From Linum tenue (Eukaryota; Streptophyta; Magnoliopsida; Malpighiales; Linaceae), in contig CAMGYJ010000008.1 of the NCBI GenBank assembly GCA_946122785.1, positions 19,431,475-19,495,474 of the forward strand: 64,000 bases of DNA. Direction: 5' to 3'. The notes below the pieces were generated by a model. That model did no database searches. It was not told where the DNA came from and saw only the letters and a program-made list of their open reading frames with translations. Positions within the stretch are counted from its first letter, which is position 1. Each line of letters starts with the position of its first letter. Positions 1-64,000 of this stretch are shown here, piece after piece. Both the position numbers and the translations under genes were made by a program.

Positions 1-2
1 TT

Positions 3-110
3 ACCAATGCTGGTGGTTGCACCCGTCGGGTGCATGGCCACCATCTGAAGCTATACCTCAAGAGCGACGTGGATCCGCTCTTGGAGGCACCTGTTCCTGC
101 ACTTCCCTGA
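3..110 (+). CDS. pol C-terminal tail (integrase end), partial
   Basis: An open frame enters from the left edge and ends at TGA 108-110. Its residues around 30-60 read V-H-G-H-H-L-K-L-Y-L, close to the basic tail that ends Athila-type integrases, where a V-N-G-H-x-L-K-Y/L motif is usual. About 40 bp later is a box containing GAAGCGCTTGTGGGGAGGCA (about 148-167). The same box follows the coding region of the two non-autonomous elements (about 22711-22740 + and 14708-14740 -). The catalytic part of pol is outside the window. The match is short, so the call rests mainly on position before the post-pol box. Confidence 0.6.
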   Translation, partial: TNAGGCTRRVHGHHLKLYLKSDVDPLLEAPVPALP

Positions 111-394
111 GTATCCACCATGGGCGTCCAGCTAAAAGACGGTAAAGAAGCGCTTGTGGGGAGGCAACCCCACCACGGTTTGCATTTCTACCCTTTGTTT
201 TTTTTTTCTTCATTTTTGTCGGTTTTTGAGTCATAGAGTCTGTCTGGAGTCTGTCTTGAAAGTATTTCGTGCCTCTGGCGGTGCTTTTTAATGTGTGATT
301 GAGTAAATTTTTGAGCTGGGGCACGAATGAGTCTTGGTGGTTTGAAATTGGAATTTGAAAAATAAGGCAAATTGGGCTCGGCAGTGAAAACACG

Positions 395-626
395 GGCAGC
401 AAGGGGTCAAAACACGGCCGTGTTTTCCCCCTTGCCCGCCCGTGTTTTGAATATTGTTCTGGTATGCTTGCGGCAGTAAAAGCACGGGCCGCCTGGGGGT
501 CAAAACACGACCGTGTTTTGCCCCCAGCCCGCCCGTGTTTTAAAGTGGGGGGAGCATGGCCTCGGCCATCAAAACACGGGCGGGACACGGTCAGAACACG
601 GCCGTGTTTTAACCCCCCCTATAAAA
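395..626 (+). promoter_or_regulatory. Palindrome array and TATA box ahead of the env-like ORF
   Basis: Three copies of an A-rich palindrome centred on CACGGCCGTG or a one-base variant lie at 409-426, 502-519 and about 594-610. Each is preceded by a CACGGGC half-site. A TATA-like CTATAAAA follows at 619-626. The same palindrome and half-site arrangement occurs in the U3 of every LTR of this group in the window. Its presence between pol and the env-like ORF suggests an internal promoter for a separate env-like transcript. Promoter activity is inference. Confidence 0.45.
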
Positions 627-948
627 ACTGATTTTCAGACCTTCCCCCTCATTTCCACCCATTTCTCCCAACCCTGGCCGCCCCCCCTCGCCGGAAAATC
701 GCCCTCTTCACCTTCTCCTTCGATTTTCCGGCCATAAATCCCTCCCCCGACCTCCAAATCACAAACCGCGACCACCCCCACGCTCCTGGCGTCGAGGAGC
801 ACATTCCCCAAAGGTCTGGGCGAATTTGGCCGAGGTTGGGTCGCCGGCGGTGAGATCTCCGGCGAGTCTCCGGTGAGTTTTTCCGGCGACTTGGGGTGCT
901 TTTTGCCATTTTCTTCACCTCTCTCAGGGTATCTACTTGCGTCTCCAG

Positions 949-1405
949 GTGTGTTCTCTTTGCCTTTTCTTGTATTTTTGGAGAATCGATACCTAGAGTT
1001 AGGTGAAGAACTTGTGATTGTAACATAATTTGAGAACGATTTGGTAGGCCGATGGCTTTCTTTGCATGCTATATTTTATCTTGGGATTTCAGTTCCTCGG
1101 CCTACCATTTGCATGTTGGCATTATTTACGGGCTTGTTGTAGTTTTGTGTGTGGTTGGTTGATTGGTGCTTAATTGGATTGGATTTGGTGTTTGTTTCCC
1201 AGGGGCCTAGTCCATTGTCCAAATCGCTCGATTTGAGGGCCCCCGGTGACTTTGGTTGTTGGATTATCGTGTGATGGGTATGCTTGTTTCACCAGGAGTC
1301 TAGTCTACTGTCCATATCTTTCGATATGAGGGCTCCCGGTGTGGTTTTGACTAACATTGACCATGTTTGCTCGTGTGCCATTTTGTTCATCTTTGTGCTT
1401 TGCAG
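949..1405 (+). other. Possible leader intron before the env-like ORF
   Basis: A donor CAG|GTGTGT at 949 and a pyrimidine-rich acceptor TTTGCAG ending at 1405 frame 457 bp. The acceptor lies 4 nt before the ATG of the env-like ORF at 1410. Env-like ORFs of plant gypsy elements are often expressed from spliced RNA. Two copies of a recurrent hairpin (1202-1244 and 1292-1339) lie inside. There is no transcript evidence. Confidence 0.4.
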
Positions 1406-1409
1406 GGTC

Positions 1410-2639
1410 ATGGAAGCCTACCTCGACCACTTGAGCATCACCCAGCGCCATCTGCTGCGGACTATCCGTACCCGCAAAATCTCCGAGCACCTGCACCTCG
1501 ATTTTGCGGTGTTCGATGCACTTCATGCCAGGCCGTAGATGGAGGCCGTTGTGCGGGCCTATGGTTGGCGGCGCCTTCTCTGCCTCGCCGAGCCGACCTA
1601 CCAATAGCTCGTCTGGGAGTTCTATGCCTCCTTCAACCACAACTAGAGGGGGAATGCCGACCATTCTAATGCAGTTCAGTTCACACTCGGCGGGGTGGAG
1701 CATTCCATCAGTTACTGGGAGTTTGCCAATGCACTTGGGTTGAACTCCCCCCACTCCAACGACGGGGTCTTGCACTTGGACCTCACTGATCCCACCGACT
1801 TTCCATGCCAGGCGTACTTCCGGTGGATCTGCCTGCCAAACAACGTGGACGAGGAATACGTCGCCAGCCAGACGCGGGCCTCTCTCCTCAGGCCGGAGTG
1901 GCGCATCCTCAACCACCTGCTCACCAGTTCCTACACCCCCAGCCGGGGCTTGGCCAACCGGGTCACCCTCCGGACCCTGTTCTTCATGGAAGCGATGGGA
2001 CGCTCCGAGGACACCATCCAGTTGGGCTCGGTGGTCGCCCGGACATTCGGGAAAGCCTCTGCTAGCCAGGATCGCCACCTTGTCTGTGGCCCGGTGATCA
2101 CGGCCCTGGCCCGCTACTACGGGGTCGACATCACTGGGATGACCATGGTCCGCGGGGCCACTCCACTCAGCGAAGCCAACCTCTGCGCTCAGCACTTGGT
2201 GGCTCGCCAAGGGCGTGTGCACTGGATTGCGGGTCTTCCCCAACCACCTGCGCCCGCAAAGGGAGACCAGCCGGAGTCCAGCGCAGCTGGGGGATGCCGG
2301 GTTCCTCGCCGTGCTTCTCCTCGTGCCCAGGCTCCCGCGAGCCCCTCCGCTGCTCCCCGGTCTCTTGCTCCCAGGTCTCCTCCTCCCGTGGTGGTGCCCA
2401 TTTCTGATCAGTTGGCGGCCATCGCTCAGCAGAACGAGCGCATTCTGGCCGGCCAGGAGCGCCTTCACACCCGCCTCGATCGTGAGCGGGACCGCGGCCG
2501 TCGTCTGATGTCCGGCTAGCACTACATCATGTCATACCTGGGCCTGGACCCGAATGCAGTTCACTACCCTTTCGTGCAGTTCTCGGAGTATGAGGATGAG
2601 TACCCCCCACCTTCCGGCGATGGTGGCGATGCATTCTAG
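1410..2639 (+). pseudogene. Athila env-like ORF (plant transposon protein family) with four in-frame TAG codons
   Basis: One frame runs for 410 codons from ATG 1410 to the stop at 2637-2639. It is interrupted only by TAG at 1536, 1605, 1644 and 2517. The longest uninterrupted part is 1695-2516. The protein has the look of the env-like or 'putative plant transposon protein' ORF that follows pol in Athila: an N-terminal globular half, then a Pro/Ala/Ser/Arg-rich tail (from about codon 275) and a short acidic end (codons 370-409). No signal peptide or membrane segment is evident. The family's function is unknown. The antisense strand also has a long ORF, which I treat as a shadow. All four stops fit a CAG-to-TAG change, so simple decay is the first explanation. 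Confidence 0.7.
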
Positions 2640-3558
2640 TGGCGAGAGTGCCTGATTATGCCATGATTTCTTTTCCAGATTGAGACTCCATGTTTTTGTT
2701 GTTTCGTTTGGATTTGTTTTATTTTATTTTGGATTGTAGACTTGGGACTCCGGTTCTATCACCAAGTGTGTGTCTTTTGTTGACTTTAGCTCTGTGCCTC
2801 GGACTGGGTCCCCTCCCAGTCCCCTGCTTTTGACTGGTCTGCCTCCCAATCTCCGTTCCTGATCTCATTTCACGGTAACATCGTTCCCCTTCCTTTGCTC
2901 CATTGAGGACATTGTCGCATTTAAGTGTGTGGGGGGGGGGGGGGGGGTTCTTTGTATTAATTGGAACGTGTGTATGGGTGCTTGGTGCTTGGAGCCTAGT
3001 CCACTGTCAAAATCTCGAGATTTGAGGGCTCCAAGTACTGCTGTTTGCTTGATGTTTGATCGTATTGGCACTGTGGATGTGATTAGTGAATTGAATGGCT
3101 TTTGACTTGATGCATGACAACTTGAGTGTGACTTGTGTAGTAGAGTCACGTAAGGGTTCAATTTTTAACTGTTTGCTTACCAACTGTGACTTGGATTTGA
3201 TCACTTGCTTTTGACAGTCGTTTATGCATCTAGTTCAGAGAATCAGAATGTGAGATAGAGCATATAGGTAGCCATGTGAGATTTGAGCCTGCTCGTTTCT
3301 TTCTTGTGCGATAGATCCCTCTTCCATGATGTGCAGCATTCACGTTGTCATTAGCTAAGATGATGGAGGCATAGGATTAGCCCACGACCAAATTGACTGT
3401 CCTGATGTGTCATATCCCCTAGTCAGCCCCTTTGAGCCGTGTGTTATCTTTTCTTTCGGTCTACAATGAGAAATCACCCTTTGCATCTGTTAGAAGGTTC
3501 CACAGAGTGGTTTTTACATGTTTCCTGCTGTTTCTGCTAAATGTAATGTGAGGGTTGG
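2640..3558 (+). other. Athila 3' noncoding region, part 1
   Basis: No gene is seen. A PPT-like box occurs at about 2893-2948, reading 'TTGAGGACATTGTCGCATTT', then AAGTGTG and a G run, which resembles the usual Athila polypurine tract. The true LTR begins much later, at 5854, so this is either an older or an internal tract. A recurrent hairpin lies at 2988-3035. The segment around 3219 reads without interruption through the site where a solo LTR sits at 27505 in the second element, which confirms that later insertion. Confidence 0.6.
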
Positions 3559-4940
3559 TGATGACCCGGTATTTGCACATGTTTTCCCCTTTGTTTCTTG
3601 ATTGTTTCAGCTTGAGTTATCGTTTCTTTGGCCTATTTTATGCTAGGTTGTGTTCCTTTGTCACATTTCAGGTCCTAGCACATAAAGTGAAGCATAGGCG
3701 CAAGTTTCAAGTCAATCAGAGATCAATTGACGATTCGGGAGAAGAAACTCGGGTATGACCTGAAGAAGAATGGATTTCTACCTCACTTTATGGACAAAGA
3801 ATCATGCAAGATTGTCATTAAAATAAAGAGGACGAGACTACGAGCGTCTGGGATCAAACAGCGACTGATTCGGAGTCCGGACGAGGGAGAAACGAAGCAT
3901 TAAACAGAGGCCAGCAAGCCACACGGGCACAACCCACACGGCCGTGCAAGGGGCACTTTTGCCCATGTGGAATTCACCGAGCCTTCACACGGGCAGCTGG
4001 GAAAGCCACACGGCCGTGTGGCCTGGCCGTGTGAGTCGGGAATTGATATTAAAACCCGATTTTCAGCAAAAGGAAAGGGGGAGAGCTGGGTTTTGGATCC
4101 CAAACACCCAAGGGACGAACCCTAGAGAGAGAGAGCGACTTGGAAACATTCTTGGAGCTATTTTGGAGGATTTCTTCGCCATTGGAGCTCGGGAATCAAG
4201 CTTGGAGATGGAGATAGAAGATCTAGATCAGATTTCTGCAGTCTCTCTCTTCTCTATGGAGTAACTTCCCTTCACTTAGGTTTTGAGGAACCCTAGTTCC
4301 ATGTGTTAGGATCTTTCTTGTATGAAGTTTTGGATGCTATATTGTTTGATTATAATCGATTGAGGCATGATTTATTGAGTCAATTGAATCTTGATCAAAT
4401 TCTTTTGATTTCTGCTTTAACCTATGATAGATAGAATCTGATTAGGTTAAGAGAGCTTCCTTGATTGATAGTGGTGAATTGGTTGTGCGAGAGTCAATCA
4501 ATTCACTGCTTTGTACTGGAATTCATTCCAGTAGTGGAGTTCTGTGTTCATAGCCTCAGCTTTCTATCCTGGTGAAGACTAGTCGTCTGCCGGGTAGTTG
4601 GACTGAGAGGGCTTGGTCAGCTTAAGAGATTCCAAGCTAATTTAGGATCTTCCGCAGTTTAATCAACAGTAGATCAACCAAAGGTAATTGCAACTTGGAC
4701 CTAATTGAGGAGCTAGGGGGAATCATACCTAAGTGAGTTCCCAACTTGTAATTAGTAGAGTAGTCAGTAGAGTAGTTTATCAATCAATCCTTAATCTAGT
4801 TTGCTGGATAATGAACTGAAGCTGAGTAATAGTAACTCTAGAGACCCGTGGATTCGATATTTATTACTTGTGCCACTATACTGCAGTCCCTTTCATTGGT
4901 TACACTGGGCCATTGTTAGGTGTTGTGTTTTAGCGTGTCA
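3559..4940 (+). mobile_element. Solo LTR, family B, TSD GTTGG
   Basis: The 1382-bp block begins TGATGACCCGG and ends GCGTGTCA. It is flanked by GTTGG at 3554-3558 and 4941-4945. The homologous region of the second element (about 29256-29270) lacks the insertion, so both edges are fixed by comparison. It matches the 3' LTR at 11987-13370 in the opposite orientation. It carries CACGGCCGTG palindromes at about 3935-4030 and a TATA-like stretch near 4045. No internal region remains, as expected after LTR-LTR recombination. Confidence 0.9.
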
Positions 4941-4945
4941 GTTGG

Positions 4946-5837
4946 AGGTAGTGCTTAAAAGTTGGGCGTGTGTTTGAAAAAATGTGCAGAGGTGGTGGTT
5001 CTCTTAAGGAATGAAAAAGAAAAAAAAAATAAAGAAAAACAAAGAAGAAAATGAAAGCAAAAGAGAGCAACCACCAAAAATCTGAATAAAGCCCATTAGG
5101 TAGTGTTTCTGAGCAGTCTGGCTTGGAAATGCTAACATTTATATAACCTCCTTCGCTCTTGTGCCCTAAAGAATTTGATTAATGCAGAATAGCAGGAAGA
5201 AAGTTCCTGGTTTGCTTGACTGTGGTTTTGTTGGGTTTGGAAATGTGGAACCTTGTGCTATAACTTCCACCACCTAAAAGGCCTTTTCCCCATGTCCAAG
5301 ACCCTAGCCAGTCATCTGAACCTGTGTCTAAGACCTCCGCATTAGTTAGTGGTGACACCCCATATGTGAACTCTAGTATTTAGAGGCTGCATTCATGGTG
5401 AAGAGACGTTAGGGATTGAGAGAATAAGCATGCGCATTTTTCGCATCAAATTGTCCTGGCCCCACTGGTCGAGAGTGAGCGATTCATTTTCTCATATTCT
5501 CTATACTCTTTACCCCGGTGAGGACCTAGATTGCTCGGTCTTAATTCTGATATCTTGAGCTTTGTGCATGAAGTGACTGTTTTGAACAAGTGGTTGAGTC
5601 AAGTCTATGTTGGTTGGTGAACAGAAGAGAACTCTTCCTCTGCTCGACTTTATTGCATTCGAATGTCATCTGTGGTGGTTGTTTAGGTTGTCGTTCGAGT
5701 TGCCATGTGTTGATGATCGAAAGCCAGTATGATCCACGTGTTTTGTGCCGATATGATTTGCCCTAAAGCCTTCTTGATTGAAATGTTTTGAGCTTACCTG
5801 GTGTCTGACTTGGTTTGCTTAGGGACAAGCAAACGGT
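4946..5837 (+). other. Athila 3' noncoding region, part 2
   Basis: No gene is seen. It includes an A-rich purine stretch (about 5007-5060) and ends at the polypurine tract. It aligns by eye with 29256-30147 of the second element. Confidence 0.6.
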
Positions 5838-5853
5838 TAAGTGTGGGGGAGTT
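5838..5853 (+). promoter_or_regulatory. Polypurine tract
   Basis: The tract TTAAGTGTGGGGGAGTT directly precedes the LTR start TGATAACG at 5854. The same box precedes the LTR at 30164 and, inverted, the LTR ending at 13370. It would prime plus-strand synthesis. Confidence 0.8.
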
Positions 5854-7210
5854 TGATAACGATGTAATTGCATGATTTTATCCCCCTATTTCTTATCCAT
5901 TTGCGGAGCATAGTTGTGTGTTTTGGCCTATTTTACGTCGGGTTGTGCTACTTTGTCCTATTTCGGGTCCCAGGCGTCGAAGGGAAGGCTAAGCGCGAGT
6001 TTCGGATCATTTGGAAGACGTTTGGTCGAGCGAGGACCAAAACACGGGCATGAGGCCTCAGGAACACGGCCGTGTTCTTGGCCGTGCCTTTAATGCCGAG
6101 GCTCTCCAAGTGTGGGCTACACCAGCTAAAAAGCACGGGCGGGAGTGATCAGAACACGGCCGTGTCCACCACAGAACACGCCCGTGTTTTCCCAGGTCGT
6201 GCCCGTGTAATTACCACGTGGCAGAGGGCACGGGCGGGCTGGATCAGAACATGGCCGTGCCCTCGACCGTGTTCTGGCCAGTGATGCCCTTTTAGGCAGA
6301 TTTCAGCCAAAAAGAGAGGGGATCCGAGTTTTAGAGAGACAGAGCGATTCCTAGAGAGAGAAAGCGACGAACAAGAGTCTCCAAGTGCCCTAGCTTGATC
6401 TTCATCACCATTGGAGCTTGGCTTGAGCTTGGAGGAGTCCCGATCAACGTCCAGGAGCAGAAATCCATCTTCACAGTATGATTTCCGCGTCTGATTCTGC
6501 TTTTGCTTCTTTCTCTATGGATTAGTTCTCCCATTCATCTGGGTATGGGAAACCCTAGATCTGTATGTTAGGTTTGATTGTATGAACCCAAGTATTGATT
6601 CTATGATTTTGTTATATTTGATTGAGGTTTTGAATGATTGAATGGCATGAATCCTGATCAAATTCCTGTTGTTTCTGCTTTAACCTAGAATGATAATATC
6701 TGCCTAGGTTGATAGAGCACCCTTAATTGAAGGTAGTGAATTGGTGACTTTAGTCGAGAAGCCAATTCACTATTCTGTACCGAATTCAAATCGGTAGTGG
6801 AGGTTTTGTTCATAGGGCCTCAATCTGTTTACTCCCGTGGAGGTTAGTCGCCCGCTAGAGACTCAGATTGAGAGGGTCTGGAGACCTTTAGTCGAGACTT
6901 CAGACTGTTTGAGAACCTCCCGCAGTATAACTATCATAGAAATCGAACTTGATAATTACAATCCGGCTTAACTGCAGTCTAGGGGGAACCATATCCGGGT
7001 GACCTCTCTTGACTTGAACAACCGTTTAACTTGCTTTGCGTTTTTGTTTGTTTGAACCTGCACTAAAGTTTCATTGCTAGATAATACGAATTCACTGAGT
7101 AGTCATCACATCTAGGACCTGGGTAGACAATAAAACCCAAACCCGCTATACTACGCTTTAGGAAGTGGTTACACTTGGCCATTTTCTAGAGTGACAGTAG
7201 GAGTGAGTCA
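5854..7210 (+). repeat. 3' LTR of the Athila-type element, family C
   Basis: The 1357-bp LTR starts TGATAACGATG after the polypurine tract and ends GGAGTGAGTCA. Its right edge is shared with the solo LTR ending at 28923, after which the two sequences differ. It holds CACGGCCGTG palindromes at about 6040-6270. Its R-U5 half (from about 6300) matches the R-U5 half of the solo LTR at 27505-28923, but its U3 does not. Confidence 0.85.
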
Positions 7211-7212
7211 GC

Positions 7213-9828
7213 GATCATCCCTACCAAAGTTACCATGATCCACATTCCTATTTTCAGTACCAAGAGCAAGGTGAAGGTCATCATCAATCTTTCCCGTCAT
7301 ATGAAGAAGAAGTTCAATCGGACCTCCCCAACCAAACTCAGTACAACTTCCAATCAGGCAGTGGTAGTTTCCACAACTACCATTACGGAGCTGATGAAGG
7401 TGCCTTTCATGAACTGGATCAGATGGAGGATGTCCTGCCAGCACCAGTCAGTGACCCCTTCGATGAAGAAGGAGAGAACAACGTCAGTGCAGACAACTCC
7501 GACCCTCTTGAAGGTGCTGATGATTCAGGACCAGAGTCAGACTCAGCTAATGATGATGAGGTGGCTCGTGACCGTGTACCAGTCCCCTACTACAATCACA
7601 TTCCAGACGACAATTGGATGGTCGACAATGACATGTAGCCGCCAGAGGTCCCAATGTGGGATCCACTCACTGGGTTTATGAAGGGCCAACAATTTGGCTC
7701 GAAGAAGGAGGTGCGGCACGCCATTAAGACTGAAGCAATGACTTGGCATTTTGAATGGCATACAACTCATTCCAACACTAAAAGGCTCATAGTCAGATGC
7801 CGTAATCATCACGAGGGGTGCAATTTTAGGATTCGGGCCATCAACAGCAAGGGACACGGCCACTGGGTCATATCCCGTGCGGTGAACACACACACATGTG
7901 TGTCATCCATAACTTCCCAAGGCCATCGACAGTTGAAATCCAGGGTGGTTGCTGCGGCTATCAAGCACCTAATTGAGCAAGATCCGGACCTGAAGGTGAA
8001 AGTCATAATCGCTGTCATTGCAAGTCGTTATGGTTATACGATTAACTATAAGAAGGCGTGGCATGGAAAGCAGAAAGCTCTGGCCGCCGTCTTTGGTGAT
8101 TGGGAAGAATCGTATGCATTCCTTCCCAGGTTAATTTTGGCATTGGAGGCGTCTAATCCTGGCACGGTTTTCTCCCCTCGATACCAAGATGAAGAGATAC
8201 AACCCCCAGAGCCAGGTAACAAGCGCCATTTCAGACGACTTTTTTGGGCATTCAAGCCAACTATTGATGGTTTTGGCTTCTGTGTCCCTGTGATCCAAGT
8301 GGATGGTACATTCCTTACCGGCAAGTACAAGGGCACTCTCTTGATTTCCAGTGGGGCGGATGCAAACAGAAAAGTCTTTCCTTTATCCTTCGCCATTATT
8401 GAGGGAGAGAATGCTGATAGCTATGGATGGTTTTTCCGGCAAATTCAAATCCACGTCACTAGGAGGACGAACCTGACAATAATCTCTGATCGGCACGCCG
8501 ACATTAGGGCTGCCATCTTGGGTTTAGATCCAGCCTGGAAGTGGTCCCAAAGGTGGTGCATACGACACTTCAAGAGCAACTGGAACCATCATTTCAAGCG
8601 GAAGAAGCTTGCTCATAATTTGTGGTGGATTGGTAAGTTCTCTATTAGCCATTTAATTTTGTCAGTTAACAATATCTTATAATTAGAAGAGTAGTGCACT
8701 TGTTAGACTCTTTCTAAAGAAATGCATGCCTAAGGAAATGGGGTTTTAAGCTATTATCATGGTCCTCCCATTTCCTGGGAAAATCGGGTTTTAAGCGATC
8801 TTCGGATCCCCCCTTTTTCTGTCAAACAGGCTGTGTTTCTAAGGAGATGTATACCTCTCCTAAGAGTCTAACGAGTGTACCTATGGGTTGTTCAAATTGT
8901 ACTAAACTGCCAATAATTGACTAACGTACTATTTTTCTGTGTCTTCCTCAACGGTTGCCTACCAAGAGAAAAAATTTCTGGAGAAAATGCAGAAGCTGCG
9001 CGAGTTGTGCCTTGAAGGCGCACAGTGGCTGGATAGACACGACCTATCCATGTGGACATTTCATAAAGATGGAGGTACAAGATGGGGTATTGCCACGACG
9101 AACTCAGGTGAGAGTATCAACTCTGTCTACAAGGCCGTTCGTGCACTGCCAATCTCTGCCATTGTGGAGATGACTTTTTGGAAAACGAATGCATGGTTCG
9201 TCAACCGACACCACTGGGCAAGGACGAACGAGGCACAGGGAAAGGTCCATGCCTATAAAGTCATGGAAGTAATGGAGAATGACAATCGCAAGAGCAGTCG
9301 ACATAGTGTAACCGTTATGAATCGGGCAAATGGCGAGTATAGCGTGACGACCGGACATCGGGAGGATGGTAGACGGGGAGGCCACCGCCATGAAGTTTTG
9401 GTCAATTTCAGGACCAAAGTTGGTGAGTGCTCATGCCAGAAGTATCAGGGGAGAGGGTGGCCTTGTTCTCATGCAATGGCCGTAATTAAAAAAAGGAGCA
9501 AAGACCCCGTCACTTCTTTAGTCCATTCTTCAATATCGACTCACTCAAAAACACCTATGGACGAAGTTTCCTTACATTGCCTGATGAAGCTTATTGGCCG
9601 CTGTATGAAGGAAAATAGATCACCCCGCCATTCGGACAGAGGCGTGAACCGGGTCGCCCGAGGAAAAAGAGAATTCATAACGAAATGGATCAAAGTGGAA
9701 GACCACCATGAGTCCCAAGACGATGTTCAATATGCAAAGTTCCAGGACATGATAAACGAAGGTGTCCAGGACCGAGTGGTCCGCAAAATCTGGGTGCTGA
9801 TGTGCCAAACTCAGCGAATGCGACATAA
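7213..9828 (+). pseudogene. MURA-like Mutator transposase, decayed
   Basis: The frame is open from the LTR junction, with an acidic, Tyr/Gln/His-rich N-terminal part to 7635. It meets TAG at 7636-7638 and continues in frame. The MuDR DNA-binding region with Cys/His residues is at about 7690-7920. The MULE transposase core has Asp codons at 8302 (VIQVDGT) and 8488 (ISDRHAD), 62 residues apart. A phase-1 intron runs from GTAAGT at 8633 to AG at 8966. Exon 2 holds a SWIM zinc finger (Cys 9428, Cys 9434, Cys 9464, His 9470). A frameshift near 9520-9535 moves the C-terminus into another frame. That frame has stops at 9616 and 9709 and a perfect C-X2-C-X4-H-X4-C knuckle at 9724-9765, ending at TAA 9826. 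The protein would cut and join MULE ends. With a lost 5' end, three stops and a frameshift it cannot be active as it stands. Confidence 0.85.
8697..8877 (+). repeat. 181-bp foldback (MITE-like) in the MURA intron
   Basis: The ends CACTTGTTAGACTC and GAGTCTAACGAGTG are inverted copies of each other. Imperfect pairing continues inward for some 40 bp. A homologous 181-bp copy lies in the PMD gene region at 18494-18674 in the opposite orientation, so both are sense with respect to their own gene. No clear target duplication is visible. Confidence 0.7.
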
Positions 9829-9892
9829 TTTGCGATTATCATTCTTCAAGCTAGTTGTAACTCTTACGTTGTATTTAATTGTGTATTTTTGA

Positions 9893-10080
9893 TTGAACGA
9901 ATTGGGATTAGTACCAAGTACAAATTGATCAACACTCAATTAAGTAAACTAAGATAAGGGGAAATAGTTCCAAGTACATAGAAATAAAACCCAAATTGAA
10001 ACAACACTCAATTAATAAAATAAAATAAAATAAGGGGAATAGTTCCAAGTACATAGAAATAAAAATAAACTCAAAATAAA
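9893..10080. repeat. Short direct repeats between convergent MURA and PMD ends
   Basis: The AT-rich gap holds three imperfect copies of a unit containing AGTTCCAAGTACATAGAAAT (near 9910, 9968 and 10040). It separates the 3' ends of the two genes and could carry their polyadenylation signals. No gene is seen. Confidence 0.6.
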
Positions 10081-10082
10081 TC

Positions 10083-11986
10083 TCAAGGAAGTCCACGAGC
10101 TTCACCGGAACCCACGATTTTCTTGCTCCTTGTACGTTTGCCGACGGGAGTAACAATAGGTGGTGGGGGTGGCAAGTTTCGAACGGCCGAGGTAGTGTGG
10201 CGCTCGTCGGTGCTATGTCGGAGGGGAAGCGGCGCTTGCGGGGTCGAGCGGGCGACATCTGCGCTCATACGGTGAGGAGTAGGAGGCCACTGCTGATGAG
10301 GGCGAGTCAATGGGTTGAACTCGTGGTGGGCAGTCATGGAGGAGCCATCATGCCAAGTCCCAGATGATGTTTGGCGGGGAGATGAGGGGTAGATAGGGCG
10401 GGAATCGTAGTATGTTTGGCGGGGAGATGGGGTGTAGACCGGGCGGGAATGGTAGTATGTTTGGCGGGGATCGTTGTATGAGATCGGGGTGGGATCATAT
10501 GGGGATTGGTGGAAACTCTGAGAGGATTGATGGTAGGTCGAGCGGGGATCGTAGTATGAGCTTGGGTGGGGATCGTTGTGGTAGGAGGGGCGGGAACTCT
10601 TGGGATGAAGTCGGGCGGGGATCTTGGGATGAAGTCGGGTGGGGATCTTGGGCGGAAGTCGGGCGGGGAGATGGAGCGGAGGTCGGGCGGGGAGCTTGGG
10701 TGGAACTCGGTCCGGCACCTTGGGTGGAACTTGATCCGGCACCATGTGTCACAACCAATGGGGGCGGCACTTTCCACACCCCATATGACGTTACGTCGGG
10801 CACGTTGGGCCTTTTCCGAACCCTCTTGCTCTTCTTTCTCTCGTATGGTGGTGGGGGATTGGGGACATCAAGTTGTACCGGAGGTGGAGGGGGTGCGGGC
10901 GCTGGCGGATATCTACGATGATCCCGACCCTTAGCTCTGATACAGCCAAGTAGACTGTTTGCTATCCTCCTAATGAAGCTCACATCTTCATTGCCCAACT
11001 CAGTTCTCCCGGTGGTCATATCTTTGATCCGCTCGATCCCATCAGCCTAAATCACAAAAAAAAAAAGTTAGAAAAAGATTTAGGAACCAAGTAATAAATT
11101 TAATTGTTTAGACGGAATATACTTACTAATACACCATCGGCCTCACCCTCCGGAGTCATGTAACGAACCGATGTTTGCCAATATCGATCCAAGTATGGGT
11201 CATGATACCCCATTCGGCCCACTTGATTTGGAGTGACAATATCCTGGGATTGTCGGTTCTCCCAAATCGCGATGAAGTTCGCCAACTTCGTGGTCCAATC
11301 GCGAGTACCTTGCCGACCATCTCGGCCATGGAAGGCCCTTTGACTATCGGGGACCTCTAACGGAATGCACTGCTCCCGACCAAACTGACGGAGGCATCGA
11401 TCCGACAAGTGCCACTCCACGGTCCCAAAACAAATTAGAGGAACCCTCGTGCACCATTGCCCGATATGACCGGGGAATTGCTGGAGATGCCAATGAACGA
11501 TGTTCTCCGGGTATGGATCAAAGACGATCTACAAGAAAGAAATGAGTAACGTAAGATTAATTAATTAGAAAAATACATGTAGTCCCATGGAAAAAGATAT
11601 AAATGGATCGAAGTATAGAAGTTACCTCTCCTACCCAAAGTCGCTCAAACCTCCTCCGATACTCGTCCAACTTGTGTTGGGCAAGGTTGTCGCATGTTGT
11701 GTGTCCGAGCCACCTTATTAATAAGACAATAATGAAACTACAATAAGATAAAACACAAGGGAAAATGTGTTATGAACTACATGATAAGGTATGAGAAGTT
11801 TACCTTGTACCATAAGCTTCACCTCTTAGGGGATGATCGATTGGCCAATCCCTGTCTGGACGTTGGACCGGTGCAATCCATGGCATATGCTCCCAAGCCC
11901 AAAATTGGAAGATGAACATTGCGCCGCTGACCTCCCTCACAGCTTTTAGAGACGCATTGCACAAGTTGTGGTAGATCATAGCTAGG
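10083..11986 (-). pseudogene. Plant mobile domain (PMD) protein, C-terminal exons
   Basis: Read on the - strand, the exons are 11986-11804, 11713-11626, 11528-11127 and 11046-10083, each with GT/AG borders and consistent phase. The third encodes the hallmark PMD segment: a V-E-W-H-L-S-D-R stretch near 11415, then Q-F-G, then W-E-N-R and Y-H-D-P-Y-L-D toward 11190. The last exon is a long Pro/Ser/Thr/Tyr-rich tail. Its start is clear (from 11046), and the end with basic R-T-R-S-K-K near 10115 is in another frame, so a frameshift within the repetitive tail near 10600 is likely. PMD proteins include MAIN/MAIL1 of plants and many transposon-borne relatives. The N-terminal exons are at 17496-19019, beyond the inserted LTR element. 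Confidence 0.75.
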
Positions 11987-13370
11987 TGACACGCTAAAAC
12001 ACAACACCTAACAATGGCCAAGTTTAACCAATGAAAGGGACTGCAGTATAGTGGCACAAGTAATAAATATCGAATCCACGGGTCTCTAGAGTTACTATTA
12101 CTCAACTTCAGTCCATTATCTAGCAAACTAGATTAAGGATTGATTTACTAAACTACTCTACTAACTACTCTACTAATTACAATTTGGGAACTCACTTAGG
12201 TATGATTACCCCTAGCTCCTCAATTAGGTCCAAGTTGCAATTACCTTTGGTTGATCTACTGTCGATTAAACTGCGGAAGATCCTAAATTAGCTTGGAATC
12301 TCTTAAGCTAACCAAGCCCTCTCAGTCCAACTACCCGGCAGACAACTAGTCTTCACCAGGATAGAAAGCTGAGGCTATGAACACAGAACTCCACTACTGG
12401 AATGAATTCCAGTACAAAGCAGTGAATTGATTGACTCTCGCACAACCAATTCACCACTATCAATCAAGGAAGCTCTCTTAACCTAATCAGATTCTATCTA
12501 TCATAGGTTAAAGCAGAAATCAAGAGAATTTGATCAAGATTCAATTGACTCAATAAATCATGCCTCAATCGATTATAATCAAACAATATAGCATCCAAAA
12601 CTTCATACAAGAAAGATCCTAACTCATGGAACTAGGGTTCCTCAAAACCTAAGTGAAGGGAAGTTACTCCATAGAGAAAAGAGAGACTGCAGAAATCTGA
12701 TCTAGATCTTCAATCTCCATCTCCAAGCTTGATTCCCGAGCTCCAATGGCTAAGAAATCCTCCAAAATAGCTCCAAGAATGTTCCCAAGTCGCTCTCTCT
12801 CTCTAGGGTTCGTCCCTTGGGTGTTTGGGAACCAAAAACCCAGCTCTCTCCTTTCCTTTTGCTGAAAATCGGGTTTTAAACAGAAATTCCCGATCACACG
12901 GCCAGGCCACACGACCGTGTGGCTTTCCCAGCTGCCCGTGTGAAGGCTCGGTGATTTCCACACGGCCACGACCCACACGGCCGTGTGGAGTTCCAGGATG
13001 CCCGTGTGGCTTGCTCAGCCTCTATATAATGCTTCGATTCTCCCTCGACCGGACTCCGAATCAGTCGCCGTTTGATCCTAGACGCTCGTAGTCTCGTCCT
13101 CTTTCTTTTCATGACAAGCTTGCATGATTCTTTGTCCATAAAGTGAGGTATAAATCCATTCTTCTTCAGGTCATGCCCGAGTTTCTTCTCCCGAATTGTC
13201 AATTGATCTCTGATTGACTTGAAACTTGCGCCTATGCTTCACTTTATGTGCTAGGACCTGAAATGTGACAAAGGAACACGACCTAGCGTAAAATAGGCCA
13301 AAGACGCGATAATTCAATCTCAAACAATCAAGAAACAAAGGGGAAAACATGTGCAAATACCGAGTCATCA
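11987..13370 (-). repeat. 3' LTR of the 11987-17495 element, family B
   Basis: The 1384-bp sequence begins TGATGACTCGG (at 13370 on the - strand) and ends GCGTGTCA (at 11987). It matches the solo LTR 3559-4940 along its whole length. CACGGCCGTG palindromes occur at about 12895-13010. Confidence 0.9.
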
Positions 13371-13392
13371 AATCCCCCCACACTTAACTGTT
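13371..13392 (-). promoter_or_regulatory. Polypurine tract
   Basis: On the - strand CAGTTAAGTGTGGGGGGATT directly precedes the LTR start at 13370. It has the same form as the tracts at 5838 and 30148. Confidence 0.8.
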
Positions 13393-14760
13393 TGCTTGTC
13401 CCCAAGCAAACCTAACTCAAACCAATGCAGCTCTCCAGACCTCTATAGCAACACACAACCACGATCGTCGGTAGAGGATTTCCTAGATCATATAGTAGCT
13501 TACGAGGTCAACTGGTCTTCTAAGACGTTCCCTATCTCTCTCATTGCGAGTACTAGACTCAAGCCAAGATCATGAGAAGAAGTGGAAGTAAGACAGCCAG
13601 TTCATGGATAAAGGGACTCACACCATTCACAACCAAGGACTCGTTGTACCGGGGTGCTCTTTCACTTCATTTCACTGTTGGAACCCCTTTTTGCACTTTC
13701 ATTTACATTTCTTTTTCTCTTTTTTTTTTCTTCATTCACTTGGCGGGGGTTCCAACTGCAGTCTTTTGCACGGTCGACCCTTATTAGTCGAGCAAGAGCA
13801 ATTTTTGTACACCTGGCGCTCGCCAGGGTACTTCTTTTAACTCATTTTCCTCAACTCATGTGGAGGGTCAATGAAATTAAGGGGGGTCGGAAGCTCTATC
13901 CGTGCCCTTAAAAACACATCCTCGAGTAGGCAAACTGTTCAACGGGTGGAAGTTTTACTTGTACTGGAGACAACTTAGCTTCACCTTGTAGGACTACCCC
14001 ACTAAGGATCACTAAAATCTCCTCCAAACCCCGATTTTGTGCAATGAGCGGTGCCACACACGTTGGGCTTACCCCATGTTTAAGATTTCGATAATTTCGA
14101 CATGAAGGACCAACTGCTTTTCATTTTCCACATGAGCACCCTGTTCGATACACGAGTCCACAACATAATTCAAACGGAGTCACCATTGCCACATGAATTC
14201 AACGGTCTTAGCTCCACTAATTCACAAAATCAACTGGTACAACAGAGAGCTAGATAGGAAAAATTTTATACTTCAACATCCTCCATAGTGCTACACTACC
14301 TCCGTAGGTTGCACATTACTATAGAGACTGTCAATTCAAAGCATACTGAGCAGACAATTTGCATAAAAACACGTACTTGGAGCCCTCAAATTTAAAAATT
14401 TGGACAGTGAACTAGGCTCCAAGCACACAAACAGCCAAACATTCACCCGCATACATAATCGAACATTCCCCCACACTTAAGCACAACATTGTCCTCAATG
14501 GAGGAAAGATAAGGAGGGTAGAACGAAGTTACCAGATCAAGGGTGAATGATGATGGACGGGTCAGGCGGTGAATTTCAGGAAGAGAGAGTAATCAGAACA
14601 CAAACACCACACAAAATCTCACAAAGGTTGAGTTATTGACTCTAAAATCAAATAACAAAACTGACTCAACCGAGGAGAAATAGAGAAAGAAATGCAAACC
14701 GACTGGTTGGGTTGCCTCCCAACAAGCGCTTCTTTCACGTCGTGAGCCGGACGATGGCTC
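13393..14760 (-). other. 3' noncoding region of the non-autonomous element
   Basis: No gene is seen. Reading on the - strand it contains the post-ORF box (about 14740-14708), a PPT-like box around 14500-14468, a recurrent hairpin at 14376-14423, and sequence related to the Athila 3' region. The short ORFs on the + strand here show no family features. Confidence 0.6.
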
Positions 14761-15975
14761 CTAAGTTTCGGTCCATGCTAGAACCTCCTTGAAGTTGAGG
14801 TTTTCGTCAATGAGGTGGAGTCGCAAGTCACGAGCATTTGGTATGATTGGTGATGGAAGCTCATGCACTTGATGCAGATGAAGTCTCCATCCTCGAGACC
14901 TCTTCTTCTCTTCTCTCGTCTCATTGCCCCAAACCATATATGACAACATCGATTGACCACCATCGTGTCCACCAAGAGGGACCGATGTTGATGTGGCCTT
15001 GGTCTGGCAAAGAGACACTGCAAATGGGTCCTACTAAGCAGTTCCTCGAAGTTTGGTGGGGATATTACTTGTATTATAGGGCCAGTGCAAGCCTCTTCCA
15101 CCTCAACTTCATCCTCAGCCTGGACACCACTCGCTACTTCAACCCCCATTCCTTCTTCAAAATGTGGTCTCTCTCCTCGAAAAAGATCAAGAACTACCTC
15201 TTCTTTGCTTTCTTCCTCATCCTCCACAACTTCTTTCCTCATCCTTTCTCTCTCTTCTTCTTCCATAACTGATTGGAGAGCAAGTCACCATGCAAGGTTC
15301 TCAATAAGTTCAGCTTGCATCTCCTCGCTCGGGCCCAGCATGTCAGAGCGGAAATGGGGAAAGTTGTGATCTACCACCAGAGGATACACTTGATCATGAT
15401 TATCATGGGAGATTTCCTTGACAACTTCTGTATGCTCCTCAACATCCTCACGATTGCCTTCTTCTTCTTCCACCTCTACTTGTATGGCAGCATAAAGGTT
15501 GTCTTGAGAAAACTGTGAACAGGCTTTCTCAATGACCTCTATGTGCTTCTTTATGCTCCGAAGGGTATCCTCTATTTCACGGGGAAAGGAGAACTCAGTT
15601 TGGGCAATGGCCTGGATATGAGGATCCATCTCGGGAAAGGATCTCTCAGGTACTCGAGCAATCTGCTCAACGAGAAGCCTCAAGTGATAGTTTGGATCTG
15701 GTTGTGGAGTGTAGCATGGCTCTACCGGATCGCCCGTGAAGGCTGTGGCGAACTCAAGATCTGATGGCCCTTCCTGTTGTGGGAGGAATTCTTCTTGATA
15801 AGGAGATTGTTCTTGATATACCCAGGGGTCTGATTGTTCTTCGTAGTAGGGGGGGTTGGTACTGAAACCCGACTCCATAGTCTTCTCCTCCTTGGCTACT
15901 CCAGGGAGTCTCGGGGTAATACCAATCGGATGGTGGTGGATACCCCCAATGATTGGAGAAGCCATGAGGGTTCAT
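14761..15975 (-). pseudogene. Acidic ORF of a non-autonomous LTR element (copy 1)
   Basis: The ORF starts at ATG 15975 with a short Trp/Tyr/Pro-rich segment, passes a C7 run (15855-15849) where the frame changes, and continues as a Glu-rich protein. That protein contains a long E/D/V stretch (about 15290-15110) and ends near 14761. A TGA at about 15287-15285 replaces an Arg codon of the homologue at 21462-22683 (CGA to TGA). A frameshift near 15035 moves the last part to another frame. There is no CCHC knuckle, protease or polymerase motif. It occupies the gag position after the primer site, and it is followed directly by the box that normally follows pol. I do not recognise its family. The low-complexity middle suggests coiled coil or disorder. 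Confidence 0.65.
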
Positions 15976-16095
15976 GATTCAGATCTGCACCAACAAAAAC
16001 GAAAAAAAAAAAACACCCAAGTGAAAATCAAGGTCGGAAAACAAAAGAAAAACGCTAAAGTAACAAACTTCTGCCTTTGCTAATAATCTAGAAAG

Positions 16096-16113
16096 TCTCC
16101 GGCAACGGTGCCA
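16096..16113 (-). promoter_or_regulatory. Primer binding site, tRNA-Asp type
   Basis: On the - strand TGGCACCGTTGCCGGAGA differs at two G-to-A positions from the site TGGCGCCGTTGCCGGGGA at 21331-21348. It lies 6 nt after the LTR. Confidence 0.85.
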
Positions 16114-16119
16114 AAAACT

Positions 16120-17495
16120 TGACACGGTAAAACACAACACCAAACTGCGACCAAGTGTTTTCGCAGTCCGGGAATGCAGTAAAGTAGCAAGTTCTATTAT
16201 CAACCCGGGGTCTAGATCTACTGCCTACTCCGTGAATATCTATTATCTAGCAAACTAAGTCGAGTGATTGTTGTTTAAAGTAAACGCAGTAAAAAGCAGG
16301 AAATGGTTCGGTTTTCTGAAGTCAAGGAAGAGTCACTCGGGAATGAGTCCCCCTAGCTCCTTAGTTAGTTCTCAATTGCAATTACCCTGGGTTGATTTAC
16401 TGTTGATTAAACTGCGGAAGATCCTAAATTAGCTTGGAGTCTCTTAAGCTGACCAAGCCCTCTCAGTCCAACTACCCAGCAGACAACTAGTCTTCACCAG
16501 GATAGAAAGCTGAGGCTATGAACATAGAACTCCACTACTGGAATGAATTCCAGTACAAAGCAGTGAATTGATTGACTCTCGCACAACCAATTCACCACTA
16601 TCAATCAAAGAAGCTCTCTTAACCTAAATCAGATTCTATCTATCATAGGTTAAAGCAGAAATCAAGAGAATTTGATCAAGATTCAATTGACTCAATAAAT
16701 CATGCCTCAATTTATTATAATCAAACAATATAGCATCCAAAACTTCATACAAGAAAGATCCTAACTCATGGAACTAGGGTTCCTCAAAACCTAAGTGAAG
16801 GGAAGTTACTCCATAGAGAAGAGAGAGACTGCAGAAATCTGATCTAGATCTTCAATCTCCATCTTCAAGCTTGATTCCCGAGCTCCAATGGCTAAGAAAT
16901 CCTCCAAAATAGCTCCAAGAATGTTCCCAAGTCGCTCTCTCTCTCTAGGGTTCGTCCCTTGGGTGTTTGGGAACCAAAAACCCAGCTCTCTCCTTTCCTT
17001 TTTGCTGAAAATCGGGTTTTAAACAGAAATTCCCGATCACACGACCGTGTGGCTTTCCCAGCTTCCCGTTTGAAGGCTCGGTGATTTCCACACGGCCACG
17101 ACCCACACGGCCATGTGGAGTTCCAGGATGCCCGTGTGGCTTGCTCAGCCTCTGTTTAATGCTTCGTTTCTCCCTCGTCCGGACTCTGAATCAGTCGTCG
17201 TTTGATCCCAGACGCTCGTAGTCTCGTCCTATTTCTTTTCATGACAAGCTTGCATGATTCTTTGTCCATAAAGTGAGGTAGAAATGCATTCTTCTTCAGG
17301 TCATGCCCGAGTTTCTTCTCCCGAATCGTCAATTGATCTCTGATTGAAACTTGCGCCTATGCTTCACTTTATGTGCTAGGACCTGAAATGTGACAAAGGA
17401 ACACGACCTATCGTAAAATAGGCCAAAGACGCGATAATTCAAGCTCAAACAATCAAGAAACAAAGAGGAAAACATGTGCAAATACCGAGTCATCA
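16120..17495 (-). repeat. 5' LTR of the 11987-17495 element, mosaic
   Basis: It is 1376 bp and starts TGATGACTCGG like family B. From about 16410 down to 16120 it instead follows the U5 of the family A LTR (compare 21050-21324). It lacks the matching U5 of its partner 3' LTR. The CACGGCCGTG block at about 17040-17120 has lost part of one palindrome. Confidence 0.85.
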
Positions 17496-18081
17496 CTAGG
17501 CAAGCGGATGCCCAACTATACTCCCCCATCTCCTCCCAACTACCGAAGATGATACTAAGCCATCCACAACTAAGGAGATTGCTTGATTTCTTGGAGAAGA
17601 ACACTCCTCCGATCATGACTATGAGATAGACACGAGCATATCTCTCCTTCTCATCCTCCGGACTTTCCTCGGTTAGGGGATGACTCTCTTAATGGTCTCT
17701 AAAATACTTCGTCAACCAAGTAATTGAGACTTGGTGTTTCCTCATTGGTGGCATGCGATCGGTCGCATCAACGCAACCCTTCACCTGTATTTTCACTCCC
17801 AAATGACTGTGGATGAAATGAACCCAACCGGGCATACCGTCATGATCCTCGGGAGGATGATCACTCACGCACACCGGTTTGCCATCGATGGGTAGATGGG
17901 TTAGGATGGCGACATCCTTTAGCGTGATGGTGGCCTCTCCTTCTCTAAAGTTGAAACAATGGGTCTCCTTTCTCCATCTCTCGGCTAATGCGGTGATGAG
18001 TTGGCGATTAAAGGGCAAGATAGCTGGGTGGAATGGGAGCACATTGGTGGTACCCCTGTAGCGGATTATTGTTTGTACCTC

Positions 18082-18766
18082 CTAGAGAAAATTTACACGT
18101 TAATTATTATATATTAGTAAGGTTTTTTTCTTCTTATAACTAAATTAATTAAATTAAATTATTTAACTTCAAGCAGAATTTTATTATTATAAAAAGAAAT
18201 TTCATATTATCATATTATCATAAAACAAACATCCTAAATTAATTAACATAATAACATTCTAAATGAATAATAATTTAAAGAGATACATACATATTATCGT
18301 AAAACAAACATACTAAATTAATTAACATAAATAACATTGTTAACGAATAATAATTTAAATAGAAACATACATATTCAAATGTTTGAAATTAATAAAATTC
18401 TTTTTTTACACATAAAAATAAATCGTTTTGGTTGTTTGGTAAATAATTTAATCATATTGGTTGTTTTAAATAATTTAATCGAATACAAAGCAACACTCGT
18501 TAGACTCTTAGAAGAGGTATACATCTTCTTAGAAACGCAGTCTTTTTGACAGAAAAAGGGGGGATCCGAGGATCTCTTAATACCCGATTTTCCCAGGTAA
18601 TGGGAGGATATGATAATCGTTTAAAACCCCATTTCCTTAGACGTGCATCTCTTTATAAAGAGTCGAAGTAAGTGGCGCTATGTATTCGATTAAATTATTG
18701 AAAATATATCCAACGGTCCTTGCTCGAGATAATACCGTTGGTTGTATATATCCACGTCCTCCCCAA
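18082..18766 (-). other. AT-rich intron region of the PMD gene
   Basis: This stretch lies between the second and third PMD exons. It is very AT-rich with short repeats around TTAATTAACATA (18235 and 18320) and contains the foldback at 18494-18674. No other gene is seen. Confidence 0.5.
18494..18674 (-). repeat. 181-bp foldback (MITE-like) in the PMD intron
   Basis: On the - strand it matches 8697-8877 of the MURA intron nearly throughout. Both copies are 181 bp and carry inverted ends. Confidence 0.7.
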
Positions 18767-19019
18767 CCTACGAGAAAATAACAACGAGGTTAGCACATAA
18801 ATTAATTAAAAAGCTTATAACAATAACAAAAATTAAACCAGAATAATGAGTACGTACCGCTTGAAATTCATCGACATAAACTCCCTCTCCTTGCCACCAA
18901 TCAGCCATTTTTTCGGGAAATTCGGACAGAGGTTCGGCTTGGGTCGGCGGGTTTTGAGGAAAAAACCTAAGAAAAGTTTTCCGATGGCAGATCGGACTTA
19001 GCCGCAACCAACAGACCAC

Positions 19020-19596
19020 TATTTCCTAGACTTTTGGGAGGGGAGGGTTTAGAGCGATAAATTCTAGAGAAAGAAGGAAGAATGGGTTGTGGTGTGAAGA
19101 AATGAGAGGGGAAGGGGGGTATTTATACCCAACAGACCGCACCCTCCAGGGGCGGTCTGGTAATTTTGCCAGCTGAGAAAACGCACCCTTCCGATGCAAT
19201 CTCTGTTTCCCGAGGCGCTGACCGCTCTGTAAAGATGCGTTCCGTTATTCAAGGCGGCAAACCGCTCCTCCCCGCTGCGTTCTGCGATCCACGGTGCGGA
19301 TCGCTGACGTGGCATTGCTCCTGCTCGCTAGATCGCACCACAATCCTGCGGTCTGTAAGGCCGCTGCCCACCAAAAATAGAACGCACCTTGGAGGTGCGT
19401 TTCCCATTCTGACGTGGCATAAACCGCACCTTAGAGGTGTGCTTTATATAGAAACGCACCCTTAGGGTGCGGTTTATATATAAAACGCACCTCTAAGGTG
19501 CGTTCCATAAAAAAAGGTGCTATTAGTGTAAATTTTTTTGACTGTGTGCTATTGTTGTAATTTTTTTTAAAAGGTGCTATTATTGGAAAAATCCCC
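19020..19596 (+). repeat. MULE right terminal region with hairpin series
   Basis: Four short hairpins of the form AAACGCACCTTAGGGTGCG lie at 19381-19402, 19421-19443, 19452-19475 and 19482-19504, and a longer one lies near 19134-19162. The final 90 bp carry three GTGCTATT motifs and end TTGGAAAAATCCCC at 19596. The PMD gene starts just inside (19019, -), so this segment should also hold its promoter. A TATAAATA-like motif reads on the - strand at about 19118-19125. Confidence 0.55.
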
Positions 19597-19974
19597 AACT
19601 TTAGGAGGTGGGCATTCACCTTGAATGGCTCAGTTTGAGCATTGCTGATCTCCCCCGCACCGTGCGGGAAAACTTGGGTGACCGTGAAGGGTCCCGACCA
19701 CCTCGAATGTAGCTTGCCCAGGAAGAGTTTCAGGCATGCATTGAAGAGTATAACACGATCACCGACCTGAAACTCCATCGGGCCCCTCAACCGAGAGTCG
19801 TGGAGACGCTTGGTTCACTCTTTGTAGAGCGGGGTGTTCTCGTAGGCATGGTATCGCCACTCCTCCAACTCCAGCAGCTGCAACTTATGTTCAGTACCTG
19901 CAACACACAAATCCAAGTTTAGCAGCTTAAGGGCCCAGAAGGCCTTGTGCTCTAGCTCTACTGGCAAATGACAC
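19597..19974 (-). pseudogene. Athila-type integrase C-terminal part (split pol, fragment 1)
   Basis: On the - strand the region encodes the end of integrase: a Y-E-N-(x)-L-Y-K-E stretch, a TGA at about 19816, then F-Q-V-G-D-R-V-I-L-F-N near 19770 and S-G-P-F near 19690, the usual GPY/F-type module. It joins in sense to 31514 when the element 19975-31508 and one GACAC are removed. Its far end is cut by the MULE terminus at 19596. Confidence 0.85.
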
Positions 19975-21324
19975 TGATAGACCGTTAATTACACATGTTT
20001 TTACCCCCGTTCTTAAACCGTTTGAGGTGTTGATTCTCGAGTTTTAGGCCGATTTCACGCTAGGTTTTGCTTGTTTGTGATATTTCAGGTCCTAGTACCT
20101 GAATGGAGGCTTGGGAGCGAGTCTGGGGTCGATTGGACGAAGATAGGACGAGTGGCGAGGTGCCAAAGAAGCCGCACGGGCAGACCGGGGCATCACACGG
20201 CCGTGCAACTGACAATTGTGGCCGTGTGATTTCCGCCGAGAGCAAACACGGGCAACTCAGGAAATCCACACGGCCGTGCAACCCTGGCCGTGTGAGATGG
20301 CTGAAGATCGAACTTAATGGTACGCTGCGTTTTGACTCGCACGGCCAGTTGGGTGAGCCACACGGCCGTGTGGCCTGCCCATGTGAGTCGGGAAACTCTG
20401 GTTTTTTAGCCAATTTCGATCCAAAAGTGGGAGAATCGGATTTTGAGAGCAAAAACAGAGCCCTAGAGAGAGAAAGTACGAAGAACACATCCTATAAGCT
20501 ATCTTGGAGCTGGGTTTCATCGAATCGATCTTGGAGATCGTCATAGGAGTGGAAATCATCATCCCGGAGCAGATTTTTCCTCATCATTATGAGTATGACT
20601 ACTCCGATTACTGTTTTCTCTTCTCTCTCTATGGAGTAGAACCCTTCTCTCACTTGGGTATGAAGAACCCTAGTTCCTTGTGTTAGGGATTTGATTGTAA
20701 TGACTTAGGATGATATTACTGTTTGATTTTAATCGAATGATGCATGTTTATTGAATTGATTGAAGTCTGATCAGCTTTTCTCGATTTTTGCTGCAACCTG
20801 AGATAGATAGAATCTGATTAGGTTGTTAGAGCCTCTTCATTCGATAGTAGGAGATTGGCTATACAAGAGTTAGCCAGTTTATTGCTTTGTACTGGAATTC
20901 AATTTCAGTAGTGGAGTTCTGTGCTTATTGCTTCAGCTTTCTATCCCGGTGAAGACTAGTCGTCTGCCGGGTAGTTAGACTGAGAGGGCTTGGTCAGTTT
21001 AAGAGATTCCAAGCTACTGTCGGATCTTCCGCAGTCTAATCAACAGTGAATCAACCCAGGGAAATTACAATTGAACCTAACTAAGGGGCTAGGGGGACTC
21101 ATTCCCGAGTGACTCTTTCCTGACTTTGAAAACCGAACAATTTACTGCTTTCTTACTGCTTTTGCTTTAAACAACAATCAATCGAATTAGTTGGCTATAT
21201 AATAGACAATCACGGAGTAAGCAGTAGATCTAGACCCCGGGTTGATAATAGAACTTGTCTGTTACTGCATTCCCGGACTGCGATTACACTTGGTCGCAGT
21301 TTGGTGTTGTGTTTTGGCGTGTCA
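19975..21324 (+). repeat. 5' LTR, family A
   Basis: It starts TGATAGACCG, ends GGCGTGTCA and spans 1350 bp. It differs from the partner at 30164-31508 by scattered substitutions and an 8-bp indel near 20422. CACGGCCGTG palindromes lie at about 20175-20385. Confidence 0.93.
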
Positions 21325-21330
21325 AGTTTT

Positions 21331-21348
21331 TGGCGCCGTTGCCGGGGA
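21331..21348 (+). promoter_or_regulatory. Primer binding site, tRNA-Asp
   Basis: TGGCGCCGTTGCCGGGGA lies 6 nt after the LTR end. It is complementary to the 3' end of plant tRNA-Asp, the primer typical of Athila elements. Confidence 0.9.
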
Positions 21349-21461
21349 CCCTCTAGGTTATTGGGGAAACTTGAGAATTTGTTACTCTAGCTTTTTTTCT
21401 TTTCTTTTCCACCCTTGCTTTTCACTTGGGTGTTATGTTTTTGTTGGTGCAGCTCTGAAAC

Positions 21462-22683
21462 ATGGATCCTCATGGCTTCTGCAACCATTGGGGGTATCAA
21501 CCGCCATCCGTGTGGTATTACCCCGAGACTTCCTGGAGCAATCAAGGAGGAGAAGACTATGGATTCGGATGTCAGTACCAACCCCCCCTACTATGGAGAA
21601 CAACCAAACCCTTGGGAACCTCAAGAACAATATCCTTTTCAAGAAGAGTTCCTGCCACAACCAGAGGGGCCATCTGAGTTGGTGTTAAGCACGGAGGCCT
21701 TCGCGGGCCACTCTGCAGAGCCATGCTACACTGCACTGGAAGATCCAAACAAACAATTAAGGCTTCTCGTGGAGCAGTTTGCTCGAGACACTGAGAGAGC
21801 ATGCTCCAAGATGGATCTTCAAATCCAAGCCCTTGCCTCGTCCGATCCCTCATTTCTCCATGACATGGAGCAGACTATTCAGTGCTCAGCGAAGCAAACA
21901 GAGTGGGTGAAGCAAGTTTGCTCACATCCTGCTCAAGATCACCTTTCTGCTACTACGCTAGAAGAGGTGGAGAATGACAAGGGCAACGGGGGCGTTGAGG
22001 AGCCTACAGAAGTTATCACAGAGAACTCCCATGATGATCATGATCAGGAAAGTCCTCTGGTGGCAGATCACACCGTTCCTCATTTACGCTCTAACATGTT
22101 GGGCCTGTGCGAGGAGATGCAAGATGATCCCATTGAAGAAATTGCTTGGCGACTTGCTCTCCAATCTGTTCTAGAAGAAGAAGAGCGAGCAAGGATGAGG
22201 AAGGAAATTGTGGAGGATGAGGAAGAAAGTAAAGAAGAGGTAGTTCTTGATCTTTTCCAAGGGGAGAGACCACATTCTGATGAAGGCAGGGGGGTTGTGG
22301 AAGCAATTGGCGTCCAGGCTGAGGATGAAGTTGAGGTGGAAGAGGCTTGCACCGGGCCTATGTTACATTTGATATCTCCACCAAACTTCGAGGAGCTGCT
22401 TGGCAAGGACCCATTTGCAGCGTCTCTTTGCCAGACTAAGACCACATCAACATCAATCCCTCTTGGTGGATGTGATGGTGGTCAATCGAATATATCTTAT
22501 CTGGTTTGGGGCAGTGAGACAAGAGCAGACGCGAAGGAGAGGTCTAGTGAGTGGAGACTTCATCTTCCTCAAGGCCACGAGCCATCTTCATCACCTATAA
22601 CTTCACCTGCTTGTGACTTGAGACTCCACATCATCGATGAGAACCTCAACTTCAAGGAGGTTTTGGGGTGGACCAAAACTTAG
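21462..22683 (+). CDS. Acidic ORF of a non-autonomous LTR element (copy 2)
   Basis: Two overlapping frames begin within 15 nt of each other. Frame 1 starts at ATG 21462 with a Trp/Tyr/Pro-rich segment also found in copy 1. After the C7 run at 21582-21588 the conserved protein continues in frame 2, which is open from upstream to TAG 22681-22683. The frame-2 product includes an acidic stretch of about 60 residues (22150-22350) rich in Glu and Val, then S-P-P-N-F-E-E-L-L, and ends K-E-V-L-G-W-T-K-T. It is longer and less damaged than the copy at 14761-15975. No gag knuckle, protease or polymerase motif is seen. It sits at the gag position. Its function is unknown. Confidence 0.65.
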
Positions 22684-22822
22684 GAGCCACCGTCTAGCTA
22701 AGACGTAAAAGAAGCGCTTGTGGGGAGGCAACCCCACCAAGGTTTGTTTTTCTTTCATTTGTTTTTTTTCGGTTTGTCCACTTGGAACTATGGTTTCTAT
22801 CACCCAGTGTGTTTTGCTGATG
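22684..22822 (+). other. Post-ORF box and start of the noncoding region
   Basis: GAAGCGCTTGTGGGGAGGCA lies at about 22712-22731, as after pol in Athila elements (148-167). The element therefore joins a gag-position ORF directly to post-pol sequence, which fits an origin by loss of pol. Confidence 0.7.
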
Positions 22823-22900
22823 CTAGCTGTAACATCCCGAACCTTTTCCCGACAAGATACTGTCCGCTTTGGGCCTCTACACCCGCACGGTTTTCGAGTT

Positions 22901-22983
22901 GGGGTGCAATTCAGGGTGACTTCCCGTAAGGTCACCCATCCTTGTTGTGCTCCGCACCGAGCATGTTTAACTTCGGAGTTCTC
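22901..22983 (-). repeat. 5S rRNA-derived block in the left TRIM LTR
   Basis: On the - strand it reads AGAACTCCGAAGTTAA, later GGATGGGTGACC, GGGAAGTC and TTGCACCCC. These match the plant 5S gene from the A-box through the C-box to the 3' end, with changes between. It is not a 5S gene because the 5' third is absent. Confidence 0.9.
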
Positions 22984-23172
22984 ACAAGAACTCCTCCATT
23001 ACACCCCAAAACGCGTCTTGTCAGTTAAGGCCGGTTTCCTACTTATGAACCATGGATCTCTCCCGTGCTTTGTCGATGTGGGATTTGCCTAAGGTGTTAC
23101 ATACACCCCCCCTCGGGACTCAACGCCCTCGTTGAGGTTTGCCCCACCATCGTTCAAGAGGGACGCGGAGAG

Positions 23173-23184
23173 GCTCTGATACCA
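23173..23184 (-). promoter_or_regulatory. TRIM primer binding site
   Basis: TGGTATCAGAGC on the - strand lies 2 nt inside the right-hand (5') LTR. It fits initiator tRNA-Met. Confidence 0.9.
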
Positions 23185-23259
23185 CTTGTAACATCCCGAA
23201 CCTTTTCCCGACAAGATACTGTCCGCTTTGGGCCTCTACACCCGCACGGTTTTCGAGTT

Positions 23260-23342
23260 GGGGTGCAATTCAGGGTGACTTCCCGTAAGGTCACCCATCC
23301 TTGTTGTGCTCCGCACCGAGCACGTTTAACTTCGGAGTTCTC
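23260..23342 (-). repeat. 5S rRNA-derived block in the right TRIM LTR
   Basis: Same block as 22901-22983. It has one transition in the A-box region (GAGCACG against GAGCATG on the + strand). Confidence 0.9.
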
Positions 23343-23490
23343 ACAAGAACTCCTCCATTACACCCCAAAACGCATCTTGTCAGTTAAGGCCGGTTTCCTA
23401 CTTATGAACCATGGATCTCTCCCGTGCTTTGTCGATGTGGGATTTGCCTAAGGTGTTACACTAGCCCCGCTGACTGGTCCACTTCCAGTC

Positions 23491-24448
23491 TGATATGATC
23501 CCAAATGGGCCATTATACACGTTTAATTTACTTGACGATGAAGCTATCGAAGTTGGGAAGAAGAAGGGCAGAATTTGGCCAAGTCAAAATCCGTGTTCAG
23601 GGTACATACTTTGGAGGCATGGTTCTGTCAATTGGATTAGTGGAAATTCAACATTAAGGGTTTCTTTTACAGACAAAGTTGCCATGTTTCCAATTGTATG
23701 CTTTGTGTATCCAGATGATATCATTAAGGTTGTTTTCCAAGGCCTCAAAGTTGCTACCTCAAAACTGGAAAACTGCCAGAAAATGACTAAGGCAGAAAAC
23801 TGTTATGTGAAGCCTACTTTGGAGCTCAATTCAAGGAGCATGGATGGGATTCAAGTCAAAAGGCTTCCACAACATGAAACTAGGTATGTTTGTGAACAAA
23901 GGGAAGGAATTGGATGAAGGATTGGAGTTCGGGAAGGCCTCGAACAAAAGGCGCGAAGTTAGTACGAAAGCTGCCTTTTGACTGTTTTGCGGGCAGATTA
24001 CTTGTGCGCCAAGAAAGGAAGTTTATGGCCGAATTTTGAGTTCTTTTTAGAGTTTGTTTTTACCTTAATTGTTTCCTTTTTCATCTAGATTCGTATTAGG
24101 TTTTATTGGCTATAAATAGCCCTCCATTTACGTTGTAAAAACAGAAGACTTTGATTAATCGAAATTGAGAACCGTTTGGTTTGTGCAAGTTGCGACTTGT
24201 TTTGGGTTTGGTGGATTCCAAACTTGCTGAGCTTGTGTATCGATTGAATAGTCACTTCAATCGTGGTCGAGCAACTACCCTTTTATACCAATCGAGCTAT
24301 CCCCAGGTGTGGATTTGTCCTTTTGGTTCCGTTTTATCCAAGTTCGTATTAAGAACGCTTCATTCTTGATTCGAGCTCAATCGAGTCTTCGATTGAGTCG
24401 TTAGCTGCGTGACTTTGATAACATACACCCTCCCAGGGGCGTATTAAG
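23491..24448 (+). repeat. Left LTR-like arm
   Basis: It begins TGATATG after the TSD. The 3' border before the primer site at 24449 is not certain because no clean CA end is visible near GTATTAAG. TATAAATA lies at 24111. It contains a 140-codon ORF (23495-23917) of unknown meaning. Confidence 0.7.
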
Positions 24449-24589
24449 TGGTATCAGAGCCCCGTTCAACACAAGGGCAAGAAGGAGATCAAGAAACCTG
24501 TTTTTTTGTTCGTTCTGTTTTCTTCGCGGAAAGAAAACTGAGAGGAGGATTCTTATTCGAAGAAGAAGACCCAATTCGCAGAAGAGACG

Positions 24590-25096
24590 ATGGGAACTCT
24601 TCAAATTGACATGGAGGAATTGAAGCAGATGCTCACAGACGCGTTTAACGCGACCTTCCAGCCAAAATTCGATCGAGTTTCTCGTCAAATAGATGAGCTT
24701 GCGTTGATGAGAAACAACACAGCTTCGACGCCAAGTTTTACAGTACGTAATCCGATTCTACAAGGGAATCGAGACCAAGACATTGTAATAAGACCTATCC
24801 ACGACTTGGAAGAGAGAGCTAGGAGTTTGGAACGACGAACGTTGGCATCCTCGAGAGGTTCTGTTTCTTCGCGGACAGAAAAGGCTCCCCCTCTTCAAAA
24901 AGCTTTGCCCTCAAAGCTTGTTCAGGATGCTTCTCAAAATCTTCACAAAATTGATCCCAAATTGGATCGAAAGAAAACGACTCAAACTCCAATTTCTGCA
25001 AAACTGAGAAACTGTTCTCCAACAACGAAATTGGGGCTTTTTGATTCAGGCACTTTAAGACCAATTCGTCGATGCCAAGCTCTTGTAAAGGCTTAA
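24590..25096 (+). CDS. gag-like ORF start in the left arm, truncated
   Basis: The first 80-90 residues (to about 24858) are the same as the N-terminus of the ORF starting at 26024 on the other strand. They include M-E-E-L-K-Q-M-L and a Q-I-D-E-L-A-L segment that looks like a coiled coil. After 24858 the frame enters the unique centre, which belongs to the other strand's ORF, so the tail to 25096 is probably not a natural protein end. Confidence 0.5.
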   Translation: MGTLQIDMEELKQMLTDAFNATFQPKFDRVSRQIDELALMRNNTASTPSFTVRNPILQGNRDQDIVIRPIHDLEERARSLERRTLASSRGSVSSRTEKAPPLQKALPSKLVQDASQNLHKIDPKLDRKKTTQTPISAKLRNCSPTTKLGLFDSGTLRPIRRCQALVKA

Positions 25097-26024
25097 AATT
25101 GAATTTTCGAACCCTTTCCCAGTCTCGAATCGTCCCCTTCGCCTTCGAATCAACCAGACTTTCCTTCCTGCCGTTGTCGGAATTCAAACCCAGATTTCCA
25201 AAGTCGAATTTGGGGTTTTTCAATCCAAGCATGTTCGAGTCGAATTGGAGGATCCTACACGTTCCTTTCATCCCCATGAATGATTCTGCAGTCCGTAATT
25301 GGCTTGATTCGAGCTGATTTGCTGTACCCACGAGAGGGTTCTTGTCGGCCGTTTGCCTCACGAACAGAGGTTGTTTTACACGAATCGATTCTCCAATTCC
25401 AGGTCTGTCCATCTCCAATGAAGTATCTTCCAACGTTTTTTGGGTCGTGGGGATCGTTTTGGCACTAGTGGCGAAGTTCGAATCTTCGCCGATCTCTACG
25501 ACGAGGTCGCCCTCTCTCCTGCTCTGTTTTCTCATGTTCAGGGGCATTGCTGGTCGATCTCGATTCTGCAGTTGGTCTTGAATCGACGCAAACCACTCCA
25601 GGGTAAATATTCTTGATGCTACCTGGACTATGTCTTCACTGGTGGTGTGGCTCGACTCTTCCCCTAGCTCAGCATCGACTTGTCCAGGATGTGGACTCTG
25701 TTTTGACGAAGGAAAACAGAGGTGATGAGCGCCGGTGGACGTTTGGACGGGAATGCCTTTCGAGGATGCCAACGTTCGTCGTTTCAAACTCCTAGCTCTC
25801 TCTTCCAAGTCGTGGATAGGTCTTATTACAATGTCTTGGTCTCGATTCCCTTGTAGAATCGGATTACGTACTGTAAAACTTGGCGTCGAAGCTGTGTTGT
25901 TTCTCATCAACGCAAGCTCATCTATTTGACGAGAAACTTGATCGAATTTTGGCTGGAAGGTCGCGTTAAACGCGTCTGTGAGCATCTGCTTCAATTCCTC
26001 CATGTCAATTTGAAGAGTTCCCAT
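24819..26024 (-). CDS. gag-like ORF crossing the unique centre
   Basis: The 401-codon ORF begins after the right primer site in the gag position. Residues 1-90 lie in the repeated arm and the rest in the unique centre. The last 13 or so residues run into the left arm, antisense to the other gag-like start. The N-terminus is a predicted helix with charged repeats. The middle has Ser/Thr/Lys-rich low complexity, and the end has a Phe/Glu-rich stretch near 24950. There is no CCHC knuckle, protease or RT. I assign it to gag by position only. The whole frame being open argues that the centre is oriented with the right arm. Confidence 0.55.
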   Translation of the reverse strand: MGTLQIDMEELKQMLTDAFNATFQPKFDQVSRQIDELALMRNNTASTPSFTVRNPILQGNRDQDIVIRPIHDLEERARSLKRRTLASSKGIPVQTSTGAHHLCFPSSKQSPHPGQVDAELGEESSHTTSEDIVQVASRIFTLEWFASIQDQLQNRDRPAMPLNMRKQSRREGDLVVEIGEDSNFATSAKTIPTTQKTLEDTSLEMDRPGIGESIRVKQPLFVRQTADKNPLVGTANQLESSQLRTAESFMGMKGTCRILQFDSNMLGLKNPKFDFGNLGLNSDNGRKESLVDSKAKGTIRDWERVRKFNFKPLQELGIDELVLKCLNQKAPISLLENSFSVLQKLEFESFSFDPIWDQFCEDFEKHPEQALRAKLFEEGEPFLSAKKQNLSRMPTFVVPNS

Positions 26025-26165
26025 CGTCTCTTCTGCGAATTGGGTATTCTTCTTCGAATAAGAATCCTCCTCTCAGTTTTCTTTCCGCGAAGAAAACAGA
26101 ACGAACAAAAAAACAGGTTTCTTGATCTCCTTCTTGCCCTTGTGTTGAACGGGGCTCTGATACCA

Positions 26166-27123
26166 CTTAATACGCCCCTGGGAGGGTGTATGTTATCAAA
26201 GTCACGCAACTAACGACTCAATCGAAGACTCGATTGAGCTCGAATCAAGAACGAAGCGTTCTTAATACGAACTTGGATAAAACGGAACCAAAAGGACAAA
26301 TCCACACCTGGGGATAGCTCGATTGGTATAAAAGGGTAGTTGCTCGACCACGATTGAAGTGACTATTCAATCGATACACAAGCTCAGCAAGTTTGGAATC
26401 CACCAAACCCAAAACAAGTCGCAACTTGCACAAACCAAACGGTTCTCAATTTCGATTAATCAAAGTCTTCTGTTTTTACAACGTAAATGGAGGGCTATTT
26501 ATAGCCAATAAAACCTAATACAAATCTAGATGAACAAGGAAACAATTAAGGTAAAAACAAACTCTAAAAAGAACTCAAAATTCGGCCATAAACTTCCTTT
26601 CTTGGCGCACAAGTAATCTGCCCGCAAAACAGTCAAAAGGCAGCTTTCGTACTAACTTCGCGCCTTTTGTTCGAGGCCTTCCCGAACTCCAATCCTTCAT
26701 CCAATTCCTTCCCTTTGTTCACAAACATACCTAGTTTCATGTTGTGGAAGCCTTTTGACTTGAATCCCATCCATGCTCCTTGAATTGAGCTCCAAAGTAG
26801 GCTTCACATAACAGTTTTCTGCCTTAGTCATTTTCTGGCAGTTTTCCAGTTTTGAGGTAGCAACTTTGAGGCCTTGGAAAACAACCTTAATGATATCATC
26901 TGGATCCACAAAGCATACAATTGGAAACATGGCAACTTTGTCTGTAAAAGAAACCCTTAATGTTGAATTTCCACTAATCCAATTGACAGAACCATGCCTC
27001 CAAAGTATGTACCCTGAACACGGATTTTGACTTGGCCAAATTCTGCCCTTCTTCTTCCCAACTTCGATAGCTTCTTCGTCAAGTAAATTAAACGTGTATA
27101 ATGGCCCATTTGGGATCATATCA
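26166..27123 (-). repeat. Right LTR-like arm, inverted
   Basis: It mirrors 23491-24448 base for base apart from scattered substitutions. The same 140-codon ORF is at 27119-26697, also uninterrupted. Confidence 0.7.
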
Positions 27124-27128
27124 CAGTC

Positions 27129-27504
27129 CCCCAGCAGTGTTTCAATCCGGTAACATCGTTCCCCTTATCTCTCCCTCTACTCCATTGAGGGAAATGTCGT
27201 GCTTAAGTGGGGGGGGGGGTGATTTGTATCGGTTGGAATATATATTTGGGTGCTTGGAGCCTAGTCCGCTGTCCGAATCTTACAATTTGAGGGCTCCAAG
27301 TACTACTGTTTGATCATATTGGCACTGTGTTTTGATTGATGAATTGAATGGTTTTCGGATTGATGCATGACAGCTTGATTGTGACTAGGACAACCTATGA
27401 TGAGGACTGAGACATGCAGTAGAATTGTGTAGGGGTTCAGTCTTTCAACTGTTTGCTCGCCAACCGTGACTTGGATTGATTACTTGTTCTTGACAATCGT
27501 TTAT
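27129..27504 (+). other. Noncoding 3' region of element 19975-31508
   Basis: It contains a PPT-like box with a G run at about 27208-27220 and a recurrent hairpin at 27253-27300. It parallels 2866-3220. No gene is seen. Confidence 0.6.
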
Positions 27505-28923
27505 TGATAGACCGTTATTTACACATGTTTTTACCCCTGCTCTTACTCCGTTTGAGGTGTTGATTCTCGTGTTTTAGGCCGATTTCACGCTAGGTTGTGC
27601 TTGTTTGTGATATTTCAGGTCCTAGTACGTGAATGGAGGCTTGGGAGCGAGTTTGGGGTCGATTGGACGAGGATCGGACGCATGGCGAGGTTCCAAGGAG
27701 GCTGCACGGCCAGACCAGGGAGACGCACGGCCGTGCAAAATGCAACTTTGGCCGTGCGCCTTATGCCGAGGGCGTGCACGGGCAGCCCTGAAGAGCTGCA
27801 CGGCCGTGCACCTAAGCTATATGGCCGTGCGCCTCTGGCCGAGGATGTGCACGGGCTGGCCGGGATCCTTGCACGGCCGTGCACCTGGCCGTGCAAGAAG
27901 GCTGAGATCGATTAAGTGAAACGGCGCGTTTTAGGGTGCACGGCCAGAATGGTGATGTGCACGGCCGTGCACCCCTGGCCGTGCAACTCGGGGAGACCCG
28001 GTTTATAAGCGGATTTCGAGCCAAATAGAAGGGGATTCGAGTTTTAGAGAGACAGAGCGATTCCTAGAGAGAGAAAGCGACGAACAAGAGCCTCCAAGTG
28101 CCCTAGATCGATCTTCAACACCATTGGAGCTTGGTTTGAGCTTGGAGAAGTGCCGATTCAACGTCCAGGAGCAGAAATCCATCTTCACAGTATGATTTCC
28201 GCGTCTGATTCTGCTTTTGCTTCTTTCTCCATGGAGTAGTTCTCCCATTCATCTGGGTGTGGGAAACCCTAGTTCTGTATGTTGAGATTGATTGTATGAA
28301 CCCAAGTACTGTTTCTATGAATTGATTATATTCGATTGAGGTTTGAATGATTGAATGACTTGAATCCTGATCAAATTCCTGTTGTTTCTGCTTTAACCTA
28401 GAATGATAATATCTGCCTAGGTTGATAGAGTATCCTTAATCGAAGGTAGTGAATTGGTGACTTTAGTCGAGGAGCCAATCATTATTCTGTACCGAATTCC
28501 ATTCGGTAGTGGAGGTTTTGTTCATAGGGCCTCAATCTGTTTACTCCGGTGTAGGTTAGTCGCCAGCTAGAGACTCAGATTGAGAGGGTCTGAAGACCTT
28601 TAGTCGAGACTTCAGGCTATTTGAGAACCTTCCGCAGTGTAACTTTCATAGAAATTGAACTTGGTAATTACAATCCGGCTTAACTGCAGACTAGGGGGAA
28701 CCATATCCGGGTGACCTCTCTTAACCTGAATACAAATGTTTAGTTGCTTTGCTTGCTTGTTAGTTTAGGCCTTCACTAAAGTTTCATTGCTAGATAATAC
28801 GAATTCACTGAGTAGTCAGCACATCTAGGACCCGGGTTGACATTGAAACCCAAACCCGCTATACTACGCTTTAGGAAGTGGTTACACTTGGCCATTTTCT
28901 AGAGTGACAGTAGGAGTGAGTCA
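27505..28923 (+). mobile_element. Solo LTR with mosaic structure, TSD TTTAT
   Basis: TTTAT flanks it at 27500-27504 and 28924-28928. The empty site is visible at 3219-3240 of the Athila element. The left 500 bp follow family A (TGATAGACCG and on, compare 19975 and 30164). From about 28010 the sequence follows family C (compare 6300-7210) up to the shared end GGAGTGAGTCA. A TATA-like TTTATAAG lies at about 28001. CACGGCCGTG palindromes are numerous at 27700-27975. Confidence 0.92.
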
Positions 28924-28928
28924 TTTAT

Positions 28929-30147
28929 GCATCTAGTTCAGGGTATCAGAATGTGAGATAGATCATATAGGTAGCCATGTGAGATTTGAGCCTACTCGTT
29001 TCTTTCTTGTGCGATAGATCCCTCTTCCATGATGTGTAGCATTCACGTTGTCACTAGCTAAGATGATGGGGGCGTAGGATTAGCCCACGACCAAAATTGA
29101 CTGTCCTGATGTCTCATATCCCCTAGTCAGCCCCTTTGAGCCGTGTGTTATCCTTTCTTTTGGTCTATAACGAAAAAATCACCCTTTTGCATCTTTTAGA
29201 AGGTTCCACAGAGTGGTCTTTACAGATTCTCTGCTGTTTCTGCTAAATTGAATGTGAGTGTTGGAGGTAATGCTTTAAAGTTGGGCAGGTATTTGAAATA
29301 CGTGCAGAAGTGGTGGCTCTCTTAAGAAATGAAAAGAAAATGAAAGAAAAACAAAGAAAAAATTGAAAGCAAAAGAGAGCCACTACCAAAAATCTGAATA
29401 ATGCCCGGTAAGTAGTGTTTCTTAGCAGTCTGGCTTGGAAATGCTGACATTTATACCTCCGTCGCTCTTGTGCTCTTGAGATGTTGAGTATTGCAGAATA
29501 GCAAAAAGGAAATACCGGTTTGTTTGACTGTGATTGTGTGGGTTTGGAAATGTGGAACCTTGTGCTAAGAATACTTCCACCACTTAAAATGCCTTTTCCC
29601 CATGTCCAAGACCCTAGCCATTCATTTGAACCTGTGACTAAGACCTCCTGATTAGTTAGTGGTGACATCCCATATGTGAACTCTAGCATTTAGAGGCTGC
29701 CGTCATGGTGAAGAGATGTTAGGGATTGAGAGAAATAGCATGCGCATTTTTTGCATCAAATTGTCCTGACCCCACTGGTCGAGAGTGAGTGATTCATTTT
29801 CATATTCTATATACTCTTGTATCCCGGTGAGGACCTAGATTGCTTGGTCTCTATTCTGATGTCGTAAGTTGGATGCATGAGTTGACAGTTTTGAGTAAGT
29901 GGTTGAGTCAAGTCTAGGTTGGCTGGTGAACAGAAGGGAGACTCTTCCTTTACTCGATTTTGCTGCGCTCGAATGTCCTTTGTGGTGGTTGTCCAGGTTG
30001 CTATTGAGGTTGTTCATGTATTGATGTTTGAAAACCAGTACGATTCACGTGTTCTGTGCCTTTATGACTTGTCCCCAATGTTGGTTGATTGAAATATGTA
30101 AGCTTACCTGGTGTCTGACTTGGTTTGCTTGGGGACAAGCAAACGGT
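28929..30147 (+). other. Noncoding 3' region of element 19975-31508, continued
   Basis: It aligns by eye with 3230-3558 and 4946-5837 of the Athila element, including a purine-rich stretch near 29330-29380. No gene is seen. Confidence 0.6.
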
Positions 30148-30163
30148 TAAGTGTGGGGGAGTT
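30148..30163 (+). promoter_or_regulatory. Polypurine tract
   Basis: TTAAGTGTGGGGGAGTT lies immediately before the LTR start TGATAGACC at 30164. Confidence 0.85.
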
Positions 30164-31508
30164 TGATAGACCGTTAATTACACATGTTTTTACCCCCGTT
30201 CTTACACCGTTTGAGGTGTTGATTCTCGTGTTTTAGGCCGATTTCACGCTAGGTTGTGCTTGTTTGTGATATTTCAGGTCCTAGTACGCGAATGAGGAGG
30301 CTTGGGAGCGAGTCTAGGGTCGATTGGACGAAGATAGGACGCGTGGCGAGGTGCCCAAGAAGCCGCACGGGCAGAGCGGGGCATCACACGGCCGTGCAAC
30401 TGACAATTGTGGCCATGTGATTTCCGCCGAGAGCAAACACGGGCAACTCAGGAAATCCACACGGCCGTGCAACCCTAGCCGTGTGAGATGGCTGAAGATC
30501 GAACTTAATGGTACGCTGCATTTTGACTCGCACGGCCAGTTGGGTGAGCCACACGGCCGTGTGGCCTGCCCGTGTGAGTCGGGAAACTCTAGTTTTTTAG
30601 CCAATTTCGAGCCAAAGAATCGGATTTTGAGAGCAAAAACAGAGCCCTAGAGAGAGAAAGTACGAAGAACACATCCTAGAAGCTATCTTGGAGCTGGGTT
30701 TCATCGAATCGAGCTTGGAGATCGTCATAGGAGTGGAAATCATCATCCCGGAGCAGATTTTTCCTCATCATTATGAGTATGACTACTCTGATTACTGTTT
30801 TCTCTTCTCTCTCTATGGAGTAGAACCCTTCTCTCACTTGGGTATGAAGAACCCTAGTTCCTTGTGTTAGGGATTTGATTGTAATGACTTGGGATGATAT
30901 TACTGTTTGATTTTAATCGAATGATGCATGTTTATTGAATTGATTGAAGTCTGATCAGCTTTTCTCGATTTTTGCTGCAACCTGAGATAGATAGAATCTT
31001 ATTAGGTTGTTAGAGCCTCTTCATTCGATAGTAGGAGATTGGCTATAAGAGAGTTATCCAGTTTACTGCTTTGTACTGGAATTCAATTTCAGTAGTGGAG
31101 TTCTGTGCTTATTGCTTCAGCTTTCTATCCCGGTGAAGACTAGTCGTCTGCCGGGTAGTTAGACTGAGAGGGCTTGGTCAGCTTAAGAGATTCCAAGCTA
31201 CTGTCGGATCTTCCGCAGTCTAATCAACAGTGAATCAACCCAGGGAAATTACAATTGAACCTAACTAAGGGGCTAGGGGGACTCATTCCCGAGTGACTCT
31301 TTCCTGACTTTGAAAACCGAACAATTTACTGCTTTCTTACTGCTTTTGCTTTAAACAACAATCAATCGAATTAGTTGGCTAGATAATAGACAATCACGGA
31401 GTAAGCAGTAGATCTAGACCCCGGGTTGATAATAAAACTTGCCTGTTACTGCATTCCCGGACTGCGATTACACTTGGTCGCAGTTTGGTGTTGTGTTTTG
31501 GTGTGTCA
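30164..31508 (+). repeat. 3' LTR, family A
   Basis: It spans 1345 bp, starts TGATAGACCG and ends GGTGTGTCA. It is the partner of 19975-21324. Confidence 0.93.
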
Positions 31509-31513
31509 GACAC

Positions 31514-33497
31514 GCCTTCCCATAGACAAGCCCATAGGGAGAAGCCAATCGGGTTTTTATAGGCCGTCCTATATGAGCCAAGAGCATCATCGAGCTTGGT
31601 GGACCAATCCTCGCGGGACTGATCCACCGTCTTTTCAATTATTCGTTTAAGCTCCCGGTTCGTCAGCTCGGCTTGCCCATTTGACTGGGGATGGTAAGCC
31701 ACCGACACCTGATTCTTAACACCATAGCGAGAGAGGAGTTTAGTGAATTGCCCTTGAAAATGGGTTCCTCTATCACTAATGATGGCGCGAGGTGTCCCGA
31801 ACCGGGAGAACAGCTGCTTCAGAAATGAGCAGACCCGTCTTGCATCATTGGTGGGCATGGCTTGAGCTTCTGCCCACCTCGAGACGTAGTCCACTGCAAC
31901 CAGAATGTACAGATTGCCAAAAGATGGAGGGAATAGGCCCATGAAATCGATACCCCAAACATCAAAAATTTCACAAATGACAAAAATATGTTGGGGCATC
32001 TCATCCCGGGAAGAAATGTTACCTGACCTTTGGCAGCGGTTGCACTGTCGTGCGAAGGTGTCTGCATCCTTGAAGAGCGAGGGCCAATAGAAGCCCGACT
32101 GTAGCACCTTCCGCGCTGTGCGGTTTCCTCCATGGTGACCTCCAGTAGGTCCCTCGTGGCATTGAGACAGGATGTCTCCCATCTCGTGCTCCATGACACA
32201 GCGCCGGATCACGCCATCTGCTCCGATCCTGAAGAGGTAAGGATCCTCCCAGAAGTAATGCTTCAGGTCGGAGAAGAACTTGCCGCTTTGCATGAGTGGC
32301 CATCCCCTTTGGTAGCTGCTTGCCCACCAGATAATTGGCAAAGTCAGAATCCCAAGGGACCACGTTGTCCACCAGTGTCATCGCCAGCAATCTCTCACCC
32401 GGGAAGGAATCATCAATCTCTTCCGCGAAGTTGTCCATCGGAGGGGCTTCCAACCGTGAAAGATGATCTGCAGCAACATTCTCGGCTCCCTTCTTGTCCC
32501 GGATCTCTATATCGAATTCCTGCAGAAGCAGGATCCAAAGGATGAGTATAGGCTTTGCATCAGCCTTGCTCATCAGGTAGCGAATCGCCGAGTGGTCAGT
32601 GTAGACCACCACATGGGAGAGCACCAGATAGGGTCGGAACTTATCAAATGCATACACCATAGCGAGGAGCTTCTTCTCAGTGGTGGTGTAATTCTCCTGT
32701 GCATCGTTCAAGGTCTTCGACGCGTAGTAGATGGGCTGGAAGTGCTTCTCGCGTCTCTGACCCAGAACTGCTCCGACAACATAGTCACTCGCATCGCACA
32801 TCAGCTCAAAAGGAAGAGACCAGTCAGGAGTCACCATGATAGGTGCATGGGTAAACTTCTCCTTCAGAGTCTCGAATGTAGCTGTGCACTCAGGAGTGAA
32901 CTGGAATGGTGCATCCTTCTCCAGCAGCTTGGTCAGAGGCAGGGCAATCTTCGAGAAATCTTTAATGAAGCGCCGATAGAATCCTGCATGACCTAGAAAG
33001 CTGCGAATCCCCTTCACAGAAATGGGAGGAGGTAGCTTACTGATCGTCTCAATCTTCGCGCGATCCACCTCAATCCCCTTCTTGGAGATCTTGTGCCCGA
33101 GCACAATCCCCTCACTGACCATAAAATGGCACTTCTCCCAGCTGAGTGCCAGATTAGTCTCATCGCACCTCTTTAGAACGAGTTCTCGGTTATGGAGACA
33201 ATGAGTGAAGGAGTCTCCATAAACCGAGAAGTCATCCATGAAGACCTCCATGATCTCTCCAACCAGTCGGTCGAAGATCGTCAGCATGCATCTCTGGAAG
33301 GTCAGCGGTGCATTACACAGTCCGAATGGAATTCTTCGGTAAGCAAAAGTACCGAAGGGGCAAGTGAATGTGGTATTCGCCTGATCCTCTGGTGCAATAG
33401 GAATCTGGAAATAACCAGACATGCCATCCAAGAAGCAATAAAACTCATGACCAGCCAACCTCTCCAGCATCTGATCAATGAAAGGTAGTGCCAACAC
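31514..33497 (-). pseudogene. Athila-type pol: RT, RNase H and integrase (split pol, fragment 2)
   Basis: On the - strand RT begins at about 33475 inside its palm, with L-P-F-I-D-Q, and shows the F-M-D-D catalytic motif near 33229-33243. RNase H follows with C-D-A-S-D at about 32790 and the T-T-E-K-K block near 32680. Integrase shows an H-H-C-C region at about 32150-32020 and the D, D and E motifs near 31945, 31770 and 31660. The clade call rests on the sequence style of the RT and RNase H blocks. Gag, protease and the RT N-terminus are missing because of truncation at about 33490. Frameshifts lie near 32300-32340 and at about 31540. The gene continues at 19974 after the inserted element. Confidence 0.9.
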
Positions 33498-33501
33498 GTC
33501 A

Positions 33502-36500
33502 AAATTTAATTTTTGTTTAAGATTTACAATAGTGAATCTTAAATTGTCTTATAGCTAAAATGTATAAAACGTATATATAGTGCCAACATGTCATGTTTTT
33601 CATAACTTAATGAGATTAGCAATAGCAAATCTCATTTTGTACAATTCTCATCAATGAGTTTAGCAATAACAAATCTCAATTTTTTTCAATTTGATTAATG
33701 ACTTGGCGATAATGTGAGTTGACCATTGAATTGATCCTTAAAATATTGATTCATGTAAAAATTGGACTTTGATTTCAAAACAATAAAAGATAAGTCGAAT
33801 TAAGGGCAAGAACTGGTATCTTATTAAAATAAATCACAATTACAGATATTATTACAATTATACAAAATAAAAACATTAAAACTGACAGAACCAGACCAGT
33901 TCAACCCAAAACCAAACCGGTTCAGCCCAAAAACCAAACCGGGTACTGTTGCAAACTTGGGGAACAAGCTCCCTTTTCCTATAAAAGAGCTCATTTGCTC
34001 TTACATGAGGACAGGTTTTTGGAGGAGGGCTTCTTCTCCTTCTCATCGTTCCCACAGACAGCTTCTGTTTATTTTTCTTCTTCATCTGCTTTTCTGATCA
34101 AGAAACACAAAAAGAGCAGAAACTCTGCAAATTCCAACTATCCTTCTACCTCTTTAGCCACAAAAATCCTAAACAAAGAAAGATAAAACAACAAAAGTTC
34201 CCTTTACACTTTCTCCTTCTCGCTCAAAACCCACACACAGACAGAAAAGAGAAGCCAAAATAGAGAAACCTTATCCCTTACTTCCTTTTCTTCTTCTTAT
34301 CCGATGTACACCAACACACTTCAGTCCCTTTCCTAAACACAACCAAAAACCAGAGGGAGACAGAAAAGAGAATCCAGAGCAAAGGACTGGGAGGGGCAGA
34401 AAAAAACGTCAAGCATTCACAAAACAGAAGAGGGGGACTCTTTCTGGCTGTTTCTCTTCTTCTTAACCATATTTGGCACTCTTCCTTGCTGCCTCCCTTC
34501 TTCCACTTCCTCTGTTCTTAGAAAAGATACAAACAACCTAGCAAGAGAAGCCACAAACAGAAAAACAAGAAATAAAGAACTACTTCTTTCCTTCTTCTTA
34601 GTCGACACACAGCAGAAACGAAAGAAAGAGAGAAAAAGAAACATACGAGGAGGTAGCAAACTCCCACAGAAGCTGGGCAAAAGGAGGCAGAGTCATCTCC
34701 AAGCTACAAACAATCAAAGGTTGGTAACACTGAACTCAATCATACAACTATCGTCATCAGCTTCTTCATCCATAGCAATCACTTCTTTCTAGTTATGTAA
34801 AGCTTCCAAAACTAAAACACAATCATCCCAAGCAAACTATAAGTGGACTAATTTCGTTTAAAAGATGAAGAATACTAAGCCAATCTTAGTTAAGTTGCAA
34901 CTTGATCTGAAAAGTTAAAAGGAACCAAACCCAAGCAACTCCAACCAAAGTATAAAATGACTATTTCCCAATAATCCTTATCCTTCTCTGCTTTTGTTTA
35001 TGTTATTCGCCATCTATATTGGTCATATTTTAGCTTACTTTCTTTGCTTAGTTTCTTTAAGAGGGTTGTCCTCTTATTGTTATATTAAGCTATAAAGTAT
35101 AATCCATATCTAGAACAACCAAACCACTTGGTAATCACAAGCAACAACTGTGTTTCCAGTGTAGTAATGAACTTATTTCCCCACTTTGTTAGTTTTAACC
35201 AATCAAAGAATTTTAATCACAATATTTCATCTTTTTGGTCACAAATCTATCAACCAAAACAAACAACCAAATTCAAGCTTTCAGATTTCAGGTTTCAAAG
35301 TACCAAAACCTAACCAAAAACCAAACTTAGCACCAAATATGAGTTTTAAGCCATTAATCGCCAAAACCCAAAAAACTGCCTAAATATCAGTCAACTTTCA
35401 AAACCCTAAAATCCCCCAATTTCCAGGAGCAAACTTAAAAAAGGGTAACCTACCCCATCCTGCGGCCGCCGGCATCGTCGATGGTGCTGCGACTACTCCC
35501 TCCTTCTTCTCCTCGATCAAACCCAAAGAACCCCCAATAGCCATGCATCAAACACTTATCCAAAGTCGAAATCGAACGAAACACAGACATGCAACCCAAT
35601 GATACCTACCTCCGACTATCGTCGTCACCGTCGTCATCATCTCCGGCATTGACACTCGCCGTCGTTTTGCCACGGCCGCCGTCGTTCTCGCCACTGCCGC
35701 CGTCTTTCATTTATTATTTCCTTCTCACTACCATCAGTACAGATAAAAGGAGAAGGCAAATCGCAGGAGGGGTGCATATTTCCCTTTGACGCTTGCTTTA
35801 ACAAAAAAAATGAAGAGAAGAAGAGGAAAGGGCGCTAGCCCTTCTCTTTTCTTTTTGGTTCGTACAGAGCAGAGGGAAAGAGAAAGAAACCGAGAGAGGA
35901 GGAAGCGAGGTGAGAGACGGCCACCAAAGGCCTAACTACCCGCCCAATTTTGTTATTTTTACATCCATAATAACTCAATTAACTTACCACTTTAATTACC
36001 TTAATAAATTTTGTTATTTTTACATCCATAATACGAAAAATCCATATCAACTTAACATGTTAATTTTTTAGTTTGGCTTAACTGGGATACTCTAAACATT
36101 TCTAAATATTAAAACCTTTTGAATTATTACCCTCATTTAGGCTTCTATTTTTCATACATATCCTTACTTACCTAGAAGATTTTCTTCATACGAAATCTCG
36201 GTCAATAGAACTTGATAGTCGTTCTTGTTGAATTTCTTTCAAAGATCTAACATTCAATCATTAAATTGAAACATCATAAAAACATTTCCTCAGAACTCGA
36301 ATTATCATCCAATCATCAACATTTATCACTCAAAATTACAACCCAACTACGTGGACTTTGATCCCAATTCCTCGGGTACGTAGGCAACCAATAGGTTTCA
36401 AGTCCAACTAATCAAAAACTTTCTGCACATTTCAACATGTGAGACTCAACATTTTAAAACCTATCAATTTAATCGAACTACGTGGACTTTGATCCCGACT

Positions 36501-36951
36501 ACTCGGGTACGTAGGCAACCGATAGGTTCGAGTCCAACCAATCTAAAAACCATTTTCTTACGTCAATAGACGTGAAAAATCTGTAACTTTAAATTCAAAT
36601 TTACACTAATCATATCGTCCGATTGGACTCTAAAAATTTACATTTAATTAAAAAATAATTAAAAATTACGCTTAAATACACAAATAAATCACAGTTAATA
36701 ATACACCCAACTTCTAAAAACTTATCGATTTACGTAGTACCCATTATGGGGCATTGTGGGGTGTGAATACACTTCCCCACATGTAACCATACTCCCGAAC
36801 CTAGAACAATCTAAAATTCGCAGACCAGAATTCTAGTTTTAACAAAAAAATTAAAACCGGAAAATGGTGTTCGACCCACCCCAAAGCACGGTCGATGGCG
36901 ACTCCGATCAGTTCGCGAGCTTTCCCCGATTTTCCGAGGGCGGTTGCGACA
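33502..36951 (+). repeat. LTR 1 of the LARD-like element, 5'-truncated
   Basis: It is nearly the same as 42591-46040. It contains two copies of a block with CTACGTGGACTTTGATCCC and CGGGTACGTAGGCAACC (about 36349-36412 and 36476-36540), a motif common in the LTRs of Tat/Ogre-like elements. No gene is seen. The ORFs in it are repeated only because the LTR is repeated. Confidence 0.85.
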
Positions 36952-36952
36952 G

Positions 36953-36970
36953 TGGCGACTCCGCTGGGGA
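36953..36970 (+). promoter_or_regulatory. Primer binding site, tRNA-Arg type
   Basis: TGGCGACTCCGCTGGGGA lies 1 nt after the LTR end. This is the site usual in Ogre/Tat elements. Confidence 0.85.
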
Positions 36971-39900
36971 CTTATGAGAGTCGACCTACATTAACAATCG
37001 ATAAGTATTTTCTAACTTTCTTAATGGGTGTTATGTGTTTACGATATTTATTTGCGTTTTAATTTATGTAGTATTAAAGTTATTGCATTCATGCATAAAG
37101 CTCTATACCCGAGCTCTACCTTTAGAAACTGAAAGGAGTACCGTGACTTCTACAATAGTAGAGGAATAACTCGAAACTTTCTAACCAAGTTGAACTCAAA
37201 TCCGAGGATGATTTGAGGTATCACGCTAAACTCGAAAGGGTTATAGTGTGGTACAACTTGGGAGCCAAATTCCTAGGGACTCCTATCCAGCATATAGTTT
37301 ACCTAGAAACTACTTAAAGTGCAACTTATCCCAGAGCCTACCCAAAAACACGACGTTATGCTGCCGAAAAACCCTAGGTTTACCTCAATAATTCAAAAGT
37401 TTGTGAAAGAGTTTATATTATGATAAGTTCATAACTTACTTATGTCGGATAATGTGTTTTTTTTTCAATTATTCGTGAATGATATACTTTGATTATATGT
37501 ATGAAGGAATTTTAAACTCATTACGCCATCATTTCCTCATTCATTCACATTAATCATCTAAATTTATTTTTATAAAATAGACATGCAACCACCGAAAATC
37601 ATTTCACATTTACATCATTAGCATAAGCATCAATCTCGCACATACATACCATTTAGTCACATGACAGAATTTAACATTTATAAATCATAATCAAGGATTT
37701 TCTAAAGTTGCTCATCCACAAGGACCAGTTAAACCCTTTAGTACACAACCAAATCCAATGTTGTGCTCAGTATGGAGTCAATCCATAAAGAATTGGAAGA
37801 CATCAAAAGAAGGGTTATGGGACTCGAAGACATGAAAGAAGAAGTTAGCATGATCTTGAATATATTGACCAACAAGGGGAAGACACTAGAATTGAAAGTT
37901 GATGATGTGTCATCCGATGGTCAAAACTTATTCCAACAATACGGCAAAGTGGAAACTGTAGAAGACTTCAAAAAGCATGGCAAACTTGGATAAGAGAGAG
38001 AGAGAGAGAGAGAGATTTTTATTCAAGGTGAACCATCAAAAGGAAGAAAACGGAGTCACTCCCCTAAAAAAAATCAAACTCATCCATTGTCGTACATCTA
38101 TACCAATATTACAACTTCCAAACTTCATTGTTCGATCAACTTTTCAAAATTTGTCCTCAGTATCACCAAATGTTCTCCGGAGAGACACAAATCAAATTTT
38201 ACCCTATCTCTTCCACCAATGCCAAATTTCACCCTCAATTACCCTGAAGATGCCTACACATTCCTATTTTGAGTGAGACTCTACAACCCAATATCCAAGA
38301 GGGTATAGAGCCAACAGACAATGTGATCACCATTCTAGAGTTCCGGGACACTCAGTGGAAAATTTCAATACCCTAAACACAAGGGTACAAGAAATGGTGA
38401 AAGCCGGATGCATGGTTGAAGTTCAAAGAAGAAGCCAATTGTCAAAACATCAACAAAAGCCCACTCCCAAGATCAGTTGGTAGACATACAAGGAGATAAA
38501 GCTTGATTCAAGACTTGATCTTTATCAAATAAATTTCAAGATACTTTACTTTGTTGAATCAACCTTTACTTTGATAATGAAGAATAAAATATCATTTGCA
38601 TTTCCATTCATTTGGGACATTGTGTGACTAATACCAATCTTGATCAAGGATTTTGCATAAATGATTCTTTTTCAAAATGATGATTATCTCTTCCAAATCT
38701 TTAAAATCAACTTTTCTTCTCTAAAAATGGGATCCTTAAAATGCATTTCATATTTACAAGTTGAGCCACGAGATTTTCATATCAAGCAACCATAAGCACC
38801 CCACTGGTGCTGAGTGATTTTAAACACCCTATCGGTGTCATGAATTTGAGCACTCCGCTAATGTTGAAAGCCTGCTTAGTTTACTAAACTTGAGAGTATA
38901 AACACCCCACTGGTGTCCATAAATTATGTGAGCTAAATAGTCAAAGGGTGTAACGAAGGTACGACACTAGGCTACTTTTAGAAGCTTGTCACTACCATAA
39001 CCAATCTCTACCAAAGTAGGACACAACTAGATACAAGCTCGAGTAGTCGAAGTATGATCCATAACGAGCAAGATGCCAACATATAATAGTCAAGTCCTCG
39101 TGAAACTCTCGCTTCCAGAAGACAAAGGAGTACAACAAAGACACGACATTAGTAATATGTCTCCCTCCGGAGAGGAATGTCCAAGTCTCCTAGCCAACAA
39201 GAAGGGCCACTCACATAGATTGATATACCGACGAATCTCCTAACTCTTTGAAGTTGGTGCACGAAATCAAAACAATCAAAATGACACCATGTATGGGGGC
39301 ATAACAAAGTCAAGTAACTCCCGCACAAAAAATCAAAGAAAAGGCCAAAAGAGGAAAGAAAAAAGGCCATCAAAATAAAAAGAAAAACAATGTGGGACTC
39401 ACACGTCAGATGCCCCTACAAGAGCGCTTGAAATTAAACCCCAGTCAAACTCATCACGAGTTACTAGTTATCTTTGCCAAAAGGACCAAAGGGTGATTCC
39501 AAGTATACCTTCGACGTCATCACAAGAGCGATGTAGAGTCATTCTCTCAATCAACCTGTCTACATACTCCTGCGGGGCTAGTCAAAAAATTAATCACCTT
39601 ACCGAAGGAAGGGTATATGCATGCCAAGTTTGAAGAAAATACAAGATAACCCCATTGAGAAGGATTCCCAAGAAAAGAATGTCAACATAAGCTAAAGTGC
39701 ATCCCATGATTATCCTCGTTATCCGTCATTGCAATTCTCACTTTCAAGCTAAATTAGAACCACCATGATACGAAGAATTCAACATTCATGATCACAACAC
39801 AAAGGTCTTCAACGTTCATTATTCTGTGAGCCAATGAGATGTAGAAGCCTGCATCATACCAAGACCTCCTTTATCCATTCCGTATAAGGCCAAAATATGA

Positions 39901-42532
39901 CCTCAACAATTGAGAATATTTTCATAATCCAGCTTCTACTCAAATGACCTCAGTTACTTCGCTACTCAAGCTTACCCCTCAAAACCAAAACTCCAAGACA
40001 TTGGGGGCAACATGTTTCAAGAAGAACCACCATTTTCATGGAAAATGAGACTTCATCAACGTATATTTTTTTATCCCTCAGTTAACGTCACACTTTGGGG
40101 GCAAGCCAGATCTCTTAGCAAAAAAAAACTTTACACGAGACCGCTTACCATTAGAGTCTACTAGACAGGAGCTCCTTCATGACAATTCGAGAACTTTTAC
40201 CGCAAGACCATACAAAGATCACCCATTCTCTCTATGATCAGTCTCTACCTCGAGCACATTTAACCATCAACATTGTGACCAGAATCTTGATAGTAGCCGA
40301 AGTGTCGTATACTCGGAGCACCCATAGGAATGAGTGAAAATGAAATTGAGCGTAAGAGTGAGAATAAAAGTGAGGGCTTGTGGATATTCTCATGGCTTGA
40401 TTAATGAAAAACAAATTTCTAAACAATGCGGCAATAAACACAAAAGAAATCATTTTTCTCATATTGCACACATTTCCCTTAAGCGAGGCTTAGATTTCTA
40501 AAATCAGGTTCCCATTATGCTTTTTCAACCAAGATATTTCAAAACATTATTTACATTCATTTTAAGTCAAGATTGGTGAAAGTCGCACTTTGTTTCGAAG
40601 AACGGAAGGCAAATAACATATTCTCGGGGGGCAAAAATGGTGCTACCCATAAAGAAAGAAGAAAATGGTTCTCCAAACCCCTCAAATCATGAGTAAACGG
40701 GTAATCTCAAAGATCTTGAATCATTATGTTCATGCTACCCAACCAGTCAATCAAACTATTTTTCAACGAAGTATTTTGCACCTCACACCTCCCGCGAAGT
40801 CAGTCAAGCATGTGTATAAACCGACATCAACAAGACAATATCCCGATGTGACAAATTACTCTTAGCACAACACAACATGCTTGCATGGCAAGAAGATCAA
40901 TCTAACTAAAATAACACATTATCCCCAAACTACCATGCTACAAAATCATCCTACATAACCAATTCACCATGCACATATATTGAAGATCATATGGCTAACA
41001 CATCCGCCACTCAAGCACCAGTGTCCAAGTTGGAGAAAACAGGGGACCATCCTTCCATCAGTCCCCGGGAAGTGACATACATTGGACTCACTGAACATAC
41101 AAAGAGGAAATACTAGACTGCAAGCCCATTTCCGCAAGATAATGACACGCTAAAGAAAGAATGAACCCGCCGACGACACCCATGTTACTCCTGTGCGAGC
41201 ACAACCAAGGATCAAGTTTACTAAAAGGGAATGACATATTTTCCTTGTGGATGATCGAATTAAGATAATCCATCAAAAGAAAAACAAGAAGACCATGATT
41301 AGGGATTATGCTTGTTCATTTGCATACCCTTCAAGACATCATTACATAACTCATCATACAAATTTTTCAAATGCACTTGACATACATCATATGGCATAAT
41401 TTCCGAATGCACTTCAAACTAATCATATGACATCATCCATTAGGTAGCAAATCTCAAGAAATTCATAACCAAAGTAAACATCAATAATTTTCAAAGTTCA
41501 CTTAAACTGAAAGAACATTTTCATCGACATATCTCATCATGATATTGCATCATATCATATAATCATAAACATTTGACATCACATACAAACTTTGCAAGTT
41601 CAAGTTCTAGACCTATCTGAATTTCGTCTAGAATTTCTCAATTGGTTGCTTTAACATTTTCTATCAAACATACAACTCCATGTCACCTATGATTAAGGTT
41701 TTAAACAAAAACTCTGCATATCCTCAAACATTAGAAGGCTACACTGCGAAGAAAGCTACATTGCGAGCGAAATCAATTAACACCCACAAGAAGGCTACAC
41801 TGCCAGGGAGTTAATCAGAACTCACTAGAAGGCTACACTGCAAGGGAAACCCATCAGCACCCACAAGTTGGCTACATTGCGAGGGAGCTAATTAGGGCAC
41901 ACTAGGAAGCTACATTGCGAGAAATTAATTAGTACCCACAAGTAGGCTACACTACAAGGGAGCTAATCAGGACCCATAAGAAGGCTACACTGCGAAGAAA
42001 GCTACATTGCGAGGGAAATCAATTAACACCCACAAGAAGGCTACACTGCCAGGGAGTTAATCAGAACCCACTAGAAGGCTACACTGCGAGGGAAACCAAT
42101 TATCACCCACAAGTCGACTACATTGTGAGGGAGCTAGTTAGGACCCACTAGAAGGCTACACTGCGAGGGAAACCAATCAGCACCCACAAGTTGGCTACAT
42201 TGCCAGGGAGCTAATTAGTACCCACTAGAAAGCTACATTGCGAGAAACTAATTAGTACCTACATCTAGGCTACACTGCCAGGGAGCTAATCAGTATTCAT
42301 GACACAACCACACTACGACGGAAGCCAATTGGTACCTACATCTAGGCTACACTGCAGAGGAACTAATCAGCACCCACTCCAAGACTATGCCACATGGGAG
42401 CTAATCAATGACTTCAAAACTTCCAAGAAGTTGGTTAATGCACCAAACAAAAATATCGCAATACAATTAGTAAACCGACCAAAATGGTGTGCTATGATAA
42501 CTTTGTATACCTCTTAAAAACTAAGAGATATA
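36971..42532 (+). other. Internal region of the LARD-like element, no gag-pol
   Basis: 5.6 kb without a recognisable retroelement protein. A 76-codon ORF at 37763-37993 with a heptad-like Leu/Ile/Glu pattern could be a gag remnant. It ends just before an (AG)n tract at 37993-38014. Small repeats of the form CACCCCACTGGTG occur at 38796-38915. The 3' part holds a tandem array (41735-42385). Confidence 0.6.
41735..42385 (+). repeat. Tandem array of a ~38-bp unit in the LARD internal region
   Basis: About 15 imperfect copies of a unit built on GGCTACACTGCGAGGGAGCT followed by AATTAG and ACCCACAAG, with unit lengths of 37-56 bp. Alternating units carry either GAGCTAAT or GAAACCAAT after the core, which suggests a two-unit higher-order repeat. 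The array ends about 150 bp before the polypurine tract. Confidence 0.85.
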
Positions 42533-42547
42533 CAAAGGGGGGCAACT
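42533..42547 (+). promoter_or_regulatory. Polypurine tract
   Basis: ACAAAGGGGGGCAAC directly precedes the LTR start TGTAGACACC at 42548. Confidence 0.8.
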
Positions 42548-45500
42548 GTAGACACCAGTTTTTGTCCGGGTTAAAATATCCAATTAAACAAAATTGAATT
42601 TTTGTTTAAGATTTACAATAGTGAATCTTAAATTGCCTTATAGCTAAAATGTATAAAACGTATATATAGTGCCAACACGTCATGTTTTTCATAACTTAAT
42701 GATATTAGCAATAGCAAATCTCATTTTATACAATTCTCATCAATGAGTTTAGCAATAACAAATCTCAATTTTTTTCAATTTGATTAATGACTTGGCGATA
42801 ATGTGAGTTGACCATTGAATTGATCCTTAAAATATTGATTCATGTAAAAATTGGACTTTGATTTCAAAACAATAAAAGATAAGTCGAATTAAGGGCAAGG
42901 ACTGGTATCTTATTAAAATAAATCACAATTACAGATATTATTACAATTATACAAAATAAAAACATTAAAACTGACAAAACCAGACCAGTTCAACCCAAAA
43001 CCAAACCGGTTCAGCCCAAAAACCAAACCGGGTACTGTTGCAAACTTGGGGAACAAGCTCCCTTTTCCTATAAAAGAGCTCATTTGCTCTTACATGAGGA
43101 CAGGTTTTTGGAGGAGGGCTTCTTCTCCTTCTCATCGTTCCCACAGACAGCTTCTGTTTATTTTTCTTCTTCATCTGCTTTTCTGATCAAGAAACACAAA
43201 AAGAGCAGAAACTCTGCAAATTCCAACTATCCTTCTACCTCTTTAGCCACAAAAATCCTAAACAAAGAAAGATAAAACAACAAAAGTTCCCTTTACACTT
43301 TCTCCTTCTCGCTCAAAACCCACACACAGACAGAAAAGAGAAGCCAAAATAGAGAAACCTTATCCCTTACTTCCTTTTCTTCTTCTTATCCGATGTACAC
43401 CAACACACTTCAGTCCCTTTCCTAAACACAACCAAAAACCAGAGGGAGACAGAAAAGAGAATCCAGAGCAAAGGACTGGGAGGGGCAGAAAAAAACGTCA
43501 AGCATTCACAAAACAGAAGAGGGGGACTCTTTCTGGCTGTTTCTCTTCTTCTTAACCATATTTGGCACTCTTCCTTGCTGCCTCCCTTCTTCCACTTCCT
43601 CTGTTCTTAGAAAAGATACAAACAACCTAGCAAGAGAAGCCACAAACAGAAAAACAAGAAATAAAGAACTACTTCTTTCCTTCTTCTTAGTCGACACACA
43701 GCAGAAACGAAAGAAAGAGAGAAAAAGAAACATACGAGGAGGTAGCAAACTCCCACAGAAGCTGGGCAAAAGGAGGCAGAGTCATCTCCAAGCTACAAAC
43801 AATCAAAGGTTGGTAACACTGAACTCAATCATACAACTATCGTCATCAGCTTCTTCATCCATAGCAATCACTTCTTTCTAGTTATGTAAAGCTTCCAAAA
43901 CTAAAACACAATCATCCCAAGCAAACTATAAGTGGACTAATTTCGTTTAAAAGATGAAGAATACTAAGCCAATCTTAGTTAAGTTGCAACTTGATCTGAA
44001 AAGTTAAAAGGAACCAAACCCAAGCAACTCCAACCAAAGTATAAAATGACTATTTCCCAATAATCCTTATCCTTCTCTGCTTTTGTTTATGTTATTCGCC
44101 ATCTATATTGGTCATATTTTAGCTTACTTTCTTTGCTTAGTTTCTTTAAGAGGGTTGTCCTCTTATTGTTATATTAAGCTATAAAGTATAATCCATATCT
44201 AGAACAACCAAACCACTTGGTAATCACAAGCAACAACTGTGTTTCCAGTGTAGTAATGAACTTATTTTCCCACTTTGTTAGTTTTAACCAATCAAAGAAT
44301 TTTAATCACAATATTTCATCTTTTTGGTCACAAATCTATCAACCAAAACAAACAACCAAATTCAAGCTTTCAGATTTCAGGTTTCAAAGTACCAAAACCT
44401 AACCAAAAACCAAACTTAGCACCAAATATGAGTTTTAAGCCATTAATCGCCAAAACCCAAAAAACTGCCTAAATATCAGTCAACTTTCAAAACCCTAAAA
44501 TCCCCCAATTTCCAGGAGCAAACTTAAAAAAGGGTAACCTACCCCATCCTGCGGCCGCCGGCATCGTCGATGGTGCTGCGACTACTCCCTCCTTCTTCTC
44601 CTCGATCAAACCCAAAGAACCCCCAATAGCCATGCATCAAACACTTATCCAAAGTCGAAATCGAACGAAACACAGACATGCAACCCAATGATACCTACCT
44701 CCGACTATCGTCGTCACCGTCGTCATCATCTCCGGCATTGACACTCGCCGTCGTTTTGCCACGGCCGCCGTCGTTCTCGCCACTGCCGCCGTCTTTCATT
44801 TATTATTTCCTTCTCACTACCATCAGTACAGATAAAAGGAGAAGGCAAATCGCAGGAGGGGTGCATATTTCCCTTTGACGCTTGCTTTAACAAAAAAAAT
44901 GAAGAGAAGAAGAGGAAAGGGCGCTAGCCCTTCTCTTTTCTTTTTGGTTCGTACAGAGCAGAGGGAAAGAGAAAGAAACCGAGAGAGGAGGAAGCGAGGT
45001 GAGAGACGGCCACCAAAGGCCTAACTACCCGCCCAATTTTGTTATTTTTACATCCATAATAACTCAATTAACTTACCACTTTAATTACCTTAATAAATTT
45101 TGTTATTTTTACATCCATAATACGAAAAATCCATATCAACTTAACATGTTAATTTTTTAGTTTGGCTTAACTGGGATACTCTAAACATTTCTAAATATTA
45201 AAACCTTTTGAATTATTACCCTCATTTAGGCTTCTATTTTTCATACATATCCTTACTTACCTAGAAGATTTTCTTCATACGAAATCTCGGTCAATAGAAC
45301 TTGATAGTCGTTCTTGTTGAATTTCTTTCAAAGATCTAACATTCAATCATTAAATTGAAACATCATAAAAACATTTCCTCAGAACTCGAATTATCATCCA
45401 ATCATCAACATTTATCACTCAAAATTACAACCCAACTACGTGGACTTTGATCCCAATTCCTCGGGTACGTAGGCAACCAATAGGTTTCAAGTCCAACTAA

Positions 45501-46040
45501 TCAAAAACTTTCTGCACATTTCAACATGTGAGACTCAACATTTTAAAACCTATCAATTTAATCGAACTACGTGGACTTTGATCCCGACTACTCGGGTACG
45601 TAGGCAACCGATAGGTTCGAGTCCAACCAATCTAAAAACCATTTTCTTACGTCAATAGACGTGAAAAATCTGTAACTTTAAATTCAAATTTACACTAATC
45701 ATATCGTCCGATTGGACTCTAAAAATTTACATTTAATTAAAAAATAATTAAAAATTACGCTTAAATACACAAATAAATCACAGTTAATAATACACCCAAC
45801 TTCTAAAAACTTATCGATTTACGTAGTACCCATTATGGGGCATTGTGGGGTGTGAATACACTTCCCCACATGTAACCATACTCCCGAACCTAGAACAATC
45901 TAAAATTCGCAGACCAGAATTCTAGTTTTAACAAAAAAATTAAAACCGGAAAATGGTGTTCGACCCACCCCAAAGCACGGTCGATGGCGACTCCGATCAG
46001 TTCGCGAGCTTTCCCCGATTTTCCGAGGGCGGTTGCGACA
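42548..46040 (+). repeat. LTR 2 of the LARD-like element, complete
   Basis: It spans 3493 bp, starts TGTAGACACC, ends TTGCGACA, and is followed by a second primer site at 46042-46059. Confidence 0.88.
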
Positions 46041-46041
46041 G

Positions 46042-46059
46042 TGGCGACTCCGCTGGGGA
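46042..46059 (+). promoter_or_regulatory. Second primer binding site, tRNA-Arg type
   Basis: Same sequence and spacing as at 36953-36970, which shows that the middle LTR also serves as a 5' LTR. Confidence 0.85.
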
Positions 46060-49000
46060 CTTATGAGAGTCGACCTACATTAACAATCGATAAGTATTTT
46101 CTAACTTTCTTAATGGGTGTTATGTGTTTACGATATTTATTTGCGTTTTAATTTATGTAGTATTAAAGTTATTGCATTCATGCATAAAGCTCTATACCCG
46201 AGCTCTACCTTTAGAAACTGAAAGGAGTACCGTGACTTCTACAATAGTAGAGGAATAACTCGAAACTTTCTAACCAAGTTGAACTCAAATCCGAGGATGA
46301 TTTGAGGTATCACGCTAAACTCGAAAGGGTTATAGTGTGGTACAACTTGGGAGCCAAATTCCTAGGGACTCCTATCCAGCATATAGTTTACCTAGAAACT
46401 ACTTAAAGTGCAACTTATCCCAGAGCCTACCCAAAAACACGACGTTATGCTGCCGAAAAACCCTAGGTTTACCTCAATAATTCAAAAGTTTGTGAAAGAG
46501 TTTATATTATGATAAGTTCATAACTTACTTATGTCGGATAATGTGCTTTTTTTTCAATTATTCGTGAATGATATAATTTGATTATATGTATGAAGGAATT
46601 TTAAACTCATTACGCCATCATTTCCTCATTCATTCACATTAATCATCTAAATTTATTTTTATAAAATAGACATGCAACCACCGAAAATCATTTCACATTT
46701 ACATCATTAGCATAAGCATCAATCTCGCACATACATACCATTTAGTCACATGACAGAATTTAACATTTATAAATCATAATCAAGGATTTTCTAAAGTTGC
46801 TCATCCACAAGGACCAGTTAAACCCTTTAGTACACAACCAAATCCAATGTTGTGCTCAGTATGGAGTCAATCCATAAAGAATTGGAAGACATCAAAAGAA
46901 GGGTTATGGGACTCGAAGACATGAAAGAAGAAGTTAGCATGATCTTGAATATATTGACCAACAAGGGGAAGACACTAGAATTGAAAGTTGATGATGTGTC
47001 ATCCGATGGTCAAAACTTATTCCAACAATACGGCAAAGTGGAAACTGTAGAAGACTTCAAAAAGCATGGCAAACTTGGATAAGAGAGAGAGAGAGAGAGA
47101 GAGATTTTTATTCAAGGTGAACCATCAAAAGGAAGAAAACGGAGTCACTCCCCTAAAAAAAATCAAACTCATCCATTGTCGTACATCTATACCAATATTA
47201 CAACTTCCAAACTTCATTGTTCGATCAACTTTTCAAAATTTGTCCTCAGTATCACCAAATGTTCTCCGGAGAGACACAAATCAAATTTTACCCTATCTCT
47301 TCCACCAATGCCAAATTTCACCCTCAATTACCCTGAAGATGCCTACACATTCCTATTTTGAGTGAGACTCTACAACCCAATATCCAAGAGGGTATAGAGC
47401 CAACAGACAATGTGATCACCATTCTAGAGTTCCGGGACACTCAGTGGAAAATTTCAATACCCTAAACACAAGGGTACAAGAAATGGTGAAAGCCGGATGC
47501 ATGGTTGAAGTTCAAAGAAGAAGCCAATTGTCAAAACATCAACAAAAGCCCACTCCCAAGATCAGTTGGTAGACATACAAGGAGATAAAGCTTGATTCAA
47601 GACTTGATCTTTATCAAATAAATTTCAAGATACTTTACTTTGTTGAATCAACCTTTACTTTGATAATGAAGAATAAAATATCATTTGCATTTCCATTCAT
47701 TTGGGACATTGTGTGACTAATACCAATCTTGATCAAGGATTTTGCATAAATGATTCTTTTTCAAAATGATGATTATCTCTTCCAAATCTTTAAAATCAAC
47801 TTTTCTTCTCTAAAAATGGGATCCTTAAAATGCATTTCATATTTACAAGTTGAGCCACGAGATTTTCATATCAAGCAACCATAAGCACCCCACTGGTGCT
47901 GAGTGATTTTAAACACCCTATCGGTGTCATGAATTTGAGCACTCCGCTAATGTTGAAAGTATGGTTAGTTTACTAAACTTGAGAGTATAAACACCCCACT
48001 GGTGTCCATAAATTATGTGAGCTAAATAGTCAAAGGGTGTAACGAAGGTACGACACTAGGCTACTTTTAGAAGCTTGTCACTACCATAACCAATCTCTAC
48101 CAAAGTAGGACACAACTAGATACAAGCTCGAGTAGTCGAAGTATGATCCATAACGAGCAAGATGCCAACATATAATAGTCAAGTCCTCGTGAAACTCTCG
48201 CTTCCAGAAGACAAAGGAGTACAACAAAGACACGACATTAGTAATATGTCTCCCTCCGGAGAGGAATGTCCAAGTCTCCTAGCCAACAAGAAGGGCCACT
48301 CACATAGATTCATATACCGACGAATCTCCTAACTCTTTGAAGTTGGTGCACGAAATCAAAACAATCAAAATGACACCATGTATGGGGGCATAACAAAGTC
48401 AAGTAACTCCCGCACAAAAAATCAAAGAAAAGGCCAAAAGAGGAAAGAAAAAAGGCCATCAAAATAAAAAGAAAAACAATGTGGGACTCACACGTCAGAT
48501 GCCCCTACAAGAGCGCTTGAAATTAAACCCCAGTCAAACTCATCACGAGTTACTAGTTATCTTTGCCAAAAGGACAAAAGGGTGATTCCAAGTATACCTT
48601 CGACGTCATCACAAGAGCGATGTAGAGTCATTCTCTCAATCAACCTGTCTACATACTCCTGCGGGGCTAGTCAAAAAATTAATCACCTTACCGAAGGAAG
48701 GGTATATGCATGCCAAGTTTGAAGAAAATACAAGATAACCCCATTGAGAAGGATTCCCAAGAAAAGAATGTCAACATAAGCTAAAGTGCATCCCATGATT
48801 ATCCTCGTTATCCGTCATTGCAATTCTCACTTTCAAGCTAAATTAGAACCACCATGATACGAAGAATTCAACATTCATGATCACCACACAAAGGTCTTCA
48901 ACGTTCATTATTCTGTGAGCCAATGAGATGTAGAAGCCTGCATCATACCAAGACCTCCTTTATCCATTCCGTATAAGGCCAAAATATGACCTCAACAATT

Positions 49001-50356
49001 GAGAATATTTTCATAATCCAGCTTCTACTCAAATGACCTCAGTTACTTCGCTACTCAAGCTTACCCCTCAAAACCAAAACTCCAAGACATTGGGGGCAAC
49101 ATGTTTCAAGAAGAACCACCATTTTCATGGAAAATGAGACTTCATCAACGTATATTTTTTTATCCCTCAGTTAACGTCACACTTTGGGGGCAAGCCAGAT
49201 CTCTCAGCAAAAAAAAACTTTACACGAGACCGCTTACCATTAGAGTCTACTAGACAGGAGCTCCTTCATGACAATTCGAGAACTTTTACCGCAAGACCAT
49301 ACAAAGATCACCCATTCTCTCTATGATCAGTCTCTACCTCGAGCACATTTAACCATCAACATTGTGACCAGAATCTTGATAGTAGCCGAAGTGTCGTATA
49401 CTCGGAGCACCCATAGGAATGAGTGAAAATGAAATTGAGCGTAAGAGTGAGAATAAAAGTGAGGGCTTGTGGATATTCTCATGGCTTGATTAATGAAAAA
49501 CAAATTTCTAAACAATGCGGCAATGAACACAAAAGAAATCATTTTTCTCATATTGCACACATTTCCCTTAAGCGAGGCTTAGATTTCTAAAATCAGGTTC
49601 CCATTATGCTTTTTCAACCAAGATATTTCAAAACATTATTTACATTCATTTTAAGTCAAGATTGGTGAAAGTCGCACTTTGTTTCGAAGAACGGAAGGCA
49701 AATAACATATTCTCGGGGGGCAAAAATGGTGCTACCCATAAAGAAAGAAGAAAATGGTTCTCCAAACCCCTCAAATCATGAGTAAACGGGTAATCTCAAA
49801 GATCTTGAATCATTATGTTCATGCTACCCAACCAGTCAATCAAACTATTCTTCAACGAAGTATTTTGCACCTCACACCTCCCGCGAAGTCAGTCAAGCAT
49901 GTGTATAAACCGACATCAACAAGACAATATCCCGATGTGACAAATTACTCTTAGCACAACACAACATGCTTGCATGGCAAGAAGATCAATCTAACTAAAA
50001 TAACACATTATCCCCAAACTACCATGCTACAAAATCATCCTACATAACCAATTCACCATGCACATATATTGAAGATCATATGGCTAACACATCCGCCACT
50101 CAAGCACCAGTGTCCAAGTTGGAGAAAACAGGGGACCATCCTTCCATCAGTCCCCGGGAAGTGACATACATTGGACTCACTGAACATACAAAGAGGAAAT
50201 ACTAGACTGCAAGCCCATTTCCGCAAGATAATGACACGCTAAAGAAAGAATGAACCCGCCGACGACACCCATGTTACTCCTGTGCGAGCACAACCAAGGA
50301 TCAAGTTTACTAAAAGGGAATGACATATTTTCCTTGTGGATGATCGAATTAAGATA
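46060..50356 (+). other. Second, truncated internal region of the LARD-like element
   Basis: It repeats 36971-41267 with few changes and stops before the 38-bp array. The small ORF and (AG)n tract recur at 46852-47082 and 47082-47104. No gene is seen. Confidence 0.75.
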
Positions 50357-51025
50357 ACCCACCCTAACCCATTTCCATTTTTTGGCGGCCGACCATGAAG
50401 GTCATTGTTTCCTTCTCAATCGTATAAAGTTAACATAAAACCAGTGCCTGTTGTAAGTCTATTGTCATTTTGTAAGATACTAATGTTTGAAGATAGGTCA
50501 CTTTACCATTGACTTCTTACTGCCAATTTCGAACTCCCACAGTCGCGGAAGTTGTTGGGATAACAACAGCATTTGCAGGGCCATTCATGGTTATGCTGCA
50601 TAATAAGAGAGAAGTATGTGTCAGTTATCTCCTTATACTTTTGTGTCGTTGTGTTTCTTACTACAAATGAAATGATTGTCGCTGGATTTTGGTCAATGCT
50701 ACTGTTGGTTGGTGGAGTTGATATAAAAAAATCGCGACGATCGGATACCCGAACACACAGATACGTTCGTTTGAAGTTCACGCCTAGACTAGGATTTTTC
50801 GAAAAAAAATTTATGGACCAAACCGCAGGGTTGGGCAGCGGTTTTGGACCAAACCGCTCCCACCCCGTGCGGTTTTCAAAACCGCCCCATAACCATGCAA
50901 CGAAAACTGCGCCCCCACCTAGCGGCTTTCGTGTAAACCGCAGGGTGGGTGGCGATTTTCAAAAATGGGTACTATTTTTTTAATTTTTTATTTAAACAGT
51001 GCTATTTCTGGAAAAAAAAATCTCA
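50357..51025 (+). repeat. Probable MULE terminal fragment
   Basis: From about 50815 the sequence has several short inverted or near-inverted pieces on AAACCGC/GCGGTTT. It then ends with two spaced motifs, GGGTACTATTTTTTTA and GTGCTATTTCTGGAAAAA (about 50999-51016). The end resembles the right end of the MULE at 19596. The rest of such an element would lie under or left of the LARD-like element. 50357-50810 has no gene that I recognise. Confidence 0.4.
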
Positions 51026-51304
51026 TATTCAGATATAACTTCTTTCTTGATGTAGACTTTGTAAAAATCATCCTAAAATTAAACTCTAGTGTAGTACGGT
51101 ATTTTTCTGGGGTATTGCTATTCGTCGCTCTAAAATACCTTATTGATCGCCCTAACTTTGATTAAAATTCATCAAATATCCTTAACTTAATTTTTGGTCT
51201 TTCGTACCCACCGCTAAAGTGCCGGAAGGGTTGAAACACGTGTAAGGCGAGTTGGTTGGGACAGAGTAAAGAGCAATGGGAGTAATCACAGTGATGAAGA
51301 GCAT

Positions 51305-51369
51305 CCTTTTTTATAGTACTTGAATTTGTTTTTGTTTACTTTAATGAAATTCAAGTATTATAAAAAAGG
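51305..51369. repeat. Short inverted repeat downstream of the HSP70-like gene
   Basis: CCTTTTTTATAGTACTTGAA and its near-complement TTCAAGTATTATAAAAAAGG flank a loop of about 25 bp. It lies 140 bp beyond the stop codon of the HSP70-like gene. It could be a tiny foldback element or lie in the 3' UTR. Confidence 0.6.
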
Positions 51370-51506
51370 AAAAAGAACAACAAACAGTTGTGTTGGAATA
51401 AACAAACAATAGTATTATTATTATTCGAAACTCGAAACCTTAACTAGCTAGTCCATTCGTCTTCCGATAACAATTTTTTTCTTCCAATCTATCTGTCTAT
51501 CTTTCC

Positions 51507-52399
51507 TCAATTCTTATTCTTCCTAATCCAATCTTTCTTCCTAAATGGTATTCCACAAAAAGTGGACATAACAGTTGCACTTTTCTTGGTGTCATATTCT
51601 GATCCAAACTCCTTTGCTTTCTCCTTTAACTCGTCCAACATCTTTCCAACCGCGTCCTCAAACGCCGAATGCACGTTTTTAGAAAAGTCTCCAGCCGCAG
51701 CGTTTTCTCTTATCATGATTGTATACTCCATCATTGCTTTCGTGATACTTGCCCTCTTCAAGTGCTCTTCATCCTCCGACTTGTGCTTCTCTCCTTGCCG
51801 AGACATCTCCTCCGCCGAGGCAAGCTGCAGCTTCCCTTTAACACCGACGCCTGGTATGCTCTTAGTCTCCTTCCAGCCGGATGTTTTATCCTTAACAGAC
51901 ACGTTGAGGTTTCCCATGGTGTCGATGTCGAAGGAAGTCGTGACCTTAGCACCCTTGGGAGCCGGTGGGATACCCTCGAACATTAGGGTGCCAAGAAGTT
52001 GATTGGCACTTGCCTTTCTTCTTTCGCCTTGGTAAACCGCAATTTTGAGGTTGGGCTGGTTGTCAACCACGGTGGTTAAGCGTGACTCGAACTTCATGGT
52101 TGGGATAGTGGCGTTCTTTGGGATTTTGACCGTCATCACATCGTAAAGATCAGCCATCCCAATGGAGAGCGGAGTTGCGTAATACACGAGATCCTCCACC
52201 TCCTGAATTCACCATGTAATATATGTATATATATATTTGAGAAAACTAACTAACTACAACCCGCAGAGAAAGTGCAATAACAATAACAATACTTAAACCA
52301 AACCTGTTTGTTCTGTTTGTGCGGTTCCTCATCATCGCCATGCACCTTTGCAGAGCCAGCTGCTGCTGCTGCTGCTGCTTTGATGTTTCGAGCCCCCAT
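51507..52399 (-). CDS. HSP70-like protein with substrate-binding domain only, two exons
   Basis: Exon 1 is 52399-52304 (32 codons, including a seven-Ala run coded by GCA/GCT repeats). The intron is 52303-52203, GT to AG, phase 0. Exon 2 is 52202-51507 and ends in a stop, giving 263 residues. From about residue 40 it follows the HSP70 beta substrate-binding domain: A-T-P-L-S-I-G, M-T-V-K-I-P-K-N, G-I-P-P-A-P-K-G, F-D-I-D and L-N-V-S-V. An alpha lid follows (K-S-E-D-E-E-H onward). The ATPase domain of about 380 residues is absent, and so is the C-terminal EEVD. The frame is intact and spliced, so it may be expressed. A peptide-binding role without ATP cycling is inference. A truncated retro- or segmental copy is the alternative. 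Confidence 0.8.
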
Positions 52400-53410
52400 C
52401 TCTGTCTCACTATCTATATATAATTCCAGCAGCTAGTTAAGCTAGGGTTTCTTTTCTGTGCACAATTTACACACACGACATATATATATGGCCCAACGCC
52501 ACGTACGTACGAGTTATTGATCAAATATAATCCGCATGCAATACGTACGGGCGGACACAGAAAGGGACAACTCACAATCACAATCCCTATTAATTACTAG
52601 CTATATATATAGCGAGCAACGTGCGACTTGTTGCTAGCTGTCCTAATTAAGAACTGCATGCAGAGTGTAGAAATATTATTGTTAGCTAGCGCGCTAGGAT
52701 CCATTGTAAGCACGAGGAACATTTATTTATTTATCTATAGAACATGATTTTTTTTGAAGAGAGATCGACAATTCACCTAGGAAAGGGTCAGTTTCTACCA
52801 AGAAAACCAGATGATAAACTGGGGGAAAAAGGATATCGGATTGAATCGGACCATCGGGAACCAAATATTTCATTCGACTCGTCGATTTCTTAAAAAAAAA
52901 AAACAAAGAATAAGAATAATAATAATTATGGAACTGATGGGAAGAGCTGCTTACCGCGTAGGTTGATTGCTGTTCAGGAGGCCGAGGATACGTACGATTA
53001 ATGGAGATTGTTCGTTCGTTGGTTCGTTCAGTCTCGTCTGGTTGATGATGATACTTATTTATCGGTGTTGCGATTGCGAAGGGCCGTGTGTTGTGTGGAT
53101 TTTATGTCGGTGGGAGCTCGCTCTCTCTTTCCGTCTTGGAGTTGGTTTCCTCGCGCGGATGCCATGGGAAGGGAAAAGGACAAACGACGCTGCGTAGCGG
53201 TTAATATTTCAGAAAGGAAATCATCAGTAATGGGAGGGAGGAATGGGTATAACACACAGTCACACACTTTGCACACTTTAGCTACTTATAAAAAATAATA
53301 ATATTCTAGTTTAATTAAAAACTAAATATAAAATATTATTAGTAGTTTTAGGGCCAAACGAAATATATTAGTCATCTATGTCTAACACGTTTTAGGATTG
53401 CAATTATTTT
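52400..53410 (-). promoter_or_regulatory. Upstream region of the HSP70-like gene
   Basis: No protein gene is seen. A donor-like GCG|GTAAGC on the - strand at about 52957-52950 could end a 5' UTR exon, with an acceptor just before the ATG. TATA-like TTATAAGTA on the - strand is near 53285. Both are weak signals. Confidence 0.3.
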
Positions 53411-53748
53411 ATGTGCCGCGTCGCTAAAAGTAAATTAGTTGGTAGAAGATACAAGTGGTGCCGGAAACTACTTGCAGAGTTCGAAATTGATGGACATCGG
53501 CCCAGTGTAACAAGCAAATGGCGAGATGTTAAGACATGCTTGCTTCATTCAGAGGTGTACACTCTTAAAGTGTTTATGAAATTCCAAGAAGAATACCTCA
53601 AAGTTTGGGATTTCATTATTGATATATCAATAAAACTAAAGTCCAGGTAGAATATAAAGTCGGATATGCAGGTGGAGGCATAGAGCTCCGGGTTCAGTTT
53701 GAGTCTTCCTCTCAAGCAGTTGATTGCAGTTGCATGAAGTTTGAGTAA
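53411..53748 (+). pseudogene. FAR1/MULE-transposase-like fragment
   Basis: A short frame (53411-53650) contains K-V-F-M-K-F-Q-E-E-Y, like the F-x-K-F-Q segment that precedes the SWIM finger in FAR1-family proteins. After a frame change, 53657-53748 gives Y-K-V-G-Y, then S-S-S-Q-A-V-D-C-S-C-M-K-F-E, like the start of the SWIM finger (C-x-C), and then a stop. The missing second half of the finger makes it non-functional. The edge of the long direct repeat (53664) falls inside it. The family call is tentative. Confidence 0.4.
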
Positions 53749-54020
53749 TATAAAGCAAAACTAATTACTTGAACTATGCTCAAGTATAATGATCAAAGAA
53801 TCGGAAAGAAGGATCCAATGACCATTGACCTATAGGCAATTACTTAGATTCCTCATTTTCGGGTACAAAACCTTCATTCCATTTTTTTACATGTACAAAA
53901 CCTTCATTATGGAAAAATAGTCACATATCATGATTGAACCATGCATAGCTAAATTTATATGGACTATATTGCATTTCTGCAAGTATAATATAAAGTGTAA
54001 ATCCTTTGTAATTAAAGGGA

Positions 54021-54570
54021 TAAGGATTATTCTTTCCTCACTCTTCTTCTCCCACTTTACCCTTTCTCTGGCTCGTGGAGCTGAACCCTCCTAGGAATCA
54101 TCGATCCAAAACCATCCACCATTCAACTCCATCGCCGTCGATTATCAATGACTACTCAAGCAACCTCAACCATCGAATTCCTCTTCTACATGGCCCTATA
54201 CTTGCTGGTATCCACCCGACCCAGCAACCTGTCGTTCTGCCGGTGTATACTCTCCTTCAAAAATTCACGATCATGAGCGATCTGCGATTTCTCAATAAGG
54301 ATTATTCTCTCCTCACTCTTCTTCTCCCAATTTTCCCTTTCTCTGGCTCGTGGAGCTTAACCCTCCTGGGAATCATCGATCCAAAACCATCCACCACTCA
54401 ACTCCATCGCCGCCGATTATCAATGACTACTCAAGCAACCTCAACCATCGAATTCCTATTCTACATGGCCCTATACTTTCTGGTATCCACCCGACCCAGC
54501 AACCTGTCGTTCTGCCGGTGTATACTCTCCTTCAAAAATTCCCGATCATGAGCGATCTGCGATTTGTCAA
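54021..54570 (+). repeat. 275-bp tandem duplication
   Basis: Two adjacent copies with about 10 differences, beginning at GATAAGGATTATTCT and containing CATCGATCCAAAACCATCC. Each could code for a short Pro/His-rich peptide of no known family. The same pair recurs at 62313-62862. Confidence 0.85.
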
Positions 54571-54607
54571 TGAACATGGAGCAGTTCGACAGTGGATTTG
54601 GGTTTGA

Positions 54608-54895
54608 TTGTGCGTTGATGGCATCGAACAATTGCAAGTCTTCCCTTGCTTTCCCATCTTATGGATGGCAGAGTGTACGGAAGGAAAAGAGAACAAGCTA
54701 CGAGTAGAAGTGTCGGAAGCCATAAGGATGATGCTTGAGAAGGGAAACGATGGGTGTTCAGGAAAAGCGCGCTCTATGAAAAAGAAATCGCGCTCTGTAC
54801 AAATGAAATTAAATTCTCGAATTATGACTGGCTCCATCAGAATTCACGTTTTCACGCTTGAAAGCGGGAGCGGCAGGATAAAAATGACGAATTAG
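54608..54895 (+). CDS. Unrecognised 95-codon ORF
   Basis: It starts after a TGA in the preceding frame and codes for a Lys/Arg/Ser-rich protein with no motif I know. It is repeated at 62900-63187 only because the whole segment is repeated. It may be chance. Confidence 0.2.
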   Translation: MCVDGIEQLQVFPCFPILWMAECTEGKENKLRVEVSEAIRMMLEKGNDGCSGKARSMKKKSRSVQMKLNSRIMTGSIRIHVFTLESGSGRIKMTN

Positions 54896-55061
54896 ATTAC
54901 CTAAGTCATATGATGAACCTTTTAAGTAACTAATTAAGTAAGACTTATAATTTCAAGTAATTAAAAGTCGGTGTAACTGTGTAAGAGATATTATATGCTC
55001 TATGTTTGAAGTTTAGCATGTAACATGTAGCTTTAATTGACAGGCACTATATATATAGCAA

Positions 55062-55305
55062 GAAAATTCGTTTGAGCGTATATTTATGCTAACAAAGTTT
55101 GAACGCAACTTTCTAATTTCTAAAATTCGTTTGACGTATATGTATGCTGATGAAGCTTGAGCGCAACTTTCTAAATTCTAAAATTCATTTGACGTATATC
55201 CCCGCTGACGAAGCTCGAAAGCAACTTTCTAAATTCTAAAAATTCATTTGACGTATGTGCCCGCTGACGAAACTTGAACGAAACTTTCTAAATTCTAAAG
55301 ATACG
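55062..55305 (+). repeat. Four-copy ~61-bp tandem repeat
   Basis: Each unit holds TTTGACGTATAT, then GCTGACGAAGC(T)TGA and GCAACTTTCTAAATTCTAAA. Copies begin near 55066, 55128, 55187 and 55246. They recur at 63354-63597. Confidence 0.85.
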
Positions 55306-55708
55306 TGTATATATTTGGATTTTAATGATAGCTTGAGTAAGTGTAAGTATCCTATACCCTTAGTAAGAGACTATTATTCAGATCTTAAATTAATCAAAGT
55401 TTAGAATGTGGTATTGTAGGTTACTACACCTTAATGAGTAAATTAGACCATGATTCTCTAAATTCTATATCAGAATATCAATTTAATTAACAGACACAAT
55501 ATTCAACGATTTTAATTTTTTGAAATACATCAAACATACTACATGCACCATCTAAGAGTTTAAGATTTAGGGTTTAGATAATTAGAATCTAGGATTTACT
55601 CATTAAGAGCTAGGGTATAAAATCATATTCCAAAATCCAGTTAATGTAATATCTAAATAGCATTTCTTATTATGTGGAAGAATTTATATTGGAGTGGAGA
55701 CTTGGTTG

Positions 55709-56862
55709 ACTTTTACTTGATGTTCGAAAAAGATTACTCTAATGTAACTGTAACTAAAAGTAATTACATAAAGCTGTATTGAATGAAGATAATAAAATCC
55801 GGACCTACACATAGACAATCAATTCAAGTAGGGATTTAATTTATTTCATTCAATTCCATTCATCTAATTCATTAGTGTTGTTTCCTATCTGCAATCTACC
55901 CTTTGTTAGTTTATGCATCTCTCTAACTGCATGCAAGTGGTTTTCTCAATATTGACTTCTGACTTTACTAATAAAAAAGTCAACCCGCAACAAACTAATT
56001 AAGCAACAAAATATACGAATTTGTATAAACAATGTAGTAATTTACTTAACCATAAAAATAAATGCAGTTATCTATTCAGACTAATATCATCACAAGATAA
56101 CCATAAAAGAAACTACGACGTAATAATTGGTCGACAATTATGTAACCATGTGATCGTGTTGATACAATTCCTGTAGTTGAAAAATATAAGAATACAATCA
56201 TAAAAAAATTCTTAGAAGCAAGAAACACTGTGGGACGCATAGGTGACTTTTCCATCCAGCTAAGCCATAGCTTTGAATATTCAGTTTTTTACTAGGAATA
56301 TTAGCTTAACACCCAAACTTACGACTCCAAGTTAAAAGGCAAAATATATATTGATAATGTTTCTAATAAGAAAATGTGTGGTCAATTAGGGATTCTAATT
56401 AATCAAACAATAATATTAACAAAGGCCATGCAACACGATTTCTAATTAATAAAAAAAGTATTTTTTTTCTTTTATTAAGGATTCTTTATAATTTCTAATT
56501 AATAAAACAAAGGCCGTAACACGATTTCTGTATCGATTTTTATAGCGATTTCTGTATACAGATGATGCTATTCCAAATTAATTGTTGCCTAATTGAATTG
56601 CATTTGTAGTCCAACAGGAAATATCATTTCATCAAATGATGAGCAAGCTAGATCCAAACTACATACGTTGCCTAACCAAATATCTATTTTTTGGCTCCTG
56701 CCCGGGAAATTGCCATCCCCGTCTCTCTTGCAAGTTGCAATTATTCAAACAAGTGGCCAGAAAAATTGAATATTGTATTTTTTTAATCAGACTTTTCTCC
56801 CTCAATAATTGTTTTCTTTTTATTTTTCTTCAGTCGGCAGCAACATAATACCAAATAGTCCA
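55709..56862. other. AT-rich sequence, nothing recognised
   Basis: It has short direct repeats around TTTCTAATTAATAAAA (near 56445 and 56500) but no ORF or RNA gene that I can support. If the 8,292-bp repeat is a tandem duplication, this segment would be repeated beyond the window. Confidence 0.4.
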
Positions 56863-56870
56863 CTTGGAGG

Positions 56871-57969
56871 CATGGTCCAGGAAACCGGATCGTACCGGCC
56901 GGTTGAACCGGAAAAATCGAAAACCGGACCAGTGACGAAACGGTACACCAAATGCCGCTGCAGAAGTCTGCCGGCCGGTATTGGGAAGTCATACCGGCGT
57001 ATCGCGGTATCTCGGCCGGTTTTGATGCAACCGGCGGTTTGCAGAATTCTTGAGATGCGGTCGCGTTTTGGTTAAAGACCGGCCGTTATTCGCGTTCCCC
57101 GCTGTCGTTCGCCTCCCCCATCATCCTCTTCATCTATCCAAAGCAGCCATCACAGGATTGCACTTCAGACCAGCAACCCTTTCGTCTTCTCTAGTTCTCC
57201 CTGCCGACTGTTTCCTTCCGCCTACTTAGAATCCATCCCCGTCGTCGCCGTGAATGAGATTTTATCCCGCATGCAAGCTTTGGTTCTGCTCGAATTCATT
57301 GCATTCTCAACGGGAGATCGACGAAGAAGCTCTGGCTGCTCGAATCATCACCCTTCTTCGACGCTTGTAGGCTGGCGACTTTGCTCCCTGCGCTGCCGAT
57401 TCCTCATCTTCCACCACCCAAGGAGATAGTAAAACTGAGGACTCAATTTGTCTAATTGGGGAAGAAGAAATTCCTCTAATTGAAGAAATTCCTCTAACTG
57501 AGGACCCAATTCGTGGAGAAGAGAGTTCCACAAGTAGTGTTTGTGGAAAGAAAGGAATTGCAGATATATGCTACAGAGAATGGAGATGAGTCTCTGCTTT
57601 TATGGCTCGATGGTTTTTGAGGTGGGGTTTATTGGGTTTTGTAAATTAATTAATATGCATCATATTATTATAAAAAAAGTAAAACAGAAATACAAAATAC
57701 ATTTTTTATTTTCTAAGGATAAAAAATATTGTAGGTATTCTTGTTTATTTACTATTTTATCATTTATTATCTGGCATATTCCGGTATAATCCGATATTAC
57801 TTCGGTACGGTAGTCGATTTATACTGGTACGGTTTTTTGACAAAAAAATATTTTACTATTTCAAAAACGGTATTTTACCGATACGAAACGGTTGGACCAC
57901 GGTCGTACCACAAAATACCCTACCGGAAAGAAATCCGGTATGATGTCCGGTACGGTTTCCTGAACCATG
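56871..57969. mobile_element. hAT-type non-autonomous element, TSD CTTGGAGG
   Basis: The 8-bp CTTGGAGG at 56863-56870 and 57970-57977 flanks an element. Its ends are CATGGTCCAGGAAACCG and, inverted, CATGGTTCAGGAAACCG. Eight-bp duplications are typical of hAT transposons. Subterminal regions are crowded with CCGGT and GGTACGG motifs. The middle (57060-57560) is non-repetitive and has short frames but no transposase. Confidence 0.9.
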
Positions 57970-57977
57970 CTTGGAGG

Positions 57978-59234
57978 AAAAAAGAGTCGGAATCTCTTTT
58001 TATTTTATTTGTTTCGTTTTGGTAAATGACTGGGAAAATAATAGTGTACGGAGTTGGGACCCGTTCGAGTCAGACAGATTAATTAATCTAATAGGACAGC
58101 ATCAGCCACTGATTTTGTGCATGTGAGTTAATTGATTGTGGGTTTAACATGCCATTAGCCCTACCCAACTTGCACTTTATTTATTATTTAATAATTATAT
58201 GCTGACTCATATATCTATCTCCACTTGTCATATTTCTAACTCTTCTGTTTATTCATAATTTCATATAATATATGATAGACTGACTTTGCTTGCCTGCGTA
58301 ATCACCCCGTCATCAACAAAGATTTAATTGGCCCCGGATATGTATTTATATTTAGTATGATTAATGGGGAAAAAAAAAGACTATTTGGTTAACCCATTTG
58401 GGATATGAAAGTAGTAATTATCCTACAAATTAAAAGAAATGTGTTTATTCATATAATATAACTGAATACAAAACAACGTTAAGTGGATTTGATGGTCATG
58501 TAATTCACATCTACAACTCTTTCCATCTACATTAAAGTGTGACTAGTTTTATTTGCTCCCAAGCTCTTCCTTCACCTGTCATTCAAAAATCTTGTGACCA
58601 AATCAATATCGTTATGCGTTCTCATTCTATCTTGAGGAGTCGATAAGATTATATAGTCCATCAAATTTATCCCTCAAATTAATGAAATATTTTTTTGCCT
58701 CATAAGAATGAGATGCCTAGCTAGGAATAGAAACAAAAGAAAAGAAAAGGCAAAGAAACATGGGAGCTAGAAAGGAGCAATGAGAAGAGATGGGAGCACA
58801 TAATTGGTTAGAATTGTCACTGTCCACTTCCACTATTTGGTCTGGCTTTCTCCCCTTATCCTCTTCACCAGCCGCAGCTTCTCCATTGTTCTTTGAATAA
58901 TTCAATTTGATGGGTTGTTGGTTCATTCATCGTCAACTGGCCGGAGGGGAGTCCATCATTTTTCTGACTAAGCCCACATCTCCGCCAATGGGATCAGTTA
59001 TGTGGCTTGCAGGAGAGAACAATATTGGCCCCACTTAACGATAACATTTGACAATTGTTATCATCATATATATAAATAACTTATGCCTTCAATCCCCATA
59101 CTTACTCACACTCTCTATTAAGCCCTTAAAACTCTACTTTTGTTCTACTACGACATCCCTAAACCTAACTATATGTTTACATTGAAATCGTTACCACCAA
59201 ATGTGTTCAACTAGTATCTTATCTAATACTAATC
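57978..59234. other. AT-rich intergenic sequence
   Basis: Nothing recognised. The frame at 58717-58926 on the - strand has a hydrophobic end but no family features. Confidence 0.4.
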
Positions 59235-59760
59235 AATGTTTTCAAGATCGGACCAGATGCTGAACCGGAAAAAAGTAGTGGTTGATGATTCAACAGTCAA
59301 TTGTTATAGAACCGTTGGCAAACCCTTGAAATCACTGTTCATGTACTATAACATAAAATACATATATAGGACACTAATCTGATAGTACCTTCAAACTAGC
59401 TATCTCAGAAAAGAAAGCAATACCCTTTTTTATTTAATTCAAGTTAGTAATCGTAGTGGATGACATATAGCTCTTAAGGAGTATTGGAAATGAAGAAAAT
59501 GAAGAATAAATAAAATTAGTCATTGCGATTAGATTATCTTAGTTTACATTAAAGTATTTTTTCATAATTTATTGTGGTTACAATTGCGAACCAGTGGACC
59601 AGTCAAAACCATGCTGGTTCAACTAGTTTCATGTCAAACTGTAAAAAACAGTTGGTTCCATCGATAACCGTCCAATCAAATGAATTGAATCACTATTGTA
59701 ACTGGTTTAGTGGTTTTACTGGCCTACCCGTTGTCCATATTCGATTCTTATAACAATGAT
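59235..59760. repeat. Possible degenerate hAT-like MITE
   Basis: The left part has TGTTTTCAAGATCGGACCAG and AACCGG. The right part, read inverted, has TGTTATAAGAATCGAATATGG-like ends and several GGTT/AACC motifs such as GGTTTAGTGGTTTTACTGG. The inverted ends match poorly and no duplication is clear. Confidence 0.3.
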
Positions 59761-60238
59761 AATATTATCAATCAAAATCAATTTAATATCACGGATGAGA
59801 GACTCAATCGTGTATATATAGTTAGTCCATGGTATCTACTCAACTCAGGAATGGAGAATGTTTAGGTTTGGTCGATTGCGTGTGTTGGTTAAAACTTGTG
59901 AGATATTACAGTCAAATGGAGATTTATGAATTATGATGCATTACTAATTTAGAGCTAGGAATCGAGCAGAAAAAAGGAAATTTCCGTGCAATGTCAGCTT
60001 TGACATAAAATTGAAAACAATTAAGGATCCATCAAATTGGTATATTAGTTTCTTTATATATATGGAAATATTCGTTTTGGATTTCTTTGACATGGCCATG
60101 ATGCTACAAGTCAACAAAAGCGACTTGAGGAGGATTTCTTAGCATTGGGCCATGGACGTGGACCTGAACCCGATCATCGAGTCATCTCCCCTTCCCTCTC
60201 CTCTCCTCTCCATTCTTCTTGCCAGCCTTACCCCTCTG

Positions 60239-60240
<2 letters not shown>

Positions 60241-60286
<46 letters not shown>
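60241..60286. repeat. (CT)n microsatellite
   Basis: An uninterrupted run of about 22 CT units, followed by a short CTAT run. It lies in an AT-rich stretch. Confidence 0.95.
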
Positions 60287-60289
<3 letters not shown>

Positions 60290-60293
<4 letters not shown>

Positions 60294-61955
60294 CAAATAT
60301 AAAGCTATATTCTGTTAGTCTACTTGTCATCTTATTATTTGGTTTTTGGAAGTCATATTATTTGCACAACTAGTCCCTTGTTTGAGTTTTGTATGGTCAA
60401 CAAGTTGGCACATACAAAATTATATATGGTCTTAATTAAATCCAATTCTGTTTTCTTTGACCGATTGAAGATATGAAAATTAATGACGTTAGTTATATAA
60501 ATATATATGGTTAGGCAATGGTGGTTTCTCTTGGTCTTAATCGGGTGCACAAAGGAAGGAATTAGGAATGGACTTAGGCAGTCAGAATGACGACTTTTCC
60601 TTAATTAATATAATATTAAGGTAACATGCAGAATTGCAGGGTTAGTTAAAAAGCGGCAAGTTAAACAAAAAGACTCAATCGGCATCATCAATTTGTAGGG
60701 AGTATTCCTTTCATATTATTGTTGGGCCCTAAAAAGACGATTTATTGATAAACTATCAAGTTATTTAAAGATGTTATAAAGTGTATTGTTGACAATTCTT
60801 TGTTCCTCACAAAAACCCCATACATGTGTAAGGGTGGAGAAAGATAATGTTCTCCCCAAAATCTAGATGAAGAGAATTGAATTTGTACCTTTTTTACTTC
60901 CAAACAAATGATTAATTAAACACGGTTTACACCTCTTTGAACAAAGTTCAAACAAGCGTGTTCAATGTTCTTGATGATCTACGAGACAAACTAAATTACA
61001 TTAAGTCTACTCTTATGGAGGTTCAGCGAGAGCTCCAGAACTACAACTATGGCTAAATTTGCAGAGGAAAAGATAAAAGGATAAAAGTCGACATTGTTTT
61101 GTCTAGTGTGATTTTGGCGAACTTTTCTCTGCCATCTTCACCTCCTATTTATAGCCACCAAAAGTAACTGCCTCGAGAAACTGCTTTGCTGATGTGGAGT
61201 GACGGTTACCCTCTCAACTGCTTTGACAGTTACCCTAACGTTGGATGTGCCACCCTCTTCAGTTTTGACCCCCTCCTCTTGAGACCTTACTCTCTGCTCT
61301 TGGTATCTCCTCCGTAGCTTTGCTTGTGTATAAAGCAAAAATGACTACGGGTACTCGAATCACATGAGTTAAAAATGGCAAAAATATTTCACCATTATGA
61401 GAGTAGGGAGATGTGCTCAGATCACCCCCTTGACCACCTCATGGGGGTAGTATCTAGGTGACCCGTTGATCCCCACCTCCTAATCATACCATGAGGATGG
61501 TATGTTGGTGGCCCCCCTGACCACCTCATGGGGCGTAGTTTGACCCCCCCCCCCCCCCGACCATACCATAGTGCCCCCTCGCCCTAGCCAAATTCGGCCA
61601 TTCATCCTCCTTTAAACGAACTCATGGCATCATCATTCTTCATACTTAGCCATATTTCACTCCATGATATTGACCCGTTCATTTTCGAGTCCTTATGGAG
61701 GATTCAAGGCTCAAATTACGACTCATGCCTGTTGGTGGGTGGGAATGAAAAATTCTTCCCGATAGTACTGGGACTCTTGAGATAAGCTCTTTGCTCCTGG
61801 TAGACCGGTTGGTGTTCATCAGTAAGAAAGCTTCTTTTTTTGACTGTATGTAGAGAGGACCGCCTATTATAAGGTATTTTATCTTTATTTCCATGCCACC
61901 CGTGTAAAGAAAGCTATGCTATGCCTATACGCTGGCCGTATCGAGTGTTTCATCC
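60290..61955. other. Intergenic sequence with a possible minus-strand TATA box
   Basis: On the - strand GGCTATAAATAGG at about 61145-61157 is a good TATA motif followed by an AG-rich leader, as in many LTRs. I could not find LTR borders. A C14 run lies at about 61545-61558, with repeated GACCACCTCATGGGG nearby (61430 and 61522). There is no protein I can support. Confidence 0.35.
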
Positions 61956-64000
61956 ATATGCAGGTGGAGGCATAGAGCTCCGGGTTCAGTTTGAGTCTTC
62001 CTCTCAAGCAGTTGATTGCAGTTGCATGAAGTTTGAGTAATATAAAGCAAAACTAATTACTTGAACTATGCTCAAGTATAATGATCAAAGAATCGGAAAG
62101 AAGGATCCAATGACCATTGACCTATAGGCAATTACTTAGATTCCTCATTTTCGGGTACAAAACCTTCATTCCATTTTTTTACATGTACAAAACCTTCATT
62201 ATGGAAAAATAGTCACATATCATGATTGAACCATGCATAGCTAAATTTATATGGACTATATTGCATTTCTGCAAGTATAATATAAAGTGTAAATCCTTTG
62301 TAATTAAAGGGATAAGGATTATTCTTTCCTCACTCTTCTTCTCCCACTTTACCCTTTCTCTGGCTCGTGGAGCTGAACCCTCCTAGGAATCATCGATCCA
62401 AAACCATCCACCATTCAACTCCATCGCCGTCGATTATCAATGACTACTCAAGCAACCTCAACCATCGAATTCCTCTTCTACATGGCCCTATACTTGCTGG
62501 TATCCACCCGACCCAGCAACCTGTCGTTCTGCCGGTGTATACTCTCCTTCAAAAATTCACGATCATGAGCGATCTGCGATTTCTCAATAAGGATTATTCT
62601 CTCCTCACTCTTCTTCTCCCAATTTTCCCTTTCTCTGGCTCGTGGAGCTTAACCCTCCTGGGAATCATCGATCCAAAACCATCCACCACTCAACTCCATC
62701 GCCGCCGATTATCAATGACTACTCAAGCAACCTCAACCATCGAATTCCTATTCTACATGGCCCTATACTTTCTGGTATCCACCCGACCCAGCAACCTGTC
62801 GTTCTGCCGGTGTATACTCTCCTTCAAAAATTCCCGATCATGAGCGATCTGCGATTTGTCAATGAACATGGAGCAGTTCGACAGTGGATTTGGGTTTGAT
62901 TGTGCGTTGATGGCATCGAACAATTGCAAGTCTTCCCTTGCTTTCCCATCTTATGGATGGCAGAGTGTACGGAAGGAAAAGAGAACAAGCTACGAGTAGA
63001 AGTGTCGGAAGCCATAAGGATGATGCTTGAGAAGGGAAACGATGGGTGTTCAGGAAAAGCGCGCTCTATGAAAAAGAAATCGCGCTCTGTACAAATGAAA
63101 TTAAATTCTCGAATTATGACTGGCTCCATCAGAATTCACGTTTTCACGCTTGAAAGCGGGAGCGGCAGGATAAAAATGACGAATTAGATTACCTAAGTCA
63201 TATGATGAACCTTTTAAGTAACTAATTAAGTAAGACTTATAATTTCAAGTAATTAAAAGTCGGTGTAACTGTGTAAGAGATATTATATGCTCTATGTTTG
63301 AAGTTTAGCATGTAACATGTAGCTTTAATTGACAGGCACTATATATATAGCAAGAAAATTCGTTTGAGCGTATATTTATGCTAACAAAGTTTGAACGCAA
63401 CTTTCTAATTTCTAAAATTCGTTTGACGTATATGTATGCTGATGAAGCTTGAGCGCAACTTTCTAAATTCTAAAATTCATTTGACGTATATCCCCGCTGA
63501 CGAAGCTCGAAAGCAACTTTCTAAATTCTAAAAATTCATTTGACGTATGTGCCCGCTGACGAAACTTGAACGAAACTTTCTAAATTCTAAAGATACGTGT
63601 ATATATTTGGATTTTAATGATAGCTTGAGTAAGTGTAAGTATCCTATACCCTTAGTAAGAGACTATTATTCAGATCTTAAATTAATCAAAGTTTAGAATG
63701 TGGTATTGTAGGTTACTACACCTTAATGAGTAAATTAGACCATGATTCTCTAAATTCTATATCAGAATATCAATTTAATTAACAGACACAATATTCAACG
63801 ATTTTAATTTTTTGAAATACATCAAACATACTACATGCACCATCTAAGAGTTTAAGATTTAGGGTTTAGATAATTAGAATCTAGGATTTACTCATTAAGA
63901 GCTAGGGTATAAAATCATATTCCAAAATCCAGTTAATGTAATATCTAAATAGCATTTCTTATTATGTGGAAGAATTTATATTGGAGTGGAGACTTGGTTG
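61956..64000 (+). repeat. Long direct repeat, copy 2 (continues beyond the window)
   Basis: It matches 53664-55708 throughout. The left edge is at ATATGCAGGTGG, where the flanks diverge. The right edge is not visible. Confidence 0.9.

Follow-up and report, generated by a model that had tools for sequence, protein, structure and literature searches.

How does an LTR retroelement come to lie in a genome as a palindrome whose two outer ends are both the start of U3, and did this palindrome enter as one unit? These questions are raised by a locus in Linum tenue, analyzed here within a window of 64,000 nucleotides, to which all positions refer.

Structure of the palindrome

The window contains a single insertion of inverted retroelement arms, a palindrome with CAGTC at its left (23486–23490) and right (27124–27128) flanks, both unstranded. 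Positions 23491–24858 match 25756–27123 in inverted orientation without gaps and with 10 mismatches in 1368 nt. A 99% inverted match across 1368 nt is not chance. Each arm was read inward as LTR, TATA box, primer site and the start of an open frame, in the order given by an earlier note on this DNA. The left LTR (23491–24446, plus strand) has 956 nt and reads TGATATGATC...GTATTA; the right LTR (26168–27123, minus strand) is the element's true 5' LTR. Both have their U3 start outward, and both outer ends of the palindrome are the U3 start of this same 956-nt LTR. Its length was set at 956 nt because the matches of relatives stop there: 25 of 41 matches in the genome search, drawn from the best 40 of 2311 candidates, end at 954–957, and in most fetched copies a target-site duplication (TSD) or the primer site comes next.

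The TATA box TATAAAT (TATAAATAG at 24111) lies in the left LTR at 24111–24117 on the plus strand, with a mirror copy at 26497–26503. The primer-binding site TGGTATCAGAGC, which we take to be of the initiator tRNA-Met type, is found 2 nt inside the LTR (24449–24460, plus strand; mirror copy 26154–26165). With the inverted arms, the paired CAGTC and all of these inward features found again, the palindrome is regarded as real. The CAGTC TSD and the outward U3 starts on both sides also bear out the claim that a single linear DNA, bearing U3 at either end, was integrated as the whole palindrome.

The arms had been given as 1368 bp each. They are indeed inverted and of equal length, but the truly shared arm has 1364 nt (left, extra arm, 23491–24854, plus strand; right arm, 25760–27123, minus strand), as left positions 1365–1368 belong to a patch matching other elements. 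The mismatch at position 1365 was for this reason rejected as a mutation. Nine true differences are left, an arm divergence of 0.7%. At each of them one arm agrees with the relatives, and the second arm has a state present in no aligned relative. Because each of the nine is private to one arm, the arms are taken to have been identical at insertion; separate parent elements for the two arms were rejected, since the private states are absent from all aligned relatives. The other aligned LTR copies (n = 31) differ by at least 5.6% from the arms.

The inner joint

The 897-bp centre of the earlier note is no module of its own: its minus strand carries the frame of the right arm onward to the polypurine tract (PPT). 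Centre and right arm together form an ordinary 5' LTR and a whole internal region of 1285 nt (24883–26167, minus strand, from the primer side to the PPT) that ends at the PPT/U3 border. The PPT, TTTTTGAAGAGGGGGAGCC, is present at 24883–24901 on the minus strand with no 3' LTR after it. In place of the expected 3' LTR, the PPT/U3 border is followed by a 28-nt patch and then by the inverted arm, the patch beginning where the first base of the 3' LTR is expected, with an overlap of 0–1 nt. The joint was placed at this border because matches to the centre stop at 874 in 32 of the 66 non-self matches (from the best 40 of 712 candidates), at 875 in one and at 867 in four, with none extending beyond 875. 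In fetched copies that have a PPT, TGATATG comes directly after it.

The patch (24855–24882, plus strand) is identical to sequence that sister elements have in their leader, close behind the primer site. It reaches 32 nt with the adjoining TCGA (24851–24854, unstranded), which is common to the element's own gag-position region and the sister leader and provides microhomology at one switch. The 24 letters at 24859–24882 occur exactly at five other places in the genome, against none for a reversed control. All five are leaders behind a primer site, and the match there extends over 32 nt in three, 25 nt in one and 24 nt in one; the element's own leader is one indel and one substitution apart from the patch. 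Because these 28–32 nt at the inner joint derive from another element, self-priming in its simple form does not fully account for the palindrome.

The joint also bears on whether the palindrome exists in the plant or only in the assembly. Long-read libraries are known to yield false palindromes, for example through a missed hairpin adapter or a chimeric read. Such an artefact should mirror the flanking DNA, whereas here the mirror goes no further than the end of the LTR on either side, and a perfect TSD encloses it. With nine private arm differences and a 28-nt patch from elsewhere at the joint as well, an artefact of assembly or library is scarcely credible.

Rearrangement after insertion, of an ordinary element or of two opposite neighbours, is likewise very improbable. 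Inversions and deletions between repeats are frequent in plant genomes, and this counts in its favor. However, the left outer end is exactly TSD and U3 start, where an ordinary element would present a U5 end, and neither a PPT-exact joint nor a sister patch is expected from rearrangement. Two neighbouring insertions were rejected on three grounds: the chance of an equal 5-bp TSD alone is 1/1024, arm divergence of 0.7% is hardly expected when the 31 other LTR copies differ so much more, and the joint itself speaks against them.

Relatives in the genome

The genome of 692 Mb was searched with the centre and with an arm. The relatives that were examined either have LTRs in direct orientation or consist of one LTR alone, in most cases with a 5-bp TSD. 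They show the features of LTR retrotransposons, with a tRNA primer site immediately internal to the 5' LTR and a PPT before the 3' LTR. LTRs lie on the same strand in relatives L011, L012, L015, L017, L023 and L027, but not in the window copy itself. Of 11 single LTRs, 9 have an exact 5-bp TSD, as do 5 of the 9 loci with multiple LTR matches besides L011 (in the other four an end is cut, missing or diverged); one was also seen by eye at the L011 array. A fixed-length TSD of the integrase type is therefore present in relatives as well as in the window palindrome. The relatives proved to be LTR elements of the ordinary type, sharing this sort of primer site and having 5-bp TSDs, so the arms are not terminal inverted repeats (TIRs) of a DNA transposon. 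A DNA transposon with long TIRs was rejected on the primer site, the PPT, the single LTRs and the direct-LTR relatives.

A survey of LTR-primer sites was made with exact primer words only. Among the 114 listed of 155 exact sites, no pair on opposite strands lies within 10 kb apart from the window palindrome, and direct arrays were found at 7 of the 88 loci built from the first 100 primer sites. The 20 loci fetched are direct-LTR elements and single LTRs, with no other U3-outward inverted pair among them. The earlier note had offered two readings, a one-off product or a family that replicates as a palindrome, and the absence of a second palindrome among these listed sites, together with the direct-LTR relatives, argues for the former.

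DIRS elements are not known to have a TSD, and a DIRS element was rejected here on the presence of a TSD, the direct-LTR relatives and the lack of a match to any recombinase family when three kinds of frame were scanned. A palindromic family, whether DIRS-like, foldback or otherwise, would gain some plausibility from DIRS-1, in which inverted LTRs are normal according to PMC5633606. The survey would also overlook any partner whose primer word is not exact. Nevertheless, the fetched loci show no second inverted pair, nor do the 114 listed sites within 10 kb, and an RNA made from the palindrome is expected to have no 3' R. That the family replicates in palindromic form is very unlikely.

No close parent (at least 95%) that could stand as the donor was found among the best 40 of 2311 candidates. 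When the joined flanks were compared with the window in a search for the empty site, no match crossed the site; the right flank matched at ~70–85% and the left flank only within TRIM repeats. For the neighbouring TRIM-like element, an Rfam search for 5S RNA returned one unrelated match far below the cut-off.

Origin of the palindrome

The palindrome is probably a one-off, made by aberrant reverse transcription and inserted by way of its two U3 ends, as both the direct-LTR relatives and the joint at PPT/U3 suggest. One strand reads LTR, primer site, internal region and PPT, halts at the PPT/U3 border, and then continues with 28–32 nt of sister leader and the reverse complement of its own first 1364 nt. 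We infer the following path of template switches. The nascent 3' end may have belonged to a plus strand that had stalled at the PPT/U3 plus-strand discontinuity; alternatively, the plus strand may have moved over to the PPT RNA, onto the 3' end left by RNase H cleavage. A switch to a sister template, RNA or cDNA, within that particle would have allowed ~30 nt to be copied. A second switch, at TCGA, would have been followed by synthesis up to the clean end of U3 that the plus-strand primer defines, and integrase would then have paired the two U3 ends. A point against this path is that the arms were identical although the patch points to a second template, so that two copies of the same RNA, or DNA copying, would be needed.

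The patch could also be a templated filler of host end joining, which counts against aberrant reverse transcription. Two partial cDNAs from one and the same element, the first broken off at the PPT/U3 discontinuity and the second at position 1364, would have been linked through a microhomology pathway, which took ~30 nt of filler from a sister cDNA, before integrase acted on the molecule with two U3 ends. A 28-nt templated filler with 4 nt of microhomology on one side and 0–1 nt on the other resembles polymerase-theta-type joins. However, one of the ends is a landmark of reverse transcription, and the filler was taken from the leader of another retroelement, not from flanking sequence or random DNA. 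Both points would be expected more readily of an event within the particle. Host end joining is thus considered possible but rather unlikely. As a product of aberrant reverse transcription, the palindrome should be a dead end, because its transcript would be without the 3' R for strand transfer. That transcript could be a long hairpin RNA.

Comparison with known elements

A Moloney MLV provirus with inverted LTRs was reportedly integrated by two U3 sequences, going by the title of a 1988 report by Colicelli and Goff (J Virol 62:633–636). The window palindrome resembles that case, as titled, in its inverted LTRs and two-U3 integration: as for a two-U3 provirus, the host DNA meets a U3 end at either junction, and the TSD is of the integrase type. 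It differs from the animal retrovirus in being a natural plant LTR element with a PPT/U3 joint and a sister patch.

In Sabot & Schulman 2007 (PMC1950507), complex LTR insertions formed by template switching are described in Triticeae, rice and maize. These resemble the window palindrome as multi-part retroelements within one TSD, attributed to abnormal switching between two packaged RNAs, but they contain an internal third LTR shared between two cores, unlike the palindrome; 'inverted' and 'palindrom' do not occur in that text. The DIRS-1 type also has its internal region between inverted LTRs, but uses a tyrosine recombinase and a circular intermediate (PMC5633606), whereas the window palindrome has a 5-bp TSD and direct-LTR relatives. 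Mu killer of maize, a partial inverted duplication of mudrA (PMC3440606), is similar as a rearranged inverted transposon copy with a potential hairpin RNA. Its hairpin is proposed there to come from read-through of a flanking gene, whereas that of the window would use its own LTR promoters. Among titles and abstract openings in the open-licence literature, no plant precedent for a two-U3 palindrome was found, a triticale study (PMC2151762) being left aside, and passages of PMC13317346 and PMC12789967 added nothing on inverted LTRs.

If aberrant reverse transcription is the correct origin, the integrase of a plant LTR element is able to perform concerted integration on a pair of U3 ends in the absence of any U5 end, and U5 has been dispensable at least once. 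The joint would map the strand switch to the PPT/U3 border. The presence of a second element's template in the same event would bear on whether particles of plant retrotransposons contain two different RNAs. Retrotransposition itself would be one route to a long inverted repeat, a possible source of siRNA. As a single copy, the palindrome is a fossil and not a system. We give little credence to a broader joint reading, in which these elements would be prone to multimeric cDNA, their integrase would freely take two U3 ends, and the palindrome would be a natural 'killer' locus. The tendency to multimeric cDNA would follow from the direct arrays noted above together with the inverted dimer. As predicted from sequence, the killer locus would produce a hairpin RNA with a stem of ~0.7 kb from its inward LTR promoters, and siRNAs against the whole family.

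Reading frames

A 401-aa open frame in the gag position (24819–26024, minus strand) runs through the right arm and the centre. The inward open frame of the left arm begins at 24590 and encodes 168 aa (24590–25096, plus strand), consisting of the cut-off start of the 401-aa frame's protein followed by patch and antisense sequence. A further frame of 140 aa lies inside U3 (23495–23917, plus strand; mirror copy 26697–27119). Pfam searches of the window element's frames gave no domain above the cut-off, neither one from pol genes nor one pointing to Copia or Gypsy, and one sub-cut-off match of the internal frame was taken as spurious. Rfam searches of the window gave no match and a tRNA scan found none. 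In five related proteins, the Pfam scan gave only a sub-cut-off aspartyl protease, in two of the five. The source element is probably a non-autonomous LTR retrotransposon. In several Linum trigynum proteins, compared by eye, sequence similar to the 140-aa U3 frame and the internal frame form one fusion that spans the PPT/U3 border.

Structure of the palindrome

The two inverted arms (23491-24858 and 25756-27123) aligned to one another without gaps and with 10 mismatches in 1368 positions. CAGTC is present at 23486-23490 and 27124-27128, and abuts TGATATGATCCC directly on either side. The inverted arm pair described in an earlier note is thus real, as is the 5-bp target-site duplication (TSD) that the note placed around the whole palindrome; with two U3 outer ends and one TSD, its observation and main interpretation stand. 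The note also gave both arms an equal length of 1368 bp. The gapless inversion holds, but we take the true arms to be 1364 nt, with the difference at position 1365 assigned to a short patch at the inner joint (24855-24882), because this patch matches the leader of sister elements.

The right arm is colinear with the 897-nt centre, and a minus-strand frame of 401 aa (26024 to 24819) spans the two. In the relatives at C2:33.61 Mb, the matches to the arm and to the beginning of the centre lie just 5 bases apart. When the genome was searched with the centre, 32 of the 66 non-self rows listed ended at position 874 (of the 897), four stopped at 867 and a single row extended to 875, beyond which none of the 66 continued. 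We place the border between the polypurine tract (PPT) and U3 at position 874; after GGGGGAGCC, a copy at locus L011 reads TGATATGATCC as against TTTTCTGTCC in the window. Because the right arm and centre are colinear and centre matches stop at this border, we regard the internal region of the window element as complete (1285 nt), with only the 3’ LTR absent.

The internal frame matched seven proteins in a protein search, all from Linum trigynum (best identity 60%). By eye, five of the seven (P0002, P0003, P0005, P0006, and P0007) run from the internal frame through the PPT/U3 border into the U3 frame; the remaining two, P0001 and P0004, end near the border. The U3 frame of the window (140 aa, 23495-23917), like sequence to which continues the internal frame in those five proteins, had no match in Pfam.

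Relatives of the palindrome

The genome was searched with the arm and the best 40 of 2311 candidates were scored, giving 41 rows including both window arms; in 25 of the 41 the match ended at arm position 954-957. Relatives comprise 31 other sites from this list, 20 of which were examined in sequence. In these 20 loci the LTR is ~956 nt, starts mostly with TGATATG and ends with GTATTA, AG plus TGGTATCAGA usually follows directly in complete copies, and a PPT of the GAAGAGGGGGAGCC type precedes the 3’ LTR. Under a strict rule, an exact 5-bp TSD flanked 9 of 11 single LTRs and 5 of 9 loci with multiple LTR matches (besides L011). Loci L014, L025, L028, and L029 lack an exact TSD and have one end cut, missing or diverged; of the single LTRs, L024 has a repeat shifted by two bases, which is not an exact TSD, and no exact repeat was found at L016 under the same rule. 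L022 and L026 share their flanks, probably because a single event was duplicated. Since LTRs, primer site, PPT and 5-bp TSDs occur in the relatives, we assign them to an ordinary LTR retrotransposon family, which appears to be non-autonomous. The possibility that the arms are terminal inverted repeats of a DNA transposon without primer sites is contradicted by the same features, including the TGGTATCAGA primer sites.

Palindromic pairs in the genome

The exact LTR-primer word GTATTAAGTGGTATCAGAGCC occurs at 155 genome places (76 forward and 79 reverse), and its reversed control at none. The first 100 of the 155 were listed, and same-strand sites within 10 kb were merged into one locus, which gave 88 loci. 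Among these 100 sites the closest opposite-strand pair was 34 kb apart, so none fell within the 10-kb limit. A longer, window-type primer word occurs at 43 places, all listed, 14 of them new beyond the first 100; the window itself is the only close opposite-strand pair among those 14. One palindromic pair, the window’s own, was thus found among 114 of the 155 exact sites, a count that covers the unchanged primer word only, which argues against a family replicating as a palindrome. Six other places with at least two neighbouring LTR matches in the arm search (best 40 of 2311) are all same-strand: C2:33.61, C2:46.70, C3:28.92, C6:3.75, C8:73.95, and C9:38.49 Mb. Among the loci covered, the genome search with arm and centre that the earlier note proposed yielded LTR relatives in a single orientation, which supports a one-off product. 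We consider the palindrome most likely to be an informative by-product that arose once.

Same-strand arrays of 2–4 primer sites made up 7 of the 88 loci (C4:31.43, C5:37.84, C5:66.40, C5:71.48, C5:72.94, C3:9.95, and C6:2.00 Mb). Spacings are constant within some arrays (2437 three times, 2792 twice, 2968-2969 three times), and the arrays may represent either multimeric cDNA or unequal recombination. The L011/L052 array (C2:33607.5-33616.6 kb) is a direct tandem LTR-int-LTR-int-LTR-int-LTR with a period of 2392-2393; by eye, a single CCCTA TSD encloses the entire array. Pairwise divergence among three of the LTRs is 0.4–0.6%, and among the matches listed this array holds the internal sequences most closely related to the palindrome.

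Arm identity and age

Arm states were compared with 31 other LTR copies, some of which come from the same element. At six LTR differences one arm has the relatives’ state and the other arm’s state is found in none of the 31, apart from gaps at position 49 in two copies and a third state at 589 in one. At the three remaining true differences the left arm has the state of three or four internal copies. Private changes number five in the left arm (arm positions 49, 218, 589, 602, and 872) and four in the right (915, 1078, 1185, and 1340). Since no private state is common to any subgroup, we conclude from these comparisons that both arms derive from one source sequence and were identical at insertion. 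No copy of at least 95% identity was present among those scored (best 40 of 2311); the donor element is missing or lies outside these 40.

Arm divergence is 9/1364 (K = 0.0066). With substitution rates of 1.3e-8 and 7e-9 per site per year, the insertion would be about 0.25 and 0.47 million years old, respectively, although gene conversion between the arms could make this age falsely young. Against this, the single-copy centre still holds an open frame and LTR pairs in six other elements are 0–2.2% divergent, so the estimated age fits a family with recent insertions.

The inner joint and proposed template switching

The letters 24859-24882 are found exactly at five other genome places; two further places match with two mismatches, and the reversed control had zero matches. 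All five exact matches fall within leaders of other elements, after a primer site. Three of these sister leaders are identical over 32 nt (24851-24882), and the other two over 25 and 24 nt; two near-alike loci, L046 and L047, may be non-independent. The palindrome’s own leader differs from the patch by one indel and one substitution. On the arm side, TCGA (24851-24854) is common to the palindrome’s own gag-position sequence and the sister leader, and the overlap at the PPT end amounts to 0–1 nt.

During reverse transcription, the plus-strand primer at the PPT sets the U3 terminus, and a plus strand reaching the 3’ LTR meets a discontinuity at PPT/U3. By one route, the plus strand would halt at this discontinuity, its 3’ end would move to a plus-sense sister leader and then, via TCGA, onto plus-sense own sequence and on to the U3 start. 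By a second route, a plus strand at position 1364 would move via TCGA to the sister leader, then onto the 3’ end of PPT-cut RNA, from where it would return across the internal region as far as a U3 start. Both template-switch routes fit the structure as read here, with its two U3 ends, one TSD, PPT/U3 joint, sister patch and arms identical at insertion. The main rival explanation for this joint is that the host joined two partial cDNAs with templated filler. The palindrome should be a replicative dead end, because its RNA would lack the putative R at the 3’ end.

A retroviral precedent is stated in the title of Colicelli & Goff 1988 (cited in PMC5778647), which by that title is a counterpart of the palindrome. 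Sabot & Schulman 2007 describe complex three-LTR insertions with TSDs, attributed to template switching. DIRS-1 shares inverted LTRs with the palindrome but has a tyrosine recombinase (PMC5633606), and Mu killer (PMC3440606) is a further comparison case. Among the papers listed in the literature searches, titles and abstract openings contained no plant two-U3 palindrome, which is no proof of absence.

Other features of the window

At 22817-23460, a 285-nt sequence is directly repeated (98%) on either side of a tRNA-Met-type primer site in reverse orientation, which suggests a small TRIM. The repeat presumably resembles 5S rRNA, which would make this TRIM Cassandra-like; Rfam made no 5S call for it. 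Further left, MULE-type transposase frames (MULE, DBD_Tnp_Mut, and SWIM domains) lie at 7654-9892. At 31394-33497 Pfam identified reverse transcriptase, RNase H and integrase of an LTR element, encoded by the minus strand and spread over two frames. A 7.77-kb direct duplication (33500-41272 and 42589-50361; 99.7% identical, offset 9089) lies on either side of a degenerate tandem repeat (41729-42387), and a 2045-bp direct repeat, 100% identical, occupies 53664-55708 and 61956-64000, the second copy reaching the window end. Just right of the insertion is a cluster of short palindromic repeats of the TGCACGGCCGTGCA type (27700-27980).
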